Positions 1-64,000 of a DNA stretch of 64,000 nucleotides are shown in pieces. The translations under genes were made by a program, and so were the position numbers. The DNA is from Caldilineaceae bacterium SB0661_bin_32. GTDB lineage: Bacteria > Chloroflexota > Anaerolineae > Caldilineales > Caldilineaceae. Positions within the stretch are counted from its first letter, which is position 1. The number at the start of each line of letters is the position of its first letter. The DNA is taken from assembly GCA_009841235.1 (NCBI GenBank), contig VXMH01000028.1, positions 62,001 to 126,000 of the forward strand, in the 5' to 3' direction. The notes beneath the pieces are model-generated. The model ran no database searches. It was not told the DNA's origin and worked only from the letters and a program-made list of their open reading frames with translations.

Positions 1-234
1 TGTGCGATGTCAGTCCTGACTTAGCAATACTACCGAGATTATCAATGTGGGTCATGTGGTAAAGGTACTTGATTCCGTACCTTTCCAAATGCTCGACATC
101 GTGCTGGTGCATAGGACTCCTCTTTGAGGGTTCATTATCTCATCGGCCCTTCATTCTCGCAAGTCCTTACTCTTTTTCCCTTCGGCTCTGGCCTCGCGCG
201 TGTTGTAGGTTAAACTGTGGCCAATGGCAGCTGT
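1..234. other. Left edge, no gene recognised
   Basis: No reading frame here shows a recognisable protein, and no RNA gene is seen. The stretch is downstream of the minus-strand oxidoreductase that ends at 235. Arms gtggcca (217-223) and tggccac (242-248) form an imperfect hairpin that straddles the stop codon of that gene and could act in 3' end formation on the minus strand. Confidence 0.5.
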
Positions 235-1152
235 CTACAACTGGCCACTGGCGCGGTACTCCTCGGTAAAGCTGTGGCCGTCGAAGCCGGGCGCGTCCGC
301 GGGAAGCTCGTCGATGCGGACGCGCGTGAGGCGGCCGCGGCTCATACTCTCACGACCGGCCAGCAGCACCATCACCGCCTCGCACATCAGGTCGATGTCG
401 GCGGGGAAAGGACGCTTTCCCTGGAAGTGGGCGACAACGTCCTGCAGGAGCGCGCGGTAGAAACTGCTTTCGACGGTCGCCGACCAGTGGCCACTGGCGG
501 CGCTGATGGAGAGAAAGAAGCCGCCGGCCGCTTGCAGTTCCAGCACCACCTGCAGTCCGCTCGCGTAGTCGACCAGAAGCCGCTCCGAACCGTGGCTGCC
601 GAGATGCGTGACCGCGACCGCGGGGCTGCTGCGTTCCCTGCCGATAACGCCCTGGACCATCTCGATGACGTGGATGCCGTAGTTGAAGAAATCGTTCGGC
701 CCGCTGGCAAAGATGGTGTGGAGGTCGCTCCCCTGGGTCTGCGCATGGATCCGCTTGACCTCCTCACAGCAGCGCAGCGATGAGCCGCCGATAATGTCCG
801 CGCCCTGCGCCGCCCACGCCTTCAGTTGCTGCAGATCGGCGACGTTCCCGGCCAGCGGCTTGTCGATATAGACACCCTTGCCGGCCTCGACGAACGGCTT
901 GACCCGTTCCACGTGCAGGTCCCAGTTGCAGCCCTGGACAAAGACCACATCGACCAGCGGGATCAAGTCCGTCAGCACAGGCACGACTTCCGGGATGTTG
1001 TGCTCAGCCGCGAACTGCTTGGCATACCCCGGCGGCCGCACGCTGCCGCCGTCCCAGCAGGCGACCACCGCGACACTGTCCCACTCCTGCAGAATCGGCA
1101 CCCAGCGGCCCGGGTGCGAGGTATCGAGGGCGGCGATTCCGATTTTTAGCAT
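235..1152 (-). CDS. Gfo/Idh/MocA family oxidoreductase
   Basis: Predicted NAD(P)-dependent sugar or polyol dehydrogenase of 305 residues, probably cytoplasmic. The N terminus MLKIGIAALDTSHPGRW has the opening beta strand of a Rossmann fold, but the glycine-rich loop is not a canonical GxGxxG. The motif IDKPLA near residue 97 corresponds to the EKP motif of this family, with D in place of E. It is the last gene of a minus-strand run after an epimerase and a DapA-like protein, with a 76-bp gap upstream, so it probably shares their transcript. The substrate cannot be read from sequence. The family assignment is fairly sure although the protein is divergent and shorter than the usual 330-390 residues. 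Confidence 0.8.
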   Translation of the reverse strand: MLKIGIAALDTSHPGRWVPILQEWDSVAVVACWDGGSVRPPGYAKQFAAEHNIPEVVPVLTDLIPLVDVVFVQGCNWDLHVERVKPFVEAGKGVYIDKPLAGNVADLQQLKAWAAQGADIIGGSSLRCCEEVKRIHAQTQGSDLHTIFASGPNDFFNYGIHVIEMVQGVIGRERSSPAVAVTHLGSHGSERLLVDYASGLQVVLELQAAGGFFLSISAASGHWSATVESSFYRALLQDVVAHFQGKRPFPADIDLMCEAVMVLLAGRESMSRGRLTRVRIDELPADAPGFDGHSFTEEYRASGQL

Positions 1153-1228
1153 GGGTCGGTTTCCAGTTATCGGTGGCGGGCCGGTTTCGGAATGGAATGG
1201 AGTGATTGAAGGCTGAGCGCTGGGGCGG

Positions 1229-2299
1229 TCAACGCAGCCATTCGTCGAGGTGTTCGGCCACGAAGTCGTCGTCGGTCAGGTGAGGATAGGCGCGGCAGAC
1301 GCGGTCCAACTCTTCGCACTGGCCGGGGGAGAGGCTCTCCACCGGGTTGAAGCACCAGATCCCCTGCATCAGCCCCTGCCGGCGCAGCACCTCGTGGACG
1401 CCCGAGATACAACCGTGGAAGTCGTGTGCGCTGTCGAACACCGCCGCGTTCGCGTCCGTCATCTGGGCGTTGTAGGTGAGCCAGTGCCGATAGTCGAGCC
1501 TGCCGGCTGCGCCCTGGTCGTGGATGGCGCGCAGCATGGCGACCGCTTCCCGCGTCCACACGGCCCACTGCCCGAGCAGCCCGCCAACGATGCGCAGCGG
1601 CGGCGCATCCGTCTCCTGTCCGCCAAAGCTGAACTCGGTGAGCAGGTCCGCGACGATGTTGTCGTCATTGCCGGTGTAGAGCGCGATCTCTCCGCTCCGG
1701 CATGACTCGGCTACCGCCCGCACCACGTCCAGCGTCTTGTAGCGGTCGAACGGCGCGACCTTGATCGCGACGACGTTCTTAATCTCCACGAACTCGCGCC
1801 AGAAGCGGTAGGGCAGCACCTGTCCGCCCACCGCGGTCTGCAAATAGAAGCCGAATACCGGGATCACCTCCGCCACGCGACGGCAGTGTTCGATGAGCTC
1901 CGTTGGCGACGCCTCTGCCAGCGCCTGCAGGCTCAGCAGCCCCGCATCGTAACCGTGCTCCAGGGCAGTCTCGGCCTCATGCACTGCCTGCCGCGTGTCG
2001 CCCAGGATGCCCGCCACCTTGACAAAGGGGCGGGGGTTCTGTTGCAAATGCTCGTCCACCGTCTCCGACGCCAGCGCCAGCACCGGCTCCAGCAGACCGT
2101 ATGCCGGCTGATGCAACTCGAACTGGGTCGTATGCACCCCCACGGCCACGCCGCCGGCGCCGGCCGCGCAGTAGTAGCGGGTCAGCGCGCGCTGGCGCCG
2201 CTCATCCAGCTTGAGGTCGGCGGTGAGGGCGAGTGGGTGGGCCGGGATCACCTGCCCGTTGGCCAGATGTTGTCGCAGTTCAGGTAAAGTCTGGGCCAT
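1229..2299 (-). CDS. Dihydrodipicolinate synthase (DapA)-family lyase/aldolase
   Basis: A 356-residue TIM-barrel protein of the DapA/N-acetylneuraminate lyase superfamily. These enzymes cleave or condense 2-oxo acids through a Schiff base on a barrel lysine. The segment VVAIKVAPFDRYKTLDVV carries the candidate Schiff-base lysine, and VIPVFGFYLQ carries the candidate tyrosine region. It is longer than true DapA (about 290 residues), which argues for a catabolic sugar-acid aldolase or dehydratase and not lysine synthesis. Its ATG at 2297-2299 overlaps the stop codon of the upstream epimerase by one base, so translation is probably coupled. The context of an epimerase and a Gfo/Idh dehydrogenase supports a sugar degradation operon. 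Confidence 0.8.
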   Translation of the reverse strand: MAQTLPELRQHLANGQVIPAHPLALTADLKLDERRQRALTRYYCAAGAGGVAVGVHTTQFELHQPAYGLLEPVLALASETVDEHLQQNPRPFVKVAGILGDTRQAVHEAETALEHGYDAGLLSLQALAEASPTELIEHCRRVAEVIPVFGFYLQTAVGGQVLPYRFWREFVEIKNVVAIKVAPFDRYKTLDVVRAVAESCRSGEIALYTGNDDNIVADLLTEFSFGGQETDAPPLRIVGGLLGQWAVWTREAVAMLRAIHDQGAAGRLDYRHWLTYNAQMTDANAAVFDSAHDFHGCISGVHEVLRRQGLMQGIWCFNPVESLSPGQCEELDRVCRAYPHLTDDDFVAEHLDEWLR

Positions 2300-3369
2300 C
2301 AGAAGCTCCCGTCGCGCGTCTCAAAGTGGGTCGGTTTATCCAGCGATGCGCCGTCGTTCTGTACCCAGTCGGCGATCCACTGCAGCATCTGGTGCAGCGA
2401 GACGCGCGGGTAGCCGAAAAGCTGCGCGGCCTTGGCCGCGTTGTTGAGCAGCGCGGTCGGCGCCTCCTCGCCGCTGAAACGGACCTCCTTGCCGAGCATG
2501 CCGCCCAGCGCTTGGGCCACGCGGCGCACCGAAACGGTCTCGGGCCCGGTGACGTTCAGCACAAAGGGCGGCGCGGCGCAGTGGTCGAGCAGGGCGATGG
2601 CCTGGGCGTTGGCGTCCCCCTGCCAGATCACATTGGCCGCGCCCATGTCGAGCGTAACGGGCTCCTCCGCGTGCACCTGGCGGGCAATATCCACCAGAAC
2701 GCCGTAGCGCATCTCCACCGCATAGTTCAGGCGGACGATGGCGCAGAGCAGGCCGTGCCGCCGCGAAAAATAGTCGAAGATACGCTCGCGCCCCAGGCAG
2801 GACATCGCGTATTCGCCGACCGGGTCCAGGGGGTCGCTCTCCAGGGGGCCGCCGGCGACCACCGGCACCAGCGGATAGACGTTGCCGGTGGAGAAGGCGA
2901 CGATGCGGGCGTTCAGATAACGCTCGCAGATCAGCGCCGGCAGGTAGGTGTTGATGCCCCAGGTCATGTGCTGGTTGCCGGTCGTGCCGAACTTCTGACC
3001 GGCCATGTAGATCACGCTGTTGCTGTCGGGCAGGGAAGCCAGCTGCGACCGGTCCAGCAGGTCGCACGTGATCGTCTGCACGCCCCACGCCTCCAGCTGA
3101 TCGCGCGTGCCGGGCTGGCTGAAACGGGCGACGCCGTAGACGCGGTGGGGCGAGTTGAGTTCATCAAGGGCGCGCACCGCCATCCGCGCCAGCGAGGGGC
3201 CCATCTTGCCGCTGACGCCCAGCACGACCAGGTCAGAGTCCAGCTTTTCAAGCGCGGCCAGAGCAGCGGGCGAGGGTTCCGAGAGCAGCAGGTCGAGCTC
3301 CTCTTCATTGCGGGGGCCGGCGGACGTGACTTGCATTTCGATACCGTTTGCCACTCTTGCTGCGCTCAT
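2299..3369 (-). CDS. NAD-dependent epimerase/dehydratase family protein
   Basis: A 356-residue extended short-chain dehydrogenase-type protein. After about 45 N-terminal residues comes the Rossmann segment LVVLGVSGKMGPSLARMAVR, where GxxGxxG appears as GVSGKMG. SVIYMAGQKFG and AFSTGNVYP follow the SDR pattern, with the serine/threonine before the active-site region. The usual YxxxK is seen only as YAMSCLGRER, so the catalytic lysine is not obvious. It is first in the minus-strand operon with the DapA-like and Gfo/Idh genes. Transcription probably starts from the TTGACA/TACATT promoter at 3428-3456. The substrate is unknown; a nucleotide-free sugar or sugar acid is plausible from context. Confidence 0.78.
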   Translation of the reverse strand: MSAARVANGIEMQVTSAGPRNEEELDLLLSEPSPAALAALEKLDSDLVVLGVSGKMGPSLARMAVRALDELNSPHRVYGVARFSQPGTRDQLEAWGVQTITCDLLDRSQLASLPDSNSVIYMAGQKFGTTGNQHMTWGINTYLPALICERYLNARIVAFSTGNVYPLVPVVAGGPLESDPLDPVGEYAMSCLGRERIFDYFSRRHGLLCAIVRLNYAVEMRYGVLVDIARQVHAEEPVTLDMGAANVIWQGDANAQAIALLDHCAAPPFVLNVTGPETVSVRRVAQALGGMLGKEVRFSGEEAPTALLNNAAKAAQLFGYPRVSLHQMLQWIADWVQNDGASLDKPTHFETRDGSF

Positions 3370-3427
3370 CGTTCCTCGCCTTCGTGGTGATTAGTTTCCG
3401 GTCACGAGCCCGCGACCGACATCTGTG

Positions 3428-3456
3428 AATGTAATATAGAACAGATTGGGTGTCAA
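3428..3456 (-). promoter_or_regulatory. Predicted sigma-70-type promoter for the epimerase operon
   Basis: On the minus strand TTGACA (3451-3456) is followed after 17 bases by TACATT (3428-3433). It lies about 60 bases upstream of the epimerase start at 3369. The -35 is consensus and the -10 matches four of six bases. Confidence 0.45.
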
Positions 3457-3671
3457 TGTCTTACGGGATTTTCCAGCGGCATTGACGCATTCGAAGCCCG
3501 TAAGGGGACGGCAGAGCTAACGCACGCGCTATGCAAAGTCCTCTCAAAATTAAAAAGATATCGAGATGGTTCTTTTGACAATAAAAAACAACTCTGATAG
3601 AGTGCGCCCAACTTCAATGCAGATGCTTCCAAAGTGGCGAACTGTTTCAACGAATCGACCGAATCGGCTCC

Positions 3672-3693
3672 ACGTTTCTACTTGTAGAAACGT
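3672..3693. promoter_or_regulatory. Perfect 10-bp inverted repeat, candidate operator
   Basis: The arms acgtttctac (3672-3681) and gtagaaacgt (3684-3693) are exact reverse complements separated by two bases. The site lies about 105 bases before the start of the sugar-binding protein gene at 3799, within the 429-base divergent gap. Its symmetry fits a homodimeric repressor or activator of the sugar operon. A TTGACA at 3575-3580 upstream may be part of the plus-strand promoter, but no strong -10 is seen. Confidence 0.5.
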
Positions 3694-3798
3694 TGTCAGC
3701 TTGATCGGTACTTTCGCCCACAACATAATGCAGCGAAATTCGGTATCTGTTCCCCTGCATCGGGAAATTCCTGGTTTTCCTATCCAAAGGAGGAAGGT

Positions 3799-5196
3799 AT
3801 GAAAGTCTCGAAGGAAAGAGTAAGTCGTCGCGATTTTCTGCGGCTGTCTGCGGTTACAGCCCTCTCGGGAATCGGCGCAACCGCGCTGGCGGCCTGCGCG
3901 CCGGCGCCTGGGCAAGGGGCATCCGGCGACATGGCAGCGGATGAGCCCGCCATGGCCCAACAGACGATCACCTATTGGGATTGGTGGGGCCCAGCCGCCA
4001 ATGCGACCAGCAAAGCGCTGTTCGACCGGTTGCCGGTTGCCCTGGGAGAGTCGAACCCTGAGCTGGAGTTGAACTATCAGAACGTTCCCTTCGGTGAATA
4101 TTTCGTAAAATTCCTGGCGGCGCATGCGGCGGACGACACGCCTGATGTCATGCACAGCTCGGTATACTGGGCCCGTGACTTCTTCGACAGGGGTGCCCTC
4201 CTAGACCTGACACCCAACATCGAAATAACGCCGGACCTGGCGCCGGAGAACTTCCTCGACGGCGCGTTGCTTCAGGCGACAAAGGGCCCTGCGCAGTACG
4301 GCGTACTGGGCGAGGGACCGGACAGCAACCAGATCTTCTTCAACACCGATCTGTTCGATGAGGCGGGCGTCACGACCGACCCCGACGAGATAGCAACCTG
4401 GGGCTGGGCGGACTTCACCGACGCGGCCAAGGAACTGACCAAGCGTGACGGCGACGAAGTCGTTCAGTCGGGTTTCCTGATCGCCACACCGACCGCCCAA
4501 ACGCTGAGTGTGTGGGCCAGTTGCCACGATGTCGGCTTCTATTCGAAGAACGATGCCGGCATTGAGAATGGTATCGGCTTCAACGAAAAGAACGCAGCGG
4601 TAAACGGGCTGAACTGGTTCCTGGACATGTTGCATGTGCACCAGGTCTCCCAGCCGATAGCCCCTGAACGACAGGACTGGGCGCAGTTCCAGCAGGGAAA
4701 GACTGCGATGGCGGCGTCCGGTCCTTGGAAATATGGGCCCCTGACCAATGATCTGCCGGATCTGAACTGGTTCACGATGTTGTGGCCCGCGGCGCCGGTG
4801 GACGGCGGGAAACAAGGCTCGGCCCACTGGAACAACATGCTGGTTGTGCCGACCAAGTCACCCAACAAAGATGCCGGCTGGGCTTTCCTGGAGTTCTGGT
4901 GCGGGCTGGGTTGGATGCTGGAGCGGTTCGCGATCGGCAGCTGGTTGGCGCCGCGTAAGGACTTCTACGAGACACCCGAATACCAGGCCGCGCTGCAGGA
5001 GCTTCCGGTCCTGAACATGGTCCCACTGGCGTCAGCGGCGGGCACGCCGTTGGTCTACATCCAGCAGAGCGCCTTGGATGCGGTAATCAAGCCGATCCTG
5101 GAAGCGGCAATTCTGCAGGAGTTGGAGCCGGAAGCAGCGATCGAGCAGTTGGTCGATGAGTGCACTGAGGTTATGGTAAACGCCGGTTACTCTTGA
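3799..5196 (+). CDS. Sugar ABC transporter substrate-binding lipoprotein (Tat signal)
   Basis: A family 1 extracellular solute-binding protein of 465 residues that captures a carbohydrate for the two permeases downstream. The N terminus has a twin-arginine motif (SRRDFL), a hydrophobic stretch and a lipobox ending LAAC, so it should be exported folded by Tat and lipid-anchored outside the membrane. The body has the typical YWDWWGPAANATS opening and a GKTAMAASGPWKYG segment seen in this family. The start is set by a strong aggagga ribosome site just upstream. A GC-rich hairpin follows the gene. No ATPase gene is present in the operon, so a shared MsmX-type ATPase elsewhere is expected. Confidence 0.92.
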   Translation: MKVSKERVSRRDFLRLSAVTALSGIGATALAACAPAPGQGASGDMAADEPAMAQQTITYWDWWGPAANATSKALFDRLPVALGESNPELELNYQNVPFGEYFVKFLAAHAADDTPDVMHSSVYWARDFFDRGALLDLTPNIEITPDLAPENFLDGALLQATKGPAQYGVLGEGPDSNQIFFNTDLFDEAGVTTDPDEIATWGWADFTDAAKELTKRDGDEVVQSGFLIATPTAQTLSVWASCHDVGFYSKNDAGIENGIGFNEKNAAVNGLNWFLDMLHVHQVSQPIAPERQDWAQFQQGKTAMAASGPWKYGPLTNDLPDLNWFTMLWPAAPVDGGKQGSAHWNNMLVVPTKSPNKDAGWAFLEFWCGLGWMLERFAIGSWLAPRKDFYETPEYQAALQELPVLNMVPLASAAGTPLVYIQQSALDAVIKPILEAAILQELEPEAAIEQLVDECTEVMVNAGYS

Positions 5197-5205
5197 TCCA
5201 CATAT

Positions 5206-5241
5206 GGCGCGCGGTCGGTGGCTGCTGACCGGCCGCGCGCC
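5206..5241 (+). terminator. GC-rich hairpin between binding protein and permease genes
   Basis: Arms at 5206-5218 and 5229-5241 pair over 13 positions with one G-T pair, around a 10-base loop. There is no U-run, so it more likely stabilises the upstream mRNA or attenuates transcription, favouring the binding protein over the permeases. Confidence 0.55.
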
Positions 5242-5266
5242 GGTGTATTTCAGAGCGCAGTGACAA

Positions 5267-6199
5267 ATGACGACTCTGGCACAACCTTCCCAGCCGGTTC
5301 AGTCGCGTGCAAGCAGACAGAGAGAACTGTGGAGACGTTTCAGGAAAACCTGGCCGGGCTATCTGTTCATCAGCCCGGCGGGCCTGCTGATCACGGTCTT
5401 TTCCTACATCGCGATCATCTTCTCTCTCTACATCAGCTTTCACCAATATGACATCATCTCAGAGGCGCGGCCTTTCGAGGGGCTGGAGAACTACACGCGC
5501 GCGTTGAGCGATAAGCTGGTACGGATCAGTTTCCGCAACACGTTTATCTATGTCATTGTAATCGTTCCGTCGATAACGATTATCTCATTGCTGCTGGCGG
5601 TTCTGGGCAATCAGGTCCGGCGGGGGCGGGCGCTCTTTCGCACCGTCTTCTTCATCCCCACAATTACGCCTATCGTGGTGACTTCGATGCTGTGGGTGTG
5701 GCTCTACGAACCCACCGGCGGGATCAACAGGCTGCTTGAGATGATAAACATTGAGGGCCCCAACTGGCTCTTCAATCCAGCGACCGCGCTGCCGGCTATC
5801 ATGATCATGACCATCTGGGGCGCGGTCGGCTACTACATGATCATCTTCCTCGCCGGCCTGGCCGAGATCCCGGAGGTCTTCTACGAAGCGGCCAAGGTGG
5901 ACGGCGCCGGCCGCTGGCACACCTTCTGGAGCATCACTATTCCCCTGTTGCGCAATTCGCTCATCTTCGCCTTCGTTACCTTGACGATCGCGGCCTTTCA
6001 GGTCTTCACTCAGGTCTTCATCATGACGCAGGGCGGCCCCATGAACTCGACACAGACGGTTCAAATGGTCGTCTACCACTACGCATTTCAACGATTTGAA
6101 ATGGGCTATGCGTCGGCCATATCCTGGCTGCTGTTCGGCGTAATCTTCTTCTTCTCCGCGCTGCAGCTGAAGCTGTTCATCTCGCGGGAGCTGTACTGA
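5267..6199 (+). CDS. Sugar ABC transporter permease (MalF/UgpA type)
   Basis: A 310-residue inner-membrane permease subunit with about six predicted helices, beginning with GYLFISPAGLLITVFSYIAIIF. The cytoplasmic EAA loop that contacts the ATPase is seen as EVFYEAAKVDGAGRWHTFW in the C-terminal half. It forms the translocation pore with the next gene product. It lies 70 bases after the binding-protein gene, across a hairpin, and three bases before the second permease gene, so they are one operon. Confidence 0.92.
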   Translation: MTTLAQPSQPVQSRASRQRELWRRFRKTWPGYLFISPAGLLITVFSYIAIIFSLYISFHQYDIISEARPFEGLENYTRALSDKLVRISFRNTFIYVIVIVPSITIISLLLAVLGNQVRRGRALFRTVFFIPTITPIVVTSMLWVWLYEPTGGINRLLEMINIEGPNWLFNPATALPAIMIMTIWGAVGYYMIIFLAGLAEIPEVFYEAAKVDGAGRWHTFWSITIPLLRNSLIFAFVTLTIAAFQVFTQVFIMTQGGPMNSTQTVQMVVYHYAFQRFEMGYASAISWLLFGVIFFFSALQLKLFISRELY

Positions 6200-6202
6200 G
6201 TC

Positions 6203-7087
6203 ATGGCGCGTACACTGTCCGACCCCGGCGGCGGGGCGAGAGAACAGAACAGGCTGCTTCTGGTTGCAACCAAGCGCAGCTTTACCATCATCGTCTATGC
6301 GCTGCTGATCGCCCTCGCCTTCAGCATGATCTTTCCCTACCTCTGGATGCTCGCCAACTCCTTCAAGAGCCGGACCGACTTTTTCACCAATCCCTATTCG
6401 GTCATTCCGATGCCGCCCACGCTGAGCACATACTATGATGCTCTGACGATCGGGCGGATGGGAGTATACCTGGGTAACAGCATTCTGTATGCGGCCGCGG
6501 TGTTAATTGTCCAGCTACTCATCGACTCGCTGGCGGCCTATTCGTTCGCGCGCGTCGATTTCCCCGGCCGCGAGACCCTCTTCCTGGCCGTGCTGGCGAC
6601 GCTGATGCTGCCCGGCTCGGTTACGCTGATCCCGACCTTCCTCATCGCGCACGGGTTGGGTCTGACGAATTCATTCACGGGGGTGGTGCTGCCGGGCTTT
6701 GCCGGCGCGTTCGGTATATTCCTCTTGCGCCAGTTTTTCCTCAATATCCCGCGCGAGCTGGAGGACGCCGCCCGCATCGACGGCTCCGGCTTCTTCGGCA
6801 CCTACTGGCGCATCATGCTGCCCCTCGCCAAACCGGCCATGGTGACGCTCGGCGTCTTTATCTTCCTCAACGAGTGGAGCTCCTTCGTCTGGCCCCTCAT
6901 CATCCTCTCCGACTGGAAAAAGTACCCGGTCACCGTCGGCATCGCTCTCTTCCGCGACGTCAACCAGATCAACTGGCCGGCCGTATTCGCCGGCTCCACG
7001 ATCGTCTCCTTCCCCATCGTCATCCTCTTCGTCCTCGCGCAGGAATACATCATCGGCGGCATCAGCCTCTCCGGCCTGAAGGGATAG
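6203..7087 (+). CDS. Sugar ABC transporter permease (MalG/UgpE type)
   Basis: A 294-residue inner-membrane permease and partner of the preceding permease. Hydrophobic helices start at TIIVYALLIALAFSMIFPYL. The EAA loop is ELEDAARIDGSGFFGTYWRI, and the protein ends in the GGISLSGLKG tail typical of MalG-like subunits. Only three bases separate it from the previous gene. No ATPase gene follows; a 226-base gap leads to a diacylglycerol kinase gene. Confidence 0.92.
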   Translation: MARTLSDPGGGAREQNRLLLVATKRSFTIIVYALLIALAFSMIFPYLWMLANSFKSRTDFFTNPYSVIPMPPTLSTYYDALTIGRMGVYLGNSILYAAAVLIVQLLIDSLAAYSFARVDFPGRETLFLAVLATLMLPGSVTLIPTFLIAHGLGLTNSFTGVVLPGFAGAFGIFLLRQFFLNIPRELEDAARIDGSGFFGTYWRIMLPLAKPAMVTLGVFIFLNEWSSFVWPLIILSDWKKYPVTVGIALFRDVNQINWPAVFAGSTIVSFPIVILFVLAQEYIIGGISLSGLKG

Positions 7088-7245
7088 AGGGCCCCGGGCA
7101 GCCCAGACAAAACGAAGATGAATCTCGGGCCTGGGGGAAATAATCCCTGGGAGCTACGCATCTCGCCTGCGTATTGATGTAGCTGACCAGAGTCAGTCAG
7201 AGCCCTGCTCTTGTTATGGGATACACCCGAACATCCGTTGCAGCA

Positions 7246-7275
7246 TTGGTTTAGGGATCAGTTAGGGTCTATAAT
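7246..7275 (+). promoter_or_regulatory. Predicted promoter for the diacylglycerol kinase gene
   Basis: TTGGTT (7246-7251), an 18-base spacer and a consensus TATAAT (7270-7275) lie 39 bases before the ATG at 7314. The -35 matches four of six bases. Confidence 0.45.
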
Positions 7276-7313
7276 GGGTCAGAGCGACCCCCGCCCTTGT
7301 GAGGATTATTAAG

Positions 7314-7679
7314 ATGCCGTCTCACAGTATTTGGCGAAGCATGGGCTTTGCTTTCGAAGGGTTGCGCTATGCCTTTAGAAGTCAACGCAGCCTTCGAATC
7401 GAAAGCATTATTGCAGGATTTATTGTCTTGATTGGATTTGCTTTGGACATCAGCAGGCTGGAGTGGGTTATCGTGATTATTTCGATTTCCTTTGTCGTTG
7501 GGCTTGAACTGGTCAACACCGCTATAGAAGCTGTAGTTGACCTGGTGTCTCCCGAATATCATCCAGTCGCGAAAGCCGCCAAAGATGTAGCTTCAGCCGC
7601 CGTTCTGACAAGCGGGGTCGGCGGGCTGATTGCTGGGCTTGTGATCTTTGGAGCTTACATACTCGGGGATTGGTTATAA
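7314..7679 (+). CDS. dgkA: Diacylglycerol/undecaprenol kinase family membrane protein
   Basis: A small integral membrane kinase of 121 residues that phosphorylates diacylglycerol or undecaprenol with ATP. The family core is clear: an amphipathic N terminus, helix IESIIAGFIVLIGFALDI, then helix VVGLELVNTAIEAVVDLV containing the family signature E-x-x-N-T-A-I-E, then AKAAKDVASAAVLTS and a last helix. I chose the ATG at 7314, with gagg nine bases upstream; a GTG at 7299 would add five residues. It stands alone between two sugar ABC operons. In Gram-positive-like bacteria such proteins usually recycle undecaprenol. Confidence 0.9.
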   Translation: MPSHSIWRSMGFAFEGLRYAFRSQRSLRIESIIAGFIVLIGFALDISRLEWVIVIISISFVVGLELVNTAIEAVVDLVSPEYHPVAKAAKDVASAAVLTSGVGGLIAGLVIFGAYILGDWL

Positions 7680-7840
7680 TGTCCCCCAAAATATCTCGCC
7701 TGCTGTATGACCCGAAAAGCCGGTTTGCCCGAATCCGCAGGAGATGTTACATTCGGGCGTATAGTCCTCTTTCAACCGCTCCTTTATCGTGCCCATTTCG
7801 ACCATCGCGACCGGCAAGACCTAATCAACAGGAGGCTGAA

Positions 7841-9436
7841 ATGAACAGAGCACTGTCTCGCCGCCAATTCCTGATCGGGACCGGTGGCCTCGCCGCTGCC
7901 GGGCTTATCGCCGCTTGTGCGATGCCGGCGGCGCCTATGGAAGACGATGCAGCCGAAGGCTCAGGGATGACCGGTGAACTGACGATCGACATGCAGTACG
8001 TTCCCGGCAAGGTAACCGCGGATACGCCGGTGGCGCTCCACGAAATCCTGCACATCGCCTCGGAGTACGAGGATATGCACCCCGGCGTCGAGGTCATCTT
8101 TGAGGAGCCGTTCAAGGCCACCGAGGCGATGACCCAGCCCACCTACTTCAGGGCCGGCGCGGCCGCAGGTACGCTGCCGGATATCACCTTCACCTACGGC
8201 CTCACCTTCATCTACGACAAGGACACGATTGTCCCGACGACCGAGTACCTGAATCAGCCGAACCAGTATATTCCCGCGGGCCAGCCGGGCAGCAGCCGCT
8301 GGCTCGACCAGTGGTTCGAGGATGTACATCCAATCGTGCTGGCCGACGGCAACAACTACGACATTCCCGTCGGTTGGGGCGGTCCGGGACTGGTGATCGC
8401 ATACAACAAGGAGATATTCGCTGAGGCCGGCCTCTCCGGTCCTCCCGAAAAGACCTATTACGACTACTACCAGGCCTGCCAGCAGATCCTCGATACGGGC
8501 ACGATTCCCGTGGAGAGCACCCTGCTCAGCTGGGAATGGGACCGCATGGTCGACTATCTGGTTCGGGCCATGGGGCTGTTCGAGCTGATCGACATCAACG
8601 GCGACGGCTTCTGCGACGACGTGGAACAAACCCGCGCCGCCGTCGCCGGCATCGTGCGCTTGGACTCACCTTACTGGGTCGAGCCGACCCGCATCTGGAA
8701 GGAAGCGACGAACTACTACCAGCCGGGCTACCTGCAGATGGCGCAGACCACCTCCGCCATCGGCTACGGCGAGGTCTTCATGACCGGGCAGACGTCGATG
8801 GTATGGAACGCGAACCGCATCTGGCCGCAGTTGATGGAGTTGGGAGGCACCGACAAGTTCGGCGTCTTCAATCTGCCGCGCCTGACCAATAAGCTGACCC
8901 CCTGGGGCGAAGAGGACCCGACCTGGCTGATCGCGCGCGGGACCGAGAGCAAGACTGTCACCAAGACCGCACGCGAACGAGGACACGTCGACCTGGCCGT
9001 CGATTTCCTCAAATTCATGACCACGCCGGCGAACACCGCGCGGCTGATCCACGAGCGGCTTGGCACGAACCTGGTGCTGCCCACGATCAAGGGCCTCGAA
9101 GATCTCGAGGTCGACGACGATGTCAAGGGGTTGGTCAGCGACTATGAAGCAGATACCGCCAAACCCGGATTCTCCTCCGACCGCATCGGCGACTGGCACT
9201 TCTGGTACGAGTGGTTCTCCGCGATTCAGGCCTACTTCGCCGACGATATGACACTGGAAGAGATGATCCAGATTCAGATCGACGTGCTGCCCACCTTCAT
9301 CGAAAATTTCCTCGTCGACAAGGAGCTGCACGCAGAGGCCGCGGAGTGGGAGAAGATGCAGGCCGACTACACCCCGCCGCCGTGGGGCGATTACACCGTC
9401 CCCAACGAACCGTTCGTGATGCCGTTCAACGCCTGA
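7841..9436 (+). CDS. Sugar ABC transporter substrate-binding lipoprotein (Tat signal)
   Basis: A family 1 solute-binding protein of 531 residues. It starts MNRALSRRQFLIGTGG, a twin-arginine signal, and has a lipobox ending IAAC, so export by Tat and lipid anchoring are expected. The start is fixed by ggagg ten bases before the ATG at 7841; the frame is open further upstream but has no signal peptide there. A segment DINGDGFCDDVE resembles an EF-hand-like calcium loop, which is uncommon in this family. The gene is followed by a strong hairpin and two permease genes. It is longer than most family members, which suggests an oligosaccharide ligand. Confidence 0.9.
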   Translation: MNRALSRRQFLIGTGGLAAAGLIAACAMPAAPMEDDAAEGSGMTGELTIDMQYVPGKVTADTPVALHEILHIASEYEDMHPGVEVIFEEPFKATEAMTQPTYFRAGAAAGTLPDITFTYGLTFIYDKDTIVPTTEYLNQPNQYIPAGQPGSSRWLDQWFEDVHPIVLADGNNYDIPVGWGGPGLVIAYNKEIFAEAGLSGPPEKTYYDYYQACQQILDTGTIPVESTLLSWEWDRMVDYLVRAMGLFELIDINGDGFCDDVEQTRAAVAGIVRLDSPYWVEPTRIWKEATNYYQPGYLQMAQTTSAIGYGEVFMTGQTSMVWNANRIWPQLMELGGTDKFGVFNLPRLTNKLTPWGEEDPTWLIARGTESKTVTKTARERGHVDLAVDFLKFMTTPANTARLIHERLGTNLVLPTIKGLEDLEVDDDVKGLVSDYEADTAKPGFSSDRIGDWHFWYEWFSAIQAYFADDMTLEEMIQIQIDVLPTFIENFLVDKELHAEAAEWEKMQADYTPPPWGDYTVPNEPFVMPFNA

Positions 9437-9457
9437 CCGCTACCTGCAGTTGATAGT

Positions 9458-9497
9458 GGCCGGTGGCCGGTGATCAGCAGATCACTGGCCGCCGGCC
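9458..9497 (+). terminator. Strong hairpin between binding protein and permease genes
   Basis: Arms at 9458-9475 and 9480-9497 pair over 18 positions, 16 of them Watson-Crick and two G-T, around a four-base loop. There is no U-run. Its position matches that of the hairpin in the first sugar operon, suggesting processing or attenuation that lowers permease expression. Confidence 0.6.
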
Positions 9498-9509
9498 CTT
9501 GTGAACCCC

Positions 9510-10469
9510 ATGTCAGTACAGACTGCCGACGCGGGTCTCGACAGTAAACTGTGGAGCGGGCGCCGCCGTGCGCTGCGCCGCAACCTGACCGCGTTCCTCT
9601 TTCTGCTCCCCACCTTCCTCTTTCTGGCCATCTTCATGTACCAGCCGACAGTCAATGTCATCTATCATACCCTCTTTCGCTGGGACGGCTTTACGGTGGA
9701 GCGGTACGTTGGGTTCAAGAACTTCATAACGATGGTGAACGACCCCAACATGCACATCGCCTCGCGCAATCTCGGCTGGTTCTTCCTCGGCTGGATGTTG
9801 CAGCGCATCTCCCCCTTCCTGGTGGCGGAGCTGGTCTTCAACCTCAAGCGGGAACGTTCCAAATACTGGTACCGCACGCTCTTCGTGTTGCCGATGGTGG
9901 TGCCCTTTCTGGTCACCATCATGATCTGGAAGTTCATCTACAACCCGCTGCCCACGACTGGCGTGCTCAATCGCATGTTGGGGAGCTTCGGCCTGGAGCA
10001 GTGGCAGACGGCCTGGCTGTCCGAGCCGAGCCTGGTGATTCTGGCGCTGCTGTTCGTCAGCTTCCCCTGGATTTCGGGCTGGCCGTTCATGATCTTCTAC
10101 GCCGGCCTGCAGCAGATCCCCAGCGAGGTGCTGGATGCGTCGGTAATGGACGGCTGCAATGTCTGGCAGCGGATGGTGCGGATCGACATTCCTCTGGTGG
10201 TCACTTCGATTCAGCTGGTGGCGATTCAGACGATGATCGGCATCATCCAGGAATTCGCCTTTGTGCTGATCATGACGGCCGGCGGGCCGGCCAAGGCCTC
10301 GCTGGTGCCCGGTCTGCTGCTCTTTATGGCCGCCTTCCGCGGGGACCAGATGGGCTACGGCGCAACGATCGGGGTGACGATGTTCATCGCCATCTTCATT
10401 CTGACCCTGCTGAGCTTCCGCTACACAACGTCGCCGTTCGCCCGCACGCGACGCACAAGGGAGACCTGA
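9510..10469 (+). CDS. Sugar ABC transporter permease (MalF/UgpA type)
   Basis: About 319 residues with six predicted helices, the first at NLTAFLFLLPTFLFLAIF. The EAA loop is EVLDASVMDGCNVWQRMVRI. I used the ATG at 9510; a GTG at 9501 in the same frame is possible and neither has a clear ribosome site. The stop overlaps the start of the next permease by one base, so the two subunits are made together. It pairs with the second Tat-exported binding protein. Confidence 0.9.
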   Translation: MSVQTADAGLDSKLWSGRRRALRRNLTAFLFLLPTFLFLAIFMYQPTVNVIYHTLFRWDGFTVERYVGFKNFITMVNDPNMHIASRNLGWFFLGWMLQRISPFLVAELVFNLKRERSKYWYRTLFVLPMVVPFLVTIMIWKFIYNPLPTTGVLNRMLGSFGLEQWQTAWLSEPSLVILALLFVSFPWISGWPFMIFYAGLQQIPSEVLDASVMDGCNVWQRMVRIDIPLVVTSIQLVAIQTMIGIIQEFAFVLIMTAGGPAKASLVPGLLLFMAAFRGDQMGYGATIGVTMFIAIFILTLLSFRYTTSPFARTRRTRET

Positions 10470-11344
10470 TGACCGGGCAAACAGTCGACCGGCCCTTCAC
10501 ATCATCGCCGGACGCCGCGCAGGTGGAGCTTGGCGCCCGGTTAAAAAGCGCGCTGCATCATGCGTTTCTGCTGTTTCTCCTCCTTCTGACCTTCTTCCCC
10601 TTTTTCATCGCTATCCTCACCTCGCTCAAGAGCTTTCAGCAGCTGCTGGTGAATTTCTGGCTGCCGGCCTTTCCGCTGCAGCTGCACAACTATGTGATGG
10701 CATGGAACGAGATCTATCGCTCCATCATCAACAGCAGCCTCGTCAGCCTCGGTGCGGTTGCGGGCGTGCTGCTGTGCGCGTCGCTGGCCTCGTACGCATT
10801 TGCGCGCATCGACTTCGCCTGGCGCGACTGGGCCTACTACCTGGTGCTGTCGTTGCTGATGATCCCCGGCGTCCTCACCCTGATCGGCCGCTACCTGCTC
10901 ATCGTCCAGTTTGGGCTGATGAACTCGCTCTGGGGGCTGATCCTGCCCTATATCGCCGGCGGGCTCGCCTTTGCCGTCTTTCTGCTCACCGGTTTCTTCT
11001 CCGATCTGCCGGAAGAGCTGTTCGAGGCGGCGCGCATGGACGGTGGCACCGAGTTGCAAATGTACCGGCTGATCGCGCTCCCGCTTTCGCGACCGATCAT
11101 GGCGATCGTCGGCCTGCTGACCTTCCTGTCAACCTGGGGGGACTACGTGTGGCCGCTGCTGGTGCTGCGCTCGCCAGAAAAGTTTACGCTGATGTTGGGG
11201 TTGGCCAAGTTCACCGGCAACAGCCAGGTAATGTTCGGGCCCCTGATGGCCGGTTACGTGATCGCGTCGGTCCCGACCGCGATTATCATAATCCTCATGA
11301 TGCGCACCTTCGCGGGCGCCGCCCTGGTAGGAGCATTCAAATGA
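10469..11344 (+). CDS. Sugar ABC transporter permease (MalG/UgpE type)
   Basis: A permease of 291 residues. After a polar N terminus come helices from HHAFLLFLLLLTFFPFFIAI onward, the EAA loop ELFEAARMDGGTELQMYRL, and the tail FAGAALVGAFK. Start and stop overlap both neighbours (TGATG before, ATGA after), so it is translationally coupled to the upstream permease and to the Gfo/Idh gene. A degenerate copy of its last 22 codons is found between the two downstream Gfo/Idh genes. Confidence 0.9.
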   Translation: MTGQTVDRPFTSSPDAAQVELGARLKSALHHAFLLFLLLLTFFPFFIAILTSLKSFQQLLVNFWLPAFPLQLHNYVMAWNEIYRSIINSSLVSLGAVAGVLLCASLASYAFARIDFAWRDWAYYLVLSLLMIPGVLTLIGRYLLIVQFGLMNSLWGLILPYIAGGLAFAVFLLTGFFSDLPEELFEAARMDGGTELQMYRLIALPLSRPIMAIVGLLTFLSTWGDYVWPLLVLRSPEKFTLMLGLAKFTGNSQVMFGPLMAGYVIASVPTAIIIILMMRTFAGAALVGAFK

Positions 11345-12498
11345 GCGGAGGCAGGAAATATACGGCCGGGATCATCGGCTGCGGCAGGATGGCGAATCTG
11401 CACGCAGAGGCCTACACGCTTGTGCCCGATACGCAGGTGGTGGCCGCCGCCGATATCGACCCCGACAAGCTCGATCTCTTCTGCGAACGCTGGTCGGTCC
11501 CCCAGCGCTACCGCAGCTATGAGGAGATGCTGGCCCAGGCCGATCTGGATATCGTCAGCGTCGTCACCTTGGACAATCTGCACGGCCCCGCGACCATCGC
11601 CGCAGCCGAGGCCGGCGCCCGCGGCGTCTTCTGCGAAAAGCCGATGGCCTTCGACCTCGAAGAGGCGGACCGGATGATCGCGGCCTGCGACCGCGCCGGC
11701 GCCAAGCTTGTTGTCGACCACTCAATGCGCTTTGAGAAGAACTTCATCGAGGTGAAGGCGATGATCCAGCGCGGCGAAATCGGCAATCTGCGCACCATCC
11801 GCGCCAACATGCTCTCCACCGATCAGCGCGATCCCAACAGCTGGCATTCGCAGTACGTGACCGCGGGCGGCGGCGAGCTGATGCACAACGGCACGCACCT
11901 GACCGATCTGATCCGCTTCTACGCCGGCGATCCGGAGTGGGTCTTCGCAACGGTGGAGCGGGGCAACAAGGCCGTCACAATCGAGGACCTCGGCGCCGGC
12001 CTGTTCCGCATGGACAGCGGCTGCCTCTTCTTCTTCGAGTCGGGCGGACGGCGCCGCTACGGCACCTTCGAAATCCTGATCGAAGGGGACGAAGGCCGCC
12101 TCGCGATCCAGCACGGCGCGCGCAACAGCATGGGGGCTATGGGCGGGTGGGCCTGGGGCGCCCGGGCCCGCCGGCCGGGCCCGCCACCACGCGGGGGGCT
12201 TGGGGGGGGGGGGCCCGGGGATCCCTATCTGCACCGCTGGCGCGGGCGTACCGAGCCGGTCGAGTGGGAACCTGTCCCCACGCAGCGGGACAACGCCACC
12301 ATCAACGCGGTCACCGATCTGGTCGACTGCATCGAAAATGACCGCGAGAGCATCTCGAGCGGGCGGCAGGGCCGCGCCGCGCTGGAAATGATCATGGCCG
12401 TCTACGAATCGCAGCGGCGGGGCTTGGCGCGCGTCGACTTCCCGCTCGAGATCCGGGACAATCCGTTCGGAGATATGCTCGAAAGAGGTCGGATATAG
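11341..12498 (+). CDS. Gfo/Idh/MocA family oxidoreductase, copy 1 (with G-rich insertion)
   Basis: A 385-residue NAD(P)-dependent dehydrogenase acting on an imported sugar or derivative. The Rossmann motif is GIIGCGRMANLHAEA at the N terminus, and the EKP motif is CEKPMAFDLEEA. It starts inside the stop codon of the permease gene. It is closely similar to the next gene throughout, except for about 21 extra residues near residues 260-295. These are encoded by a glycine-, proline- and arginine-rich stretch that includes a run of twelve G. The insertion may be an assembly error or genuine low-complexity growth; the reading frame is intact across it. Confidence 0.88.
   Translation: MSGGRKYTAGIIGCGRMANLHAEAYTLVPDTQVVAAADIDPDKLDLFCERWSVPQRYRSYEEMLAQADLDIVSVVTLDNLHGPATIAAAEAGARGVFCEKPMAFDLEEADRMIAACDRAGAKLVVDHSMRFEKNFIEVKAMIQRGEIGNLRTIRANMLSTDQRDPNSWHSQYVTAGGGELMHNGTHLTDLIRFYAGDPEWVFATVERGNKAVTIEDLGAGLFRMDSGCLFFFESGGRRRYGTFEILIEGDEGRLAIQHGARNSMGAMGGWAWGARARRPGPPPRGGLGGGGPGDPYLHRWRGRTEPVEWEPVPTQRDNATINAVTDLVDCIENDRESISSGRQGRAALEMIMAVYESQRRGLARVDFPLEIRDNPFGDMLERGRI
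12130..12220. repeat. Low-complexity G/C stretch inside the Gfo/Idh gene
   Basis: The stretch is almost purely G and C with some A and T. It contains gcccgggcccgcc-type palindromes and twelve consecutive G at 12202-12213. The paralogue at 12586-13680 lacks about 63 bases here. Confidence 0.6.
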
Positions 12499-12520
12499 CG
12501 CTGGAATCCCCATGCGCCCG

Positions 12521-12589
12521 CCGGCGATCATCATCGTCCCGATGACGCTCTCCCTCGCGGGCGCCGCCCTGGCAGGAGCGCCCAAATGA
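12521..12589 (+). pseudogene. Fossil 3' end of a MalG-type permease gene
   Basis: This stretch, almost all of it in the gap between the two Gfo/Idh genes, is an open frame of 22 codons ending AGAALAGAPK and a stop. It aligns with the end of the permease at 10469-11344 (AGAALVGAFK). Both copies end in the same ATGA overlap with a Gfo/Idh start. It shows that the duplicated unit included the end of the permease gene and not only the dehydrogenase. Confidence 0.75.
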
Positions 12590-13680
12590 GCGACGACAAA
12601 CGTTACACGGTGGGCATCGTCGGCTGCGGCAGAGTGGCCGCGCTGCACGCGGCGGCGTACACGGATGTCCCCGGCACGCAGCTGGTGGCCGCGGCCGACG
12701 TCGACGCCGGCAAGCTGGACCACTTCTGCGAACGCTGGTCCATCCCGCAGCGTTACGGCAGCTACGAGGAGATGCTGGCGCAGGCCAACGTCGATATCGT
12801 CAGCGTCTGTACGATGGACAATCTCAAGGGCCCGGTGACGATTGCCGCAGCCGGGGCCGGCGCACGCGGCATCCTCTGCGAGAAGCCGATGGCCTTCCAC
12901 CTCGAAGAGGCGGACCGGATGATCGCGGCCTGCGACCGCGCCGGCGCCAAACTGATCGTCAACCATTCGATGCGCTTTGAGGCGAACTATATCAACATAA
13001 AGAAGATGATCGAGCAGGGGGAGATCGGTAATCTGCGCACGATCCGGGGCCACCTGCTCACGCCCGAACGGCGCGATCCCGCCAGCTGGCATTCGCATTA
13101 CCAGACGGCGGGCGGCGGTAATCTGATGCACGACTGCACGCATCTCTTCGATCTTATCCGTTTCTACGCCGGTGATCCGGAGTGGGTTTTCGCCACGGTG
13201 GAACGGGGCAACAAGACGGTCACAATCGAGGACGTCGGCGCCGGGCTGTTCCGCATGGACAGCGGTTGCCTCTTCTTCTTCGAGTCGGGCGGACGGCGGC
13301 GCTATGGCACCTTCGAAATCCTGATCGAAGGGGATGAAGGGCGGCTGGCGATCCAGCACGGCGCCGGCAACAGCCTGGAGCGGTCCGGCGGCTACGGCTG
13401 GGAACCCTATCTGCACCGCTGGCAGATGAGTACCGAACCGGTCGATTGGGAGCCGGTGGCGACGCAGCGGCAACACGCCTGGATCAACGCGGTGAGCGAC
13501 CTGGTTGACTGCATCGACCAGGACCGGGAGAGCGTCTCCAGCGGCAGGCAGGGCCGCGCCGCGCTCGAGATGATCATGGCCGTCTACGAATCGCAGCGCC
13601 GGGGCCTGGCTCGCGTCGACTTCCCGCTGGAGATACGGGACAATCCATTCATAGATATGCTCGAAAGAGGCCTGATATAA
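12586..13680 (+). CDS. Gfo/Idh/MocA family oxidoreductase, copy 2
   Basis: A 364-residue dehydrogenase and tandem paralogue of the preceding gene. The Rossmann motif is GIVGCGRVAALHAAA and the EKP motif is CEKPMAFHLEEA. The segment RFYAGDPEWVFATVERGNK is identical in both copies, as is much of the C terminus (LARVDFPLEIRDNPF). It probably acts on the same or a related substrate as its neighbour, for example successive oxidation and reduction steps, but this is inference. An eight-base gap leads to the sialidase-like gene, so the operon continues. Confidence 0.9.
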   Translation: MSDDKRYTVGIVGCGRVAALHAAAYTDVPGTQLVAAADVDAGKLDHFCERWSIPQRYGSYEEMLAQANVDIVSVCTMDNLKGPVTIAAAGAGARGILCEKPMAFHLEEADRMIAACDRAGAKLIVNHSMRFEANYINIKKMIEQGEIGNLRTIRGHLLTPERRDPASWHSHYQTAGGGNLMHDCTHLFDLIRFYAGDPEWVFATVERGNKTVTIEDVGAGLFRMDSGCLFFFESGGRRRYGTFEILIEGDEGRLAIQHGAGNSLERSGGYGWEPYLHRWQMSTEPVDWEPVATQRQHAWINAVSDLVDCIDQDRESVSSGRQGRAALEMIMAVYESQRRGLARVDFPLEIRDNPFIDMLERGLI

Positions 13681-13687
13681 GGAAGAG

Positions 13688-14764
13688 ATGCCCATGCGCC
13701 CACCCGATTTGACGCACCAGCTGATCTACAGGAACCCCCACGCCTACTGCGCTTGGCCGGATATCAAGATCCTGCAGAACGGCGACTGGGTGCTGGCCTT
13801 CTGCGAAGCGATGCGCCGCCCCGTCCTCACGCATCTCGACCCGAGTCTGCTCAACATGCTGCTGCGCTCCGAGGACGGCGGACAGAGCTGGCACGGGCCG
13901 CAGGTGATCGCCGGTTACGATTTCGCCGGTATGGACGATCCCGGCATGGTGCAGCTTTCCAGCGGTCTCCTGCTGGTCAATACGGCGCGCAACCGCTTTG
14001 TCTCGCTGGACGCAGCCGGCAGCGACCCGGCCTACGCGCGTTTCAGACGGGATGTGGAATTTGCCTGGGCCGGCTCCTTCCCGGTGGCGGAGGGCACCTA
14101 TGTCCATCGCTCCGAAGATGGCGGGCGCACGTGGGACGGGAGCGCCCGCGTCGATGTCTCTCCTTATGTCTCCGGATATACGCTGCGGTCGATCGCCGAA
14201 CTGGAAGACGGAAGCCTTCTGCTGCCCTGTTACGATGAGAGCCAGGTCCCGTGCCCCTCATTTGTCGTGCCCTCCTACGATCAGGGCCGCACCTGGCGCG
14301 GCGCACGCCTGATCGCGGTCGATGACAGGATCGGCTTCTTCGAACCTGCCCTGCTTGCGCTGCCGGGCGGACGCGTGCTGGCGATGCTGCGCACGCATGA
14401 AGAGGGCAACTATCATCTCTACCAGTGTCATTCGGACGACGGCGGTAGCGCCTGGAGCAGCCCGCAGCCGACGCCGATGCGCGGCCTGCCGCCCCACATG
14501 CTGCGCCTGCAGGATGGCCGCCTGCTGTGCGTCTACGGCTGTCGCTGGGCGCCTTTCGGGATTCGCGCCTGTCTGAGCAACGACGGGGGCGCGAGCTGGG
14601 ATATTGAGAACGAGCTGATTCTCAGGGACGACTTCCCCAACGGGGATCTGGGCTATCCTACCTCGGTTCAGCGGGCCGACGGCTCGATCTGCACCGCTTA
14701 CTATGGTCAGGACGGCGAGGGCGTTACCTGCATCCAGGCCAGTTCATATCGAATACCGGACTGA
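13688..14764 (+). CDS. Sialidase/BNR-repeat (Asp-box) family protein
   Basis: A 358-residue predicted six-bladed beta-propeller. At least five Asp-box motifs (S/T-x-D-x-G-x-x-W) are visible: SEDGGQSWHGP, SEDGGRTWDGS, SYDQGRTWRGA, SDDGGSAWSSP and SNDGGASWDIE. No signal peptide is seen, so it may act in the cytoplasm on imported oligosaccharides. The family contains exo-sialidases and other glycoside-active or non-catalytic propellers, so the exact activity is unsure. It closes the operon of binding protein, permeases and two Gfo/Idh dehydrogenases, which suggests processing of a modified sugar. Confidence 0.85.
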   Translation: MPMRPPDLTHQLIYRNPHAYCAWPDIKILQNGDWVLAFCEAMRRPVLTHLDPSLLNMLLRSEDGGQSWHGPQVIAGYDFAGMDDPGMVQLSSGLLLVNTARNRFVSLDAAGSDPAYARFRRDVEFAWAGSFPVAEGTYVHRSEDGGRTWDGSARVDVSPYVSGYTLRSIAELEDGSLLLPCYDESQVPCPSFVVPSYDQGRTWRGARLIAVDDRIGFFEPALLALPGGRVLAMLRTHEEGNYHLYQCHSDDGGSAWSSPQPTPMRGLPPHMLRLQDGRLLCVYGCRWAPFGIRACLSNDGGASWDIENELILRDDFPNGDLGYPTSVQRADGSICTAYYGQDGEGVTCIQASSYRIPD

Positions 14765-14874
14765 ATGCGGAGACAGTTTCGGTTTGGCGCACGGTTGGGG
14801 GCCGTAAACCAATAAGCACGGCCGCGGCGGCGGCCATGCACATAACCTGTCGAAATTTGGCGCAATACGGAGAG

Positions 14875-14948
<74 letters not shown>

Positions 14949-14993
14949 GGGGCCGAACAATCTGCAGTTCGTGTGAACTGTACAACCCAAAGT

Positions 14994-15031
14994 CAAAAAT
15001 GAGCCGCCGACCGATTTCGGTTCGGCGGCTT
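14994..15031 (-). terminator. Rho-independent terminator after initiator tRNA
   Basis: On the minus strand the arms agccgccga and tcggcggct, plus an inner ccga/tcgg pairing, are followed by catttttgac. It lies directly downstream of the initiator tRNA and upstream of the elongator tRNA, so the latter may have its own promoter or depend on read-through. Confidence 0.65.
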
Positions 15032-15044
15032 TATGAAACTGAGG

Positions 15045-15116
15045 TAGCGGGGGCAGGATTCGAACCTGCGACCTTCGGGTTATGAGCCCGACGAGCTGCC
15101 ACTGCTCCACCCCGCA
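15045..15116 (-). tRNA. Initiator tRNA-fMet (CAT)
   Basis: On the minus strand the tRNA has an acceptor stem with a T-T mismatch at position 1-72, typical of initiators, which lack this pair. It has the GTCGGG/CCCGA anticodon stem with three G-C pairs around CTCATAA, and a T arm GCAGG TTCGAAT CCTGC. CCA is not encoded. Confidence 0.93.
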
Positions 15117-15224
15117 ACAGTAAAGCACAGTATACCACACCAACCGCGCGGCGTCAAAATTCAGCGTTTCGCGGTTCGACAGAGTTTCGACAAAGTGCCC
15201 CGTGCGGTCACGGGCGCACCTAAT

Positions 15225-15665
15225 CTATTCCTGGAACTGTCGAATCAGGGACTGCCACCAACTCCAATCCAGGGGCCGGAATGAATCCTCTTCTACGGCC
15301 GAGGTCGGTGCCGCAGGCGGGCTCCCCACCCGCGCGGCCGGCTGGTCCAGCAGAATGTAGACTTCATCTCCCTCCTGAATGTAGCCCAATTCGCCGCGCG
15401 CCATCTGCACCACATACTCGTCGCTTGTCGCATAGCGCAGCTGTGCTTCCAGGTCCAGCGAGCTCTGCTGGCCGAGCGCAATGTTCTGCCGCATCTCCGC
15501 GACCTGCGCCTGCACCGCGCTCAGCTCCCGCAGCTGCTCGACGTGCTGGAACACAAAATACAGGCCGACGACAACCGCAAGCAATAACAGGGCCGGATAG
15601 GCCGGGTGGCGCTGCCGTCGTACATCTTGCGGACTTGGATTGATCGGGACTCGAACAAGACCCAT
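15225..15665 (-). CDS. Septum formation initiator (FtsB/DivIC) family protein
   Basis: A 146-residue bitopic membrane protein. A basic cytoplasmic N terminus (about 25 residues) precedes the helix PALLLLAVVVGLYFVFQHV. A coiled coil follows (LRELSAVQAQVAEMRQNIALG), then the FtsB-like motif VVQMARGELGYIQEGDEVYIL. Such proteins join FtsL and FtsQ in the divisome and link septal peptidoglycan synthesis to the Z ring. The frame stays open upstream into the tRNA-Leu gene, so I placed the start at the ATG 15663-15665. It lies between the tRNA-Leu and the two Met tRNA genes on the same strand. Confidence 0.82.
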   Translation of the reverse strand: MGLVRVPINPSPQDVRRQRHPAYPALLLLAVVVGLYFVFQHVEQLRELSAVQAQVAEMRQNIALGQQSSLDLEAQLRYATSDEYVVQMARGELGYIQEGDEVYILLDQPAARVGSPPAAPTSAVEEDSFRPLDWSWWQSLIRQFQE

Positions 15666-15801
15666 CGGGTTTTCTCGGCGGACGGCGTCGCGTGAAGATT
15701 GACTGCGCCCCTGCTGGAATGGGACGCGGCCCGAGGGAACCCTGAACACGACAGGATAAGAACAAAAGGAACCCGGACGGTTAATCTGGGTCCCTCTTAA
15801 A

Positions 15802-15885
15802 TGCCGCAGGAGGGATTTGAACCCCCACGAGCTAATGCCCACTACGCCCTGAACGTAGCGCGTCTTCCTATTCCGCCACTGCGGC
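15802..15885 (-). tRNA. tRNA-Leu (CAG)
   Basis: On the minus strand the class II tRNA starts GCCGCAG and ends CTGCGGC plus A. The anticodon stem is CTACG/CGTAG around TTCAGGG, giving anticodon CAG. A long variable arm and a GGGGG TTCAAAT CCCTC-type T arm are present. Confidence 0.92.
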
Positions 15886-15898
15886 TCGGTAAGCTTGA

Positions 15899-15928
15899 TT
15901 TATAACATGCAGGTATATTTCCTGTCAA
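15899..15928 (-). promoter_or_regulatory. Promoter of the tRNA-Leu gene
   Basis: On the minus strand a consensus TTGACA (15923-15928), an 18-base spacer and TATAAA (15899-15904) lie 14 bases before the mature tRNA 5' end. Another TTGACT is found further upstream. Confidence 0.7.
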
Positions 15929-16026
15929 ATCGTTTTCCAGTCAAGCACTGTCTGCGTTGCCGTTTCATCGCCTTTGCGAAAGAAAGAGTTGGCCGAAAAT
16001 AGGTGATCAGTTGACGAGAGAAGGGC

Positions 16027-17817
16027 CTAATTCCCGCTCAACTGCTGATTCGCGGGGACACGGCGGGTGAGGATATACCAATCGGGGAATGTAGCGAATC
16101 GGTCGGCCGGCGTGTTCAACGGCCCAATCTGGACTGACTTGACGCGCTCGCTGACGCCGTAGGTATACACAGGGTAATAGAGAGGGATGGCCGGTACGTC
16201 GTCGGCAAAGATGTGCTGAAACAGTGCATAAAGCAACTTCCGCTTCTCCGGGTCCACCGTGCTTCTGGCCTCGATCATCAGGGTATCCGCGTCCTCATTG
16301 GACCATCCACCGAAGTTTTGGCCTGTTTCGACCTGGCTGCTGTGATAGAGGGGGAAGGGATCGGGGTCGCCGGTAATGTCCCAGCTGAGGAGCGCGGCTT
16401 CGAAGCGCCGCGGCGTCAGGAAATTGGTAACGAAGCCGCCGAAGCTGACGCTCTCCACCACGACCTTGACGCCGACAGCCTGCCAGTCCGCCGCGATCTG
16501 TTCGATCAGCGCAATGCGGGTTGGCCCGTCGTTTGTGAGGAGAATGAGCTGCATGGGCAGCCCGTCTTTGTCGCGCACGCCGTCTCCGTCGGTGTCGACC
16601 CAGCCGCTCTCGTTCAGAAGCCGTTGCGCTTCATTCGGACTATACTCGTAGGTGCGGGTATCCGGCGCGTGCCCCCAGTTATTCGAAGGAATGGGAGATG
16701 AGGCGAGCACACCGTGCCCGCCGACCACATCACTGAGAAGCCGCTCGCGGTCAAGGGCGTGATAGAGCGCACGGCGCACGTTTGCATCCTGTAAAAAGGG
16801 GACATCCGGGTTCTGCAGGTTGAAGATAACACCGACATAGGTTGATAGCGGCGCGGAAAAGAGCTGCAGGTCCGTACGGGCTTTTGCCAAAGCGATGTCC
16901 GACTGCATTACCTGGCTCACGCCGTCCAATTCGCCTTCTGTGTAGGCTGCGTAAATCGAAGGAAAGTCGGGATAGAAATGGAACTCGAGCGCTGAAACCA
17001 TCGGAATGTCTTCATTGGAAAAAGGATTGCGTTCCAGGCGTATGAACTGCGCCGATGTCAAGGTTGCCTGCATCGGGCCATTGCCGACCGGGCGTGCATT
17101 GAGAGGGCTGGTCAGCAGTTCAGACGGGGGCACGTCCTGCCAGATATGTTTTGGCAGCAGTCCCACCGTTGTAAAGTCGAGGAACGGTGCAAAGGGTTCA
17201 TCCAGAAGCAGGCGCACCGTGTACTCGTCGACCGGTTCCACCGTGACTGAGCGCCACAACTCCGCCAGGTCGGGCAGGATCGGCGAATCCGGGTTTTGCA
17301 TCATCTCGATCGTGAACAGCACGTCATCGATGGTTACCGGTTTGCCGTCGTGCCAGAACTGGTTCTCACGCAGGGTAAAGGTATAGACAAGCCCATCCGG
17401 GGCCGTCCAGCGCTCGGCCAAGTCCGGCACCACCCGGCCCTGTTGATCGAGGCGGGTCAGGCCGCGAAAGAGCAGGCTGCACAGATCGCGATCGATTTCG
17501 TGCGTGTGGCACAACAGTGGGTTGATGTATTGGGGGTTGCCGGCAACGCCTTCACGAAAGACGCCCCCCCGCTCCGGGACCAGGACCGTGGAGACATTGT
17601 ATGCCGTGACGCCCATCAGAAGCGTCAGAAGAATGATGCCCAGGACGGCCAGCAGCATCTGCCAGCGGATATACCGGCCCAGAGGCGCCGGCGTCGCGGG
17701 CGGTGCAACCGGTCCCGGCAGATGGCCGGCAGGTGGGGGCGTATGCAAACGAGGCGCCTGGGGCGTTCCCTGGCCCCCCCGATTGGCCGGCCTCCCGAAT
17801 GGCTGTTGTTCCGACAT
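16027..17817 (-). CDS. Membrane-anchored peptide/oligosaccharide ABC substrate-binding protein (family 5)
   Basis: A 596-residue solute-binding protein of the OppA/DppA family. Unlike the lipoproteins elsewhere in the window, it has a proline-rich cytoplasmic N terminus of about 50 residues and then one hydrophobic helix (MLLAVLGIILLTLLMGVTAY). It is therefore probably anchored by an uncleaved helix. The binding domain begins near GGVFREGVAGNPQYINPLL, and family features such as YTFTLRENQFWHDGKPVTIDDV are clear. It stands apart from any permease genes and precedes tRNA genes on the same strand, with secG upstream. It may serve a distant transporter or act as a receptor. Confidence 0.88.
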   Translation of the reverse strand: MSEQQPFGRPANRGGQGTPQAPRLHTPPPAGHLPGPVAPPATPAPLGRYIRWQMLLAVLGIILLTLLMGVTAYNVSTVLVPERGGVFREGVAGNPQYINPLLCHTHEIDRDLCSLLFRGLTRLDQQGRVVPDLAERWTAPDGLVYTFTLRENQFWHDGKPVTIDDVLFTIEMMQNPDSPILPDLAELWRSVTVEPVDEYTVRLLLDEPFAPFLDFTTVGLLPKHIWQDVPPSELLTSPLNARPVGNGPMQATLTSAQFIRLERNPFSNEDIPMVSALEFHFYPDFPSIYAAYTEGELDGVSQVMQSDIALAKARTDLQLFSAPLSTYVGVIFNLQNPDVPFLQDANVRRALYHALDRERLLSDVVGGHGVLASSPIPSNNWGHAPDTRTYEYSPNEAQRLLNESGWVDTDGDGVRDKDGLPMQLILLTNDGPTRIALIEQIAADWQAVGVKVVVESVSFGGFVTNFLTPRRFEAALLSWDITGDPDPFPLYHSSQVETGQNFGGWSNEDADTLMIEARSTVDPEKRKLLYALFQHIFADDVPAIPLYYPVYTYGVSERVKSVQIGPLNTPADRFATFPDWYILTRRVPANQQLSGN

Positions 17818-17859
17818 GGGAAAAACTGCAGCGGCCCGTGAGCAGCGGCCACTGCTATT

Positions 17860-18078
17860 CTAGCGAAGGGCGACTGTAACGAGACTGAGCAGGAGAAACA
17901 GAGACGCCAAAGTAAGCGTCAGATTGAACATGGTTTTCTCCACGCCGCGCCGGGTGCGCTGGATGCCGGCATCGCCCCCAAAGGCGGTGCCCAGGCCACT
18001 GCCCTGACCTTGTAACAGGACGATGCCGATCAAGGTGAGGGCGATGATAACCGTCGCGATCATAAAGAAAACATCCAT
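17860..18078 (-). CDS. secG: Preprotein translocase subunit SecG
   Basis: A 72-residue protein with two hydrophobic helices (MIATVIIALTLIGIVLLQG and TLASLFLLLSLVTVAL). Between them is a loop containing the SecG-typical QGQGSGLGTAFGG and RRGVEK segments. SecG aids SecA-driven translocation through SecYE. It lies 42 bases upstream of the binding-protein gene and may be transcribed with it. Confidence 0.92.
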   Translation of the reverse strand: MDVFFMIATVIIALTLIGIVLLQGQGSGLGTAFGGDAGIQRTRRGVEKTMFNLTLTLASLFLLLSLVTVALR

Positions 18079-18243
18079 CGGTCACCTCGGAAGTTTGACG
18101 TGTTGCGCTATCCGCGCATAGACAAAAACACCCAAACACCTTGCTGTCGGATTGTCTGTCTGCCTGAACAACGGTAGTCAACGACAATCTGACAAGTGCT
18201 GGGCAACTACGCAGGAACTTTCAAATGCAATGTGCTGACAGAA

Positions 18244-18270
18244 ACGAGAAGGCTGGCTCGGCCTTCTCGT
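18244..18270 (-). terminator. Hairpin downstream of tatA
   Basis: Ten-base arms (18244-18253 and 18261-18270) form a stem with a seven-base loop, followed on the minus strand by ttctgt. It probably ends the tatA transcript. Confidence 0.6.
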
Positions 18271-18334
18271 CGATTGCCGGGCTGTCCGTTGCTGCTTGCC
18301 AAAGCCCTGGTGTAAGCGGCAACTGAAGCGGTCG

Positions 18335-18604
18335 TCAGGCCTTCTCAGGTGGATTCGCCTCAGAAGTCACCGCAGGCTCAGCGCCCTCCACAGCGGGGGC
18401 GACGTCCGTTGTCTCTGAATCTTCCTCTTCCCCCTCGTCCTTGGCAGCCTTGCGAAATTCGCGGATACCGCGGCCCAGGCCGCCGAACACCTCCGGCAGC
18501 CGCCCGACGCCAAAGAAAATAATGACAATGACCAGGATCAGGATCAACTCAGTTGGACCCAGAGTCGGACCCAGCAGAAAGAACGGCGGTGTAATTCCTA
18601 TCAT
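18335..18604 (-). CDS. tatA: Sec-independent translocase protein TatA/TatE
   Basis: An 89-residue protein with the TatA layout: a short N terminus, one transmembrane helix ([15 protein letters not shown]), the hinge [24 protein letters not shown] with the conserved F-G-x-x-x-P-like pattern, and an acidic tail. It forms the variable pore of the twin-arginine translocase. The two sugar-binding lipoproteins at 3799 and 7841 are predicted Tat substrates. No tatC gene is in the window. Confidence 0.92.
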
Positions 18605-18674
18605 TTGCTAAGCTCCTTAGCTCACAGTATGCGGAGCGCATTGGCGATGTTGATCATGCTGCTTCAATCGCTGC

Positions 18675-18702
18675 ATTATACCACGAATGCGTCCAGCGAC
18701 AA
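18675..18702 (-). promoter_or_regulatory. Predicted tatA promoter
   Basis: On the minus strand TTGTCG (18697-18702), a 16-base spacer and a consensus TATAAT (18675-18680) lie about 70 bases before tatA. Apart from this promoter and the plus-strand one at 19144, I see nothing else in the 18605-19228 gap. Confidence 0.45.
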
Positions 18703-19143
18703 ATACGGATATCACATGCGAGTGCACCCCAAAATGGAGGTCAACCGTTTTATTCTTCTGGCAGCGATCAAACCACGGCCCGCCCGTAATCAACTCTGAG
18801 GCAGGGGAAGCGCCGCCTCCGCCCCAAACTACGGTAGGGTCAGGTCTCGTGCCTGCCCTCTCGCACTCCTCGCCTTTAGGCGATGGACGTCGATTTATAC
18901 AAATGTGCTGCACGTTTATTATGCGGCTTCTCACTGAGGTAAAGGTGAAAAGCTACACCGAAAAATGCAAAAATGGGAATGTAACAGATATGAGCAAAGA
19001 GTCTGAGGAAAAGGTGGATAGAGAGGAGAAGCTGTTGGACCAGAACGCGCCCAAACAGACGCAGCACAGCGGGCCGGACGGGGGGGCAGGTCAATGCGAC
19101 GACGCGTACCGCCTTGTCCGCCGTTCTCGCTCCTCAACCCGCA

Positions 19144-19172
19144 TTTACACAGCGCCGGATCACGGTTACAAT
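19144..19172 (+). promoter_or_regulatory. Predicted promoter for the phosphomutase/DUF3090/SCO1664 genes
   Basis: TTTACA (19144-19149), a 17-base spacer and TACAAT (19167-19172) lie about 55 bases before the predicted TTG start at 19229. Confidence 0.5.
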
Positions 19173-19228
19173 GGAAATGCAATTGACCCGCACAAGCGGA
19201 AACCGATCCCTTGGGGAGAGAGACAGGA

Positions 19229-19969
19229 TTGATCGAGGACAAGAGCGCAACAACAGAGGATCCAGGCGCAGCGGAAGATGAGGTGGAAGACAATGCGGAA
19301 GGCCAGGCCGATGACGAACGCGACGAAAAAGCACCTCCGCGTCCTACCTATCTCTTTCTGATTCGCCACGGTGAAAACGAATGGACCGAACGGGGCGCGC
19401 TGGCCGGACGCACACCCAGTGTCCCTCTGAACGAAAAGGGGAAGGAGCAGGCCCAACAGATTGCCGAGCGTCTCAAGGATCAGCCCATCAGCGCCGTCTA
19501 CTCCAGCCCGCTCCTGCGCTGTCTGGAGACGGCCCAACCGCTGGCCGCGGCGCTGGACCTGTCCGTCTCGGTTGAGCCGGGCATCCTAGAGGTCGATTAC
19601 GGCGAATGGCGCGGGGGCGAGTTGAAGGAGCTGAGCAAACGGCCGGAGTGGAGACTGGTGCAGGTTTTCCCGGGCGGCTTCCGCTTCCCTGGGGGAGAAA
19701 CGCTGCGAGAGGTGCAGAATCGCGTCATTACAACCCTGGAGTGCATCCGCACAGAGCATACGGGCGAGGTCGTCGCCGTCTTTGCCCACGGCGATGTCCT
19801 GCGCACCAGCCTGGCCTACTATCTGGGCACGCCGCTCGATCTCTTCCAGCGCATCCAGATCAGCACCGCATCGATCAGCCTCGTCGCCTTTCATCGTTTT
19901 GGACCAAGCATCCTGGCCATGAATGACAGCGGTGGATTTCCTGTGATAAAGTTGGAAAGAGATACCTGA
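19229..19969 (+). CDS. Histidine phosphatase, MSMEG_4193-like putative phosphomutase
   Basis: About 246 residues of the histidine phosphatase superfamily. After an acidic N-terminal tail, the catalytic motif LIRHGENEW supplies the phosphohistidine. SSPLLRCLETA and VFAHGDVLRTSLAYYLG supply the other conserved arginine and histidine. The start is probably the TTG at 19229, with a gggagag ribosome site; a TTG at 19211 is also possible. It is followed by DUF3090 and SCO1664-like genes. These three families are recorded as a conserved neighbourhood in Actinobacteria, with members in Chloroflexi. The pathway is not known; a shared role in phosphate or phosphosugar metabolism is only a guess. Confidence 0.85.
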   Translation: MIEDKSATTEDPGAAEDEVEDNAEGQADDERDEKAPPRPTYLFLIRHGENEWTERGALAGRTPSVPLNEKGKEQAQQIAERLKDQPISAVYSSPLLRCLETAQPLAAALDLSVSVEPGILEVDYGEWRGGELKELSKRPEWRLVQVFPGGFRFPGGETLREVQNRVITTLECIRTEHTGEVVAVFAHGDVLRTSLAYYLGTPLDLFQRIQISTASISLVAFHRFGPSILAMNDSGGFPVIKLERDT

Positions 19970-19992
19970 GTTCGATCACCTGCCACAGGCAT

Positions 19993-20577
19993 ATGGAATC
20001 ACAGTTTACCTTCGACTTCAATCCAGTTAGCGCAATCGTTGCCGATGCGGTCGGGCGCCCCGGTCAGCGCACCTTTTTCCTGCAGGCCCGCCAGGGCGGG
20101 GACATGGCCACACTGATCATGGAGAAAGAGCAGGTGGCCGCTCTCGCAACCTCGATTCTGCAACTGTTGGAGGAGTTGGAAAAGGAACGCGCCGATCTGC
20201 CGGCTGTCGAGGAAGAGACCGGCGTTCCCAGTCTGCGCGAACCGCTGGAGCCGGCCTTTCGCGTCGGACAACTTGGGCTGGGATACGATGAACGGCAGGA
20301 CCTGATGGTCCTGATCGCACAGGCGATCCCGGACGCCGGCGGAGAAGAGCAGAACCTGGCTGCCGGTCCACCCAGCCCCGAAATGGTTAATGACGAGGGC
20401 AACGACCAGAAGGCCCGTTTCTATGCTACGCGGGCGCAGATGCGCTCCCTGAGCGAACATGCCCTGCAGGTCGTGGCCGCCGGCCGGCCGGACTGTCCCC
20501 TGTGCGGGCGCGTTATCGAGCCGGACGGTCACTTCTGCCCGCGCACGAACGGCCACGCATTTCCGCTGTCTGTGTAA
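19993..20577 (+). CDS. DUF3090 family protein
   Basis: A 194-residue protein of unknown function. The N terminus RPGQRTFFLQARQGG and the segment TLIMEKEQVAALATSI are typical of DUF3090. The C terminus has a probable zinc-binding pattern CPLCGRVIEPDGHFCPRTNGH (C-x-x-C ... C/H). The middle contains VGQLGLGYDERQDLMVLIAQ. It sits 23 bases after the phosphomutase gene and upstream of the SCO1664-like gene, the order known from Actinobacteria, so the three products probably act together. Confidence 0.85.
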   Translation: MESQFTFDFNPVSAIVADAVGRPGQRTFFLQARQGGDMATLIMEKEQVAALATSILQLLEELEKERADLPAVEEETGVPSLREPLEPAFRVGQLGLGYDERQDLMVLIAQAIPDAGGEEQNLAAGPPSPEMVNDEGNDQKARFYATRAQMRSLSEHALQVVAAGRPDCPLCGRVIEPDGHFCPRTNGHAFPLSV

Positions 20578-20590
20578 TTTGCCAACGACA

Positions 20591-20626
20591 GGGGGAACGG
20601 CTGGGAAAACCCTGGGGTTCCCCCGG
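20591..20626. repeat. Palindromic mini-repeat, intergenic copy
   Basis: The sequence opens gggggaacggc and closes ggggttccccc, with gggaaaaccc near the middle. It matches the reverse complement of 22430-22465 at about 35 of 36 positions. It lies between the DUF3090 stop and the SCO1664-like start. Confidence 0.75.
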
Positions 20627-20651
20627 CGTTAGCATCCGGCTTGCCGCGATC

Positions 20652-21506
20652 ATGGACAACCTTGAACAACGGATGCGCAATAAAGAGGACAGCCGCGTCG
20701 TGGATGGCGGCGGCCCGGCCGCGACAGCGGACGGCGAGATATTGAGCGCCCTGACAGAAGGTACTATCGAAGAGAAGGGGCTGCTGCCATACAGTTCCAA
20801 TTACACCTTTTTGGCAACGGTCCATTACCATCAGCACGAAATTCCGGCCGTCTACAAACCGCGCCGCGGCGAAAATCCGCTGTGGGATTTCCCGGCGGGC
20901 ACGCTATGCCAGCGCGAGACCGCGGCCTTTGTCGTCAGCGAAGCGCTCGGCTGGCGCCTTGTGCCGCCCACCGTCCTGCGCGACGGGCCGCGCGGGCCGG
21001 GCAGCATTCAGTTTTTCATCGAGTGCGATCCGGACATACACTACTTCAATATGCGCGAGGACGCCCGCTACGCCCCCGCCTTGCGCCGCCTCACACTCTT
21101 CGACTATCTGATCAACAACGCTGACCGCAAGGCCGGCCACTGTCTTTATGAAACGGCGAGAAAAGAGGGGAGAGAAGAGAGGGAAGAGAGAACGGCAAAC
21201 TCGCCTCTCACTCCCCGCCGCGCGCATATGTGGGCCATCGACCACGGCATCTGCTTCCACCATCAGTATAAGCTGCGTACCGTTATCTGGGAGTTTGCCG
21301 GAGAAACCATCGAAGAAGGGCTGCTCGCCGATCTGGAGTCGCTTAAGGGTCTCGTCGACACCGGTCCGGTGCACAGTACGCTCGGCCTGCTGCTCAGCGC
21401 TCCTGAGCTGGATGCCCTGCGCCGCCGCATCAGCGAGCTGCTCAGTTCCCGCCAATATCCATCGCCGCCCGTTCACCAGCGGAACTATCCCTGGCCGCCC
21501 ATCTAG
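20652..21506 (+). CDS. SCO1664 family protein (PI3/4-kinase-like fold)
   Basis: A 284-residue protein of the SCO1664 family, which has distant similarity to phosphatidylinositol 3/4-kinases. Features are VYKPRRGENPLWDFPAGTL (possible ATP-binding lysine), RRLTLFDYLINNADRKAGH (a catalytic-loop-like D-x-x-x-N-x-x-D-R-K) and MWAIDHGICFH (metal-binding D). The frame is open to 20502, but the ATG at 20652 avoids overlap with DUF3090 and with the mini-repeat. Between YET and RAHMWAIDHG is an arginine/glutamate-rich insert encoded by a purine-rich repeat at 21161-21216. Its kinase activity is inferred, not shown. Confidence 0.82.
   Translation: MDNLEQRMRNKEDSRVVDGGGPAATADGEILSALTEGTIEEKGLLPYSSNYTFLATVHYHQHEIPAVYKPRRGENPLWDFPAGTLCQRETAAFVVSEALGWRLVPPTVLRDGPRGPGSIQFFIECDPDIHYFNMREDARYAPALRRLTLFDYLINNADRKAGHCLYETARKEGREEREERTANSPLTPRRAHMWAIDHGICFHHQYKLRTVIWEFAGETIEEGLLADLESLKGLVDTGPVHSTLGLLLSAPELDALRRRISELLSSRQYPSPPVHQRNYPWPPI
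21161..21216. repeat. Purine-rich insert inside the SCO1664-like gene
   Basis: A stretch of agaggggagagaagagaggg type, followed by agagaacggcaa and ctctcactcc, splits a conserved part of the gene without breaking the frame. A partial inverted copy is found at 21527-21605. Confidence 0.6.
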
Positions 21507-21526
21507 CGGTAGCGGCCAGCTACCCT

Positions 21527-21605
21527 GTGCGAGGAGTGAGGATTGAGGAAAGAGGCGTGAGAGGGGCGCGCGGTTGCCGTTCTCTCTTCTCTCCGCTCTT
21601 TTCTT
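21527..21605. repeat. Inverted copy of the purine-rich repeat, between genes
   Basis: On the minus strand it reads aaaagagcggagagaagag, then agagaacggcaa, then cccctctcacgc, which matches parts of the insert at 21161-21216. It fills most of the gap before the nucleotidyltransferase. A small hairpin ggtagc/gctacc at 21509-21524 follows the SCO1664-like stop. Confidence 0.55.
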
Positions 21606-21636
21606 GCCGTTGACCAACGGTCACTGGACACAAGCT

Positions 21637-24252
21637 ATGAAAGCCGTAGTCATGGCCGGCGGTGAAGGCTCCCGCCTGCGTCCCCTGACGATTGGGCGTC
21701 CCAAGCCGATGGTCCCCCTTGTCGACAAGCCGGTCCTCGGCCATATTCTTGAGCTGCTCAAATATCACGGCATTACCGAGGTCGTCATAACCCTCCAGTA
21801 TCTGCCTTCCGTGATCCAGGACTTCTACGGTGACGGCAGCGCCCTCGGTCTCAACATCACCTATGTCGTCGAAGAGATGCCTCTCGGCACCGCGGGCGGC
21901 GTCAAGAACGCCGCCGCCCATCTCAACGACACCTTTCTCGTTATCAGCGGCGACGCCCTGACCGACTTCAACCTCCAGGCCGCCGTCCAGCATCACATTA
22001 CAGCCGGCGCTCTTGCCACGCTCGCCGTCTATCCCGTTCCCAACCCTCTTGAATACGGCGCAGTTGTCAGCGACGAAAATGGCAACATCACCCAGTTCCT
22101 CGAAAAACCGGACTGGAGCGCCGTTCGCTCCGACCGGGTGAACACCGGCATCTATGTGCTCGAACCGGCGGTTCTGGACTATATCCCCGACGACGTCGCC
22201 TACGACTTTTCCACCGAACTTTTCCCCGATCTCCTGCAACGGGGGGAGCGGCTGCAAGCCTACGTGGCCGAGGGCTACTGGTGTGACGTCGGCACGATCA
22301 GCGAGTACATGCGCGCCAGCGCCGACCTCATCAGCGGGAAAGTCTGGCTGCCCCAGCCGCTCGGGGCAACAGCGGCGGCCGAGGCCGTTGAACCGTCCAG
22401 GGAAATACCGGGGGAACGGCAGGGAAATACCGGGGGAACCCCAGGGTTTTCCCTGCCGTTCCCCCGCAGTTCCCCGACCCGAAGGGATCTGATCCTGGGC
22501 GCAGACGTGGAGATTGCCGCGGACGCACGCATTGACGGGCCGGTCTATCTCGGCAACGCGGTCAAAATCAAGGAGGGTGTGACGATCCAGGGGCCGTGTG
22601 TGGTCCGCGACTACACAATCGTGGATCGGTACAGCCGCCTGGAGCACTGCGTTGTCTGGCGGAATACCTACATAGGGGAGACCTGCGAGCTATTGGGGGC
22701 GATCGTCTGCCGCCAGTGCAGTCTCAAGAGCGGCACGATCGCCTATGAGGACGTCGTCATCGGCGACAACTGTGTGCTGGATGAGAACTGTGTTGTCCAT
22801 CCCGACGTGAAGCTGTGGCCAAATAAGCGCATCGAGCCGGGCGCCGTAGTACGGGAGAGCATCATTTGGGGCAGCCGCGGCCGCCGCTCTCTCTTCGGCA
22901 GAGCCGGTGTCAGCGGCGTTGTCAATGTCGATTTCACGCCCGAATTCGCGGCCAAGCTCGGCAGCAGCCTCGGCGCCAACCTCCCGCGCGGCAGCTACGT
23001 CGTCATCAATCGGGACTCACACCGCAGCTCTCGCATGCTGATACGCGCCCTGATGAGCGGCCTGTCCAGCGCCGGCGTCGACGTCTGGGACCTCGGCGAG
23101 GTGCCCGTGCCCGTCGCCCGTCATTTCGTCCGTACCAACCCCTCTGCCGCGGCCGGCGTGCATGTTCGCCTCAGCCCCCTCGACCAGCGTGTCGTCGACA
23201 TCCGCTTCATGGACAGCCAGGGCCTCGATCAGAGCCGGATTGCCGAACGCTCCGTCGAACGCAGCTTCTCTCGCGAAGATTTCCGTCGCGCCTTCCTCGA
23301 CGAGGTCGGCCAGATCGACTATCCTGCCGACCCCACGGCAGGCTATATCGAGAGCTTTGTCGCCGGTGTTAACCGGGACCGCATCCGCGCCACAGCCCCC
23401 CATGTTCATCCCCAGCTCGTCGTCGATACCTCCCACGGCCTCGGCGGGGAAACCATGGCGACAGTTCTCAACCTCCTCGAAGTCGACTATCTGCCTCTGA
23501 ATGGACCGAAGCTGGGCGCCCTGCGCGACCAGTTCCGCCACCAGCTCCAGCATATGGCCAAGATCATGGGCGTCCTCGATGCGGGCGTCGGCGTCAAGCT
23601 CGATGTAGACGGGGAAAGGGTCTTCCTTATCGATGAGAGGGGCGTCGTGCTGGACGATCTGACGGCGGCGTTACTCCTGTTGGAGCTGGCGATGTACGCC
23701 AATCCCGGCGCCAAGGTCGCCCTGCCGGCGGTGTTGCCGCGTGCCTTCGAAACCGTCGTAGACCGGTACGACGGTCAGATCGTTTTTACTCAGAGCGAAC
23801 TGCGGGACCTGATGCGGGCGGCGGACGGGGATGTGCTGTTCGCCACCGATGGGGCAGGCCATTTCATTTTCCCCGATCTGCAGCCGGTTTCCGACGGGCT
23901 GCTGGCGACGGTGCGGCTGCTCGAATATCTTGGCCTGCGTCAGGCGGCGGTCAGTGAAATCGTCGCCGACCTGCCGCATTTCTTCATGGCGCACCATCGC
24001 GTGGATTGCCCGTGGGAAGCAAAAGGGACGGTTATGCGCCTGCTGAATCAGAGTTATCAGGGGGATGGCGTCGTCACGATCGATGGTCTGAAGATCCACT
24101 TCGGCACCGAAGAATGGGTCCACATCGGGCCCAATCCCGAGCAGCCCCTCTTCGAAATACGGGCCGAAGCCGCCGACTCGGAACGGGCCACCGCCCTGGT
24201 CAAGGAGCACGGTGATCAGCTCATGCAGTGGATTGTGGCCAGTGACCGCTGA
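21637..24252 (+). CDS. Sugar-nucleotidyltransferase/phosphomutase fusion (mannose-1-phosphate guanylyltransferase type)
   Basis: An 871-residue cytoplasmic fusion for sugar-nucleotide synthesis. Residues 1-240 are a nucleotidyltransferase domain with the signature [13 protein letters not shown] and the metal site SGDALTD. A left-handed beta-helix of hexapeptide repeats follows to about residue 410. The C-terminal half is phosphomannomutase-like ([20 protein letters not shown]), but the phosphoserine loop TASHNP is replaced by [14 protein letters not shown], so mutase activity is doubtful. An insert of about 30 residues near residue 255, between the two N-terminal domains, is encoded by a palindromic mini-repeat. 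I set the start at ATG 21637, directly before KAVVMAGG. Confidence 0.87.
22398..22465. repeat. Palindromic mini-repeat inserted in frame in a coding gene
   Basis: Perfect 18-base inverted arms at 22410-22427 and 22448-22465 (arm begins gggggaacggc) flank a 20-base loop. A 20-base direct repeat (22398-22417 and 22420-22439) overlaps the left arm. The segment encodes a Pro/Gly/Arg-rich linker between the transferase and hexapeptide domains. It is the inverted copy of the element at 20591-20626. Confidence 0.8.
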
Positions 24253-24293
24253 GACGCCAGACCCAATTGCAGCGGGAGCGGGAGGCGCGCGCC

Positions 24294-27134
24294 CTACTCG
24301 TTCTGTTTCAGCCCCGGGATGAACACCCTATACAAGTGGCTGTCTACCGGTGCATTGTCACTGGGCGCATTGTCACTGGGTACACGGTCGGCGGGCGCAC
24401 TGCCGCTGAGGGGAGCGCCGCTGGATGAACCGTCGCCGGATGAATTGCCGCTGCGGATCCAGGCCCGCAGCCGGTGGCTGCTCGAATAGTTGCCGGCATT
24501 GTCCTTTGCCCAGTAGCGGACATTGTGAACGCCATCCTCGGAAATCGTGAACGGTCCGCTGTACAGCTCGACCGCCCCGTCGTTGAGGACATAGGCGATA
24601 CCCCAGACGCCGCTGGTGGCGTCTTCGGCTTCGATGGTGACCTGGACCGGCCCGCTGAACAACCCGCGCGCGGCGGCGGTGGGTGTAGGGGTAGGGCTCT
24701 GACCGGTCGAGCTGTCGCCGCCCCCGTCCTCTCCGTTCGAACCGTCAGACGGCACCTGCACGGCCTGCGCCTCGACTGTAGGCGGCGTCCGGTCGACCCG
24801 CAGCTGGCCGGATTCGCTTTCCCCCTGCAGCCCGGATCGATCTTTGGCCCGGAAGCGCACAGTGTACGTGCCGTCGTTCAGGCCGGTCAGGGATGCTGAC
24901 AGCTTCTGTGCGGCCAGGGGATCGTTGGGCTGGCTGAAGACGGCGGTCTTCTCCTCGCCGCCCAGCAGCACCCGTCCGCTGCTTGCGTCCAATCCGCTGT
25001 TGAAGTCCTGCACAGGGACTGAAATCAGGACAGGCAGTCTTGTCCACCAGCCCTCCACGTGCTCCAAATCGCCGAACACCGGCGGCTGTTCGCTGCCATA
25101 TTCGATCTGTTTTGTGACGACCGGGCTGGCATTTCCGGCGCTATCGAACGCGATCGCGGAAACCGTTGATATGCCGCTGTGGGGGAGCGCCCAATCGATC
25201 CTCGTTCTTGAAGATATGTTCTGCAGTTGCCACAGCTGTACCCGGTCCAGGGCCAGGTCCACCTCTCCGAACCATTTCACACGGAACTCGATCCCCTCAA
25301 CCGGGTTAAACAGATGGAAATCGACGGGGATCTCGACGTATTCGTCCGCGTTGGGGAAACTGCTCGGCCAGATGTCGCGCAAGCCCAAGCGCAGAGTGCC
25401 ACCTTTGTCGGTCACATCCAGATGGGCGATGGGCCGGTCCGGCAGCACATTGTCGTCATTGTCGTCGTCAGGTTCACCCCGGCGCAGGCGAAAGAGTGCG
25501 CGGTAGGTGGCATTGTGGGGGATGTCGGTTGCGTAAGGGCCGTACCACCAGCCCAGCTCATGGTCATCGGCGCGCGCTTCCCGGGCGCGATTGCCATCGG
25601 CTGCGGCATCGTCGACAGCCTCCCCGGTGGTGCTGTAGAGGTTTTCCCCCTGCCAGACCCAGTTGTTGCTGAGGCCGATGAGCGCGCCCGTTTCCGGGAC
25701 GGCGAGTGTAAGCGTGGCCCTTTGCACCTCCACCAGCGACGGCGCCTCGAATGTCGGTGCAGAAGGCGCATTCCAGTCGACTTCCAGCGCTTTCTGCTCT
25801 TGCAGTTCGTTGCTGAGCGTCAGAGAAGCGGTGATCGTACTGCCGCTCGTGATATCGGAGCTGCGCAGCCAGACGCCGCTGATGGGCAGAGAGTCCGGGC
25901 CCGGGTCAAGGTCGACTGAGCCGGGCAGAGACTCTGCGGGCACGAGCGCGCCCCAGCGCAGACCGCCGGCCGGGAAATAGCCTTTCAGGGAGAGGCCGAT
26001 CAGGCCGCCGATCGCCTGCGCCGGCTGGCTGGCATTCTGCAAGGTGACGTCCGTGTAGTAGTGGCCGAGAATCTGGCGATAGGTCTGACCGGCCTTGCCC
26101 CGCCGGGCTGCGCCCCACTGGCTGAGCCCGTAGCCGTGCCCCCAGCGAACTTCACCGAGGCCGGTCTCGTCCGGCACCGCCTGCAGATACGCGACCGCCG
26201 GGTTGGTGAGTGTCGGATGGCTGTTCTTGGCGCTGTACATGGCAATAATCGGCGCGCTCGTGCTGTCGCCCGCATGGGCCAGGTACTGGCCTGCCGTCCT
26301 GGCGACCGCCGCGTCTGTGGAAGCGAAGCGATTGTTGCACATCATCTGGAAATTGGCCCAGTCGGTGACATCATAGTAGCGCCGGTTGCGCCGGATCTGG
26401 TACCAGGCATAGGTGCGGGTGGCGATGGCTTGGGCGGCCAGCGCTTCCGGTGACCAGGAGATGGGGACTTCCGCGGGGACGGAGCGGGCCACATACTCCT
26501 CGAATGGGATCACGTCCACCTGCCAGTCGGGAACGTTGCGGCAGTTGTTTTCCGGATGGTGGGCCACCCGGATCGTCGCCGGGTAGGTCAGCGCCGCGGT
26601 TTCCACCTCTGCAGCTTCCAATTCGGCGGGATTGTCGTCCGGCTGCAGGTTCTCTTCGCGTATGATCGATCTGTTGGCGGCGTCGTAAAGGGCGGAGCGA
26701 ATCCCGCTGGCCTCGAGCTGGTCGAAGCGCAGCCGGTTGCTGCGCCCCGTCTGCCAGCGCGGGTTGTGGCCGGGGATGCGTTCGCGCACGCGTCCGGTGG
26801 CGCGCTCGATCACATAGATCTCGGCCAGGCCGATCGTCTCCGTTCCCGTGGGCACTACCGTTATCGCCATCAGGGCGCCGTCAGGGCTGATGCGGGGTCT
26901 GCCGAAATGGGAACCGGCGCGTTCCAACACAACCTGCCCGTCTATGGTCAACGTCCGGGAGGTGGGGCCACCGGAGAGTCTTATATCGCCCGGCAGCCTG
27001 TCACTGTCAACGTTCTGCGGGGCAAGCGTCAGCCAGGGCGCCAAACGCGGGCCGATAACGTCGAAGAATACACCGAATGACGCGATGAGGATGCCGACCA
27101 GAAGGAGGCGGCGTAAAGGCGATCTTGGCAGCAT
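24294..27134 (-). CDS. SpoIID/LytB domain protein, exported
   Basis: A large protein of about 946 residues. The start at 27134 (MLPRSPLRRLLLVGILIASFG) gives an N-terminal signal or anchor helix. Residues 70-160 look like a beta-propeller remnant (ISPDGALMAITVVPTGT). The SpoIID domain follows: PFEEYVARSVPAEVPISW, ALAAQAIATRTYAWYQI and RWGHGYGLSQWGAARRG. The last 450 residues contain Ig-like folds (LNDGTYTVRFRAKDRSG) and a Ser/Pro/Thr-rich spacer. SpoIID domains are lytic transglycosylases or amidase enhancers acting on peptidoglycan; non-spore-formers also carry them. It is convergent with the nucleotidyltransferase fusion. Confidence 0.83.
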   Translation of the reverse strand: MLPRSPLRRLLLVGILIASFGVFFDVIGPRLAPWLTLAPQNVDSDRLPGDIRLSGGPTSRTLTIDGQVVLERAGSHFGRPRISPDGALMAITVVPTGTETIGLAEIYVIERATGRVRERIPGHNPRWQTGRSNRLRFDQLEASGIRSALYDAANRSIIREENLQPDDNPAELEAAEVETAALTYPATIRVAHHPENNCRNVPDWQVDVIPFEEYVARSVPAEVPISWSPEALAAQAIATRTYAWYQIRRNRRYYDVTDWANFQMMCNNRFASTDAAVARTAGQYLAHAGDSTSAPIIAMYSAKNSHPTLTNPAVAYLQAVPDETGLGEVRWGHGYGLSQWGAARRGKAGQTYRQILGHYYTDVTLQNASQPAQAIGGLIGLSLKGYFPAGGLRWGALVPAESLPGSVDLDPGPDSLPISGVWLRSSDITSGSTITASLTLSNELQEQKALEVDWNAPSAPTFEAPSLVEVQRATLTLAVPETGALIGLSNNWVWQGENLYSTTGEAVDDAAADGNRAREARADDHELGWWYGPYATDIPHNATYRALFRLRRGEPDDDNDDNVLPDRPIAHLDVTDKGGTLRLGLRDIWPSSFPNADEYVEIPVDFHLFNPVEGIEFRVKWFGEVDLALDRVQLWQLQNISSRTRIDWALPHSGISTVSAIAFDSAGNASPVVTKQIEYGSEQPPVFGDLEHVEGWWTRLPVLISVPVQDFNSGLDASSGRVLLGGEEKTAVFSQPNDPLAAQKLSASLTGLNDGTYTVRFRAKDRSGLQGESESGQLRVDRTPPTVEAQAVQVPSDGSNGEDGGGDSSTGQSPTPTPTAAARGLFSGPVQVTIEAEDATSGVWGIAYVLNDGAVELYSGPFTISEDGVHNVRYWAKDNAGNYSSSHRLRAWIRSGNSSGDGSSSGAPLSGSAPADRVPSDNAPSDNAPVDSHLYRVFIPGLKQNE

Positions 27135-27342
27135 GACTACAGAGGCTGATGAATGCTCGTTGGTGTTCGAATGCGTGCGCTTTTTATAAACTTCTCCCAC
27201 TATTGTAACAGGTACGTGATATTTCCTGCATTTGGCTTTGCGGCAAGGTGGGGGGTACAATCGCAAAGGTGAGGGTATCAGTTCCGATGTGCCTCTCAAC
27301 TTCGGGCCGCCGGACATCCCAGTCCCGTGACGGGCGGCGGAC

Positions 27343-28035
27343 TTGTCAGAGATCAATTGGGTGAACGATCACTTCCGCTTCCCGATTCTATCCTCCTCCC
27401 CACTGGAAACGCATAAACTCGGCGAACTGCTGGGGCGGACGATCCGTCGTCCGCGGCCCACTGGCGCGGTGATCGGTCTTGTGGGCGATCTGGGCGCGGG
27501 CAAGACGACTTTTGCGCAGGGCCTGGCCAGGGGATTGGGCGTGCAGGCGCGCATCACCAGCCCTACATTTACCCTGATCAACGAATATACGTCTTCGACA
27601 GAAGATGTGCGCCTGTTTCACGCGGACAGTTACCGGCTGGCTGCCGATGGAGAGACCCTTGCCGGCGAGATATACGGGTTGGGCATGGATGAGATTCTTG
27701 ATGTCGTCGAAGAGGAGCCGTTCGACGACTGGGAGCGCTCGCCGGACCCTGCCGCCATACGCCACGTCGTCGTTATCGAATGGGCCGACCGCCTTGGCGA
27801 GCTGCTGCCGGCCGACCGCATTATGGTCCATTTCGACAGCAGCGCGGACGGGCCAACTCCGGCCGTCACCGACCCAACGCGGCTTGCCTGTGATGCAGCC
27901 AGCGACCGGTTGCGAGCCGAAAACGGCAGTTCCGAGCGGACGTTGCGCTTCTGTGCGACCGGCCCCCACAGCCGAGCCTTGCTGTCGGCGCTGCAGACCG
28001 AGGCGGCCCCTGTCCAGCGAGAGTTCAGCAGCTGA
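27343..28035 (+). CDS. tsaE: tRNA threonylcarbamoyladenosine biosynthesis ATPase TsaE
   Basis: An ATPase needed with TsaB/C/D to make t6A37 in ANN-reading tRNAs. The Walker A is [19 protein letters not shown], then [10 protein letters not shown] and LFHADSYRL follow as in all TsaE. It is about 230 residues, longer than the usual 150, because of a middle insert around [14 protein letters not shown] and a C-terminal extension. The start is unsure: TTG at 27343 or GTG at 27361. The gene ends directly at the start of a CBS-domain gene. Confidence 0.88.
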
Positions 28036-28488
28036 ATGCGAATTCATGGTGCGGAGGCGCAGATGGGGTCCGACAGCAGCCAGGTAAAGCACTGGATGAC
28101 GCAAGATCCGCATACCTGCCACAAAGAGGATTCCCTGGCGGACGCCCGGGACCTCATGGCGGAGCACCGCTGCCGCCGGCTGCCGGTCGTGGATGACAAC
28201 GGCCATCTGACCGGCATCGTCAGTTTCGGTGATCTGCGCCAGGCGGCCCCGTCCAGTGTCACCACGCTGAGCCTGTTCGAGATCAACTATTTCTGGGCAA
28301 AGCTGCCTGTCAGCGATGCCATGACCGCCGATCCGGTGACCGTTGCGCCGGACAGTTCGATCGACATCGCCTGCCGCCTGATGCTGGACTACAGCATCGG
28401 CGGGCTGCCCGTGGTCGTGGAACGCAAGGTCGTCGGCATCTTCACCACGACCGACGTCTTGCGGTTTATTGTCGAGCAGTCTACCTAG
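28036..28488 (+). CDS. CBS-domain pair protein
   Basis: A 150-residue protein made of two CBS motifs (VKHWMTQDPHTCHKEDSL ... GIVSFGDLRQ and VSDAMTADPVTVAPDSS ... GIFTTTDVLRFI). Such stand-alone pairs usually bind adenosyl nucleotides and sense energy state. The ATG follows the tsaE stop directly; an ATG at 28063 is an alternative. It is paired with a second CBS protein downstream. Confidence 0.87.
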   Translation: MRIHGAEAQMGSDSSQVKHWMTQDPHTCHKEDSLADARDLMAEHRCRRLPVVDDNGHLTGIVSFGDLRQAAPSSVTTLSLFEINYFWAKLPVSDAMTADPVTVAPDSSIDIACRLMLDYSIGGLPVVVERKVVGIFTTTDVLRFIVEQST

Positions 28489-28542
28489 CGCCGCCTCTGG
28501 CCCGCTGCCAGATCTGCCAGTACCCGCACAAGGGAGTCATCA

Positions 28543-29010
28543 ATGCACCGCATTCTGGTAAGCGAAATCATGAGCGCGCCGGTAATCACGATTGATCCCG
28601 ACGCCCTGGCCGTCGATGCCGCGGCGTTGATGGAAGGAAACAATGTGCGCCGCGTCATTGTGACCGATCAGGACGGCTATATGTGCGGGATCGTCACCGA
28701 CGCCGACGTGCTGGAGGCGGAGACCGCCGAGAGCGTGGCCAGCCGCTACGATCCGGATGTCGACAAGGAGTGGCTGACGGTGCGGGATGTAATGACCGCC
28801 GACGTCGTAGCAGTCGGGCCGGAAGCATCGATCGGCCAGCTGGTGGAGAAGATGATGGAGACCAAGATCGGCGGCATCCCCGTGGTTCAGGCGGCAGACG
28901 ACACCTGGGGGAAACTCGTGCCAATCGGCATCGTCACCGAGACCGACATCTTTCGCCTGATCAGCGAAGCGTGGCGCGCCGACGAAGCGTCCCGCACCGG
29001 CAGCTCGTGA
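28543..29010 (+). CDS. CBS-domain pair protein
   Basis: A 155-residue protein with two CBS motifs (VSEIMSAPVITIDPDAL ... GIVTDADVLEAE and VRDVMTADVVAVGPEAS ... GIVTETDIFRLI). It has a ribosome site aaggga before the ATG. It may form a regulatory pair with the preceding CBS protein. The target is not evident from neighbours. Confidence 0.88.
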   Translation: MHRILVSEIMSAPVITIDPDALAVDAAALMEGNNVRRVIVTDQDGYMCGIVTDADVLEAETAESVASRYDPDVDKEWLTVRDVMTADVVAVGPEASIGQLVEKMMETKIGGIPVVQAADDTWGKLVPIGIVTETDIFRLISEAWRADEASRTGSS

Positions 29011-29036
29011 GTCCTGGCCGCGCTAATTCTGGCCGA

Positions 29037-30506
29037 TTAACCGCCGGCCACCGCGCTCTGCCAGTCCTCCGGCGTGTCCACATCGGCCAGCCAGTTTCCC
29101 GGCGTTTCGATCGCTTCCACCTCCGCCGCATGTTGTCGCAGTAGCGCGCCGCCGCCCCGGTCGCCCTCAACCCTCTGCAAAAGCCCAAAGTAACGGCGGT
29201 CAAAAACCGCCGGCGCGCCGCGTACCGCTCCGTCCACCGCGACGGCCGCCAGATCGCTGCCGCCGCGCCACGCCTGCCACAGCCGCCGCAGGAGCGCCGC
29301 CGGCAGACGGGGCTGGTCCACGGGCAGAAACAGGACGGCCTCGCACGCGGCCGGCAGCGCGGCAACCGCGGCGCGCACCGATCCCGCCTGCCCGTCCTGC
29401 CACGCAGGGTTGAAAACGACGCGCAGACGTCCGCGCCCCGCCTCGCGCAAGGGGGCCAGCGCGGCCTCCACCTGCTCACCGACCGCACCGGTAACCACGA
29501 TCGTTTCCGACGCGCCGCTGTCGAGCGCGATACGGGCGGCTCGCGTCGCGAGCGGCTCGCCCCGCCAGCGCAGCAGCTGTTTCGGCTGCCCCATCCTGCG
29601 GCTCTCTCCTGCGGCCAGCACAACTGCCGTCGTCGCGCCCCAGCGCTCGCGAACGGCTGTCCGGCTCTCCGGCCCCACCGCGCCGATAAGCGCCGGCTGA
29701 TTCTGCTGCGCCAACCACTGCGCAATCAGCCGGGCGGCCGCCAGCCTGGGGGCGCTGTCCGCCTTGTTCAGCAGCGGCGCTAATCTCGCGCCCCGAGGGC
29801 GGGACGCGCTGCTGAAAGGTGTTCTCTTTCCTCTCTCCTTACTCCTCACTCCTTGCCCGTAGGGTTCAACCAGAAGCCGTCCCAGCATGCGCGGCGTCAG
29901 GCGCGTCGACGCGTTATCTTCTTGCAGGAGGGCGCGCACCTGTTCGGGCCGGTGCACGTAAGGTGCGTCCAGGGGCAGCCCCAGCCCATCGAGACCGGCG
30001 ACCGGGACCAGATGGGTCGTGCAGGAAGGGATGACCGGCTCATGCGGCGCGGGCGCCTTGACCGGCCGGCGGCGGCTGCCGTCGCCTTCGATCGCGATCA
30101 GGCTGATACCGAGATCACCGGCCCGCGCGGCCAGCGCGTCCACAACTCGCGGAGGCAGGCCCTGGCGCTTGGAACCTGTAAGAGAAGGGTCTGTTGGGCC
30201 GCCTGCACTAGTGGCCCGGGCATTGGGCGGCACCCAGATCAGGCAGTGCCCGTGCTGCGCCAGTTGCGCCTCCAGCGCTGCCCAATCAATAGCGCCAGTG
30301 CTGTCCGGCGTCACTTCGAGACGGGCCGGCGTCTGCTCGGCCTGGGCGGCGAAAATGTGGGTGGTCGTGGTGGTGACGACGCGGCGGCCGCCGGCAACGG
30401 CCTCGCCCGCCAGGCGGAAGAGCGCGCTCGTCTTGCCGCCGGCGCCGACCAGCGTGACGACGGAGAGCTCAGCGGGCGGAAGGCGCAGAGCATGGTGGAG
30501 TTGCAT
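29037..30506 (-). CDS. YqeC-MocA fusion: molybdenum hydroxylase accessory and cytidylyltransferase-like protein
   Basis: About 489 residues. The N-terminal half is YqeC-like with a P-loop (VTLVGAGGKTSALFRLA) and TTTTTHIF, as in selenium-dependent molybdenum hydroxylase accessory proteins. The C-terminal 210 residues are a MobA/MocA-like nucleotidyltransferase (VLAAGESRRMGQPKQLL, FLPVDQPRLP), which would make molybdopterin cytosine dinucleotide. A low-complexity insert RSKERGKRTPFSS lies between them (29820-29860). The frame is open to 30548, but the ATG at 30506 is preferred because a hairpin occupies 30530-30550. Its partner is probably a xanthine-dehydrogenase-type enzyme, of which only a broken FAD subunit is seen nearby. 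Confidence 0.82.
   Translation of the reverse strand: MQLHHALRLPPAELSVVTLVGAGGKTSALFRLAGEAVAGGRRVVTTTTTHIFAAQAEQTPARLEVTPDSTGAIDWAALEAQLAQHGHCLIWVPPNARATSAGGPTDPSLTGSKRQGLPPRVVDALAARAGDLGISLIAIEGDGSRRRPVKAPAPHEPVIPSCTTHLVPVAGLDGLGLPLDAPYVHRPEQVRALLQEDNASTRLTPRMLGRLLVEPYGQGVRSKERGKRTPFSSASRPRGARLAPLLNKADSAPRLAAARLIAQWLAQQNQPALIGAVGPESRTAVRERWGATTAVVLAAGESRRMGQPKQLLRWRGEPLATRAARIALDSGASETIVVTGAVGEQVEAALAPLREAGRGRLRVVFNPAWQDGQAGSVRAAVAALPAACEAVLFLPVDQPRLPAALLRRLWQAWRGGSDLAAVAVDGAVRGAPAVFDRRYFGLLQRVEGDRGGGALLRQHAAEVEAIETPGNWLADVDTPEDWQSAVAGG
29820..29862. repeat. Purine-rich mini-repeat insert inside the YqeC-MocA gene
   Basis: On the minus strand it reads ggagtgaggagtaagg and then gagaggaaagagaac, similar to gaggagtgaggattgagg at 21531-21548. 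It does not interrupt the reading frame. Confidence 0.45.
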
Positions 30507-30529
30507 GGAAAACCAAGGTTGGCGGGTGT

Positions 30530-30550
30530 CAGTGGCGTTGCCGGCCACTG
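30530..30550. terminator. Small hairpin between the ATPase and YqeC-MocA genes
   Basis: Seven-base arms cagtggc (30530-30536) and gccactg (30544-30550) lie just downstream of the minus-strand ATPase gene. Similar tggcca-type palindromes occur at 217-248 and 9458-9497. Confidence 0.4.
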
Positions 30551-30560
30551 CAAACTGTAG

Positions 30561-31364
30561 TCACAGATGGTTCAGATACAGTTGTGGATCGTTTAGGAAC
30601 CCTCGCGTCACGCTCACGTGCTCCAATGATTCCCAGGGCACGGGCCGGGGGGGTGACTGGTCGAAGTTCAGGAGGGTGGCGCCGGGATAGGCCATCAGGA
30701 TTGGCGAGTGGGTGGCGATGATAAACTGGGCGTCGCGGGCGACCATCTCCTTGAGCAGGGCGAGCAGCCCCACCTGCCGCAGTGGCGAGAGCGGCGCCTC
30801 CGGTTCATCCAGCAGATAGAGACCATTGGGCACGAAGCGGGCCTGAAACAGGGCCAGGAACGCTTCTCCGTGCGAGCGTGCGTCGAGCCCGCCCCCGTAG
30901 CTCTCCTCAATGGCGGCCAGCTGGCCGGCGTAGGCCATCTTCGCCAGTCCTTTGGCGAAGTCGGAGCGGCCCTCATACTCCGCGTCCACATTGGCCATTT
31001 CCGTCTGCAGTTCCGCCTGCATCCGGGCGACGCGTTTGGCAAAGCCGAAAAAGTCCTCGGCCCGGAGGTAGAATCCCCGCCCCGTCCGTTTGGTCCAGGC
31101 CAAGCGCAGGTGTCTGGACAGCTGCCGCACTGCGGCCAGAGAAGGATCGCTGTCGGCCTCCTCTGCGCCCACGGTGGGCAGGCGCACAGCGGTGGCCAGG
31201 GCTTCCAGAAATGTGGATTTGCCGCTGCCGTTTTCGCCCACGAGAAAGGTCACCGAGCTCTCGAAACGGACCTTCTCCAGCCGGGCGATGACCGGCACAT
31301 TGTATGGGAATATCCCTTCCCGGGGGAAAGAGGGGCGTTTCTCAATCGAGGTGAGGTGGATCAT
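30561..31364 (-). CDS. AAA family ATPase (SMC/ABC-like, small)
   Basis: A 267-residue ATPase related to the ABC/SMC ATPase group. The Walker A is FLVGENGSGKSTFLEALA, the signature region SHGEAFLALF, the Walker B LYLLDEPEAPLSP, and the switch FIIATHSPILMAYPGA. It has no coiled-coil arms, so it is a stand-alone ATP-binding protein of unknown role. It follows the truncated xanthine-dehydrogenase fragment and overlaps its frame, which suggests that the ATPase gene came in by rearrangement. Confidence 0.82.
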   Translation of the reverse strand: MIHLTSIEKRPSFPREGIFPYNVPVIARLEKVRFESSVTFLVGENGSGKSTFLEALATAVRLPTVGAEEADSDPSLAAVRQLSRHLRLAWTKRTGRGFYLRAEDFFGFAKRVARMQAELQTEMANVDAEYEGRSDFAKGLAKMAYAGQLAAIEESYGGGLDARSHGEAFLALFQARFVPNGLYLLDEPEAPLSPLRQVGLLALLKEMVARDAQFIIATHSPILMAYPGATLLNFDQSPPRPVPWESLEHVSVTRGFLNDPQLYLNHL

Positions 31365-31638
31365 AGCCCACGCGCTCCCGCCTCACTGCAACGTGCAACA
31401 ATAGCGGCCAGACGTTCGACCACCGCCTTGGCCAGGCGTCCTCCGGCGCGACGCGGTCGATGCCGCCGATTTTGGTCACATCCACCAGCACCTCGGGCGC
31501 CGACGCGTGTTCGGCCTCCATATCAAGGATCAGGTCGGCGCCGCCGGCGATAATGCGGGCCTTGTCTTGGTGCTGGTGCAGCAGCGAGAGCGCCTCAGAA
31601 ACGGTTGCAGGTGTGTGGCAGGCTCGCCACCGGGCCAT
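31342..31638 (-). pseudogene. Truncated xanthine dehydrogenase FAD-binding subunit (CoxM/XdhB type)
   Basis: The first 69 codons (to about 31432) match the N terminus of FAD-binding subunits of molybdenum hydroxylases: MARWRACHTPATVSEALSLL and KARIIAGGADLILDM, where the IAGGTDL motif contacts FAD. The rest of the usual 290 residues is missing. The frame runs on into unrelated sequence shared with the start of the ATPase gene. The remnant beside a YqeC-MocA gene suggests that a molybdenum hydroxylase operon once lay here. Confidence 0.7.
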
Positions 31639-31780
31639 TGTGCAGATCCTGGGCAGTGACTGAAAAAAATCAGACGAAGTATAGCACAGGGAGTTCTCTT
31701 CCGGAAAAGCGGGCGGTTCTGATGGGGTGCATCCCAAAGGCGAGGAGAGAGTGGAGAGGCGTGAGTGGCGTGGGGAGCGT

Positions 31781-31990
31781 TGAAGGATTTTTACAGGTTT
31801 TGTCAGGTTTTTGGGAGGGATTCTCCCGTTCGATTCAACGGCTCAACAGTTAATGCTCTGAAGGAATTTGGCAGATTTAGCGCGTTTTGGCAGGTTTTGT
31901 CATGTTTTTGGGGGGGACCCCCCCCCTTTTTTCTCAACGGCTCGCCGGTGAATGCGCTGAAGGATTTGAACAGGTTTTGTCAATGTTCGG
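31781..31990. repeat. Degenerate tandem direct repeats, about 80-100 bp units
   Basis: Three units begin tgaaggattt (31781), tgaaggaatt (31859) and tgaaggattt (31958). Each continues through caggttttgtca; the first two also have tttttggg and ctcaac...aatgc. The second unit contains seven G directly followed by A, nine C and six T (31910-31932), a terminator-like foldback. This covers much of the 31639-32132 gap. Confidence 0.65.
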
Positions 31991-32041
31991 AAAGCGGGTG
32001 CATCCGAAAGATCAGAGAGAATCCCAGGAAATTTTATCTCC

Positions 32042-32070
32042 TTGACAACACAGAGAGAAGAAACTACGAT
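32042..32070 (+). promoter_or_regulatory. Predicted promoter for the peptide-type ABC operon
   Basis: A consensus TTGACA (32042-32047), a 17-base spacer and TACGAT (32065-32070) lie 62 bases before the GTG start at 32133. Confidence 0.5.
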
Positions 32071-32132
32071 TATATATGTTTTAACTTCGGGCAGGTCTGG
32101 TTCCGTGTTTACAACCCCAAAGGAGAGTAAAA

Positions 32133-34127
32133 GTGAAACCACAACTGCGTATTTGGGCACTTGCGGCCATCTTCATCCTTCTGCTTCCCATGGTCGCGGC
32201 CTGCGGCGGTGCAGAACCAGCAATGGAAGAAGCAGCCGCCGAGGCGGCTGAGCCGGAAACCGCGGCCGAGAGTACGGAGGCGGAGACATCTTCAGCCTAT
32301 AGTGAAGCCCCCATGCTGGCGGAGATGGTCGCCAACGGCGAGTTGCCGCCGGTGGATGAACGGCTCCCGGCAGAGCCGCAGGTAGTTGAACCGGAGGACC
32401 GGATCGGCACCTACGGGGGCACTCTGCGCTTCGGCGAGGTCAACCCAATCAATCTCTGGAGCTTCGCCACGCTGCGCATGAACGGGCTTTTCCGTTATGA
32501 CTTCTCCAACACCCAGGTCTTCATGGATATCGCCAAGGACTACTACTTCTCCGACGACTTCACAACCCTGACCATCGAACTGCGTGAGGGCCATAAGTGG
32601 TCGGATGGAGAGCCTTTCACGACGGACGATATCATGTTCGCATGGGAAGATGTCGCGATGAACGAAGACCTTTCCCCGGCCGGGCCGCGGTCGATCTGGC
32701 GCGCCGGAGGCGAGCCGGCAGTCTTCACCAAGATCAGTGACACGGTGGTTGAAATCAGCTTCAGTGTGCCCTACCCGATCATCATGAACTACCTGGGTCG
32801 GACGGGCGTGGCCACCGACAACAACGTCATCATGCCCAAACACTGGCTGAAGCAGTGGCACATCGACTACAACCCCGATGCGCAGAAGCTGGCTGAGGAA
32901 GAGGGTTTTGAGACGTGGATGCAGGCCTTCAACTTCCACAACAGGCCTCCGAACAACTTCCGGATCGACGGTCCGACCCTCTGGGCCTGGAAGAACGAAA
33001 CGCTCACCAGCGACCGCGCCATCGTCGTGCGCAATCCGTACTTCCACCAGGTGGACACCGCCGGCAACCAGCTGCCCTATATCGATCGCATCGAGGCCGT
33101 GATCACCGGTGACAAGGAGGTACAGACCCTCAAAGCCAGCGCCGGCGAGTTCGACTTCGAGACCTACTATATCGACATGAAGGACATGTCGGTCTTCCAG
33201 CAGGGCGCCGAACAGGGGAACTATCGCGTCGAATTCGCCCAGAACCTCTTCTCCGCCGAACTGGGCCTGATGCCCAATCGCACCGTTAAGGACCCGGTTT
33301 TGAGGGAGCTCTTCAACAACAAGGACTTCCGCATTGCCTTGTCGATCAGCATCGACCGCGAGAGCATGAACGACACCCTCTTCTTCGGTCTGGGCAGGCC
33401 GTTCCCGGCCACCGTCAATCCGGGGCTGAGTTTCTTCAAGGAGGAATGGGCCACGACCCACGCCGAGTATGACCCGGAACGCGCCAACGCGCTACTCGAC
33501 TCTGTCGGCCTGACCGAGCGGGACAGCGACGGATACCGGCTGCGGCCTGACGGCGAAGGCCGGCTGAGCATGCTGATCCACGTCGGCGTATCGGAAGGCC
33601 CCAAGATCGCCATGGCCGAACTGGTCCGGGATGACTGGGCCGAGGTCGGGCTGGAAGCTATTGTCGAAAACCTGGGTGAGCAGGGCGGACTGTTCTCACA
33701 ACGACTGGCCACTAATGATCTGCAGATACCGACCTGGCATCTGGACAGAAACGCTCTGTTCGGCCGCTCCCTGGGCAGCAACTACGCTGTTGACCAGACC
33801 TCCTTCTGGACCGGGACGTGGAAGGACTGGTTCCGGACCAATGGCGAGGAGGGCGTGGAGCCGCCGGAGGAGATCAAGCGGCAGCGAGAGATCTTTGATC
33901 AGTACAAACTGACGGCGGTCGGCACCGAAGATTTCGACAGACTTGGCGCCGAGTACTATGAGTACTTCACCAGCGAAATCCCGATGATCGGCACCATCGG
34001 CTTTACGCCGCGGCCGGTCATTATCAGCAATCGCCTTCACAACGTACCGTTGGAGGGCGCCGCCTGGATCTCGGACAACAACTTCTATGCCCCGTTCATG
34101 CCTTCACAGTGGTTCATTGAGGAGTAG
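32133..34127 (+). CDS. ABC transporter substrate-binding lipoprotein (family 5, peptide/oligosaccharide)
   Basis: A 664-residue family 5 solute-binding protein. The signal peptide MKPQLRIWALAAIFILLLPM ends in a lipobox VAAC, so it is a Sec-exported lipoprotein, unlike the Tat-dependent ones. An acidic Ala/Glu linker follows. Family features are LTIELREGHKWSDGEPFTTDDIMFAWEDV and IALSISIDRESMNDTLFFG. The start is a GTG with aaaggagag upstream. The gene is followed by a hairpin and then by dehydrogenase, amidohydrolase and Dpp-type permease and ATPase genes. In this setting family 5 proteins often carry oligosaccharides, not peptides. Confidence 0.92.
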   Translation: MKPQLRIWALAAIFILLLPMVAACGGAEPAMEEAAAEAAEPETAAESTEAETSSAYSEAPMLAEMVANGELPPVDERLPAEPQVVEPEDRIGTYGGTLRFGEVNPINLWSFATLRMNGLFRYDFSNTQVFMDIAKDYYFSDDFTTLTIELREGHKWSDGEPFTTDDIMFAWEDVAMNEDLSPAGPRSIWRAGGEPAVFTKISDTVVEISFSVPYPIIMNYLGRTGVATDNNVIMPKHWLKQWHIDYNPDAQKLAEEEGFETWMQAFNFHNRPPNNFRIDGPTLWAWKNETLTSDRAIVVRNPYFHQVDTAGNQLPYIDRIEAVITGDKEVQTLKASAGEFDFETYYIDMKDMSVFQQGAEQGNYRVEFAQNLFSAELGLMPNRTVKDPVLRELFNNKDFRIALSISIDRESMNDTLFFGLGRPFPATVNPGLSFFKEEWATTHAEYDPERANALLDSVGLTERDSDGYRLRPDGEGRLSMLIHVGVSEGPKIAMAELVRDDWAEVGLEAIVENLGEQGGLFSQRLATNDLQIPTWHLDRNALFGRSLGSNYAVDQTSFWTGTWKDWFRTNGEEGVEPPEEIKRQREIFDQYKLTAVGTEDFDRLGAEYYEYFTSEIPMIGTIGFTPRPVIISNRLHNVPLEGAAWISDNNFYAPFMPSQWFIEE

Positions 34128-34149
34128 GGCATAGCGAAGAAGACTGTGC

Positions 34150-34186
34150 AACACCCTGTTTTCGTCCTTGGCGGGGACAGGGTGTT
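34150..34186 (+). terminator. Hairpin after the substrate-binding protein gene
   Basis: Nine-base perfect arms aacaccctg (34150-34158) and cagggtgtt (34178-34186) are followed by tgctctgttg. It is probably an attenuator or mRNA stabiliser between the abundant binding protein and the rest of the operon. Confidence 0.65.
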
Positions 34187-34495
34187 TGCTCTGTTGCGGT
34201 AGACGAACGGAGGAATCGAACTTGCAACGGGGTGGGAAACGGCCCTTTTCAAATCTGCCACTCTTCGTTAGTATTCAAGTCCAGCCAGGAAAACGGCTAG
34301 AGAGCCGCCACAAATTGATTCGTCTGCGACGGTGAAGGCCCGTCGCACGGATGGATAAGGCGTACCTGCTCCGGTTCGATGCGCGTCACCGCCTCTTCCA
34401 GCAGACAGCCGTACCCGATAGCGCTCCTTCATGGTCAGCGTATTGCGCCGTTTCAATCCAAATAGAAGGCAAAGAAAGGAGAGGCCGGGAACGCC

Positions 34496-35605
34496 TTGGG
34501 TTTCGCCCGCGCCGATGTCAAGATGACGCAACTGAAGAGGAAGGTAACAAAACCGGTACGCTTGGGTCTGATTGGATGCGGCGGTATCGTGCGCATCAAC
34601 CATATTTCCGTATATCTCGCCCTGCCGGACTCAGTAGACGTGGTTGCGGTCGCCGATCCGGTGCCCGATAACCTCGAATATGCCGGCAATACGCTAGAGG
34701 TGCCGCCGGCGCAGAGATATGCCGACTATCGCGACATGCTGGCCAAGGCCGAACTTGACGCGGTTTCGATCGCCACACCGCATGCCCTGCACGCTGAACA
34801 CGCCATTCAGGCAGCCGAGGCCGGTGTCGCGGTCATCTCAGAGAAACCGATGGCGACTTCGCTGGAGGAGGCCGACGCGATACTGGAAGCGGTCAACCGC
34901 AACGGTGTCCCCTATGCCATCATGCACAACCTGCTCTTTACCTTGCCTATGCAGGAAGCGCTGAGTCAACTGCGCACCGGGAAGTTGGGGAAGCCGATTT
35001 TGGGTCGCGGTCAATGCATGGGGATGAAACCGGCCGACTTCGGCGGCGATCACGCTAATCCCGCCATGGCCTGGCGCGCCCAGAAGGCGGTGGGCGGCGG
35101 CTGCATCATTGATACCGCCTATCACGAGATTTACTCGGTCGAAGCGCTGATGGGTTCTCCCGTACGCTACGTCGAAGCCAGGGTGAAAACGATGCGTTTC
35201 GATATCGACGTCGACGATCTCGCCATCCTGCTGTTTGAACACGAGGACGGCGCCGTGTCCACGATATCGGCATCGTGGTGTTCGCCGGCAATGACAGCTG
35301 AACGGGGGCGCTGGTGCGAAGTGCATACGACCGATGGATCGATCCGGGTGTTTCATCGCGACGAGGAGCCGTTCTGGCGTTACGGCGGCGAGGAAGAAGG
35401 TTGGAGCTCACTGGAAATACCCGAACCGGTAGTGAAAGAGAACCCCGGCGTTGGCGGTCACTTCGGCTGCTACGCCGCCACATTTGAGGCGCTCGCCAGC
35501 GGCTCGGAGATGCCGGTGGACGGCGAAAAGGCGCGACACAATCTGGCCATAATCGAAGCGGCGCGCCAGGCAACCGGCGAACGGCGCGCGATAGGAGTAG
35601 AGTGA
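34496..35605 (+). CDS. Gfo/Idh/MocA family oxidoreductase
   Basis: A 369-residue NAD(P)-dependent dehydrogenase with Rossmann motif GLIGCGGIVRINHISVY, the EKP motif SEKPMATSLEEA, and an active-site-like region GGCIIDTAYHEIYSVEAL. A TTG at 34496 has an aggagag ribosome site about 11 bases upstream; an ATG at 34523 is the alternative start. The stop overlaps the GTG of the amidohydrolase gene. It probably oxidises the imported sugar or its product. Confidence 0.88.
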   Translation: MGFARADVKMTQLKRKVTKPVRLGLIGCGGIVRINHISVYLALPDSVDVVAVADPVPDNLEYAGNTLEVPPAQRYADYRDMLAKAELDAVSIATPHALHAEHAIQAAEAGVAVISEKPMATSLEEADAILEAVNRNGVPYAIMHNLLFTLPMQEALSQLRTGKLGKPILGRGQCMGMKPADFGGDHANPAMAWRAQKAVGGGCIIDTAYHEIYSVEALMGSPVRYVEARVKTMRFDIDVDDLAILLFEHEDGAVSTISASWCSPAMTAERGRWCEVHTTDGSIRVFHRDEEPFWRYGGEEEGWSSLEIPEPVVKENPGVGGHFGCYAATFEALASGSEMPVDGEKARHNLAIIEAARQATGERRAIGVE

Positions 35606-36450
35606 AGATGCGACGCTATGTGGACGTACACTGTCATATCGGGACGACCATCACCTACGACCCGGCTGTGGGCCAGACTACCGGCCGCTGCCTGGCACGC
35701 ATGGCCTCCGCCGGCGTTGTCGCGGCGGTTATAGGGCCGACGGCAGTCGGCTCGTCGCAGATCCGGGGCATACTGGACACCAGGGACCAGAACGGGATCA
35801 TCGTCCGCGCCTGTCAGCAGTTTCCCGATCGGTTTCCCATCGGCCTGGCTTTGATTGAACTGCGCCACGGCCAAGTCGGGGCCGACGCCCTTGAAGAGAC
35901 CCTGATCGAAGGCGGACTCCAGGGCATAATGTGGCATCCCGCCGGCATGACCTTCGAAAGACAGCTCTATCCCTTTCTCGAAGTCGCGTCACTCAAGGGC
36001 GGGCTCTGCCTGCTGCATGAGAGTCCGGAGCGGACCGCGGCCTATGCACGGCGCTTCCCCAACCTTACCTTCATCCTCCATGCCGGGACCAAAGAGGAAA
36101 TGGAGCCCTGTCAGCAGTTGGAGAACGTCTGGTTTGAGATTGTACAGCGCCCCATAGGCTCACGGTCCGATTGGGACCTGCCGCAGCTGGTCAACGAGCT
36201 CGGCAGTGAGCGGATTCTCTTTGGCAGCGACCTGCCCTACTACGACTTTCGCATCCTGCAGGCCCAGCTGGAGTCCGCAGACATTGACGAGGCAACCCGC
36301 GATCGTATCGCCTCCCAGAACGCCGTGACGCTGATTCGGAGTTTTCGGCCCGACTGGGAGCTGCCCGAGGGAACCCTTGCCGCCCCGCAGAACTATACGT
36401 ACGATGAGCTGTGGGCTCCCAAGGAGGCCGGAAGCGAAAGGCTGTTATAG
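35602..36450 (+). CDS. Amidohydrolase 2 family metal-dependent hydrolase
   Basis: A 282-residue TIM-barrel hydrolase. The metal motif HCH is seen in YVDVHCHIG at the N terminus. FILHAGT in the middle and ILFGSDLPYYDF near the end give the further histidine and the catalytic aspartate. The family includes decarboxylases and lactone hydrolases. Its place between two Gfo/Idh genes fits hydrolysis of a sugar lactone or a similar step. A GTG at 35602 or an ATG at 35608 is the start. Confidence 0.85.
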   Translation: MKMRRYVDVHCHIGTTITYDPAVGQTTGRCLARMASAGVVAAVIGPTAVGSSQIRGILDTRDQNGIIVRACQQFPDRFPIGLALIELRHGQVGADALEETLIEGGLQGIMWHPAGMTFERQLYPFLEVASLKGGLCLLHESPERTAAYARRFPNLTFILHAGTKEEMEPCQQLENVWFEIVQRPIGSRSDWDLPQLVNELGSERILFGSDLPYYDFRILQAQLESADIDEATRDRIASQNAVTLIRSFRPDWELPEGTLAAPQNYTYDELWAPKEAGSERLL

Positions 36451-36502
36451 AAGCCGGTTCAGGCGCCGTAAAACGGTCCTACAAGGTAAAGAGGAAGCTG
36501 CA

Positions 36503-37516
36503 ATGAAATTCGCCCTACTCGGTCACTCAGGACACCTGGATTACTACGAGCAGATGCTCCAGGATCTACCCGAGGTCGCGGTGGTAGCCGTAGCCCTGGC
36601 GCTGCCGGGCGAGTCGCTGGACTCTTTCGCCAGCGCCCCGGGCGTAACGCCGGAGACAAACAGATATACCGAGTATGAGGAGATGCTGGACAAGGAATCT
36701 CCGGACCTGGTGCAGATCTGCGTCCCTCCGCAGCAGGTTCCGGGATTGACCGAAATATGTCTGAAACGCGGCATCGCCGTCATGACGGAGAAACCGCTGG
36801 CGACGGATCTGGCGACTCTTTCACAGCTGTACGCCGCGGCCAGTGAGGCCGGGACCCCGCTGGCCGCGTTGCACGGCTACCGCAGAATGAAATGGTTTGA
36901 GGCCGCTCGCGATGCCGTACGCGCTGGTCTGATCGGAGAGCCCCTGGGCAGCTACAGCCAGATCTCCTACCGGTGGGGAGCCAGGCGGCCGGACCATTTT
37001 CGCTCACGCGAGACCTTTCCCGGCATTGCGCCCTTTGTCGGCGTACACGTCATCGACTGGCTCGTCTGGTCGCTGGGCGATGTGTTCACCGAAGTTACCG
37101 GCTGGGAGACGACGGCCGCCCACCCGGACTTTCCGGGCTGTGCAAGCCAGGCCGCCTTTCTGTTACGGATGCGAAACGGAGGCGTCGCGACCGTGATGCT
37201 GGACTTTCTGCGCCCGGCGACCGCGCCCAGCCATGGCGATGAACGGATGATGATCTCAGGTACAGAGGGCGTTGTGGAGAGTATCGCCAACGAGGAGACC
37301 GCAAAGCTGATCAGCGAACAGGCCGGGGTATGCAACCTCGAGATTCCCGACACGCCCAACTGGTACACGGCCTTTGTCAGCTCAGTTCAGGACGGCTCTT
37401 TCGCCGGCGTTGAAGAGCTCTTTCGGATGACAGAGATTGCCCTCAAAGCCCAGCAGTCGATAGACGAAGGCAAGAGGATCTCCCTGCTGCAATCTCCGTA
37501 CGGGGCGAAGAAATGA
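36503..37516 (+). CDS. Gfo/Idh/MocA family oxidoreductase
   Basis: A 337-residue dehydrogenase. The N terminus MKFALLGHSGHLDYYEQML has a variant nucleotide loop. The EKP motif is MTEKPLATDLATLSQL. The ATG at 36503 has gaggaag at the right distance. The stop overlaps the start of the DppB-like permease (ATGA), tying this enzyme to the transporter. It is only distantly similar to the other Gfo/Idh proteins here. Confidence 0.86.
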   Translation: MKFALLGHSGHLDYYEQMLQDLPEVAVVAVALALPGESLDSFASAPGVTPETNRYTEYEEMLDKESPDLVQICVPPQQVPGLTEICLKRGIAVMTEKPLATDLATLSQLYAAASEAGTPLAALHGYRRMKWFEAARDAVRAGLIGEPLGSYSQISYRWGARRPDHFRSRETFPGIAPFVGVHVIDWLVWSLGDVFTEVTGWETTAAHPDFPGCASQAAFLLRMRNGGVATVMLDFLRPATAPSHGDERMMISGTEGVVESIANEETAKLISEQAGVCNLEIPDTPNWYTAFVSSVQDGSFAGVEELFRMTEIALKAQQSIDEGKRISLLQSPYGAKK

Positions 37517-38505
37517 TCGGCTATATCGTACAAAGACTGATCTATGCGGTGGTTACATTCTGGTTTCTGAGCATCGTTGTGTTTGTCATCATTCAGCTGC
37601 CGCCGGGGGATTTCCTGACCAGCTACGTCGCGCGTCTGGAACAGGAGGGAGACATCATCGATGAGGCCGAAATCGAAGCTCTCAAGCGCGAATACGGTCT
37701 TGATGCCACCCCGGTAGAGAAGTACGTTCGCTGGTTTGGACGCTTTCTGCAGGGGGAAATGGGCCGCTCTTTCGAATGGAACCAGCCCGTGGGCAGGCTG
37801 CTGAGGGAACGTCTGCCTTACACGATACTGCTCTCGTTGATCACCCTCTTTTTCACCTATGTAGTCGCCGTGCCGATCGGGATTTACGTTGCCACCCGCC
37901 AGTACGGCTTCAGCGACTATCTGTTTTCCGTGCTGGGTTTTGCCGGGCTGGCGACGCCCAACTTCATGCTCGCTCTCATCCTTATGTTCCTCTTTTTCAA
38001 ATACTTCGGCATCAGCGTGGGCGGCCTTTTTTCCTCGGAGTATGCCCTCGCCCCGTGGTCTCTGGGCAAAATATGGGATCTCTTCACCCATCTCTGGGTT
38101 CCTATCATCGTTATCGGCACGGCAGGTACGGCAGGAATCATTCGGGTCATGCGCGGCACCCTGCTCGATGAATTGGGCAAACAGTATGTCATCACCGCCC
38201 GCGCCAAAGGCGTTGGCGAAGGAAAACTGCTGTTCAGATACCCGGTACGCCTGGCGATCAATCCGATCGTCAGTACGGTTGGCTGGCAGCTGCCGGGCAT
38301 CGTCTCCGGCGAGACGATCGTCGCCATCGTTCTGAGCCTGCCGACCACCGGCCCTCTCCTTTTCATGGCGCTTATCAACCAGGACATGTTCCTGGCAGGA
38401 AGTATTGTGATGTTTCTGGGTATTCTGACGTTGATCGGTACTTTTCTGTCCGACATTCTACTGATCGTTGTAGACCCACGCATCCGTTTTGAAGGAAAGA
38501 CTTGA
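37513..38505 (+). CDS. Peptide/oligosaccharide ABC permease (DppB/OppB type)
   Basis: A 330-residue permease opening with MIGYIVQRLIYAVVTFWFLS, the standard N-terminal helix of DppB proteins, followed by five further helices. The EAA-like loop is VITARAKGVGEGKLLFRYPV. It pairs with the next permease to import the ligand of the binding protein at 32133. Confidence 0.93.
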   Translation: MIGYIVQRLIYAVVTFWFLSIVVFVIIQLPPGDFLTSYVARLEQEGDIIDEAEIEALKREYGLDATPVEKYVRWFGRFLQGEMGRSFEWNQPVGRLLRERLPYTILLSLITLFFTYVVAVPIGIYVATRQYGFSDYLFSVLGFAGLATPNFMLALILMFLFFKYFGISVGGLFSSEYALAPWSLGKIWDLFTHLWVPIIVIGTAGTAGIIRVMRGTLLDELGKQYVITARAKGVGEGKLLFRYPVRLAINPIVSTVGWQLPGIVSGETIVAIVLSLPTTGPLLFMALINQDMFLAGSIVMFLGILTLIGTFLSDILLIVVDPRIRFEGKT

Positions 38506-38506
38506 G

Positions 38507-39655
38507 ATGACAACCGACGTAACAACCGGTGTTTCAAGCGGAGTCGGGATGCGGGAGGCCGGGATCACGGCCGAAGAGCGCTACTTCCTGGCCTCACAGT
38601 GGCAATTGATGTGGCGCAAGTTCAAAAGACATCGTTTGGCTGTAGTCTCTGTTTCCTTGCTGGGAATTCTCTATGTACTGGCGATCACATATCAGTTCTG
38701 GGTCCCCTACGGCCGGTTGATGAAACATGAGGATTACTTAAGCGCCTCTCCCTCTCGCATTCATCTCTTCGACAGTGAAGGTCGATTCCGAGGTCCATTC
38801 GTATATAAGCTGGACGGAGAAATCGACTTTGATACTTTCACCCGCGTCTATACGGAAGATACCTCACAGATCTACCGCATTCGCTTTTTCCAAAAGGGAG
38901 AATCCTACCGGTTCTGGGGTCTCTTTCCAATGGACATCCATTTCTTTCTTCCGGAGGAAGGAGGCGTAATCTTTCTGTTCGGCACCGATTCGCTGGGCCG
39001 CGATCTCTTTTCGCGGACGCTGGCGGGCGCCCAGGTCAGCCTTTCCGTTGGGCTGGTCGGTGTCATGATCAGCTTTGTATTGGGCTGCCTTCTTGGCGGC
39101 ATCTCCGGCTACTTCGGCGGGGCGACCGACATGCTGATCCAGCGCATTATCGAGTTCGTGATCATCGTCCCCACGATACCGCTGTGGATGGCGCTGAGCG
39201 CGGCGGTGCCCGCGGGATGGTCGCCGGTCAAAATCTACTTCTCCATTACCATCATTCTTTCCATTATCGGTTGGGCGGGCTTGGCCCGGGTTGTGCGCGG
39301 CAAACTGCTTGAAATGCGCGAGTCGGACTTCGTGATCGCGGCCAAAGTCGCCGGTTCCACCGATATGCAGATCATCGTTGAGCATCTGTTGCCGGGGTTT
39401 ATGAGCTATCTCATCGTCCATCTCACCCTGGCCATCCCCAACATGATCCTGGGCGAGACGGCGCTCAGCTTCCTGGGGCTGGGCATTCGGGCACCGGCGG
39501 TCAGTTGGGGCACCCTGTTGAAGGATGCTCAGAATGTCCGCAGCGTGGCCGTGCAGCCCTGGATGCTTATCCCCGGCCTGCTTGTGATCGTGACAGTGCT
39601 CCTGTTCAACTTTATCGGCGATGGGCTGCGTGACGCCGCCGATCCCTACAAGTAG
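38507..39655 (+). CDS. Peptide/oligosaccharide ABC permease (DppC/OppC type)
   Basis: A permease of about 382 residues. It has a long N-terminal region with one helix and an extracytoplasmic insert of roughly 90 residues (about 65-150), then the DppC core beginning FGTDSLGRDLFSRTLAGAQVS. The EAA loop is FVIAAKVAGSTDMQIIVEHL and the C terminus is GLGIRAPAVSWGTLL. It starts at ATG 38507, one base after the DppB-like stop. Confidence 0.92.
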   Translation: MTTDVTTGVSSGVGMREAGITAEERYFLASQWQLMWRKFKRHRLAVVSVSLLGILYVLAITYQFWVPYGRLMKHEDYLSASPSRIHLFDSEGRFRGPFVYKLDGEIDFDTFTRVYTEDTSQIYRIRFFQKGESYRFWGLFPMDIHFFLPEEGGVIFLFGTDSLGRDLFSRTLAGAQVSLSVGLVGVMISFVLGCLLGGISGYFGGATDMLIQRIIEFVIIVPTIPLWMALSAAVPAGWSPVKIYFSITIILSIIGWAGLARVVRGKLLEMRESDFVIAAKVAGSTDMQIIVEHLLPGFMSYLIVHLTLAIPNMILGETALSFLGLGIRAPAVSWGTLLKDAQNVRSVAVQPWMLIPGLLVIVTVLLFNFIGDGLRDAADPYK

Positions 39656-39660
39656 CGGCA

Positions 39661-40653
39661 ATGGAACAGCAAGAGCCGGTCCTGGAACTCAGAGATCTGC
39701 ACACCTACTTCCCCTTGGAAGAGGGGTTGCTGAAAGCGGTGAACGGTGTATCGCTCACCATTCACAAGAACCGCACACTCGGTGTTGTGGGCGAATCGGG
39801 CTGCGGCAAGAGCGTTACCGCGCAGTCGATCCTGCGCATCGTGCCTGAGTTTGCGCATATGACCGGGGAGATTCTGCTGCACCAGAACGGTCATATCACC
39901 GATCTGGCTGCCCTCGCCCCGTCTGGGAAAGAGATCCGCGATATTCGCGGCCGCGATATCTCGATGATCTTTCAGGAGCCGATGACAGCTTTCTCACCTG
40001 TGCACACGGTCGGCGATCAGATCATGGAGGCCATTCTGGTCCATGAAGACGCGGCCCGGGAGGAGGCGCGCAGCCGGGCCGTTGAACTTCTCAGCCTGGT
40101 CGGCATTCCCATGCCTGAAGAACGTGTAGACGCCTATCCGCATCAGTTATCGGGCGGGATGCGTCAACGGGCGATGATCGCCATGGCACTGGCGCTCAAG
40201 CCCAAGCTGCTCATCGCCGATGAACCGACGACAGCGCTGGACGTGACCATTCAGGCCCAGATTCTACGTCTGATGAAGACGCTTCAGGCCGAGATGGGCA
40301 TGTCGATCATGTTCATTACCCATGATCTGGGCGTGATTGCGAATATGGCCGATGAAGTCGCGGTGATGTACCTGGGACGGGTGGTCGAATTCGGCAGTGT
40401 AAGGCAGATTTTCCGCTCACCCCAACATCCCTATACCCAAGCCCTGTTGCGCTCGATCCCCAGGACAGGGCACAGGGCGCGGGTCCGCCTGGACACGATC
40501 GAGGGCATTGTCCCCGTCCCCCTCGATCCGCCCGATATCTGTCCATTTTCCGAACGTTGCACGCAGTTCATCCCCGGCCGCTGTGACGAGAAGGTGCCTG
40601 ATTTTCTGGAAACAGAGGCGGGGCATTCGGTACGTTGTATTCTCTATGAATGA
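39661..40653 (+). CDS. ABC transporter ATP-binding protein (DppD/OppD type)
   Basis: A 330-residue ATPase. The Walker A is GVVGESGCGKSVTAQSIL, the signature LSGGMRQRAMIAMAL, the Walker B LLIADEPTTALDVT, and the C-terminal oligopeptide-type domain holds cysteines (CPFSERCTQF ... CILYE) that may hold an iron-sulfur cluster, as in the family. Its stop overlaps the start of the DppF-like gene. Confidence 0.94.
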   Translation: MEQQEPVLELRDLHTYFPLEEGLLKAVNGVSLTIHKNRTLGVVGESGCGKSVTAQSILRIVPEFAHMTGEILLHQNGHITDLAALAPSGKEIRDIRGRDISMIFQEPMTAFSPVHTVGDQIMEAILVHEDAAREEARSRAVELLSLVGIPMPEERVDAYPHQLSGGMRQRAMIAMALALKPKLLIADEPTTALDVTIQAQILRLMKTLQAEMGMSIMFITHDLGVIANMADEVAVMYLGRVVEFGSVRQIFRSPQHPYTQALLRSIPRTGHRARVRLDTIEGIVPVPLDPPDICPFSERCTQFIPGRCDEKVPDFLETEAGHSVRCILYE

Positions 40654-41690
40654 CAGCTATGGAATCGAACAACCTGCTCGAAGTACATAATCTCAAAAAG
40701 TATTTCCCCATCGAAAAGGGTCTGCTGCGCCGGGTGGTTGGGCAGGTGCGCGCCGTCGATGACGTGAGCCTGAGCATCGCCGCCGGGCAGACCTTGGGGC
40801 TGGTCGGCGAGTCAGGGTGCGGCAAAACGACGCTGGGCCGCTGCGTTATCCGCGCGATTGAACCGACGGAAGGACAGGTGCTGTTGCGCATTGACGACCG
40901 ACAGGCCGATATAACCGGTCTCGATGCCAAGGATCTGCGCGCCACCCGCCGCCATATGCAGATGGTCTTTCAGGACCCCTATGCCAGCCTCGATCCGCGC
41001 AAGACCATTCTGGACATCGTGGGCGAGCCCCTGCGCGTAAACAAGCTGGCCAGGGGCGAGGAGCTGGAGCAGCGCGTGCGTCAACTGGTCGATCTGGTCG
41101 GCCTGGACGTCAAGTACCTCAAACGCTATCCCCATGCCTTCAGCGGCGGTCAGCGCCAGCGCATCGGCATCGCCCGCGCCTTGAGCCTGCATCCCAGCCT
41201 GATCGTCTGTGACGAGCCCGTTTCCGCCCTGGACGTTTCGGTCCAGGCTCAGATTCTCAATCTGCTGCAGGACCTGCAGGCGGAATTCAGCCTCACCTAT
41301 CTGTTCATCGCCCACGATCTCAGTGTCATTCAGCATATCTCCGACCAGGTAGCCGTCATGTATGTCGGCAAGATTGTGGAGCAGGCGCAGACGGAGGAGC
41401 TCTTCCTGAACCCCAAGCACCCCTATACGGAAGCGCTCCTGTCCGCAATCCCGCAACCTGATCCGGACGCCCTGCTGGATGAAATCACGCTTGAGGGTGA
41501 AGTGCCCAGTCCGGCCAACCCACCTCCCGGCTGCTACTTTCACCCCCGTTGCCAGTACGCCCAGCAGCTCTGTCAAGAGGAAATACCACCGCTCCTGGAA
41601 GTCAGCCCCGATCATTTCGCCGCCTGCCACTTCGCCCAGGAGTTGACGCTGCACGGTGTGGGAGATCCGGAAGAGGGTAGCCGGTTGTGA
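40650..41690 (+). CDS. ABC transporter ATP-binding protein (DppF/OppF type)
   Basis: A 346-residue ATPase. The Walker A is GLVGESGCGKTTLGRCVI, the signature FSGGQRQRIGIARAL, and the Walker B LIVCDEPVSALDVS. The C-terminal cysteine pattern CYFHPRCQYAQQLC is present. It forms the ATPase pair of the transporter and ends this operon, apart from a small membrane protein gene 98 bases downstream. Confidence 0.94.
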   Translation: MTAMESNNLLEVHNLKKYFPIEKGLLRRVVGQVRAVDDVSLSIAAGQTLGLVGESGCGKTTLGRCVIRAIEPTEGQVLLRIDDRQADITGLDAKDLRATRRHMQMVFQDPYASLDPRKTILDIVGEPLRVNKLARGEELEQRVRQLVDLVGLDVKYLKRYPHAFSGGQRQRIGIARALSLHPSLIVCDEPVSALDVSVQAQILNLLQDLQAEFSLTYLFIAHDLSVIQHISDQVAVMYVGKIVEQAQTEELFLNPKHPYTEALLSAIPQPDPDALLDEITLEGEVPSPANPPPGCYFHPRCQYAQQLCQEEIPPLLEVSPDHFAACHFAQELTLHGVGDPEEGSRL

Positions 41691-41788
41691 ATCCTCCTGT
41701 TGGTTCCAACTTCTGCGCAGGTGTCGAGACAGGCGCACAGGCGATGGGAGAGCGGCTGTGGCGCTGATCCGGGAAGTGGAGTGAACGT

Positions 41789-42214
41789 ATGGACGCGCTT
41801 CTCTTCTGGACAGCGCTGTGGCTTGCCGGTGTGGGGCTGTTTGTGTACTTGATGATCACGTTGGTGCGCCGGTTGGTCGTTCGTTTCAGCCAGGGAGTCG
41901 AAGCCAACGTGCGCGCCGCAGAGTCGATTGTCAACGACGAATGCGTTCCCGAAGCCTGGGCAGCACCCTACCGCCAACAGATCGAGACCCTTCGGCGGAC
42001 GGTTGGTTCCGAAGCCGAGATTGAACGGGCCGGCCGGCGCGGGCACAAGGACTGTTTGCGTCAATTGGACCGGCTTGTGCAGTACTTTGAGAAGAGCAAC
42101 CTGGTAGATAGCGCGGAGTCGCGACACGTTCTCCTGACAGGGCTCCAACGGCAGCGCGAGCGCTGGGTCGCCGGGGGATGGCAGTACGTGATCGAGAGGG
42201 AATATGATCATTAG
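41789..42214 (+). CDS. Hypothetical protein with N-terminal membrane helix
   Basis: A 141-residue protein not recognised as a known family. It has one N-terminal helix (ALLFWTALWLAGVGLFVYLMIT) and then a soluble, charged region rich in Arg and Glu. The ATG has a ggagtg site upstream. It may be the last gene of the transporter operon, but nothing in the sequence tells its job. Confidence 0.65.
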   Translation: MDALLFWTALWLAGVGLFVYLMITLVRRLVVRFSQGVEANVRAAESIVNDECVPEAWAAPYRQQIETLRRTVGSEAEIERAGRRGHKDCLRQLDRLVQYFEKSNLVDSAESRHVLLTGLQRQRERWVAGGWQYVIEREYDH

Positions 42215-42774
42215 GTTCCGTTGATATTTCGGGAAGGCCGCTCAGAATTCAGCAAGAACGGAAAGCCGGCAGGTCTGATAGGGATTCTTCTCGCCTGAAT
42301 GTTGTGATAAACAGAACCAATTGATCCGCGAAGTCACGCGAAGGGTCGCGAAGAACACCTTTTTGTCCGCGGAGGACGCGGAGAACAGCAAAGGCGTATC
42401 GGATTTTCTGTGCGCAGCTGCGCGGCCTTGCGCGGATAGGCAGTTTGCTCCCGCGAACTGCTTTTCTAACAGACGTCAACGAGCTCTAAACAGATAACTC
42501 CCGGAATTCAGGGGATATGCCAACAGCTATGAAACGGTGGGATATCCAGGGGTATCCTGATGTCTGAAAAAGCGCTAAGGGCGGCTCTGGTGCGGTCGGT
42601 TGTATTTCACGCTTTGGCATGAAAGCCGCTCTTGAAACCAGTCCTGGAAGAGAAACTCCTGGTCTACCTTATTGGTTCTACGGATAAGCCGGCCTCGTTG
42701 GCTCGGTCACACTGTGGGAACATAACTTTAACGCCACCGCTCTTCTTTGTGTCCTGCCTTTTGGCTGGGATTGG
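42215..42774. other. Gap at the left edge of the defence island
   Basis: No gene is seen. Bases 42322-42380 hold repeated cgcgaag units (ccgcgaagtcacgcgaag) followed by cgcggaggacgcggag. These resemble intergenic repeats that I know from many environmental bacteria. The GC-rich, transporter-like sequence ends here and the less GC-rich defence genes begin. Confidence 0.5.
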
Positions 42775-43833
42775 TTAGCCATCTGCATTAAGTGAGGCAA
42801 TCGCCCAAACCTCAGCGTCACCGCGCCTCCTTGCCTCAACATAGATCTCTCCAGAGCCGATAGACCCTCCTGAACTCGTCTCCCAGGCGTCAAGGACCTC
42901 TGTTCCTTGTTTGGCCTCCCCCCATACGTCATGGAACCCAAGATTCACAATACTGGATTCTGGGACCCGCATGTTCGGGTGGAACCTTATCGCCAGGTCT
43001 TTTGCTAAAGGGCTCATCCAGCCCTTTAGCACTCTCAGCTTAGCTTCAGGGGTTTCTTCGGGAAAGAAGGAGAGCTGGGGACTATTCAGTCTCCGCGTTT
43101 CAGAGGCCCTCAGTCCCATGCCACACTGCAAAAACCAAACGGGAGAGGGAATATGTCGCAGGCAAGCGCTTGTTGTGGCTTCGCGGCTAGCGTCTGGTGC
43201 GATTCGTTCGCGCACCCTGTCAATTGCATCAAATGTGAGTCGTCCCTCTCTTGTGTACTCTTCTCTCACGACGGGCTCGAACATATCAGGGTAGAACGCT
43301 AAAGCAGCCGCCACTCGATCCACTAAGACTTCCGCGGGTTCGGACCGCTTTTCTCTTGTGTGGCGGAAGGCGAAGTCCAATTGTTGGCCTTCGAGCAGAA
43401 GATGGACGATCTCATGCCACGTGGTGAAGTACCGTCGGTACGCATGCCATTCTTGGCAGTTAATGATAGCCCAATACTCACGGTCCCAAGGCTTGGGGTC
43501 TAGGCGGCGCACGATAATGGCATCCGTGTCCCCGCCGAATTCGGTCTTCAGTTCGCCGATGACGGCCTTCTGGACGGGTGTTACCTCTTCTAGAACGGCA
43601 TCAATGTCGGCTTCAGTGTGTACCTCAGTGATCCGCAGGTCCAGCGACGCGGCAAATTCCTTCGCCAGCTCGGTTAGGGTCTCAGGCGTGCCATGCACAG
43701 CCACCCAGCCTCGAAGGAGTGCAAGACAATGTTCAATGATCATGCCTTCGACATTGTCGGTTCGACCCAGGCCCAATTCCTTGGCTACGCGATTGATCTC
43801 TAACTCATAGAGACCGTTCCAATGCCTATTCAC
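42775..43833 (-). CDS. capP: CapP-like ImmA/IrrE-type metallopeptidase
   Basis: A 352-residue predicted zinc peptidase. The HExxH motif is HEIVH at residues 140-144 (TTWHEIVHLLLEG), and a later EPAEVLVDRVAAALAFYPDMF supplies the third ligand region, as in ImmA. It overlaps the HTH regulator gene by four bases and is the second gene of a divergent pair beside a CBASS operon. In published systems CapP cleaves the repressor CapH after DNA damage and so de-represses CBASS; that role here is inference from family and position. The C-terminal 150 residues are of unknown fold. Confidence 0.8.
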   Translation of the reverse strand: MNRHWNGLYELEINRVAKELGLGRTDNVEGMIIEHCLALLRGWVAVHGTPETLTELAKEFAASLDLRITEVHTEADIDAVLEEVTPVQKAVIGELKTEFGGDTDAIIVRRLDPKPWDREYWAIINCQEWHAYRRYFTTWHEIVHLLLEGQQLDFAFRHTREKRSEPAEVLVDRVAAALAFYPDMFEPVVREEYTREGRLTFDAIDRVRERIAPDASREATTSACLRHIPSPVWFLQCGMGLRASETRRLNSPQLSFFPEETPEAKLRVLKGWMSPLAKDLAIRFHPNMRVPESSIVNLGFHDVWGEAKQGTEVLDAWETSSGGSIGSGEIYVEARRRGDAEVWAIASLNADG

Positions 43834-44258
43834 TTCGGCTCCTCCAAGAACGGTTTGACCGCCAGATAGAGGTTCCGCCAGTCTTCTTTTCCCTTTTTGT
43901 CGCGGGGTCCGCCGCTGCGCCTAGCGACAATTGAGTGTTCGATTTCGAGAAGGGTCATCATCTGTTGGTATGTCAATCCTATTTCCTCGGCAAAGTCACC
44001 AAGACTCCGAGGGACCTCAATCGACGGCGGCCCGTATTCCGTTGGTGCTGCCCCTCCCCTGAGGAGAAATTCCACCGACGCATTCAGAGCATCGGCCAAT
44101 TGGAGTAGCCGCCGGCCACTGATGTCAGAGCGGTCCTGCTCTACTTCCCATAGGAAACTCTTCGACAGACCTGCACGGTCTGCCAGTGCTTCTAATGTTA
44201 GGCCTAAATGGGTACGTATGTAGTTGACCCTCTGGCCCACAGTGTCCAGCTGCGGCAT
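43830..44258 (-). CDS. capH: CapH-like HTH transcriptional repressor (XRE family)
   Basis: A 142-residue protein with an N-terminal XRE helix-turn-helix (VGQRVNYIRTHLGLTLEALA ... SKSFLWEVEQDRSDISGRRLLQLADAL). A C-terminal region of about 65 residues follows that may hold the oligomerisation and cleavage part. It is coupled to the metallopeptidase gene and divergent from the CD-NTase gene 296 bases away. By analogy with published CapH it should bind the shared promoter region and be cut by CapP. The inverted repeat at 44287-44334 is the likely site. Confidence 0.8.
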   Translation of the reverse strand: MPQLDTVGQRVNYIRTHLGLTLEALADRAGLSKSFLWEVEQDRSDISGRRLLQLADALNASVEFLLRGGAAPTEYGPPSIEVPRSLGDFAEEIGLTYQQMMTLLEIEHSIVARRSGGPRDKKGKEDWRNLYLAVKPFLEEPK

Positions 44259-44282
44259 ATCCGAAATCTCTCGTTTTTAGAT

Positions 44283-44334
44283 TTGACATACCCGTATACA
44301 GGAATTATACTTATATATCGAACGTTCGGGTATG
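44283..44334 (+). promoter_or_regulatory. Promoter of the CBASS operon with overlapping inverted-repeat operator
   Basis: A consensus TTGACA (44283-44288), 17 bases and TATACT (44306-44311) form a near-perfect sigma-70 promoter facing the CD-NTase gene. Half-sites catacccg (44287-44294) and cgggtatg (44327-44334) are exact reverse complements whose centres are 40 bp apart. They flank the -10 and overlap the -35. A 10-bp palindrome cgaacgttcg (44319-44328) lies between. A minus-strand TATAAT (44304-44309) may be the -10 of capH. A leader of about 230 bases precedes the CD-NTase start. Confidence 0.7.
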
Positions 44335-44554
44335 CCATCCTGGGTCCTATACTACTGCCCAATTTCAGCAATTGCAAGGAGTTTAGTAGATCAGGGACAG
44401 GCTGGTGGACTCACTCCAACCTAGCTGCATCGGGGTTCTATCGCGGGACCTGCGCATAGCAGACCGAAATTCGCATACGGCGTACCAGTCGTAGCAAAGG
44501 AAATTTGAAATGAATGCAGGAGGAACTGGCACAGGCGCGGGAGGGGAAATCTAA

Positions 44555-45526
44555 ATGAAAGACCCGTTCATAGTTCACGCCGATATCCGTTCTTTCGCCG
44601 AGGCACGCGTGAATCTTCCATCGGCTTCTGCACGCCGGTATCGGGAACAAGTAAATCGCTTGCGAGAGAGTCTCGCAAAACACATCGCGGACAACCCTGG
44701 TTTCGCGCTGGTCAAAATGCTTCATGCCGGAAGTGTTGCTAAGGGTACTGCTCTTCGTACTATCAACGATCTTGACGCCGCCGTATACGTACAGAAGGAC
44801 CAATCCCCTGTTGACGAGAGAGAGTTGGTGCCTTGGGTGGCGGACTGCCTCCGCGAAGCATACCCTCAAAAAGATCCGAGCGATTTCAGTACGGACTCAC
44901 CGCATTGTGTGACTATTCACTTCAGGGGAACTGGCTTGGATGTCGATGTCGTCCCTGTCCTCTACGAGGGAGATGAGAACGACTATGGATACCTTGTAGA
45001 CAAATATACAGGCGAAAGGCTTCTGACCAGCGTCCCTCTCCATCTTGAATTTATTCGCAAGCGGAAAGCTGCCAACCAGACACACTTTGCCCAAGTAGTG
45101 CGTTTAGTCAAGTGGTGGGCTAGTCAACGCAAAGCGGAGAACTCTGCATTCAAGTGCAAGTCGTTCCTTTTGGAGCTTTTGATTGCTTATCTAGCGGATG
45201 AAGGCACCGGCCTGAAGGATTACCCCCAAGCTCTTGAGGCCTTCTTCAGCTACATAGTGAAGACCGGCCTTGAAGAGCGTGTATCGTTCACCGACTATTA
45301 TTCGCCTAGTCGTCTGCCAGATCCTACCGGGGCCGCAATCGAAGTCTTCGATCCAGTCAACGCTGAAAACAACGTGACCGACAAATACACATTGTCTGAT
45401 CGTGAGGCGCTTGTCAAAGTCGCGGAAGAGGCGGCCGACGCCATTCGAGAAGCTTTCTACGCCACAACCAAGGGGCGTGCAGTGGAATTATGGCAGGTCG
45501 TTCTTGGACCATCTTTCAGAGGATAA
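44555..45526 (+). CDS. CD-NTase (CBASS oligonucleotide cyclase)
   Basis: A 323-residue nucleotidyltransferase of the cGAS/DncV-like group that should make a cyclic di- or oligonucleotide alarm signal on infection. The active site is complete: GSVAKGT at residues 59-65, NDLD with Asp72 and Asp74, and a third acid in GLDVDVVPV (Asp129/Asp131). The rest is the OAS-like helical domain (HFAQVVRLVKWWASQRK). The ribosome site gggagggg is strong. It is the first gene of a four-gene operon with HORMA, TRIP13-like and nuclease-SAVED genes, so it fits type III CBASS; the clade (CdnC or CdnD) needs a tree. Base composition is less GC-rich than in the neighbouring transporter genes. Confidence 0.92.
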   Translation: MKDPFIVHADIRSFAEARVNLPSASARRYREQVNRLRESLAKHIADNPGFALVKMLHAGSVAKGTALRTINDLDAAVYVQKDQSPVDERELVPWVADCLREAYPQKDPSDFSTDSPHCVTIHFRGTGLDVDVVPVLYEGDENDYGYLVDKYTGERLLTSVPLHLEFIRKRKAANQTHFAQVVRLVKWWASQRKAENSAFKCKSFLLELLIAYLADEGTGLKDYPQALEAFFSYIVKTGLEERVSFTDYYSPSRLPDPTGAAIEVFDPVNAENNVTDKYTLSDREALVKVAEEAADAIREAFYATTKGRAVELWQVVLGPSFRG

Positions 45527-45532
45527 CCAAAT

Positions 45533-46036
45533 ATGACGAACACGTTCACTACCAGCACCACTTTCACTAGGACAAATGCGGAACATCTTGCTTCGAAGGT
45601 GGTGTCGGATCTCCGAGGCATGAAGGCCTACTATTATCGGCCGGATGAATCCCTGATATGGGACTACTATGAAGAGTTGGCCGAACTCCTCTCTGACGGC
45701 TATGTGGCAAGTGTGGAATATGGCTTCAAGCGAAATGGGCAGAGAGTCGTTACGCTGTCCTACGAGATTCGAACGGACGGTTCGCTCGCTGATGGGAAGT
45801 CTGGAGGTGTTTTCGCGAGGGCGGACATATCGGGAACTACGTGGTTCTCCTTCCTAGAGTACAGCAGGAAGTGGAATTCCCTGTCTTCCGGGGCTCAACA
45901 GGAGATCAAAGCGAACCTTCCAATCCAACGTAGTTATGGCCAGGCACCCCAAGACGGCAGCGGCTACTGGGTTACAGACCGGAGTTACTCCTCACAAGGT
46001 GTAGGTACACAGCGCCGTACTTTCCGTCCCTACTAG
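45533..46036 (+). CDS. cap7: Bacterial HORMA domain protein (Cap7-like)
   Basis: A 167-residue protein that matches the bacterial HORMA family. It has LASKVVSDLRGMKAYYYRPDE near the N terminus, EELAELLSDGYVASVEYGF, and the conserved end GYWVTDRSYSSQGVGTQRRTFRPY. In type III CBASS, HORMA proteins bind a closure peptide and then activate the CD-NTase; the AAA+ partner reverses this. It is six bases after the CD-NTase gene and ten before the ATPase gene. Only one HORMA gene is present, as in the one-HORMA subtype. Confidence 0.9.
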   Translation: MTNTFTTSTTFTRTNAEHLASKVVSDLRGMKAYYYRPDESLIWDYYEELAELLSDGYVASVEYGFKRNGQRVVTLSYEIRTDGSLADGKSGGVFARADISGTTWFSFLEYSRKWNSLSSGAQQEIKANLPIQRSYGQAPQDGSGYWVTDRSYSSQGVGTQRRTFRPY

Positions 46037-46046
46037 GTGATTCCCT

Positions 46047-46982
46047 ATGACCTCATTGGACCTGTTTGACGACGTAAAGGAGCTGCCTGACACGGATGCG
46101 GCTCAACAGTTTGCCCGGCTGGTTGGACTAGATCGTTTGAAAGAACTCCTGCTGAAGGAGGTACGCCTCCTGCTCGTTCCAGGACTTCTCGAACAATGGA
46201 GTATGGATAGGCACGGCAGTGTGTTGCCATGTGTAGAGGACTTCAATCGGAGACCGCCGCTGTTAGTGTTTTCTGGAGATGTGGGCACTGGAAAGACAAC
46301 CCTTGCTAACAGTTTCGGTGATCCTATTGCACGAGGGGGAGACATAGCAAAGGTTACAGTTCTTCGTCTGAGCCTCATCACTCGTGGCAGAGGAGCTGTC
46401 GGCGAGATGACCCGTTTAATTTCGCAAGCATTCGATGAAGTGGGTGCATTGGCTCGGAAGGGGGTCAACGCCAACGGTAATCCCTCTTCCGCGGTCGTAT
46501 TCGTGATAGATGAGGCTGACGCGCTCGCAGAGACGCGGGCCACTGAACAAATGCACCACGAGGATCGAGCGGGAGTCAATGCCCTTATCAGGGGCATAGA
46601 TCAGCTCACACAGGAGCGTTTGCCTGCCCTGGTGGTACTTTGCACAAATCGTCCCGAATCGCTTGATCCGGCAGTCCTGCGTCGGGCGGCAGTACATTAT
46701 GAATTCAAGCGGCCAAGCAAAGAGCAGAGGGAATCGCTCTTACGCGAGGCTTTCGTGAATGTCTTCAGCGACAGCCAATACCGTGAATTGGCAAGACTGA
46801 CCGGGTCAAATGGAAGAGATTACGGCTATACCTTTTCTGATGTGACCCAGCGCTTCATACCTAGCATTGTCCGCGACGCATTCCCAGATAAAGAAGTGAC
46901 CTTTGAACTCGCCCTATCAGTACTTGAACAAGTAGAGCCCACCCAGCCGTTTGGCATCACAGATGGTGTACGGAAATTATGA
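46047..46982 (+). CDS. cap6: TRIP13/Pch2-like AAA+ ATPase (Cap6-like)
   Basis: A 311-residue AAA+ remodeller. The Walker A is SGDVGTGKTTLANSFG (about residue 75), the Walker B VVFVIDEADALAE (about 152), the sensor region VVLCTNRPESLDPAVLRRA with the arginine finger, and a C-terminal lid. In CBASS such hexamers unfold HORMA proteins and hold the alarm off. The short N-terminal part before the AAA+ core is likely the HORMA adaptor. A good aggtga site precedes the ATG, and the stop overlaps the effector start by four bases. Confidence 0.9.
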   Translation: MTSLDLFDDVKELPDTDAAQQFARLVGLDRLKELLLKEVRLLLVPGLLEQWSMDRHGSVLPCVEDFNRRPPLLVFSGDVGTGKTTLANSFGDPIARGGDIAKVTVLRLSLITRGRGAVGEMTRLISQAFDEVGALARKGVNANGNPSSAVVFVIDEADALAETRATEQMHHEDRAGVNALIRGIDQLTQERLPALVVLCTNRPESLDPAVLRRAAVHYEFKRPSKEQRESLLREAFVNVFSDSQYRELARLTGSNGRDYGYTFSDVTQRFIPSIVRDAFPDKEVTFELALSVLEQVEPTQPFGITDGVRKL

Positions 46983-48433
46983 CAAAACGACTAAGCGCAA
47001 GCGGTGCCCGCATCAGAGGCGACGACTATCAGCATCTGTTCGCATGGCTTCAGGTGATCAGGGCAATTCAGGTAGAGAGTGGCATCACCGAAATCGGAAT
47101 AGAAGATCCCGAAGCAGGCAATGCAGATGACGTTACTGTCTACACGGAGGACCAAAAACACGAATACTATCAAGTAAAGTCTTCAGTCGATGCACGAGAG
47201 ACCATCGGATTAGAATGGCTCATGAAGCCGAGCAGAGCAGGTGGGCCAAGCGTAGTCCAGGGGTTCCACAGACTGTGGGCGGATGGCCCGAAGCAATGTA
47301 AACCAAAGTTATTCCTGGTCACTAACCGCCTCGCCACAGATGGAGATCCGATCTTGAAAATGAGAGACGGGCGCGATGGTACTGTCGTACGTTCCTTGAA
47401 ACGCGCACGCCCTAAGTCAAACGCTGGCATTGCGCGCAAGACACTCGCTGAACATCTCCAGGTTTGTGAGAAAGAGGTGCTATTCTTTCTTGAGAACCTT
47501 TGTTTTAAACTCGGTAAGACCCATAACGACTGGATAGAGATGGCGATACCATATATGTTCGCAGTAGGTCTCCGCCATGATGAAGATGCGATTTCTCAAG
47601 GTATAGGAATCGTGCGAGGCTGGGTAACCGAAGGCGTGAGGAGGCTCACCACCGCCGAATTGCGTCAAACGGTAGAGCCACTAAATCGCTCTAGCGAACT
47701 TCCGGCAGCTTCGCTTCTTGTTCAGGCCATTGACCGGGACCCCATGCCGGAGGCCGCTACGATTGCTCTTGACTGGGCCAGTCTGTTCCCAGGCAGTGAG
47801 CCAAGAGTTCGCCGTCAGCCATCGGACCAATCGCTGTGGAACGACCGTTTCCGGCCAGAACTCCAAAAAGCAGCGAAGGATTTAAGAGCCCTGGGACACA
47901 ACAATGTTCTCGTCCGGGGGTACATGCGGTTACCTACATGGTTTGCTACAGGAGTCGAGTTGGGCAAAACTGCTGACTTTCAGGTTACGTCCTTTCAGGA
48001 TCAGGCACCTTGGTCATCAAAAGGAGCGTTATCTGCCATCGCTATCGAGCGCATCGATACAGGCCTGGGAAATGGCGAAGATCTCGCCATAGGGATTGCG
48101 TTGGCATTTGACCTCTCGACAGATGTGCTGGCATACCTTCACGAACAACAAATCAATGTCGGTAGATATGTATGTCTCCGTCCTGCAGGCGGTGCAAATA
48201 ACCAGGCAATCCGCAACGCCGCTGAGGCTAGACAATGGGCTTATGCGGTACGGGACTTGATTCGACGTCTCGTTCAGGAATATAGACCCAGCCGAATTCA
48301 TCTCTTCTTGGCGGGGCCGCGTGGAGCGATACTCCTACTAGGCCACCTGTGGGACCGTATGCCAGACACACAGCTCTACGAGGACCTCGGTTCCACCAGA
48401 GGGTATAGCCCTTCGTACCTGATTCCGAACTGA
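46979..48433 (+). CDS. cap4: Cap4-like effector: nuclease domain plus SAVED domain
   Basis: A 484-residue predicted second-messenger-activated DNA endonuclease. The N terminus (GDDYQHLFAWLQVIRAI) matches the DUF4297 nuclease family. Catalytic residues of a PD-(D/E)xK type are seen as DDVTVYTEDQKHEYYQVKS, with Asp50/Asp51 and Gln65-Val-Lys67. The C-terminal 200 residues match SAVED, with the end RIHLFLAGPRGAILLLGHLW and a final TQLYEDLGSTRGYSPSYLIPN. SAVED binds cyclic oligonucleotides and triggers oligomerisation. It completes the operon; a nuclease-SAVED effector with a HORMA/TRIP13 pair is less usual than NucC in the well-studied type III examples. Confidence 0.9.
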   Translation: MTKRLSASGARIRGDDYQHLFAWLQVIRAIQVESGITEIGIEDPEAGNADDVTVYTEDQKHEYYQVKSSVDARETIGLEWLMKPSRAGGPSVVQGFHRLWADGPKQCKPKLFLVTNRLATDGDPILKMRDGRDGTVVRSLKRARPKSNAGIARKTLAEHLQVCEKEVLFFLENLCFKLGKTHNDWIEMAIPYMFAVGLRHDEDAISQGIGIVRGWVTEGVRRLTTAELRQTVEPLNRSSELPAASLLVQAIDRDPMPEAATIALDWASLFPGSEPRVRRQPSDQSLWNDRFRPELQKAAKDLRALGHNNVLVRGYMRLPTWFATGVELGKTADFQVTSFQDQAPWSSKGALSAIAIERIDTGLGNGEDLAIGIALAFDLSTDVLAYLHEQQINVGRYVCLRPAGGANNQAIRNAAEARQWAYAVRDLIRRLVQEYRPSRIHLFLAGPRGAILLLGHLWDRMPDTQLYEDLGSTRGYSPSYLIPN

Positions 48434-49139
48434 GGAACCGCGTATGAGACAGTACGATAACGATAGAGCATCAGGACTCCCGACAGTGGGCGACACTTGG
48501 CCCCTAAAGCATCGGGGTTCCGTCGTCGTTTCAAGGGCTCTGCTTCGGCAAGATCGGACACTTATCCGATGTGCCTGCAGCCGCTGGACAGCTTAGACTG
48601 TTCGAGGGTCAGGGAGGGCCGGTAGCGGCTGATGCACCCTCCGCGGCCGTGCTTGAGGACTGAACAGATCTGTAGTCTACATTGATCTGGATGCGGGAGC
48701 GCGGGAAAAGCTTCAGGTTTTGGCCCACTCCCAGCCCCTGGCCGATTATCAGTTCGTTCACGTAACCAGACCGTTGCTTCATTCGTTCCCATTCAAACGC
48801 AGTACAAGCACGTCAAGCGCTGCGCATGCATAATGCCTATAGGGTACCCCTTACCCGTTTTAGAGCCTTAGAACACTGTGAGAGCAGTCGAAATTTCCTG
48901 ATCCGGCTGAAGCTGGTGCGTTTTGCCCGATCTACATTTTTGCCCAGATTAGGCGAATTTCTGCGTTTTCAACCCGTTTTCCGAAAGTCCAACCGCACTG
49001 GAGGCGTTCTAAGAACCGTTTTCGATGCTTCAGGCGTTCTGATACCTTACAATTTTTTTGGCGCGCTGTTGGCGGTGGTCCTGTCGCACTCCAGTCGTAG
49101 GCCCTATGAGTGGCGGTCCACAACGTCGGCGCGCTCACC
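48434..49139. other. Gap with no supported gene
   Basis: Short open frames are present but lack ribosome sites and resemble no family. The sequence seems like decayed accessory DNA between the CBASS operon and a broken recombinase. Confidence 0.5.
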
Positions 49140-49640
49140 GCGCCTCTAGGCGCGTTCCAAGCCTATCTTCTCGAACGCGCCGGCAATGGCGTCGGCCTCT
49201 CGTCGTTGCGCTTTCGAGGAAACACGCGCAGCTGCGCGCAAGCGCGGTTTTATCGATGTTGCGCTCTGCCGGCTGACCGTGCTCCGATCAAGAACGGATA
49301 CGGGCTCCCAGACCGTCTATCTAACGCCGCCGGCTGTGCGGTCGTTGATCACGATCCGGCCAGTCGAGGTCAAGAGGTCGGCGTCGATCTTCGGGCTTTC
49401 TCCCTCTGCGGTTTCACGACGCATCAAGGCGGCGGCCGTCGCCGCTCTGAGGTCGAGTTACTCTGGTCACAGCAGGCGGGTGGGGATGGCAAGGCACATG
49501 GCCGCTGGCCGGTGCGCCTACGCATGAGATCATGGCACAAGGGCGCTGGAAGACTGTCGGCGTGGTCGAAACCTAAACGCGGGGAGAGAGAGCGGGACGG
49601 GCGTGCAGGTAGCTCTCCTGACGGTGCCCGGTGCGGCTGA
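49140..49640 (+). pseudogene. Decayed tyrosine recombinase/integrase
   Basis: Pieces of a phage-type integrase are spread over different frames. AAARKRGFIDVALC leads to VYLTPPAVRSL, then IFGLSPSAVSRRIKAA and SGHSRRVGMARHMA (the catalytic H-x-x-R box). After a frameshift THEIMAQGRWKTVGVVET follows, where the GRWK region precedes the catalytic tyrosine, and a stop replaces the expected tyrosine. The N-terminal domain is not clear. The remnant lies between the two defence modules and suggests past integration. Confidence 0.72.
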
Positions 49641-49697
49641 AAATCCCTTTTAATTTTACACGGGCAGGTGTCATTAAGTAGACTGGGCACCAAAGAA

Positions 49698-49733
49698 AAA
49701 GAGCGCCCACACCGCCAGTGTTTAGCGCTCTTT
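49698..49733. terminator. Perfect 9-bp hairpin, possible bidirectional terminator
   Basis: Arms aaagagcgc (49698-49706) and gcgctcttt (49725-49733) enclose 18 bases. The A-rich left side and T-rich right side fit intrinsic terminators in both directions. Confidence 0.55.
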
Positions 49734-49874
49734 AAGTGAACCGGCCGCGTTAGCGGGCGTGGAGTTGTCAATATAGTGGCAGACAAAGGTGTTTGTAAAT
49801 TAGGGTTCTGTGTGAATCCGCCGGTGGTGTGGGCGCTCCTGATGGCCGCGAAATGCAGCAAGGGGGTAGCTGAT

Positions 49875-50474
49875 ATGAGTTGGTCGAGGTTGAAAGAATT
49901 TTTCCAAACTAATTGGAAATGGATTATTTCTATGGTATCGGGTGTTATCTTGGAACCTGTCATAGAGCGGTTTGTGTTGTCTATTTTTTCCTCACTTTTT
50001 GAAGTGGGGCCATTGAATTCGGCGACACTGCGATTCTTGCTGTTTGCAGCGGCAGCATGTGGAATAACCGGAGTCGTTGTATTTGTGGTTGTTCCTGCTC
50101 TTGTAAGGGTGGCCGACTGGCTTTTTCGTCCAGCGCTTGTCGGTTCAAAGCCTCGCAGATTTTATAGTTTGCTTCCCGAAGTGAAGTCGTGTTTGGATGT
50201 CTTAGAGAAGGATTACGAATTTGAAGCCGCTACCCTAGGCAGAAGCGACGGGGTGACTGCGCCTCCATTTGACTCTTATGTAAGGTACGCAGAGTTGAGG
50301 AGTCGGTTGGGGCGGTTGTTCTTGAAGCTTGAAAAATTGGGCGTTCCTGTTCCTGATTCTATTCAGATAGACTCGCTTGGAGATCTCATCGACATGGTTA
50401 TGTATCTTACTCAGTTGAAGAATTACATGTCTGCCCGCGATCTAAACGCTGCCCGGGAAATAGTTCCACCGTAG
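49875..50474 (+). CDS. Hypothetical membrane protein with two helices
   Basis: A 199-residue protein of unknown family. A helix lies at WIISMVSGVILEPVIERFVL, a second at FLLFAAAACGITGVVVFVVV, and a soluble tail of about 110 residues follows (DVLEKDYEFEAATL ... LRSRLGRLFLKLEKLGVPVP). I start it at ATG 49875, after aagggggt; the frame is open to 49776 but that part looks non-coding. It is clearly less GC-rich than its neighbours, so it was probably acquired separately. Two-helix proteins are common defence effectors, but no link can be shown. Confidence 0.65.
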   Translation: MSWSRLKEFFQTNWKWIISMVSGVILEPVIERFVLSIFSSLFEVGPLNSATLRFLLFAAAACGITGVVVFVVVPALVRVADWLFRPALVGSKPRRFYSLLPEVKSCLDVLEKDYEFEAATLGRSDGVTAPPFDSYVRYAELRSRLGRLFLKLEKLGVPVPDSIQIDSLGDLIDMVMYLTQLKNYMSARDLNAAREIVPP

Positions 50475-51059
50475 ACGTCTCTGACGTCTTGGTGCATGCT
50501 GAGTTGGCAGGCCTGGACGCCCAGGGCAGTCTCTGTCAAAGACTAGCTTCTTATCTGGGGATAGATAGGCCGGTGGTACCTACTGATGACGGCAGACCGC
50601 TCGCTTTGCGATCAGTGCACAACGCATCCGTCTGGATGCACCTTATTTTTCCCGTTTCGTGGTCTAGTCATTGGGGCCAACCATACACTACCTCGGAATT
50701 TCGTTCTTTGAGGATAGACTACATCCTCAAAATGCTATAACAATTAGATGCGCCTATCCTGGTCTTTGACTTAGTACGCTTGGATTCGTATATTTGTATG
50801 TGAATTCAGCTGATCTTTCTATGTAGCGAGGTCAGTAAAATAGTCTTCGGAAAAATCAGGATCCTCATCATAGAATTGGCTGCCCACTTGTAGGTAGCCA
50901 AGGATAACGACTAACATTGGATCGAAACGCTCAAAATTGTCTGCCCACCGCGGCGGGCGCCTGTTCAGGTTCAGGCCCCGCAAGTGAACGAATAGATCAA
51001 GAACAGCAGCAACTGGCCCGTTGGTAATCCGTCAAGTAGGACGGCCAGTGGCAAGGAAA
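50475..51059. other. Gap holding the left direct repeat
   Basis: An 83-codon frame at 50489-50740 has no ribosome site and includes the repeat at 50624-50671, so I do not call it a gene. The rest is AT-rich sequence without recognisable features. Confidence 0.45.
50624..50671. repeat. Left imperfect direct repeat flanking the helicase/methylase/ATPase module
   Basis: The stretch cgcatccgtctggatgcacc and the next 28 bases match 60348-60395 (cgcatccgtttggatgcacc onward) at roughly 80 percent, mostly with C/T differences. The two copies enclose the three-gene module. Confidence 0.55.
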
Positions 51060-54000
51060 ATGACCAAAAAAATGGCTGAACATCCCCTGGCAGCACAAGA
51101 AGGCAATCGGATTACTCTGACGGGACACTTCGACGTGTCCGTCATATTGGAAGATGTGCGTCCCCTGGGCGCTAATGGGGCCGCAGGGTACGAGTGCCGT
51201 GTTCGTTTGCCTGACGGTACGCTCGAGGAGGCGGTCATCTCTCCAGATGAGGTAGCCGCGATTCTCGGTCCGGGAGAGATGGAGGTGTCGCGGCCTGCAG
51301 ATGCAGAACGCCTGCGTCTCTTGGTGGAATCCGCCCGAATCCGTCTCGCTTACGCCTACGACCGGCAGTTTGCGGTCAGTTTGTCCGGCATTCGCACTCT
51401 GCCTCATCAGATCGAAGCCGTCTACATGAAGATGCTGCCGCAGCCGCGGCTGCGATTTCTGCTTGCCGACGATCCCGGCGCTGGCAAGACAATTATGGCG
51501 GGCCTGCTGATCAAGGAGCTCAAGCTGCGAGAAGCCATCGACCGGTGCCTCATTCTTGTTCCGGCACCCCTGACGATTCAGTGGCAGGATGAGTTACTGC
51601 GATTCTTCAACGAGCCGTTTCAAATCGTCCATTCAGCGAACGACCAGCAACAGTTACTGAACCTTTGGGAGCGGGAGTCGCTCGTCATTTCGTCCATCGA
51701 TTACGCCAAGCGGGACGATGTCCGCGAGCGTGTGTGGCAGCAGCGGTGGGATCTCGTCATTATTGACGAAGCCCACAAGTGCAGCGCCTATACCAAGAGC
51801 TCGGCCGGGCGAGATGACGAAGTCGACCGTACCAAACGATATCAACTGGCGGAACGGCTCTCAGAACAGTGCGATAACCTGCTTCTCCTGACCGCGACGC
51901 CCCACCACGGGGACGACGACCGGTTCGCCCACTTCATCCGCCTGCTCGACCGCGACTTGTTTCCGGAGCCGCACCGGTTTAGCGAGGCCGCTGGTCGAGT
52001 CCGTCGTGAGGTATTGCAACTCGGGTACGACAGCCCTTGGTCGCTCCGGCGCCTGAAGGAAGATCTGAAGGATATGAGCGGCCGCCGCCTGTTTCCAGAC
52101 CGGCATGTTCAAACGGTCAGCTTTAACCTTGGGCCGGAGGAATACACAATCTACAAAGCTGTAACCGCCTACATCAACGAATACCTGCCTCAGGCGACGG
52201 GGCGTCGCAAGAATAGCGTTGCTCTTGCACGCACGGTTTTCCAGCGCCGCCTTGCGAGTTCGACCCATGCGATCTACGAATCGCTGCGACGGCGGCAGAA
52301 AAAACTAAAGGATCTGCTCCGCGAACTCGAAAGTCTTTCACCGTCTCAGCGGTCGCGGAGGCTCGCGCAATTGCAAGGCCGACTAACGGACACCGAGCAG
52401 GATGAAGACGATCTGGATGAAACAGCGAGGGATGGACTCATCGACGAGGCGACGACGGCGGCCGAGTTGGACCAGCTACGAGTCGAGCTTGCCGAGCTTG
52501 CCGAGTTGGTAGCAAGAGTGGGACGTGTCAGGGAAAACGGACGCGATTCGAAGCTGGTTGCCTTGCGCGAATGCGTGCAGAGGTCGGAGTTCGACGAATT
52601 GAAGGACGGACGAGGCAAACTCCTCGTCTTCACCGAACACCGAGACACGCTCGATTACCTGCGCGAACACTTCGAGGCGTGGGGCTATTCGACGTGCCAG
52701 ATTCATGGTGGAATGAACCCGCGGGAGCGAAAGCGGGCCCAAGAGGACTTCCGGACAAGCAGCCAGATCTGCGTGGCCACTGAGGCAGCTGGGGAAGGTA
52801 TCAACCTTCAATTCTGTCGCCTGATGATCAATTACGATCTGCCTTGGAATCCGACCCGCCTCGAACAGCGCCTGGGCCGGATCCATCGGATCGGACAGAC
52901 ACGCGACGTCTACGCGTTCAACTTCGTGGCGACGTCGTCGGAGGATGGCCAGCCGGTCATCGAGGGCCGCATCCTCGAACGGCTGCTGAGCAAGTTGGAA
53001 CGAATGCGTGACGCGCTCGGCGACCGCGTGTTTGACGTGGTCGGCGAAGTGCTCTCGCTGAACAAGATCAACCTCCCTGACATGCTCCGCGAGGTGGCTT
53101 ACGAGCCGAAACGTCTGGACGATTACCTTGACATGATCGACCGCATTGACCCCGATCTCCTCGGCCGCTACGAGGAAGCAACGGGAATCGCGCTGGCGCG
53201 TGGGCACGTGGACTTCTCGGCTTTCGCTCAGGCCAACCTTGAGGCCGAAGAGCGGCGGCTCATGCCGCGCTATGTTCAATCCCACTTCCTGAGTGCCGCA
53301 AAGGCTGTGGGTCTCCGCGTGGAGGAAAGAGCTGACGGGCTTTGGCGGGTAGAGCACGTGCTCTCCGACCTCCGCTCCGAGCGCCTCTCCGCGGTCCGGC
53401 GCCTGGGCGCACCGGCCGCGGGTTATCGGAAACTGACGTTCTACAAGGAGCACCTCGAGCAGGATCAACACCTCGATGCCGTTCTGCTTGGGCCCGGCCA
53501 TCCCCTCTACGCAGCGGTCGATGAGAAACTGAATGAACTCTTGGTTGATATTGTGGGAAAGGCTGCCGTATACGTGGACTCGATGACCTCTGCGCCATAC
53601 CGCCTTCACTTTTACGAAATCTCGGTACGAGGCAGGACGACCAAGGACGAACCTTCGACCATTCATGCCGAACTTACAGCCGTCCGGGAGGAATTAGGCA
53701 AACACGTGGCCGAAGCTGAACGGTTTGAGCTGGTTCCCGCAGATATTCTGATCGACCTCCCAGCCCACCCGCATCCCCCCGAAACACTTTCCGAATTTGA
53801 CTACGGCCCCGTTAGCGACTACGTCAAGACAACCTTACAGATGGATCGCCGACGCGATGCGCAGTCCGAGCGCAGTCGCTACGCGGACGTGGCGCGCGAC
53901 TATCTCCAGCAGTCATTCCACGCCCGGGTTCGGGCAGCGCAGGACCGCGTGATGCGGTTGCGAGCTCGAAAGCAAAAGGAGTCAGGGGTGGCCCTGGCTC

Positions 54001-54617
54001 TCCAGCGGGCGGAACAGGACCTGACCGATCTTGAACGCACACAGCGGGAACGTCTCTCCGGTATAAAACGGCTTCGATTGGCCCGCCATGGTCCAGTGAA
54101 CCACGTTGCAAGTTGTCTAGTACTGCCCCCCGACACGGCCATCGATCAGTTTCCGGAACTAGCCGAAGAGCAGGACGTGGGGTTGAAGCGCCGTGTTGAG
54201 CTTGCTGCAGAGGACATCGTCGTCGCCTATGAAGAATCAAGGAATCGCGAATGCCAACGCGTCGGTCACGAAAAAATCGGCTTTGACATCCGAAGCTTGG
54301 CACACCCGGACCCGCAGACAGGCTATCGCGACGAGGTGGACGGCGTGCGACGCATTGAGGTTAAAGGTCGGAAACAGGGACAGCCCATAAGGTTGACCAA
54401 GAACGAATGGTACACGGCGCAACAACTGGGCGACACCTACTGGCTCTACGTAGTGTGGGACCCTCTCGACAACCCGGACGCTACCCCGATCATGATCCGG
54501 AACCCTGCCAGGTGCCTGGATTACGCAAAGAAAGAGGTCGTCGTCGCCCGTTACTACGATGTTCCCGCGAACGCGGTCGAACAGGCAGCGCTTGGCCAGA
54601 GGGAGGATATGGCGTGA
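51060..54617 (+). CDS. SNF2-family helicase with C-terminal DUF3883-like domain
   Basis: About 1185 residues. The helicase core has RTLPHQIEAVYMKML (Q-motif region), the Walker A LLADDPGAGKTIMAGLL, the DEAH box DLVIIDEAHKCSAYT, and the second RecA domain with TEAAGEGINLQFC and QRLGRIHRIGQ. A coiled region (residues about 410-480) and a long middle part follow. The C-terminal 110 residues (RRIEVKGRKQGQPIRLTKNEW) match DUF3883, a nuclease-like fold. The start may be ATG 51060, ATG 51072 or TTG 51021. It is coupled to a methyltransferase gene by a GTGA overlap. Similar large SNF2 proteins occur in DISARM-like and other predicted anti-phage modules. Confidence 0.87.
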   Translation: MTKKMAEHPLAAQEGNRITLTGHFDVSVILEDVRPLGANGAAGYECRVRLPDGTLEEAVISPDEVAAILGPGEMEVSRPADAERLRLLVESARIRLAYAYDRQFAVSLSGIRTLPHQIEAVYMKMLPQPRLRFLLADDPGAGKTIMAGLLIKELKLREAIDRCLILVPAPLTIQWQDELLRFFNEPFQIVHSANDQQQLLNLWERESLVISSIDYAKRDDVRERVWQQRWDLVIIDEAHKCSAYTKSSAGRDDEVDRTKRYQLAERLSEQCDNLLLLTATPHHGDDDRFAHFIRLLDRDLFPEPHRFSEAAGRVRREVLQLGYDSPWSLRRLKEDLKDMSGRRLFPDRHVQTVSFNLGPEEYTIYKAVTAYINEYLPQATGRRKNSVALARTVFQRRLASSTHAIYESLRRRQKKLKDLLRELESLSPSQRSRRLAQLQGRLTDTEQDEDDLDETARDGLIDEATTAAELDQLRVELAELAELVARVGRVRENGRDSKLVALRECVQRSEFDELKDGRGKLLVFTEHRDTLDYLREHFEAWGYSTCQIHGGMNPRERKRAQEDFRTSSQICVATEAAGEGINLQFCRLMINYDLPWNPTRLEQRLGRIHRIGQTRDVYAFNFVATSSEDGQPVIEGRILERLLSKLERMRDALGDRVFDVVGEVLSLNKINLPDMLREVAYEPKRLDDYLDMIDRIDPDLLGRYEEATGIALARGHVDFSAFAQANLEAEERRLMPRYVQSHFLSAAKAVGLRVEERADGLWRVEHVLSDLRSERLSAVRRLGAPAAGYRKLTFYKEHLEQDQHLDAVLLGPGHPLYAAVDEKLNELLVDIVGKAAVYVDSMTSAPYRLHFYEISVRGRTTKDEPSTIHAELTAVREELGKHVAEAERFELVPADILIDLPAHPHPPETLSEFDYGPVSDYVKTTLQMDRRRDAQSERSRYADVARDYLQQSFHARVRAAQDRVMRLRARKQKESGVALALQRAEQDLTDLERTQRERLSGIKRLRLARHGPVNHVASCLVLPPDTAIDQFPELAEEQDVGLKRRVELAAEDIVVAYEESRNRECQRVGHEKIGFDIRSLAHPDPQTGYRDEVDGVRRIEVKGRKQGQPIRLTKNEWYTAQQLGDTYWLYVVWDPLDNPDATPIMIRNPARCLDYAKKEVVVARYYDVPANAVEQAALGQREDMA

Positions 54618-57421
54618 CCGAAAACGACCACCGATTAATCGAGGACTACCTGCCACTTGACAAGCTCAACGCCATCGCGTCGAAGGAAAAGCTGCATCCT
54701 CGACGATACGTGGAACTGGTTCACTACTGGCCCGCGCGCCGTCCGATTACCGCCTGCCGGGCGGCCATCTATTCCGCGCTCGTACCAGCGCCACGCACCG
54801 AAAATGAACGCGAAGATGCCGCAGCCTTCGTTGCCGAACTGGCCGCCTACAAAGTCCATCCCGAAAAGGTCTCTGAAGCGTGTGAAGGAATCAAGATGCT
54901 GCACAGTGGGCAAGCACCCAAAGTGCTGGACTTGTTTGCAGGAGGTGGCGCGATTCCGCTAGAAGCTGCCCGGCTTGGGTGCGAAAGTCATGCCGTCGAC
55001 TACAACCCGGTCGCGCACTTGATCGAGCTATGTACGCTGGTCTACCCACAGACCTTTGGCTTGGGCTTGGCAGACGATTTCGAACGATGGAGCGACCTGA
55101 TTCTCGACCGGATGAAAGACGAGATAGGGGATCTGTATCCTTCCATCGATCTTCCGCAGGCTGATGACGTGTTACACCAGGCTGATCTCTTTGGTTTAGA
55201 CAGTCTGACTTCCTCACGTCAAGCCGCCCCTGTGGCGTACATCTGGGCACGCACTGTCCCATGCCGGCGCCCCGGCTGCCACGCACCTGTGCCGTTGGTA
55301 CGACAGGCTTGGCTACGCAAAAAAAACGGTGCCATTGCCGCAGTACCTAGGATCGCAGACGGAAAGCGCTTGGTGTGGAATATTGTTTCAGGCAGCTCTC
55401 CCGAAGCAGTTTCGCAACAGACAGAGCAAACCGGCTCAGGGCAAGCGGTATGCGTGTCCTGCAACACCCCTGCCCCCTCCGATTACGTCAAGGAAATGGC
55501 GGTCGGGGGACGGATGGGAGAATCGCTAGCGGCGGTCGTAGCTGCACTGCCGCCGAAACAGCCTCACGGAAATAGACGACAAAAGATTTATCTAGGACCA
55601 AATTCAATACATCTGCTTGATGACAGTGCGTACCGTCGTCGACTAGAGAAACTGCTCGCTGATACGAAACTCGCTCCTTTACTCGAACGGATGAACACGG
55701 CTGATTCGACTACCGTGGCTGGACGCGGCTATGGCATTTCGCACTGGCAGCATCTTTTCACACCTCGACAACTTCTTGTCCTCTTTACCTTCATAAAGCA
55801 AATTCGCCGTGCGCATACCGAGATGCTCGCCGAAGGCATGCCCGAGGACCGAGCGAGAGCGTTGGCAACCTTCTTCGGGATGGCCTTCGGTCGCGTTGTC
55901 AATTCGTTCAACATGTTTACTCGGTGGGAGCCTCGCGTACAGCGAACTATGGGAGCCATTGGTGACCGTCAAGCGTTAAAGATGGTCTACGACTTCTCTG
56001 AGCTAAATCCTCTAGCCGAGACGCAGGGATGCCTAGCTTTTGCTCTTGATCGCGAAGCATTTTGCATAAGGGAGCTTGCGAAGGTCGGACGACCGTCAGT
56101 CGTGACCCGCGGCAACGCTGAGAAGCTCTTTTACGACGACGAGACGTTTGATGCAGTCATCACCGACCCGCCATACTATAGTAGCATCTACTACGCCGAC
56201 CTTTCTGCGTTTTTCTACGTCTGGCTGAAGCGGATCGTCGGCGATCTTTACCCGGAGCACTTCGCCCTTTCGTCCCCGCCGAAGCGGCGCGAGGCCGTCG
56301 CCCAGCCCAGCGAGCATGACGGGGACGCGGGCAAGGCGAAGGAGCACTACGAGCGTTTGATGCGCAACTCGCTGGCCGAGGCGCGCCGCGTCTTGAAACC
56401 GGGCGCGCCGCTGGTGTGCGTCTACGCACACCGCACTACCGAAGGTTGGGCAACTCTGATTCGCGCGCTCGTCGGGGCGGGCATGACAGTTACCGAGGCT
56501 TGGCCGGTACAGACCGAGTCGCCTACCAGGACAAATGCGCTCGGAGCCGCCGCGCTCTCAGACAGTATCTTCTTCGTCGCTCGCCGGCGCGAGCAGACCG
56601 GAACAGGCCAGTATGAAACCGACGTACAACCACAGTTGCACGAAATTGCCCGCGAGAGAGTCAGGACCTTATGGAATGGCGGAAAAGGGATCGGCGGGGC
56701 GGACCTGCTGATGGCGGCGGTCGGCGCCGGACTTCGGGCTTATACCCGATTCGCTCGGGTCGATTACGCAAATGGCGAGGAAGTGTCGGCGGAATCGTAC
56801 TTGCGTGATGTCGAAGGCGTGGTGCTCGACGTGATACTCGACGAAATATTCGGTCTGCGTGGCTCGGCGGTAGCCAACGTGGACTCGATCACACGGTTTT
56901 ACATCCTGTGGCGCTTCACCTACCGTGAGGCGAAAATCGAGGCAGGTGAAGCCTACGTGTTCTGCTACCCGCAGGGAGTTGAGATCGACGGACCCGATGG
57001 GTTGACCGGCAAAGCTCCGAAGCTCGTTGAGAAGTCCGGCAGCAAGTTCCGCGTGCGGACTTATACCGAGCGCGGCGATGATGAGGCGCTCGGCCTCGCT
57101 ACAAACAATGGGGCGGCACCGCTTATCGACGTACTGCACCGGTTGCTTTATCTGCTTGATGAACGGCCAGCGGATGTTCAAAGGTATCTGGAGATCGCAA
57201 ACCCGAATCATGAGCAACTTCGTTTGGTGACCCAAGCTCTCTCTGCCCCGGTCCTCGGGCGCGCAGAGGCCTCAAATGCAGGTTCGACCGCAGAGCGCGG
57301 CGCTCTTTCGCGACTGAATGCGAACTGGCGCAGCATCGTCGAGGGGGCCGCGTATGCGAATGAAGTTGAATCGCTGGTAACTGGGCAATTAGGCCTGTTT
57401 CGCGGAGACGATTCCAAATGA
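54614..57421 (+). CDS. DUF1156 zinc-ribbon adenine-specific DNA methyltransferase
   Basis: A 935-residue DNA methyltransferase. The SAM motif VLDLFAGGGAIPLEAARLG lies near residue 106, and the catalytic motif IV TDPPYYSSIYYADL near residue 518. Between them two cysteine pairs (CRRPGC around 216 and CVSC around 280) form the zinc ribbon. The C-terminal 250 residues are helical and of unknown role. The GTG start at 54614 overlaps the helicase stop and has gggagg upstream. It probably marks host DNA so that the helicase/ATPase partners spare it. The product also overlaps the ATPase gene by four bases, so all three are coupled. Confidence 0.88.
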   Translation: MTENDHRLIEDYLPLDKLNAIASKEKLHPRRYVELVHYWPARRPITACRAAIYSALVPAPRTENEREDAAAFVAELAAYKVHPEKVSEACEGIKMLHSGQAPKVLDLFAGGGAIPLEAARLGCESHAVDYNPVAHLIELCTLVYPQTFGLGLADDFERWSDLILDRMKDEIGDLYPSIDLPQADDVLHQADLFGLDSLTSSRQAAPVAYIWARTVPCRRPGCHAPVPLVRQAWLRKKNGAIAAVPRIADGKRLVWNIVSGSSPEAVSQQTEQTGSGQAVCVSCNTPAPSDYVKEMAVGGRMGESLAAVVAALPPKQPHGNRRQKIYLGPNSIHLLDDSAYRRRLEKLLADTKLAPLLERMNTADSTTVAGRGYGISHWQHLFTPRQLLVLFTFIKQIRRAHTEMLAEGMPEDRARALATFFGMAFGRVVNSFNMFTRWEPRVQRTMGAIGDRQALKMVYDFSELNPLAETQGCLAFALDREAFCIRELAKVGRPSVVTRGNAEKLFYDDETFDAVITDPPYYSSIYYADLSAFFYVWLKRIVGDLYPEHFALSSPPKRREAVAQPSEHDGDAGKAKEHYERLMRNSLAEARRVLKPGAPLVCVYAHRTTEGWATLIRALVGAGMTVTEAWPVQTESPTRTNALGAAALSDSIFFVARRREQTGTGQYETDVQPQLHEIARERVRTLWNGGKGIGGADLLMAAVGAGLRAYTRFARVDYANGEEVSAESYLRDVEGVVLDVILDEIFGLRGSAVANVDSITRFYILWRFTYREAKIEAGEAYVFCYPQGVEIDGPDGLTGKAPKLVEKSGSKFRVRTYTERGDDEALGLATNNGAAPLIDVLHRLLYLLDERPADVQRYLEIANPNHEQLRLVTQALSAPVLGRAEASNAGSTAERGALSRLNANWRSIVEGAAYANEVESLVTGQLGLFRGDDSK

Positions 57422-60309
57422 ATAACACGCCACAACCCTGGCTCCAGTGCGTCGAGTTGCACTCCGACGTGCTTTCCGACGACTTTTCCGAGGATGTCTT
57501 CGCTCTCGACCTCGGTGGTCTGTCCGACTATCTGATTGGACAGGACCTCGGGCAACCAGCAGCCGAGCTGCCGCGCGTACCGGCCGTGTATCGCGATGCA
57601 GAAAGCTTTTTTGCCGCGTCCTACATCACGAGCGGCCTCAAGTCCCTACTCGAAGATGTGCTCGGCCGGCTCTCCGGCTCGGAGGGAAACCGGGTGCTCA
57701 AGCTACTCACACCATTCGGTGGTGGCAAATCGCATACCCTGGCAGCATTGCTTCACGCCGCCCGGTCGCGCGCTGCACTCGACGCGTTGCCGGAAGCGGG
57801 CGGATTGCCGCGCCCTGATGCTGTGCGCGTCGCCGTGGTAGATGGGCAATTTTTCGACGCGACCAGTGGCAAACGTGCGCCGGGGGGAGATGTCGTCGCC
57901 AGGACTATCTGGGGTTGGATCGCGTGGGCCCTGGGCGGTCGGGAGGGCTACGAGTTGGTGCAAGCGCAGGACGAGGCGCGGGTGGCGCCCGGGGGCGACG
58001 CGCTCGTCGAATTACTTAAGGGGGGACCGAGCCTGATCCTGCTCGACGAGATTCTTGAGTATCTCATCAGCGCAGGCGGTATAAGTGTAGTGCAAACGAC
58101 CTTACGCGATGAGACGCTTTCCTTTCTCAAGCGGCTGACAGTAGCTGTCGGGAACGTGGACAACGCTGTGTTGGTGTACTCCCTGCAGTCCAGCAACCGC
58201 GAGTCGCTTGAATACACGGGCTTGCTTCATACTCTTGAGCATTTAGCCGCGCGCAAAGATCAAAGGCGCGAGCCGGTGGCGGATAACGAAATCCTCCACG
58301 TCATCCAGCGTCGCCTTCTTGCACGAACACCGGATGTATCCACAGCCACAGCCGCGGCGGACGTCTACGGCCAGGTTTACACGCAAATGCGACGTGCCTA
58401 TGCCCACGGCGAGTCGGAACGCCAACAGGCCGCGGAGGAGGGTGTGGTGCTGCGCGACCGAATCAAGGCATCCTATCCTTTCCACCCCGCGCTGATCGAT
58501 CTGATGCGTGAGCGCTGGGCCGCCATTCCCGAATTTCAGCGCACGCGCGGCGCTTTGCGTTTTCTCGCCTCCTGCTTGCGTGCTGCCCATAGCGCGGGCA
58601 ACTCGCGCCTGCTCCTGGGTTCCGGCGACGTTCCCATTCACGATGCCGAGGTACGCCTGGCCTTTCTCAAGGAAGTCGGCCAGCGGGAGGACTTCCAAGC
58701 CTGCTTAGAGCACGACTTCGTCGGTGCAAACGCCCGTTCCCGACTCATCGACAACCGGCGCGCCTTAGAAGTGACGACAGAGGCGGGCAGGCTGCCGGCT
58801 ACCCGCCTGGCTACCACCATACTGCTATATTCATTCGGCGGCCTGCGCCGCGGGGGTAGCGACACAAGTGACCTGCTCCCACCCGGGATTGGCGAGGCGG
58901 ACCTGCTCGGCGCGTGCATCGGGCCAGACCTAGACAGCACTACCATCCAAGCGTGCCTGAAGGAACTGAACGAGCAGTGCCTGTATCTGCACTTTGACGG
59001 TGTACGCTATTGCTTCAAAAAGGATCCTAACGTCACGTTGTTGGTCGAGCAGGAAGCCGAGGCTATCGCTCACGACGAGAGTCGCGTTCAGGCCCGCATC
59101 AGTCAGATGATAGAGGAACGTCTAGCCGGACAGCGTGCCATCGTCTGGCCCACGAAGTCCGGCGACGTGCCTGATCGGGAGACACAATTCCTCGTCGCCT
59201 ACTTGCCACTTGAGTTCGCGGCCCAACCGGCCGGGGAACAGCGGCGCAAGGCGCTCCAGATTCTCGAAAACTGCGGAAACCAACAACGAGTGTTTCGCAA
59301 CGGATTGGGGCTTGCTGTGCCAGCGGCCGACGAGGTTGAGGGGCTGCGCCGCGCAGTACGTTATCTCCTTGCGGTAGAGCGTGTTCAGGGGAACTGGCGT
59401 GAGTACAACCTGACAGGTGTCCAGAAAAGTCAGCTCAGGGAACGCGGCGCGACTGAAAAGACAACGATTGAATCTGCCCTGCTCAAACTCTACGGTGAAG
59501 TGTGGCTGCTAGGGTCAGGCCCGAATGGACTCGCGCTCGACACCGTCAGTATGGGTGGCCGGCCGCTTCAGACTACGCTCGATGAAAAGAAGCGTGCCCT
59601 CATTCACCAACGTCTGATGGAATTGCTGACAACTGTCCAACGCCGCGTGTTCGGAACGGTAGCCCCAGGCAAAATTCTTGAGTTGTTTGAGCTCGATGAG
59701 AGTGAAATCAGTCAGTCCGGCATCGCCACCCACACAGTGCTGACGGGTTTCTACGAATTCCTCGGCTTCCCGCGCCTGCTCTCGTCGGATGCTGTGCGCA
59801 AGGCCATCGTCCGTGGCGTGGAAACCGGACTGTTCGGCTATGTCATCGGCCGACCTACGCTTGGTGACGACGGCCGATACCAGATCGGCCGCAGCCGCGT
59901 CGCGTTCGAGCGTAGTGTCGCCGACGACGAGATTGACCTCGATTCGGGTTTCCTGATCGTGCCTACAGCATTGCCGGAAGAGCCACCGACAAACGACGAC
60001 CCACCATCCGGCAAGCCGCCGGAAGATGACACGCACGAGCGACAGGATGATGAAACGGCTGATGAATTCAAGACCGTTTCAACCCAGCCTGATCTTGCCG
60101 ATAGCCGCGAGATCGCCCTTTCTTTCACCGCTAACGAAGCTAACCTATACGAGGCTTGGAATGCCCTCGCCAATCTCGCAGACGTGACTGGGGAAGTTTC
60201 GATCAACGCCAGGGCGACATGCCCAGTTGACTACGACAAGGCGAAGCTGGAGAATGGTGTGTTCGAGCCGCTGCGGGAACTCGGACTGATCTATGACGAC
60301 AAGGGGTGA
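57418..60309 (+). CDS. DUF499 family ATPase
   Basis: A 963-residue ATPase. The Walker A is LLTPFGGGKSHTLAALLHA (about residue 98), and PSLILLDEILEYLISAGG is the Walker B region. FHPALIDLMRERWAAIPEFQRTRGALRFLASCL is typical of DUF499. The C terminus has an acidic, proline-rich spacer (PPTNDDPPSGKPPEDD) and a last globular part. DUF499 is often found beside DUF1156 methyltransferases and SNF2 helicases in predicted defence islands. It probably couples ATP hydrolysis to DNA translocation or assembly of the complex. Confidence 0.87.
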   Translation: MNNTPQPWLQCVELHSDVLSDDFSEDVFALDLGGLSDYLIGQDLGQPAAELPRVPAVYRDAESFFAASYITSGLKSLLEDVLGRLSGSEGNRVLKLLTPFGGGKSHTLAALLHAARSRAALDALPEAGGLPRPDAVRVAVVDGQFFDATSGKRAPGGDVVARTIWGWIAWALGGREGYELVQAQDEARVAPGGDALVELLKGGPSLILLDEILEYLISAGGISVVQTTLRDETLSFLKRLTVAVGNVDNAVLVYSLQSSNRESLEYTGLLHTLEHLAARKDQRREPVADNEILHVIQRRLLARTPDVSTATAAADVYGQVYTQMRRAYAHGESERQQAAEEGVVLRDRIKASYPFHPALIDLMRERWAAIPEFQRTRGALRFLASCLRAAHSAGNSRLLLGSGDVPIHDAEVRLAFLKEVGQREDFQACLEHDFVGANARSRLIDNRRALEVTTEAGRLPATRLATTILLYSFGGLRRGGSDTSDLLPPGIGEADLLGACIGPDLDSTTIQACLKELNEQCLYLHFDGVRYCFKKDPNVTLLVEQEAEAIAHDESRVQARISQMIEERLAGQRAIVWPTKSGDVPDRETQFLVAYLPLEFAAQPAGEQRRKALQILENCGNQQRVFRNGLGLAVPAADEVEGLRRAVRYLLAVERVQGNWREYNLTGVQKSQLRERGATEKTTIESALLKLYGEVWLLGSGPNGLALDTVSMGGRPLQTTLDEKKRALIHQRLMELLTTVQRRVFGTVAPGKILELFELDESEISQSGIATHTVLTGFYEFLGFPRLLSSDAVRKAIVRGVETGLFGYVIGRPTLGDDGRYQIGRSRVAFERSVADDEIDLDSGFLIVPTALPEEPPTNDDPPSGKPPEDDTHERQDDETADEFKTVSTQPDLADSREIALSFTANEANLYEAWNALANLADVTGEVSINARATCPVDYDKAKLENGVFEPLRELGLIYDDKG

Positions 60310-60345
60310 TGAGTGGTGACTTGTGCTCGCCCGAGCCGACCACTG

Positions 60346-60530
60346 GCCGCATCCGTTTGGATGCACCTTATCTCCCCCGTCCTGTGGTCCAAAGATTGGA
60401 ACTCACCCCACCTCTTCTGTCTCGATGCCTTACGCCAAGCGCTCAGCCAGGGTCGACCCAAAATCTTCAACACCGAACCAAGGCGCACAGCTTACAGCTG
60501 ATGCTTTCACGACCGCCTAATATCACGACA
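60346..60530 (+). pseudogene. IS3-family transposase remnant with right direct repeat
   Basis: One frame gives FCLDALRQALSQGRPKIFNT, and after a one-base shift NQGAQLTADAFTTA follows. Together they match the rve/integrase core of IS3 (orfB) transposases, where NTDQGxQFT is conserved. Only about 60 residues remain. The first 48 bases are the right copy of the direct repeat seen at 50624. Confidence 0.6.
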
Positions 60531-60842
60531 ATTCGCCGCAACCCGTGACTTCATGGCCGTCTCGTTTCCAAGCCTAACTATCTCGTCCAGATATTTACGC
60601 GCGCTCAACCTCTAAGGCTTCATGGCCAATCGCCTCCGGAGTTTCTAATGCCATCCCGTCGCGTTGCTTGGCGACTTCATTCAACGTCGCCCCCTTGGCT
60701 TAGGTATATAAGCCCCCATCTGCCCACCTCAGTAGTCCCCATAGTGTCGTCGCCGGGTCGGTCCATTGCAGGCTGCGTCCCGTTCACTTTCACAGACCTT
60801 TTTGCTTCCTCACAAGCAGGCAACCCTCTTACGCCAAGCAGA
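60531..60842. other. Gap at the right edge of the defence island
   Basis: No gene, RNA or clear regulatory site is seen. After it the sequence returns to the high-GC metabolic type. Confidence 0.45.
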
Positions 60843-61790
60843 CTATTCCGGCATCGTCCTCAATATCAGCGGCTCAAGGAATTGCACGCTCTTGATGATG
60901 CCTTCGGATGCGCTCATCACCGGGTCTTCGTGTTCGATGCTCAGCGCTCCGTCGTAGCCGGCCACACGCAGCGCGCTGACGAAGTCGCGCCACCATGCCT
61001 CCCCATGGCCGTAACCGAGCGTGCGGTAGGCCCACGAGCGCTCGGCAACCAGGTCCATCGGCCGCATATCGAGGCCGCCGTTGAGAGCCATTTCAGAAGG
61101 GTTGATGCGCGTGTCCTTGGCGTGGACGTGGAAAATGAACCCCTCTCCCAGCGCGGGGATGACGATGAGCGGATCCATGCCCTGGTAGAAGAAGTGGCTG
61201 GGATCGAGGTTAACGCCCACGCCCGGCCCGGCGATCGCACGCAGGCGCAGCATGGTGCGGGTATTGTACGCGGACTGGCCGGGGTGTAGCTCGATCGCCA
61301 CCCTGACGCCGCGATCGGCAGCGAACCGGCCGGCCTTTTCCCAGAAAGGGGTGATGACTTCATCCCACTGCCAGCGCTCCAGGTCGGCGTATTCCGGCTG
61401 TTGCGGGTGGGTGGGCCAGTTTGGGTAGGGCGTCCCACTCGGGTCGCCGGGGCAGCCGCTCATCGTCACGACGGTATCCAGGCCGAGTCTATGAGCGAGC
61501 TCTACTGTTTTAAAGAAGATATCCTGCGATGCCGGGCCGCGCGCGGGGTGGGGATCGAGCAGGTTGCCATTGCAGTTGAGCGCGCTCAGCACCAGGCCGC
61601 GACTTTCTATGGCGGACTGAAAGGCTGTGCGCGCCCCCTCGCTTTCCAGAAGTTCATCCAGGTTGCAATGCAATGCCGGCGAGAAATTGCCCGTTCCGAT
61701 CTCCACAGCTTCGATCCCGTGCTCGACAACCCAATCAAGCGCCTCGGTGAAGGAAGTTGGCAGGCTATCTGTGAATAGTCCGATTTTCAA
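60843..61790 (-). CDS. Sugar phosphate isomerase/epimerase (xylose isomerase-like TIM barrel)
   Basis: A 315-residue TIM-barrel protein of the AP endonuclease 2/xylose isomerase-like group. The N terminus is MKIGLFTDSLPTSFTEALDW. Metal ligands are likely in VAIELHPGQ, GVGVNLDPSHFFYQG, FIFHVHAKDTRI and LSIEHEDP, the four strand ends that carry Glu, Asp/His, His and Glu in this family. It probably isomerises or epimerises a free or phosphorylated sugar. It has no operon partner on its strand except the cache lipoproteins upstream, 61 bases away. Confidence 0.88.
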   Translation of the reverse strand: MKIGLFTDSLPTSFTEALDWVVEHGIEAVEIGTGNFSPALHCNLDELLESEGARTAFQSAIESRGLVLSALNCNGNLLDPHPARGPASQDIFFKTVELAHRLGLDTVVTMSGCPGDPSGTPYPNWPTHPQQPEYADLERWQWDEVITPFWEKAGRFAADRGVRVAIELHPGQSAYNTRTMLRLRAIAGPGVGVNLDPSHFFYQGMDPLIVIPALGEGFIFHVHAKDTRINPSEMALNGGLDMRPMDLVAERSWAYRTLGYGHGEAWWRDFVSALRVAGYDGALSIEHEDPVMSASEGIIKSVQFLEPLILRTMPE

Positions 61791-61850
61791 GACATCCTCC
61801 TGTCTGTTGGACCCAGGGCGCGCATCCCACTCCGCGTCCCCCCAGTCAAC

Positions 61851-62315
61851 TCACTCCTTTTCGTACCAGCCTGACCCGAAGTACAGCCCGTCATGGCGCA
61901 CCACCCACGTGTGCTTGCGCGTCACCTCGCCGGTATCCGGCTGGTCGTGGACATAGCTGACCCATTTGCCCACTTGGGTAGCGCTCAAAATGTCGTCACC
62001 GTAGAAGTAGCCGCTGGCATCTATCCGCAGCGCAGGGTCCCGCCCTATACTTTCGGGTCTGTAGTGAGCGATGGTGTACCCGTCTTCGCCGATAATGAAG
62101 ACATACCACTGCCCGTCCACGTTCTGGGCTGAACTGTAGTGGTCGATGGCTGCCTGGCGGCCTTCCTGGTTGTAGAGGCGGACGGCATCCTGCACGAGCG
62201 ACCGGGTGTAGGCTGCCGGTTCATTCCTGGTTGGGATGGCAACGCAACCGGCGACGAGGAGCGCAAGCGTAAAGACAGAAGATAGGGCAGCAGAACGATA
62301 CACGTAAGTCTCCAT
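61851..62315 (-). CDS. Cache-domain lipoprotein, copy 1
   Basis: A 154-residue exported protein. The signal ends at a lipobox LVAGC, so it should be lipid-anchored. The rest is a single small Cache domain (VQDAVRLYNQEGRQAAIDHY ... GQWYVFIIGEDGYTIAHYRPE and GKWVSYVHDQPDTGE). Such domains sense small molecules outside the cell, usually as parts of larger receptors; here it stands alone. It is a tandem duplicate of the next gene and the two are very similar along the whole length. Confidence 0.8.
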   Translation of the reverse strand: METYVYRSAALSSVFTLALLVAGCVAIPTRNEPAAYTRSLVQDAVRLYNQEGRQAAIDHYSSAQNVDGQWYVFIIGEDGYTIAHYRPESIGRDPALRIDASGYFYGDDILSATQVGKWVSYVHDQPDTGEVTRKHTWVVRHDGLYFGSGWYEKE

Positions 62316-62367
62316 TTTGAATGTCTTGGATTATCTACAATTGTGTACTTCCATTTGCGCGGCCAGA

Positions 62368-62832
62368 TCAGTTCTCTTCGTACCAGCCCGACCCGAAGAA
62401 CAGCCCGTCATGGCGTACGATCCACGCGTTCTTGCGCGTCTCCTCGCCGGTATCCGGGTTGTTGAAGACGTAGCTGACCCATTTGCCTGCCTCGGTAGCG
62501 CTCAGAATGTCGTCGCCATAGAAATAGCCGGTAACGTCGACGCGCAGCGCCGGGTCCCGCCCGATCATTTCGGGGTTGTGGTGCGCGACCGTGTATCCAT
62601 CTCCGCCGATTATGAAGACGTACCACTGCCCGTCTATGTTTTCGGGGGAACTGTAGTGGTCGATGGCTGCCTGGGGGCCTTCCTGGGTGTAAAGGCGGAC
62701 GGCATCCTGCACGAGCGCCTGGGTGTAGGCCGCCGGTTCGTTCTTGGTGGGGATGGCAACGCAACCGGCCATGAGGAACGCGAGTACGAGAACGGCAGAT
62801 AGTGAGGCGGAACGTAACATGCTTGTCTCCAT
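62368..62832 (-). CDS. Cache-domain lipoprotein, copy 2
   Basis: A 154-residue paralogue of the preceding protein with the same length and layout: lipobox LMAGC, the Cache segments QWYVFIIGGDGYTVAHHNPE and GKWVSYVFNNPDTGEE, and the end FFGSGWYEEN. The duplication is recent enough that the genes align without gaps. The 52-base gap between them has no hairpin. Confidence 0.8.
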   Translation of the reverse strand: METSMLRSASLSAVLVLAFLMAGCVAIPTKNEPAAYTQALVQDAVRLYTQEGPQAAIDHYSSPENIDGQWYVFIIGGDGYTVAHHNPEMIGRDPALRVDVTGYFYGDDILSATEAGKWVSYVFNNPDTGEETRKNAWIVRHDGLFFGSGWYEEN

Positions 62833-63032
62833 TTTGATTAAGCCAGTTTAAGTTATCCACTTCAGTTTACTTTCATGCCTCTATTTGAACCAACATTGGC
62901 CTTCCCCCGATACGTGGGTATAATCTTTCTGTCCATCTGTTGAAACGCGCCCATCGGTAACATCTGAACCCTTCCCCACAGCGTTTGTTCGATGCGCCCC
63001 CTGCGCGAAACGGGGCCCGAAAAGGCAATCCA

Positions 63033-64000
63033 ATGACAGCCATGCGCATCGGCATCGGCTCGATCTTCCAGGAGAGCAACCAGTTCGCGGGCACACAGAC
63101 CGACCTGGCCCTGTTTCGCAACTCCTATGTCCACGAGGGCGATGCCCTGCTCCAACTGGCGGGCACCGACTGCGAAGTTGCCGGCATCCTCGCCGTCTGT
63201 GAAGAGGAGGGCGCGCAGCCGCTCCCGCTGCTGGCGGCGCGCAGCGTCTCGGGCGGCGTCCTGACCGATGCCTGCTACACCGAGCTGAAGGAAACGCTGC
63301 TGGCGCGGCTGCGCGCCGCGCTCCCGCTTGACGGCGTCATCCTCGCCATGCACGGCTCCATGGTCACGGCCTCGCAAGCGGACCCGGAGGGCGACATTCT
63401 CGACGCCGTGCGCCAGATCCTGGGGCCGGACCTACCAGTCGTCATGACGCTCGACCTGCACGCGCACGTCACCCCGCGCATGGTCAAGCAGGCCACGGCC
63501 CTGGTGTCGTTCACCCATTATCCCCACGACGACACCTATTCCACCGGCGAACGCGGCGCCAGCCTGCTGTTGCGGACAGTGCGGCGCGAAGTCAGACCGG
63601 TGACGGCCCTGGCCAAGGTCCCGATTATCTGCGGCGCCTGCAACGGCCAGACCTCCGGCGACGGGCCCATGGCCCACCTGACCCGGCGCGCGCGGCGCCT
63701 GGAAAAGGAGCCGGGCATCCTCTCCGTATCCTGCTTTCAGGTCCATCCCTACAACGATCTGCCCGGCATGGGCTGCGGCGGCGTCGTGGTGACCGACAAT
63801 GACCCCGCGCTGGCGGCGCAGGAGGCGCACGCGCTGGCCGCGGCGTTCTGGGCGCGGCGCCGGGCCTTCGAGGTAGAACATCTGCCGGTCGCGGAGGCGG
63901 TTGACCGCGGCCGTCGCGTGGAAGGAGGCCCCGTGCTGCTGGTGGACACCGCCGACTGTGCGGGCGGCGGCGCGCCCGGCGACAGCGTCGCCCTGCTGAG
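63033..64000 (+). CDS. M81 family metallopeptidase (MlrC-like), cut by the window end
   Basis: An N-terminal part of at least 322 residues. It starts MTAMRIGIGSIFQESNQFAG, has LDGVILAMHGSMV, the metal-site region MTLDLHAHVTPRM and THYPHDDTY, and later FQVHPYNDLPGMGC and VDTADCAGGGAPGDS. These are the conserved segments of the microcystinase C (MlrC) family, about 490 residues long when complete. Members cleave small peptide-like substrates, but the natural substrate is unknown here. The frame has no stop before base 64000. Confidence 0.88.
   Translation, partial: MTAMRIGIGSIFQESNQFAGTQTDLALFRNSYVHEGDALLQLAGTDCEVAGILAVCEEEGAQPLPLLAARSVSGGVLTDACYTELKETLLARLRAALPLDGVILAMHGSMVTASQADPEGDILDAVRQILGPDLPVVMTLDLHAHVTPRMVKQATALVSFTHYPHDDTYSTGERGASLLLRTVRREVRPVTALAKVPIICGACNGQTSGDGPMAHLTRRARRLEKEPGILSVSCFQVHPYNDLPGMGCGGVVVTDNDPALAAQEAHALAAAFWARRRAFEVEHLPVAEAVDRGRRVEGGPVLLVDTADCAGGGAPGDSVALL

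Follow-up and report, generated by a model that had tools for sequence, protein, structure and literature searches.

An intact Hma (type-1 BREX-related) module in a Caldilineaceae genome, with two hypervariable segments in its methyltransferase

Introduction

Which defence system is formed by a helicase, a methyltransferase and an ATPase gene that overlap in a Caldilineaceae genome, and which of the three proteins would decide the DNA that is targeted? The genes lie in a window of 64,000 nucleotides, the whole stretch of DNA analysed here, from Caldilineaceae bacterium SB0661_bin_32. A first-pass annotation had described them as a compact defence module distinct from DISARM, of a kind whose association had merely been noted in defence-island surveys. 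The last point has to be revised, as the gene set has both a name and a detailed treatment. It was described in 2021 as the helicase-methylase-ATPase candidate system Hma, with 1,638 instances in 26 phyla (Payne et al. 2021, PMC8565338). It was reinterpreted in 2026 as type-1 BREX-related (type-1 BR), with 2,446 taxa and a proposed mechanism resembling restriction-modification (RM) (Rakesh and Krishnan 2026, PMC12839542).

Identity and conservation of the module

The three genes are intact, lie in the same orientation on the forward strand and contain no internal stops. The first, hmaA (51060-54617), starts with ATG and encodes a SNF2/RapA-like helicase of 1185 aa with a C-terminal PD-(D/E)XK-like domain; an in-frame TTG is present upstream at 51021. 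The second, hmaB (54614-57421), encodes a DUF1156 amino-methyltransferase of 935 aa according to PADLOC and Pfam. Its homologues align from the GTG at 54614, which is taken as the start, and the mechanical ORF list begins the gene at 54407. The third, hmaC (57418-60309), starts with ATG and encodes a DUF499 AAA+ ATPase of 963 aa, again according to PADLOC and Pfam. The genes are joined by 4-bp stop/start overlaps, GTGA at 54614-54617 between hmaA and hmaB and ATGA at 57418-57421 between hmaB and hmaC.

Among the defence models of PADLOC, the best matches for the three proteins are HmaA, HmaB and HmaC. HmaA scores 629 bits (2.8e-189), against 441 bits (1.7e-132) with DrmD and 340 bits (1.2e-101) with BrxHI/HII. 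HmaB scores 360 bits (6.1e-108) and only 47 bits with the PglXI model, while HmaC scores 339 bits (2.3e-101) and has the other DUF499 model as its runner-up at 116 bits. By sequence, the module is an intact copy of the known system Hma, since renamed type-1 BR.

The gene order is widely conserved. Eighty loci were found through HmaB, and neighbours were counted at those with enough flank: hmaA is upstream of hmaB in 58 of 63 loci and hmaC is downstream in 60 of 65. Both partners are present, with the hmaA-hmaB-hmaC order and strand kept, in 48 of 53 loci, and an inversion was never seen. This recurrence of the ordered triplet is far beyond chance. The first-pass annotation had remarked on the 4-bp overlaps, predicted a compact defence module and proposed a genome search for the same triplet, and in all these respects it is borne out. 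Tight spacing at both junctions, as in the window copy, is found at only 10 of the 53 loci; others have 1-8 kb between genes. In close relatives with otherwise similar modules, the genes inserted there are a Gabija pair (L035:6160-10001), an Avs5/SIR2-like gene (L036:7433-9907) and a pAgo-like gene (L041:12973-16338). Auxiliary genes inside BR systems are already known (PMC12839542).

Predicted functions of the three proteins

The domain assignments first made for these proteins hold: the helicase ends in DUF3883, the methyltransferase has both SAM and DPPY motifs, and DUF499 provides a second ATPase. The SNF2 helicase core of HmaA (51447-52895, forward strand; SNF2-rel_dom 1.1e-16, Helicase_C 1.8e-26) contains the Walker A motif DDPGAGKT, DEAH and QRLGRIHRIGQ. 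Its residues D137, K143, DEAH 236-239, R607 and R610 are invariant in 40/40 HmaA proteins. The AlphaFold model (pLDDT 83) matches RapA over residues 75-1024 (Z 22.3-25.7), with the nuclease-like domain lying beyond. Type-1 BR helicases are expected to have an N-terminal Tudor domain and an inactive REase; the model shows strands at residues 28-60 and is RapA-like up to residue 1024.

The C-terminal domain of HmaA matches NOV_C (PF13020; 1.7e-15), which we take to be the current name of DUF3883. This putative nuclease domain (54207-54479, forward strand) contains D1076...E1100-V-K1102, and its helix/strand order in the model is compatible with PD-(D/E)XK. D1076, E1100 and K1102 are invariant in all 40 HmaA proteins, so the helicase probably carries the effector nuclease as a fused domain, although NOV_C matches nuclease folds only distantly. 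Pfam detects no PLD (HKD) domain in HmaA. The 2026 account puts the share of type-1 BR helicases with a C-terminal REase at 79% and cites an experimental study that reports antiphage defence by a nuclease-helicase fusion of the HmaA type in Halomonas meridiana (PMC12839542). The first reading, that no classical restriction nuclease, PLD protein or drmABC genes are present, stands for the tested neighbours (CBASS and non-defence genes), among which none of these was found. As a statement that the module has no restriction nuclease it is too strong, given the invariant D...ExK of NOV_C.

HmaB matches DUF1156 (5.7e-13) and N6_N4_Mtase (6.2e-6). In its SAM-binding motif I, DLFAGGG (54929-54949, forward strand; residues 106-112), D106 and G110 are invariant, and F108 and G112 are kept in 39 of 40 proteins. 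Catalytic motif IV, DPPY (56165-56176, forward strand; residues 518-521), stands within TDPPYY. As DPPY is invariant in 40/40 proteins, the motif indicates amino (N6-adenine) methylation rather than m5C, the label that Payne et al. (2021, PMC8565338) give to HmaB. A putative four-cysteine zinc site (C217, C222, C280 and C283; region 55262-55462, forward strand) is kept in 34-40 of 40 HmaB proteins; the related BrxXI has a 4C Zn finger at the apex of its target-recognition (TRD) insert (PMC12839542).

HmaC matches DUF499 in Pfam (8.1e-31) and keeps the GGGK(S/T) and DE motifs across the HmaC alignment. Its predicted structure (pLDDT 84) has low pLDDT at residues 856-900, towards the C-terminus, where an RRM-like fold would be expected for type-1 BR. 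The top structural match is BrxC (Z 16.0, 413 residues, rmsd 4.1 A); the BrxC matches, with Z of 16.0 and 14.5, cover residues 6-534, and ORC/Cdc6 scores lower (Z about 12). In this model, HmaC carries a BrxC-like AAA+ core. It is without an N-terminal HEPN extension, in contrast to the Thermus copy.

Genomic context and spread

The module shares a variable chromosomal site (42200-60800), recognized by comparing flanks with same-genus genomes, with a type III CBASS operon. This operon (44555-48433, forward strand; cyclase, HORMA, TRIP13 and SAVED-PDDEXK effector, by Pfam and PADLOC) is an upstream neighbour and not part of Hma. It is complete in the window, and two same-genus genomes have it by itself at another location, 91-93% identical in DNA. 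In G003 and G007, both of the same genus, the site is almost empty, its flanks lying ~226 bp and ~172 bp apart, respectively. It was considered as a dedicated defence hotspot, an idea rejected since other same-genus genomes hold ABC peptide transporters, a GH116 cluster or a HerA-like gene there. Mobile-element remnants flanking the module, suggested by a stretch that is similar near 50640 and 60360, were likewise rejected: there is just a 24-bp match (23/24), and Pfam gives nothing at E up to 1.

Other features of the surroundings can be noted. Repeat-like intergenic sequence (GAAGTCACGCGAAGGG...) occupies 42200-42640 of the site and is also present in L143 and L145, including where the site is nearly empty. 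Between CBASS and hmaA is a 232-aa ORF (49776-50474), its product probably membrane-bound and without a family match; no homologue was found beside the other Hma loci examined. Beyond the module, at 61851-62832 on the reverse strand, are two similar Cache-domain ORFs. Several more copies stand at the same place in related genomes, and these ORFs are a locally repeated gene family.

The closest Hma relatives are in metagenome-assembled genomes (MAGs) named Gammaproteobacteria, Vicinamibacterales, Latescibacteria and Nitrospinota, with identities of 77-83% for HmaA, 68-76% for HmaB and 71-74% for HmaC. In its main segment, RpoB from the genome of the window shows 56-58% identity to that of four of the five closest-relative genomes, none being found in L035, and 61% to that of a Dehalococcoidia MAG, so the host is probably a member of Chloroflexota. 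Because relatives 68-83% identical belong to other phyla, the module is, by these comparisons, one that has moved horizontally between phyla. Viral contigs gave no match with the window HmaB as sole query and 29 loci with the HmaB family alignment.

Variable segments of HmaB

Two exchangeable hypervariable segments were mapped in HmaB, both on the forward strand and both between SAM motif I and DPPY motif IV. The first, V1 (55646-55738; residues ~345-375), has the allele MNTADSTTVAGRG-YG in the window; the second, V2 (55865-56137; residues ~418-508), was delimited with the help of nine paralogues from a same-genus genome. Comparisons with five close relatives give a pN of about 0.5 over residues 316-400 in four cases, against 0.06-0.26 over residues 1-315 and 401-880. 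Synonymous change is high throughout hmaB, with pS of 0.55-0.96.

Two V1 alleles are found among the close relatives: MNTADSTTVAGRG in the window and L036, and LQGKLRDQLP in L035, L037, L038 and L041. Sixteen HmaB sites unite the window and L036 against the rest, 15 of them within residues 348-375, while the 20 that unite the window with L035, its closest core relative, are all elsewhere. A co-varying specificity block was sought in HmaA and HmaC across six close relatives and none was found; the sites uniting the window and L036 number only four (HmaA) and three (HmaC) and are scattered. As V1 segregates without a matching block in either partner, this comparison points to HmaB as the sequence reader of the module. 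The V1 allele common to the window and L036 is identical at 38/51 nucleotides for 15/17 amino acids. Judged by this synonymous divergence, it is an old, maintained allele. The window's own genome also holds a second hmaA-hmaB pair (G000:C95:475-5603), with hmaB truncated by the contig end and a V1 type, AAGMGFRAPRYG, unlike that of the window copy.

Exchange of both segments can be followed within one chromosome. A same-genus genome (G016) holds about 16 HmaB (DUF1156 methyltransferase) homologues (L254-L267) on a single 5.06-Mb contig (C1), including two tandem pairs and three copies split into two frames. Most are without hmaA or hmaC within several kb, and homology between the loci is mostly limited to the gene itself. 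The nine full-length copies have cores 75-96% identical and diverge in two stretches, at window residues of about 330-385 and, immediately ahead of DPPY, about 414-510. Within these stretches (15-residue windows), some pairs are 0-7% identical and others 93-100%. For example, copies 259b, 263 and 267 are 98-99% identical in V2 and 36-44% in V1 at the DNA level, while copies 258, 259a and 259b are 99-100% identical in V1 and 39-46% in V2. The nine copies represent nine different V1 x V2 combinations. Because one segment can be up to 99-100% identical in DNA while the other is ~40% identical, this mosaic is the product of recombination. A third block, residues ~586-649, is common to different V1/V2 types (96% between 259a and 262a).

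The same V1 signatures (TTVAGRGYG, LGFRVQ.YG, NPRDFKTPNYG and SGVFN.P.YG) recur in distant phyla in enzymes with 25-35% identical cores. We compared 146 HmaB proteins, an uneven sample obtained by HmaB searches. As alignment is uncertain in variable stretches, V1 was taken by the conserved anchor YG...LF..RQ; V2 was taken from the alignment, with that uncertainty. The 24 V1 clusters require 71 changes on the core tree, against a minimum of 23 and a mean of 87.6 after shuffling. Of the 46 pairs whose cores are at least 80% identical, 35 differ in V1 and 10 have the same V1. V1 correlates with the core at 0.19, and its partial correlation with V2 given the core is 0.06. Across these 146 proteins, each of the two segments assorts without regard to the other or to the enzyme core. 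Among comparably variable segments, V1 shows the highest binomial excess and the lowest consistency index (0.32), the latter by a narrow margin (0.35 for residues 441-450). The idea that V1 is a unique outlier was dropped, since a decoupling from the core is seen for residues 417-491 as well, which fits V2. Such independent exchange is apparently new, as it is not described in the limited open-access literature searched.

Proposed mechanism and alternatives

We consider it likely that Hma acts as a one-operon RM-like defence module in which HmaB sets specificity through V1 and V2. On host DNA, HmaB would methylate an adenine within a specific motif, and HmaC, as a BrxC-like AAA+ ATPase, would assemble the complex on DNA. 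HmaA would translocate on unmarked DNA, with its C-terminal PD-(D/E)XK-like domain making the cut. By analogy with PglX in BREX, marking and attack would both take their specificity from HmaB. V1 and V2 would form two separable parts of the HmaB DNA-recognition domain, and specificity would change by swaps of short segments in HmaB, leaving HmaA and HmaC unchanged. The hmaABC genes of the window would confer phage defence. In type 3 BrxXI, which has a core methyltransferase architecture in common with BR enzymes, the TRD is inserted after strand 2 and before strand 3 of the core (PMC12839542). V1 and V2 lie in the matching place, between motifs I and IV, and are therefore most simply read as two parts of the surface that recognizes DNA. 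With somewhat less assurance, we favour the more general view that HmaB-family enzymes read DNA through two (possibly three) separable recombining segments and gain new specificities from few parts.

Variation in V1 and V2 might instead reflect selection by phage methyltransferase inhibitors at exposed loops and not DNA reading. High amino-acid divergence, such as that of V1 (pN about 0.5; surrounding core 0.06-0.26), is also expected from an arms race, and the phage protein Ocr is known to bind PglX (PMC11341690). We nevertheless think this quite unlikely: discrete V1 signatures recurring in distant phyla fit a finite set of DNA motifs rather than open-ended escape, and both segments lie where the enzyme family of HmaB has its TRD insert. 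A different objection concerns the effector. Like type 1 BREX, Hma could block replication of unmodified DNA without cutting, NOV_C being structural. The BrxC-like nature of HmaC and the weak characterization of NOV_C are in keeping with this, but the D...ExK is invariant in 40/40 HmaA proteins, and the frequency of C-terminal REases in type-1 BR helicases and the defence reported for such a fusion (PMC12839542) also favour cutting. Blocking without cutting is, as a result, unlikely.

We see only a slim chance that this copy is inactive or serves host regulation instead of defence. The genome is a draft of 122 contigs, and a same-genus genome has many orphan HmaB homologues; the window copy, however, has three intact frames with intact active sites and preserved stop/start overlaps, and adjoins a type III CBASS operon in a variable site. 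Divergent class 1 DISARM (drmD-drmMI) and a remnant of type 3 BREX are hardly credible as identities of the module. HmaA does match DrmD and BrxHI/HII, but its own model scores far higher, HmaB barely matches PglXI, drmA, drmB and drmC were not found nearby, and a search of the assembly yielded no PglZ. The original view that the mechanism is not that of DISARM therefore agrees with these results.

If the RM-like reading is true, V1 and V2, which are exchanged naturally, are the HmaB residues most likely to decide the DNA target. Copies with the same V1 or V2 should then have part of the motif in common, and V1/V2 type would predict the methylation motif. For example, the V1-dependent part of the motif of the window HmaB should be that of the Vicinamibacterales copy L036 and not that of L035. 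The analogy with PglX in BREX suggests that retargeting would need a change in HmaB alone. Many specificities could be built from few parts within one genome, and the G016 homologues would be a natural library for the motif code.

Comparison with known systems

The module has the same three proteins and gene set as Hma; swappable HmaB segments are not described in the passages searched of that report (PMC8565338). It resembles type-1 BR in its DUF499 ATPase, DUF1156 N6-methyltransferase and Swi2/Snf2 helicase with a C-terminal REase, and in having neither PglZ nor DUF3780 (PMC12839542). PglZ (PF08665) has no match in the window's assembly, which is 98.7% complete; no ORF lies between the hma genes, and the tested neighbours are not DUF3780. 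The window copy differs in having no HEPN fusion and no embedded accessory gene. Fast TRD divergence is noted for type-1 BR, and independent V1/V2 assortment is not reported in the parts of that paper searched (PMC12839542). Type-2 BR does not fit, as HmaA has no PLD (HKD) domain by Pfam and no DUF3780 gene is among the tested neighbours.

Type 3 BREX (BrxC, BrxXI, BrxHII) has a related ATPase, methyltransferase and helicase and a TRD insert inside the methyltransferase. The window module differs in being without PglZ, BrxF and BrxA and in the nuclease-like domain of its helicase, and filing it under type-3 BR or BREX was rejected because PglZ was not found in the assembly. Class 1 DISARM (DrmD, DrmMI) likewise places a SNF2 helicase beside an adenine-type methyltransferase, whereas the module has a DUF499 ATPase in place of drmA/drmB/drmC. 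This filing was rejected too, as drmA/B/C are not nearby and HmaA outscores DrmD. The closest parallel for the segments themselves is provided by TRD shuffling in HsdS of Type I RM and domain movement in Helicobacter pylori, where specificity segments recombine between homologous genes while the rest is conserved (PMC3983042, PMC3077401). In HmaB, both exchangeable segments lie inside a single methyltransferase chain, between motif I and DPPY, and not in a separate specificity subunit.
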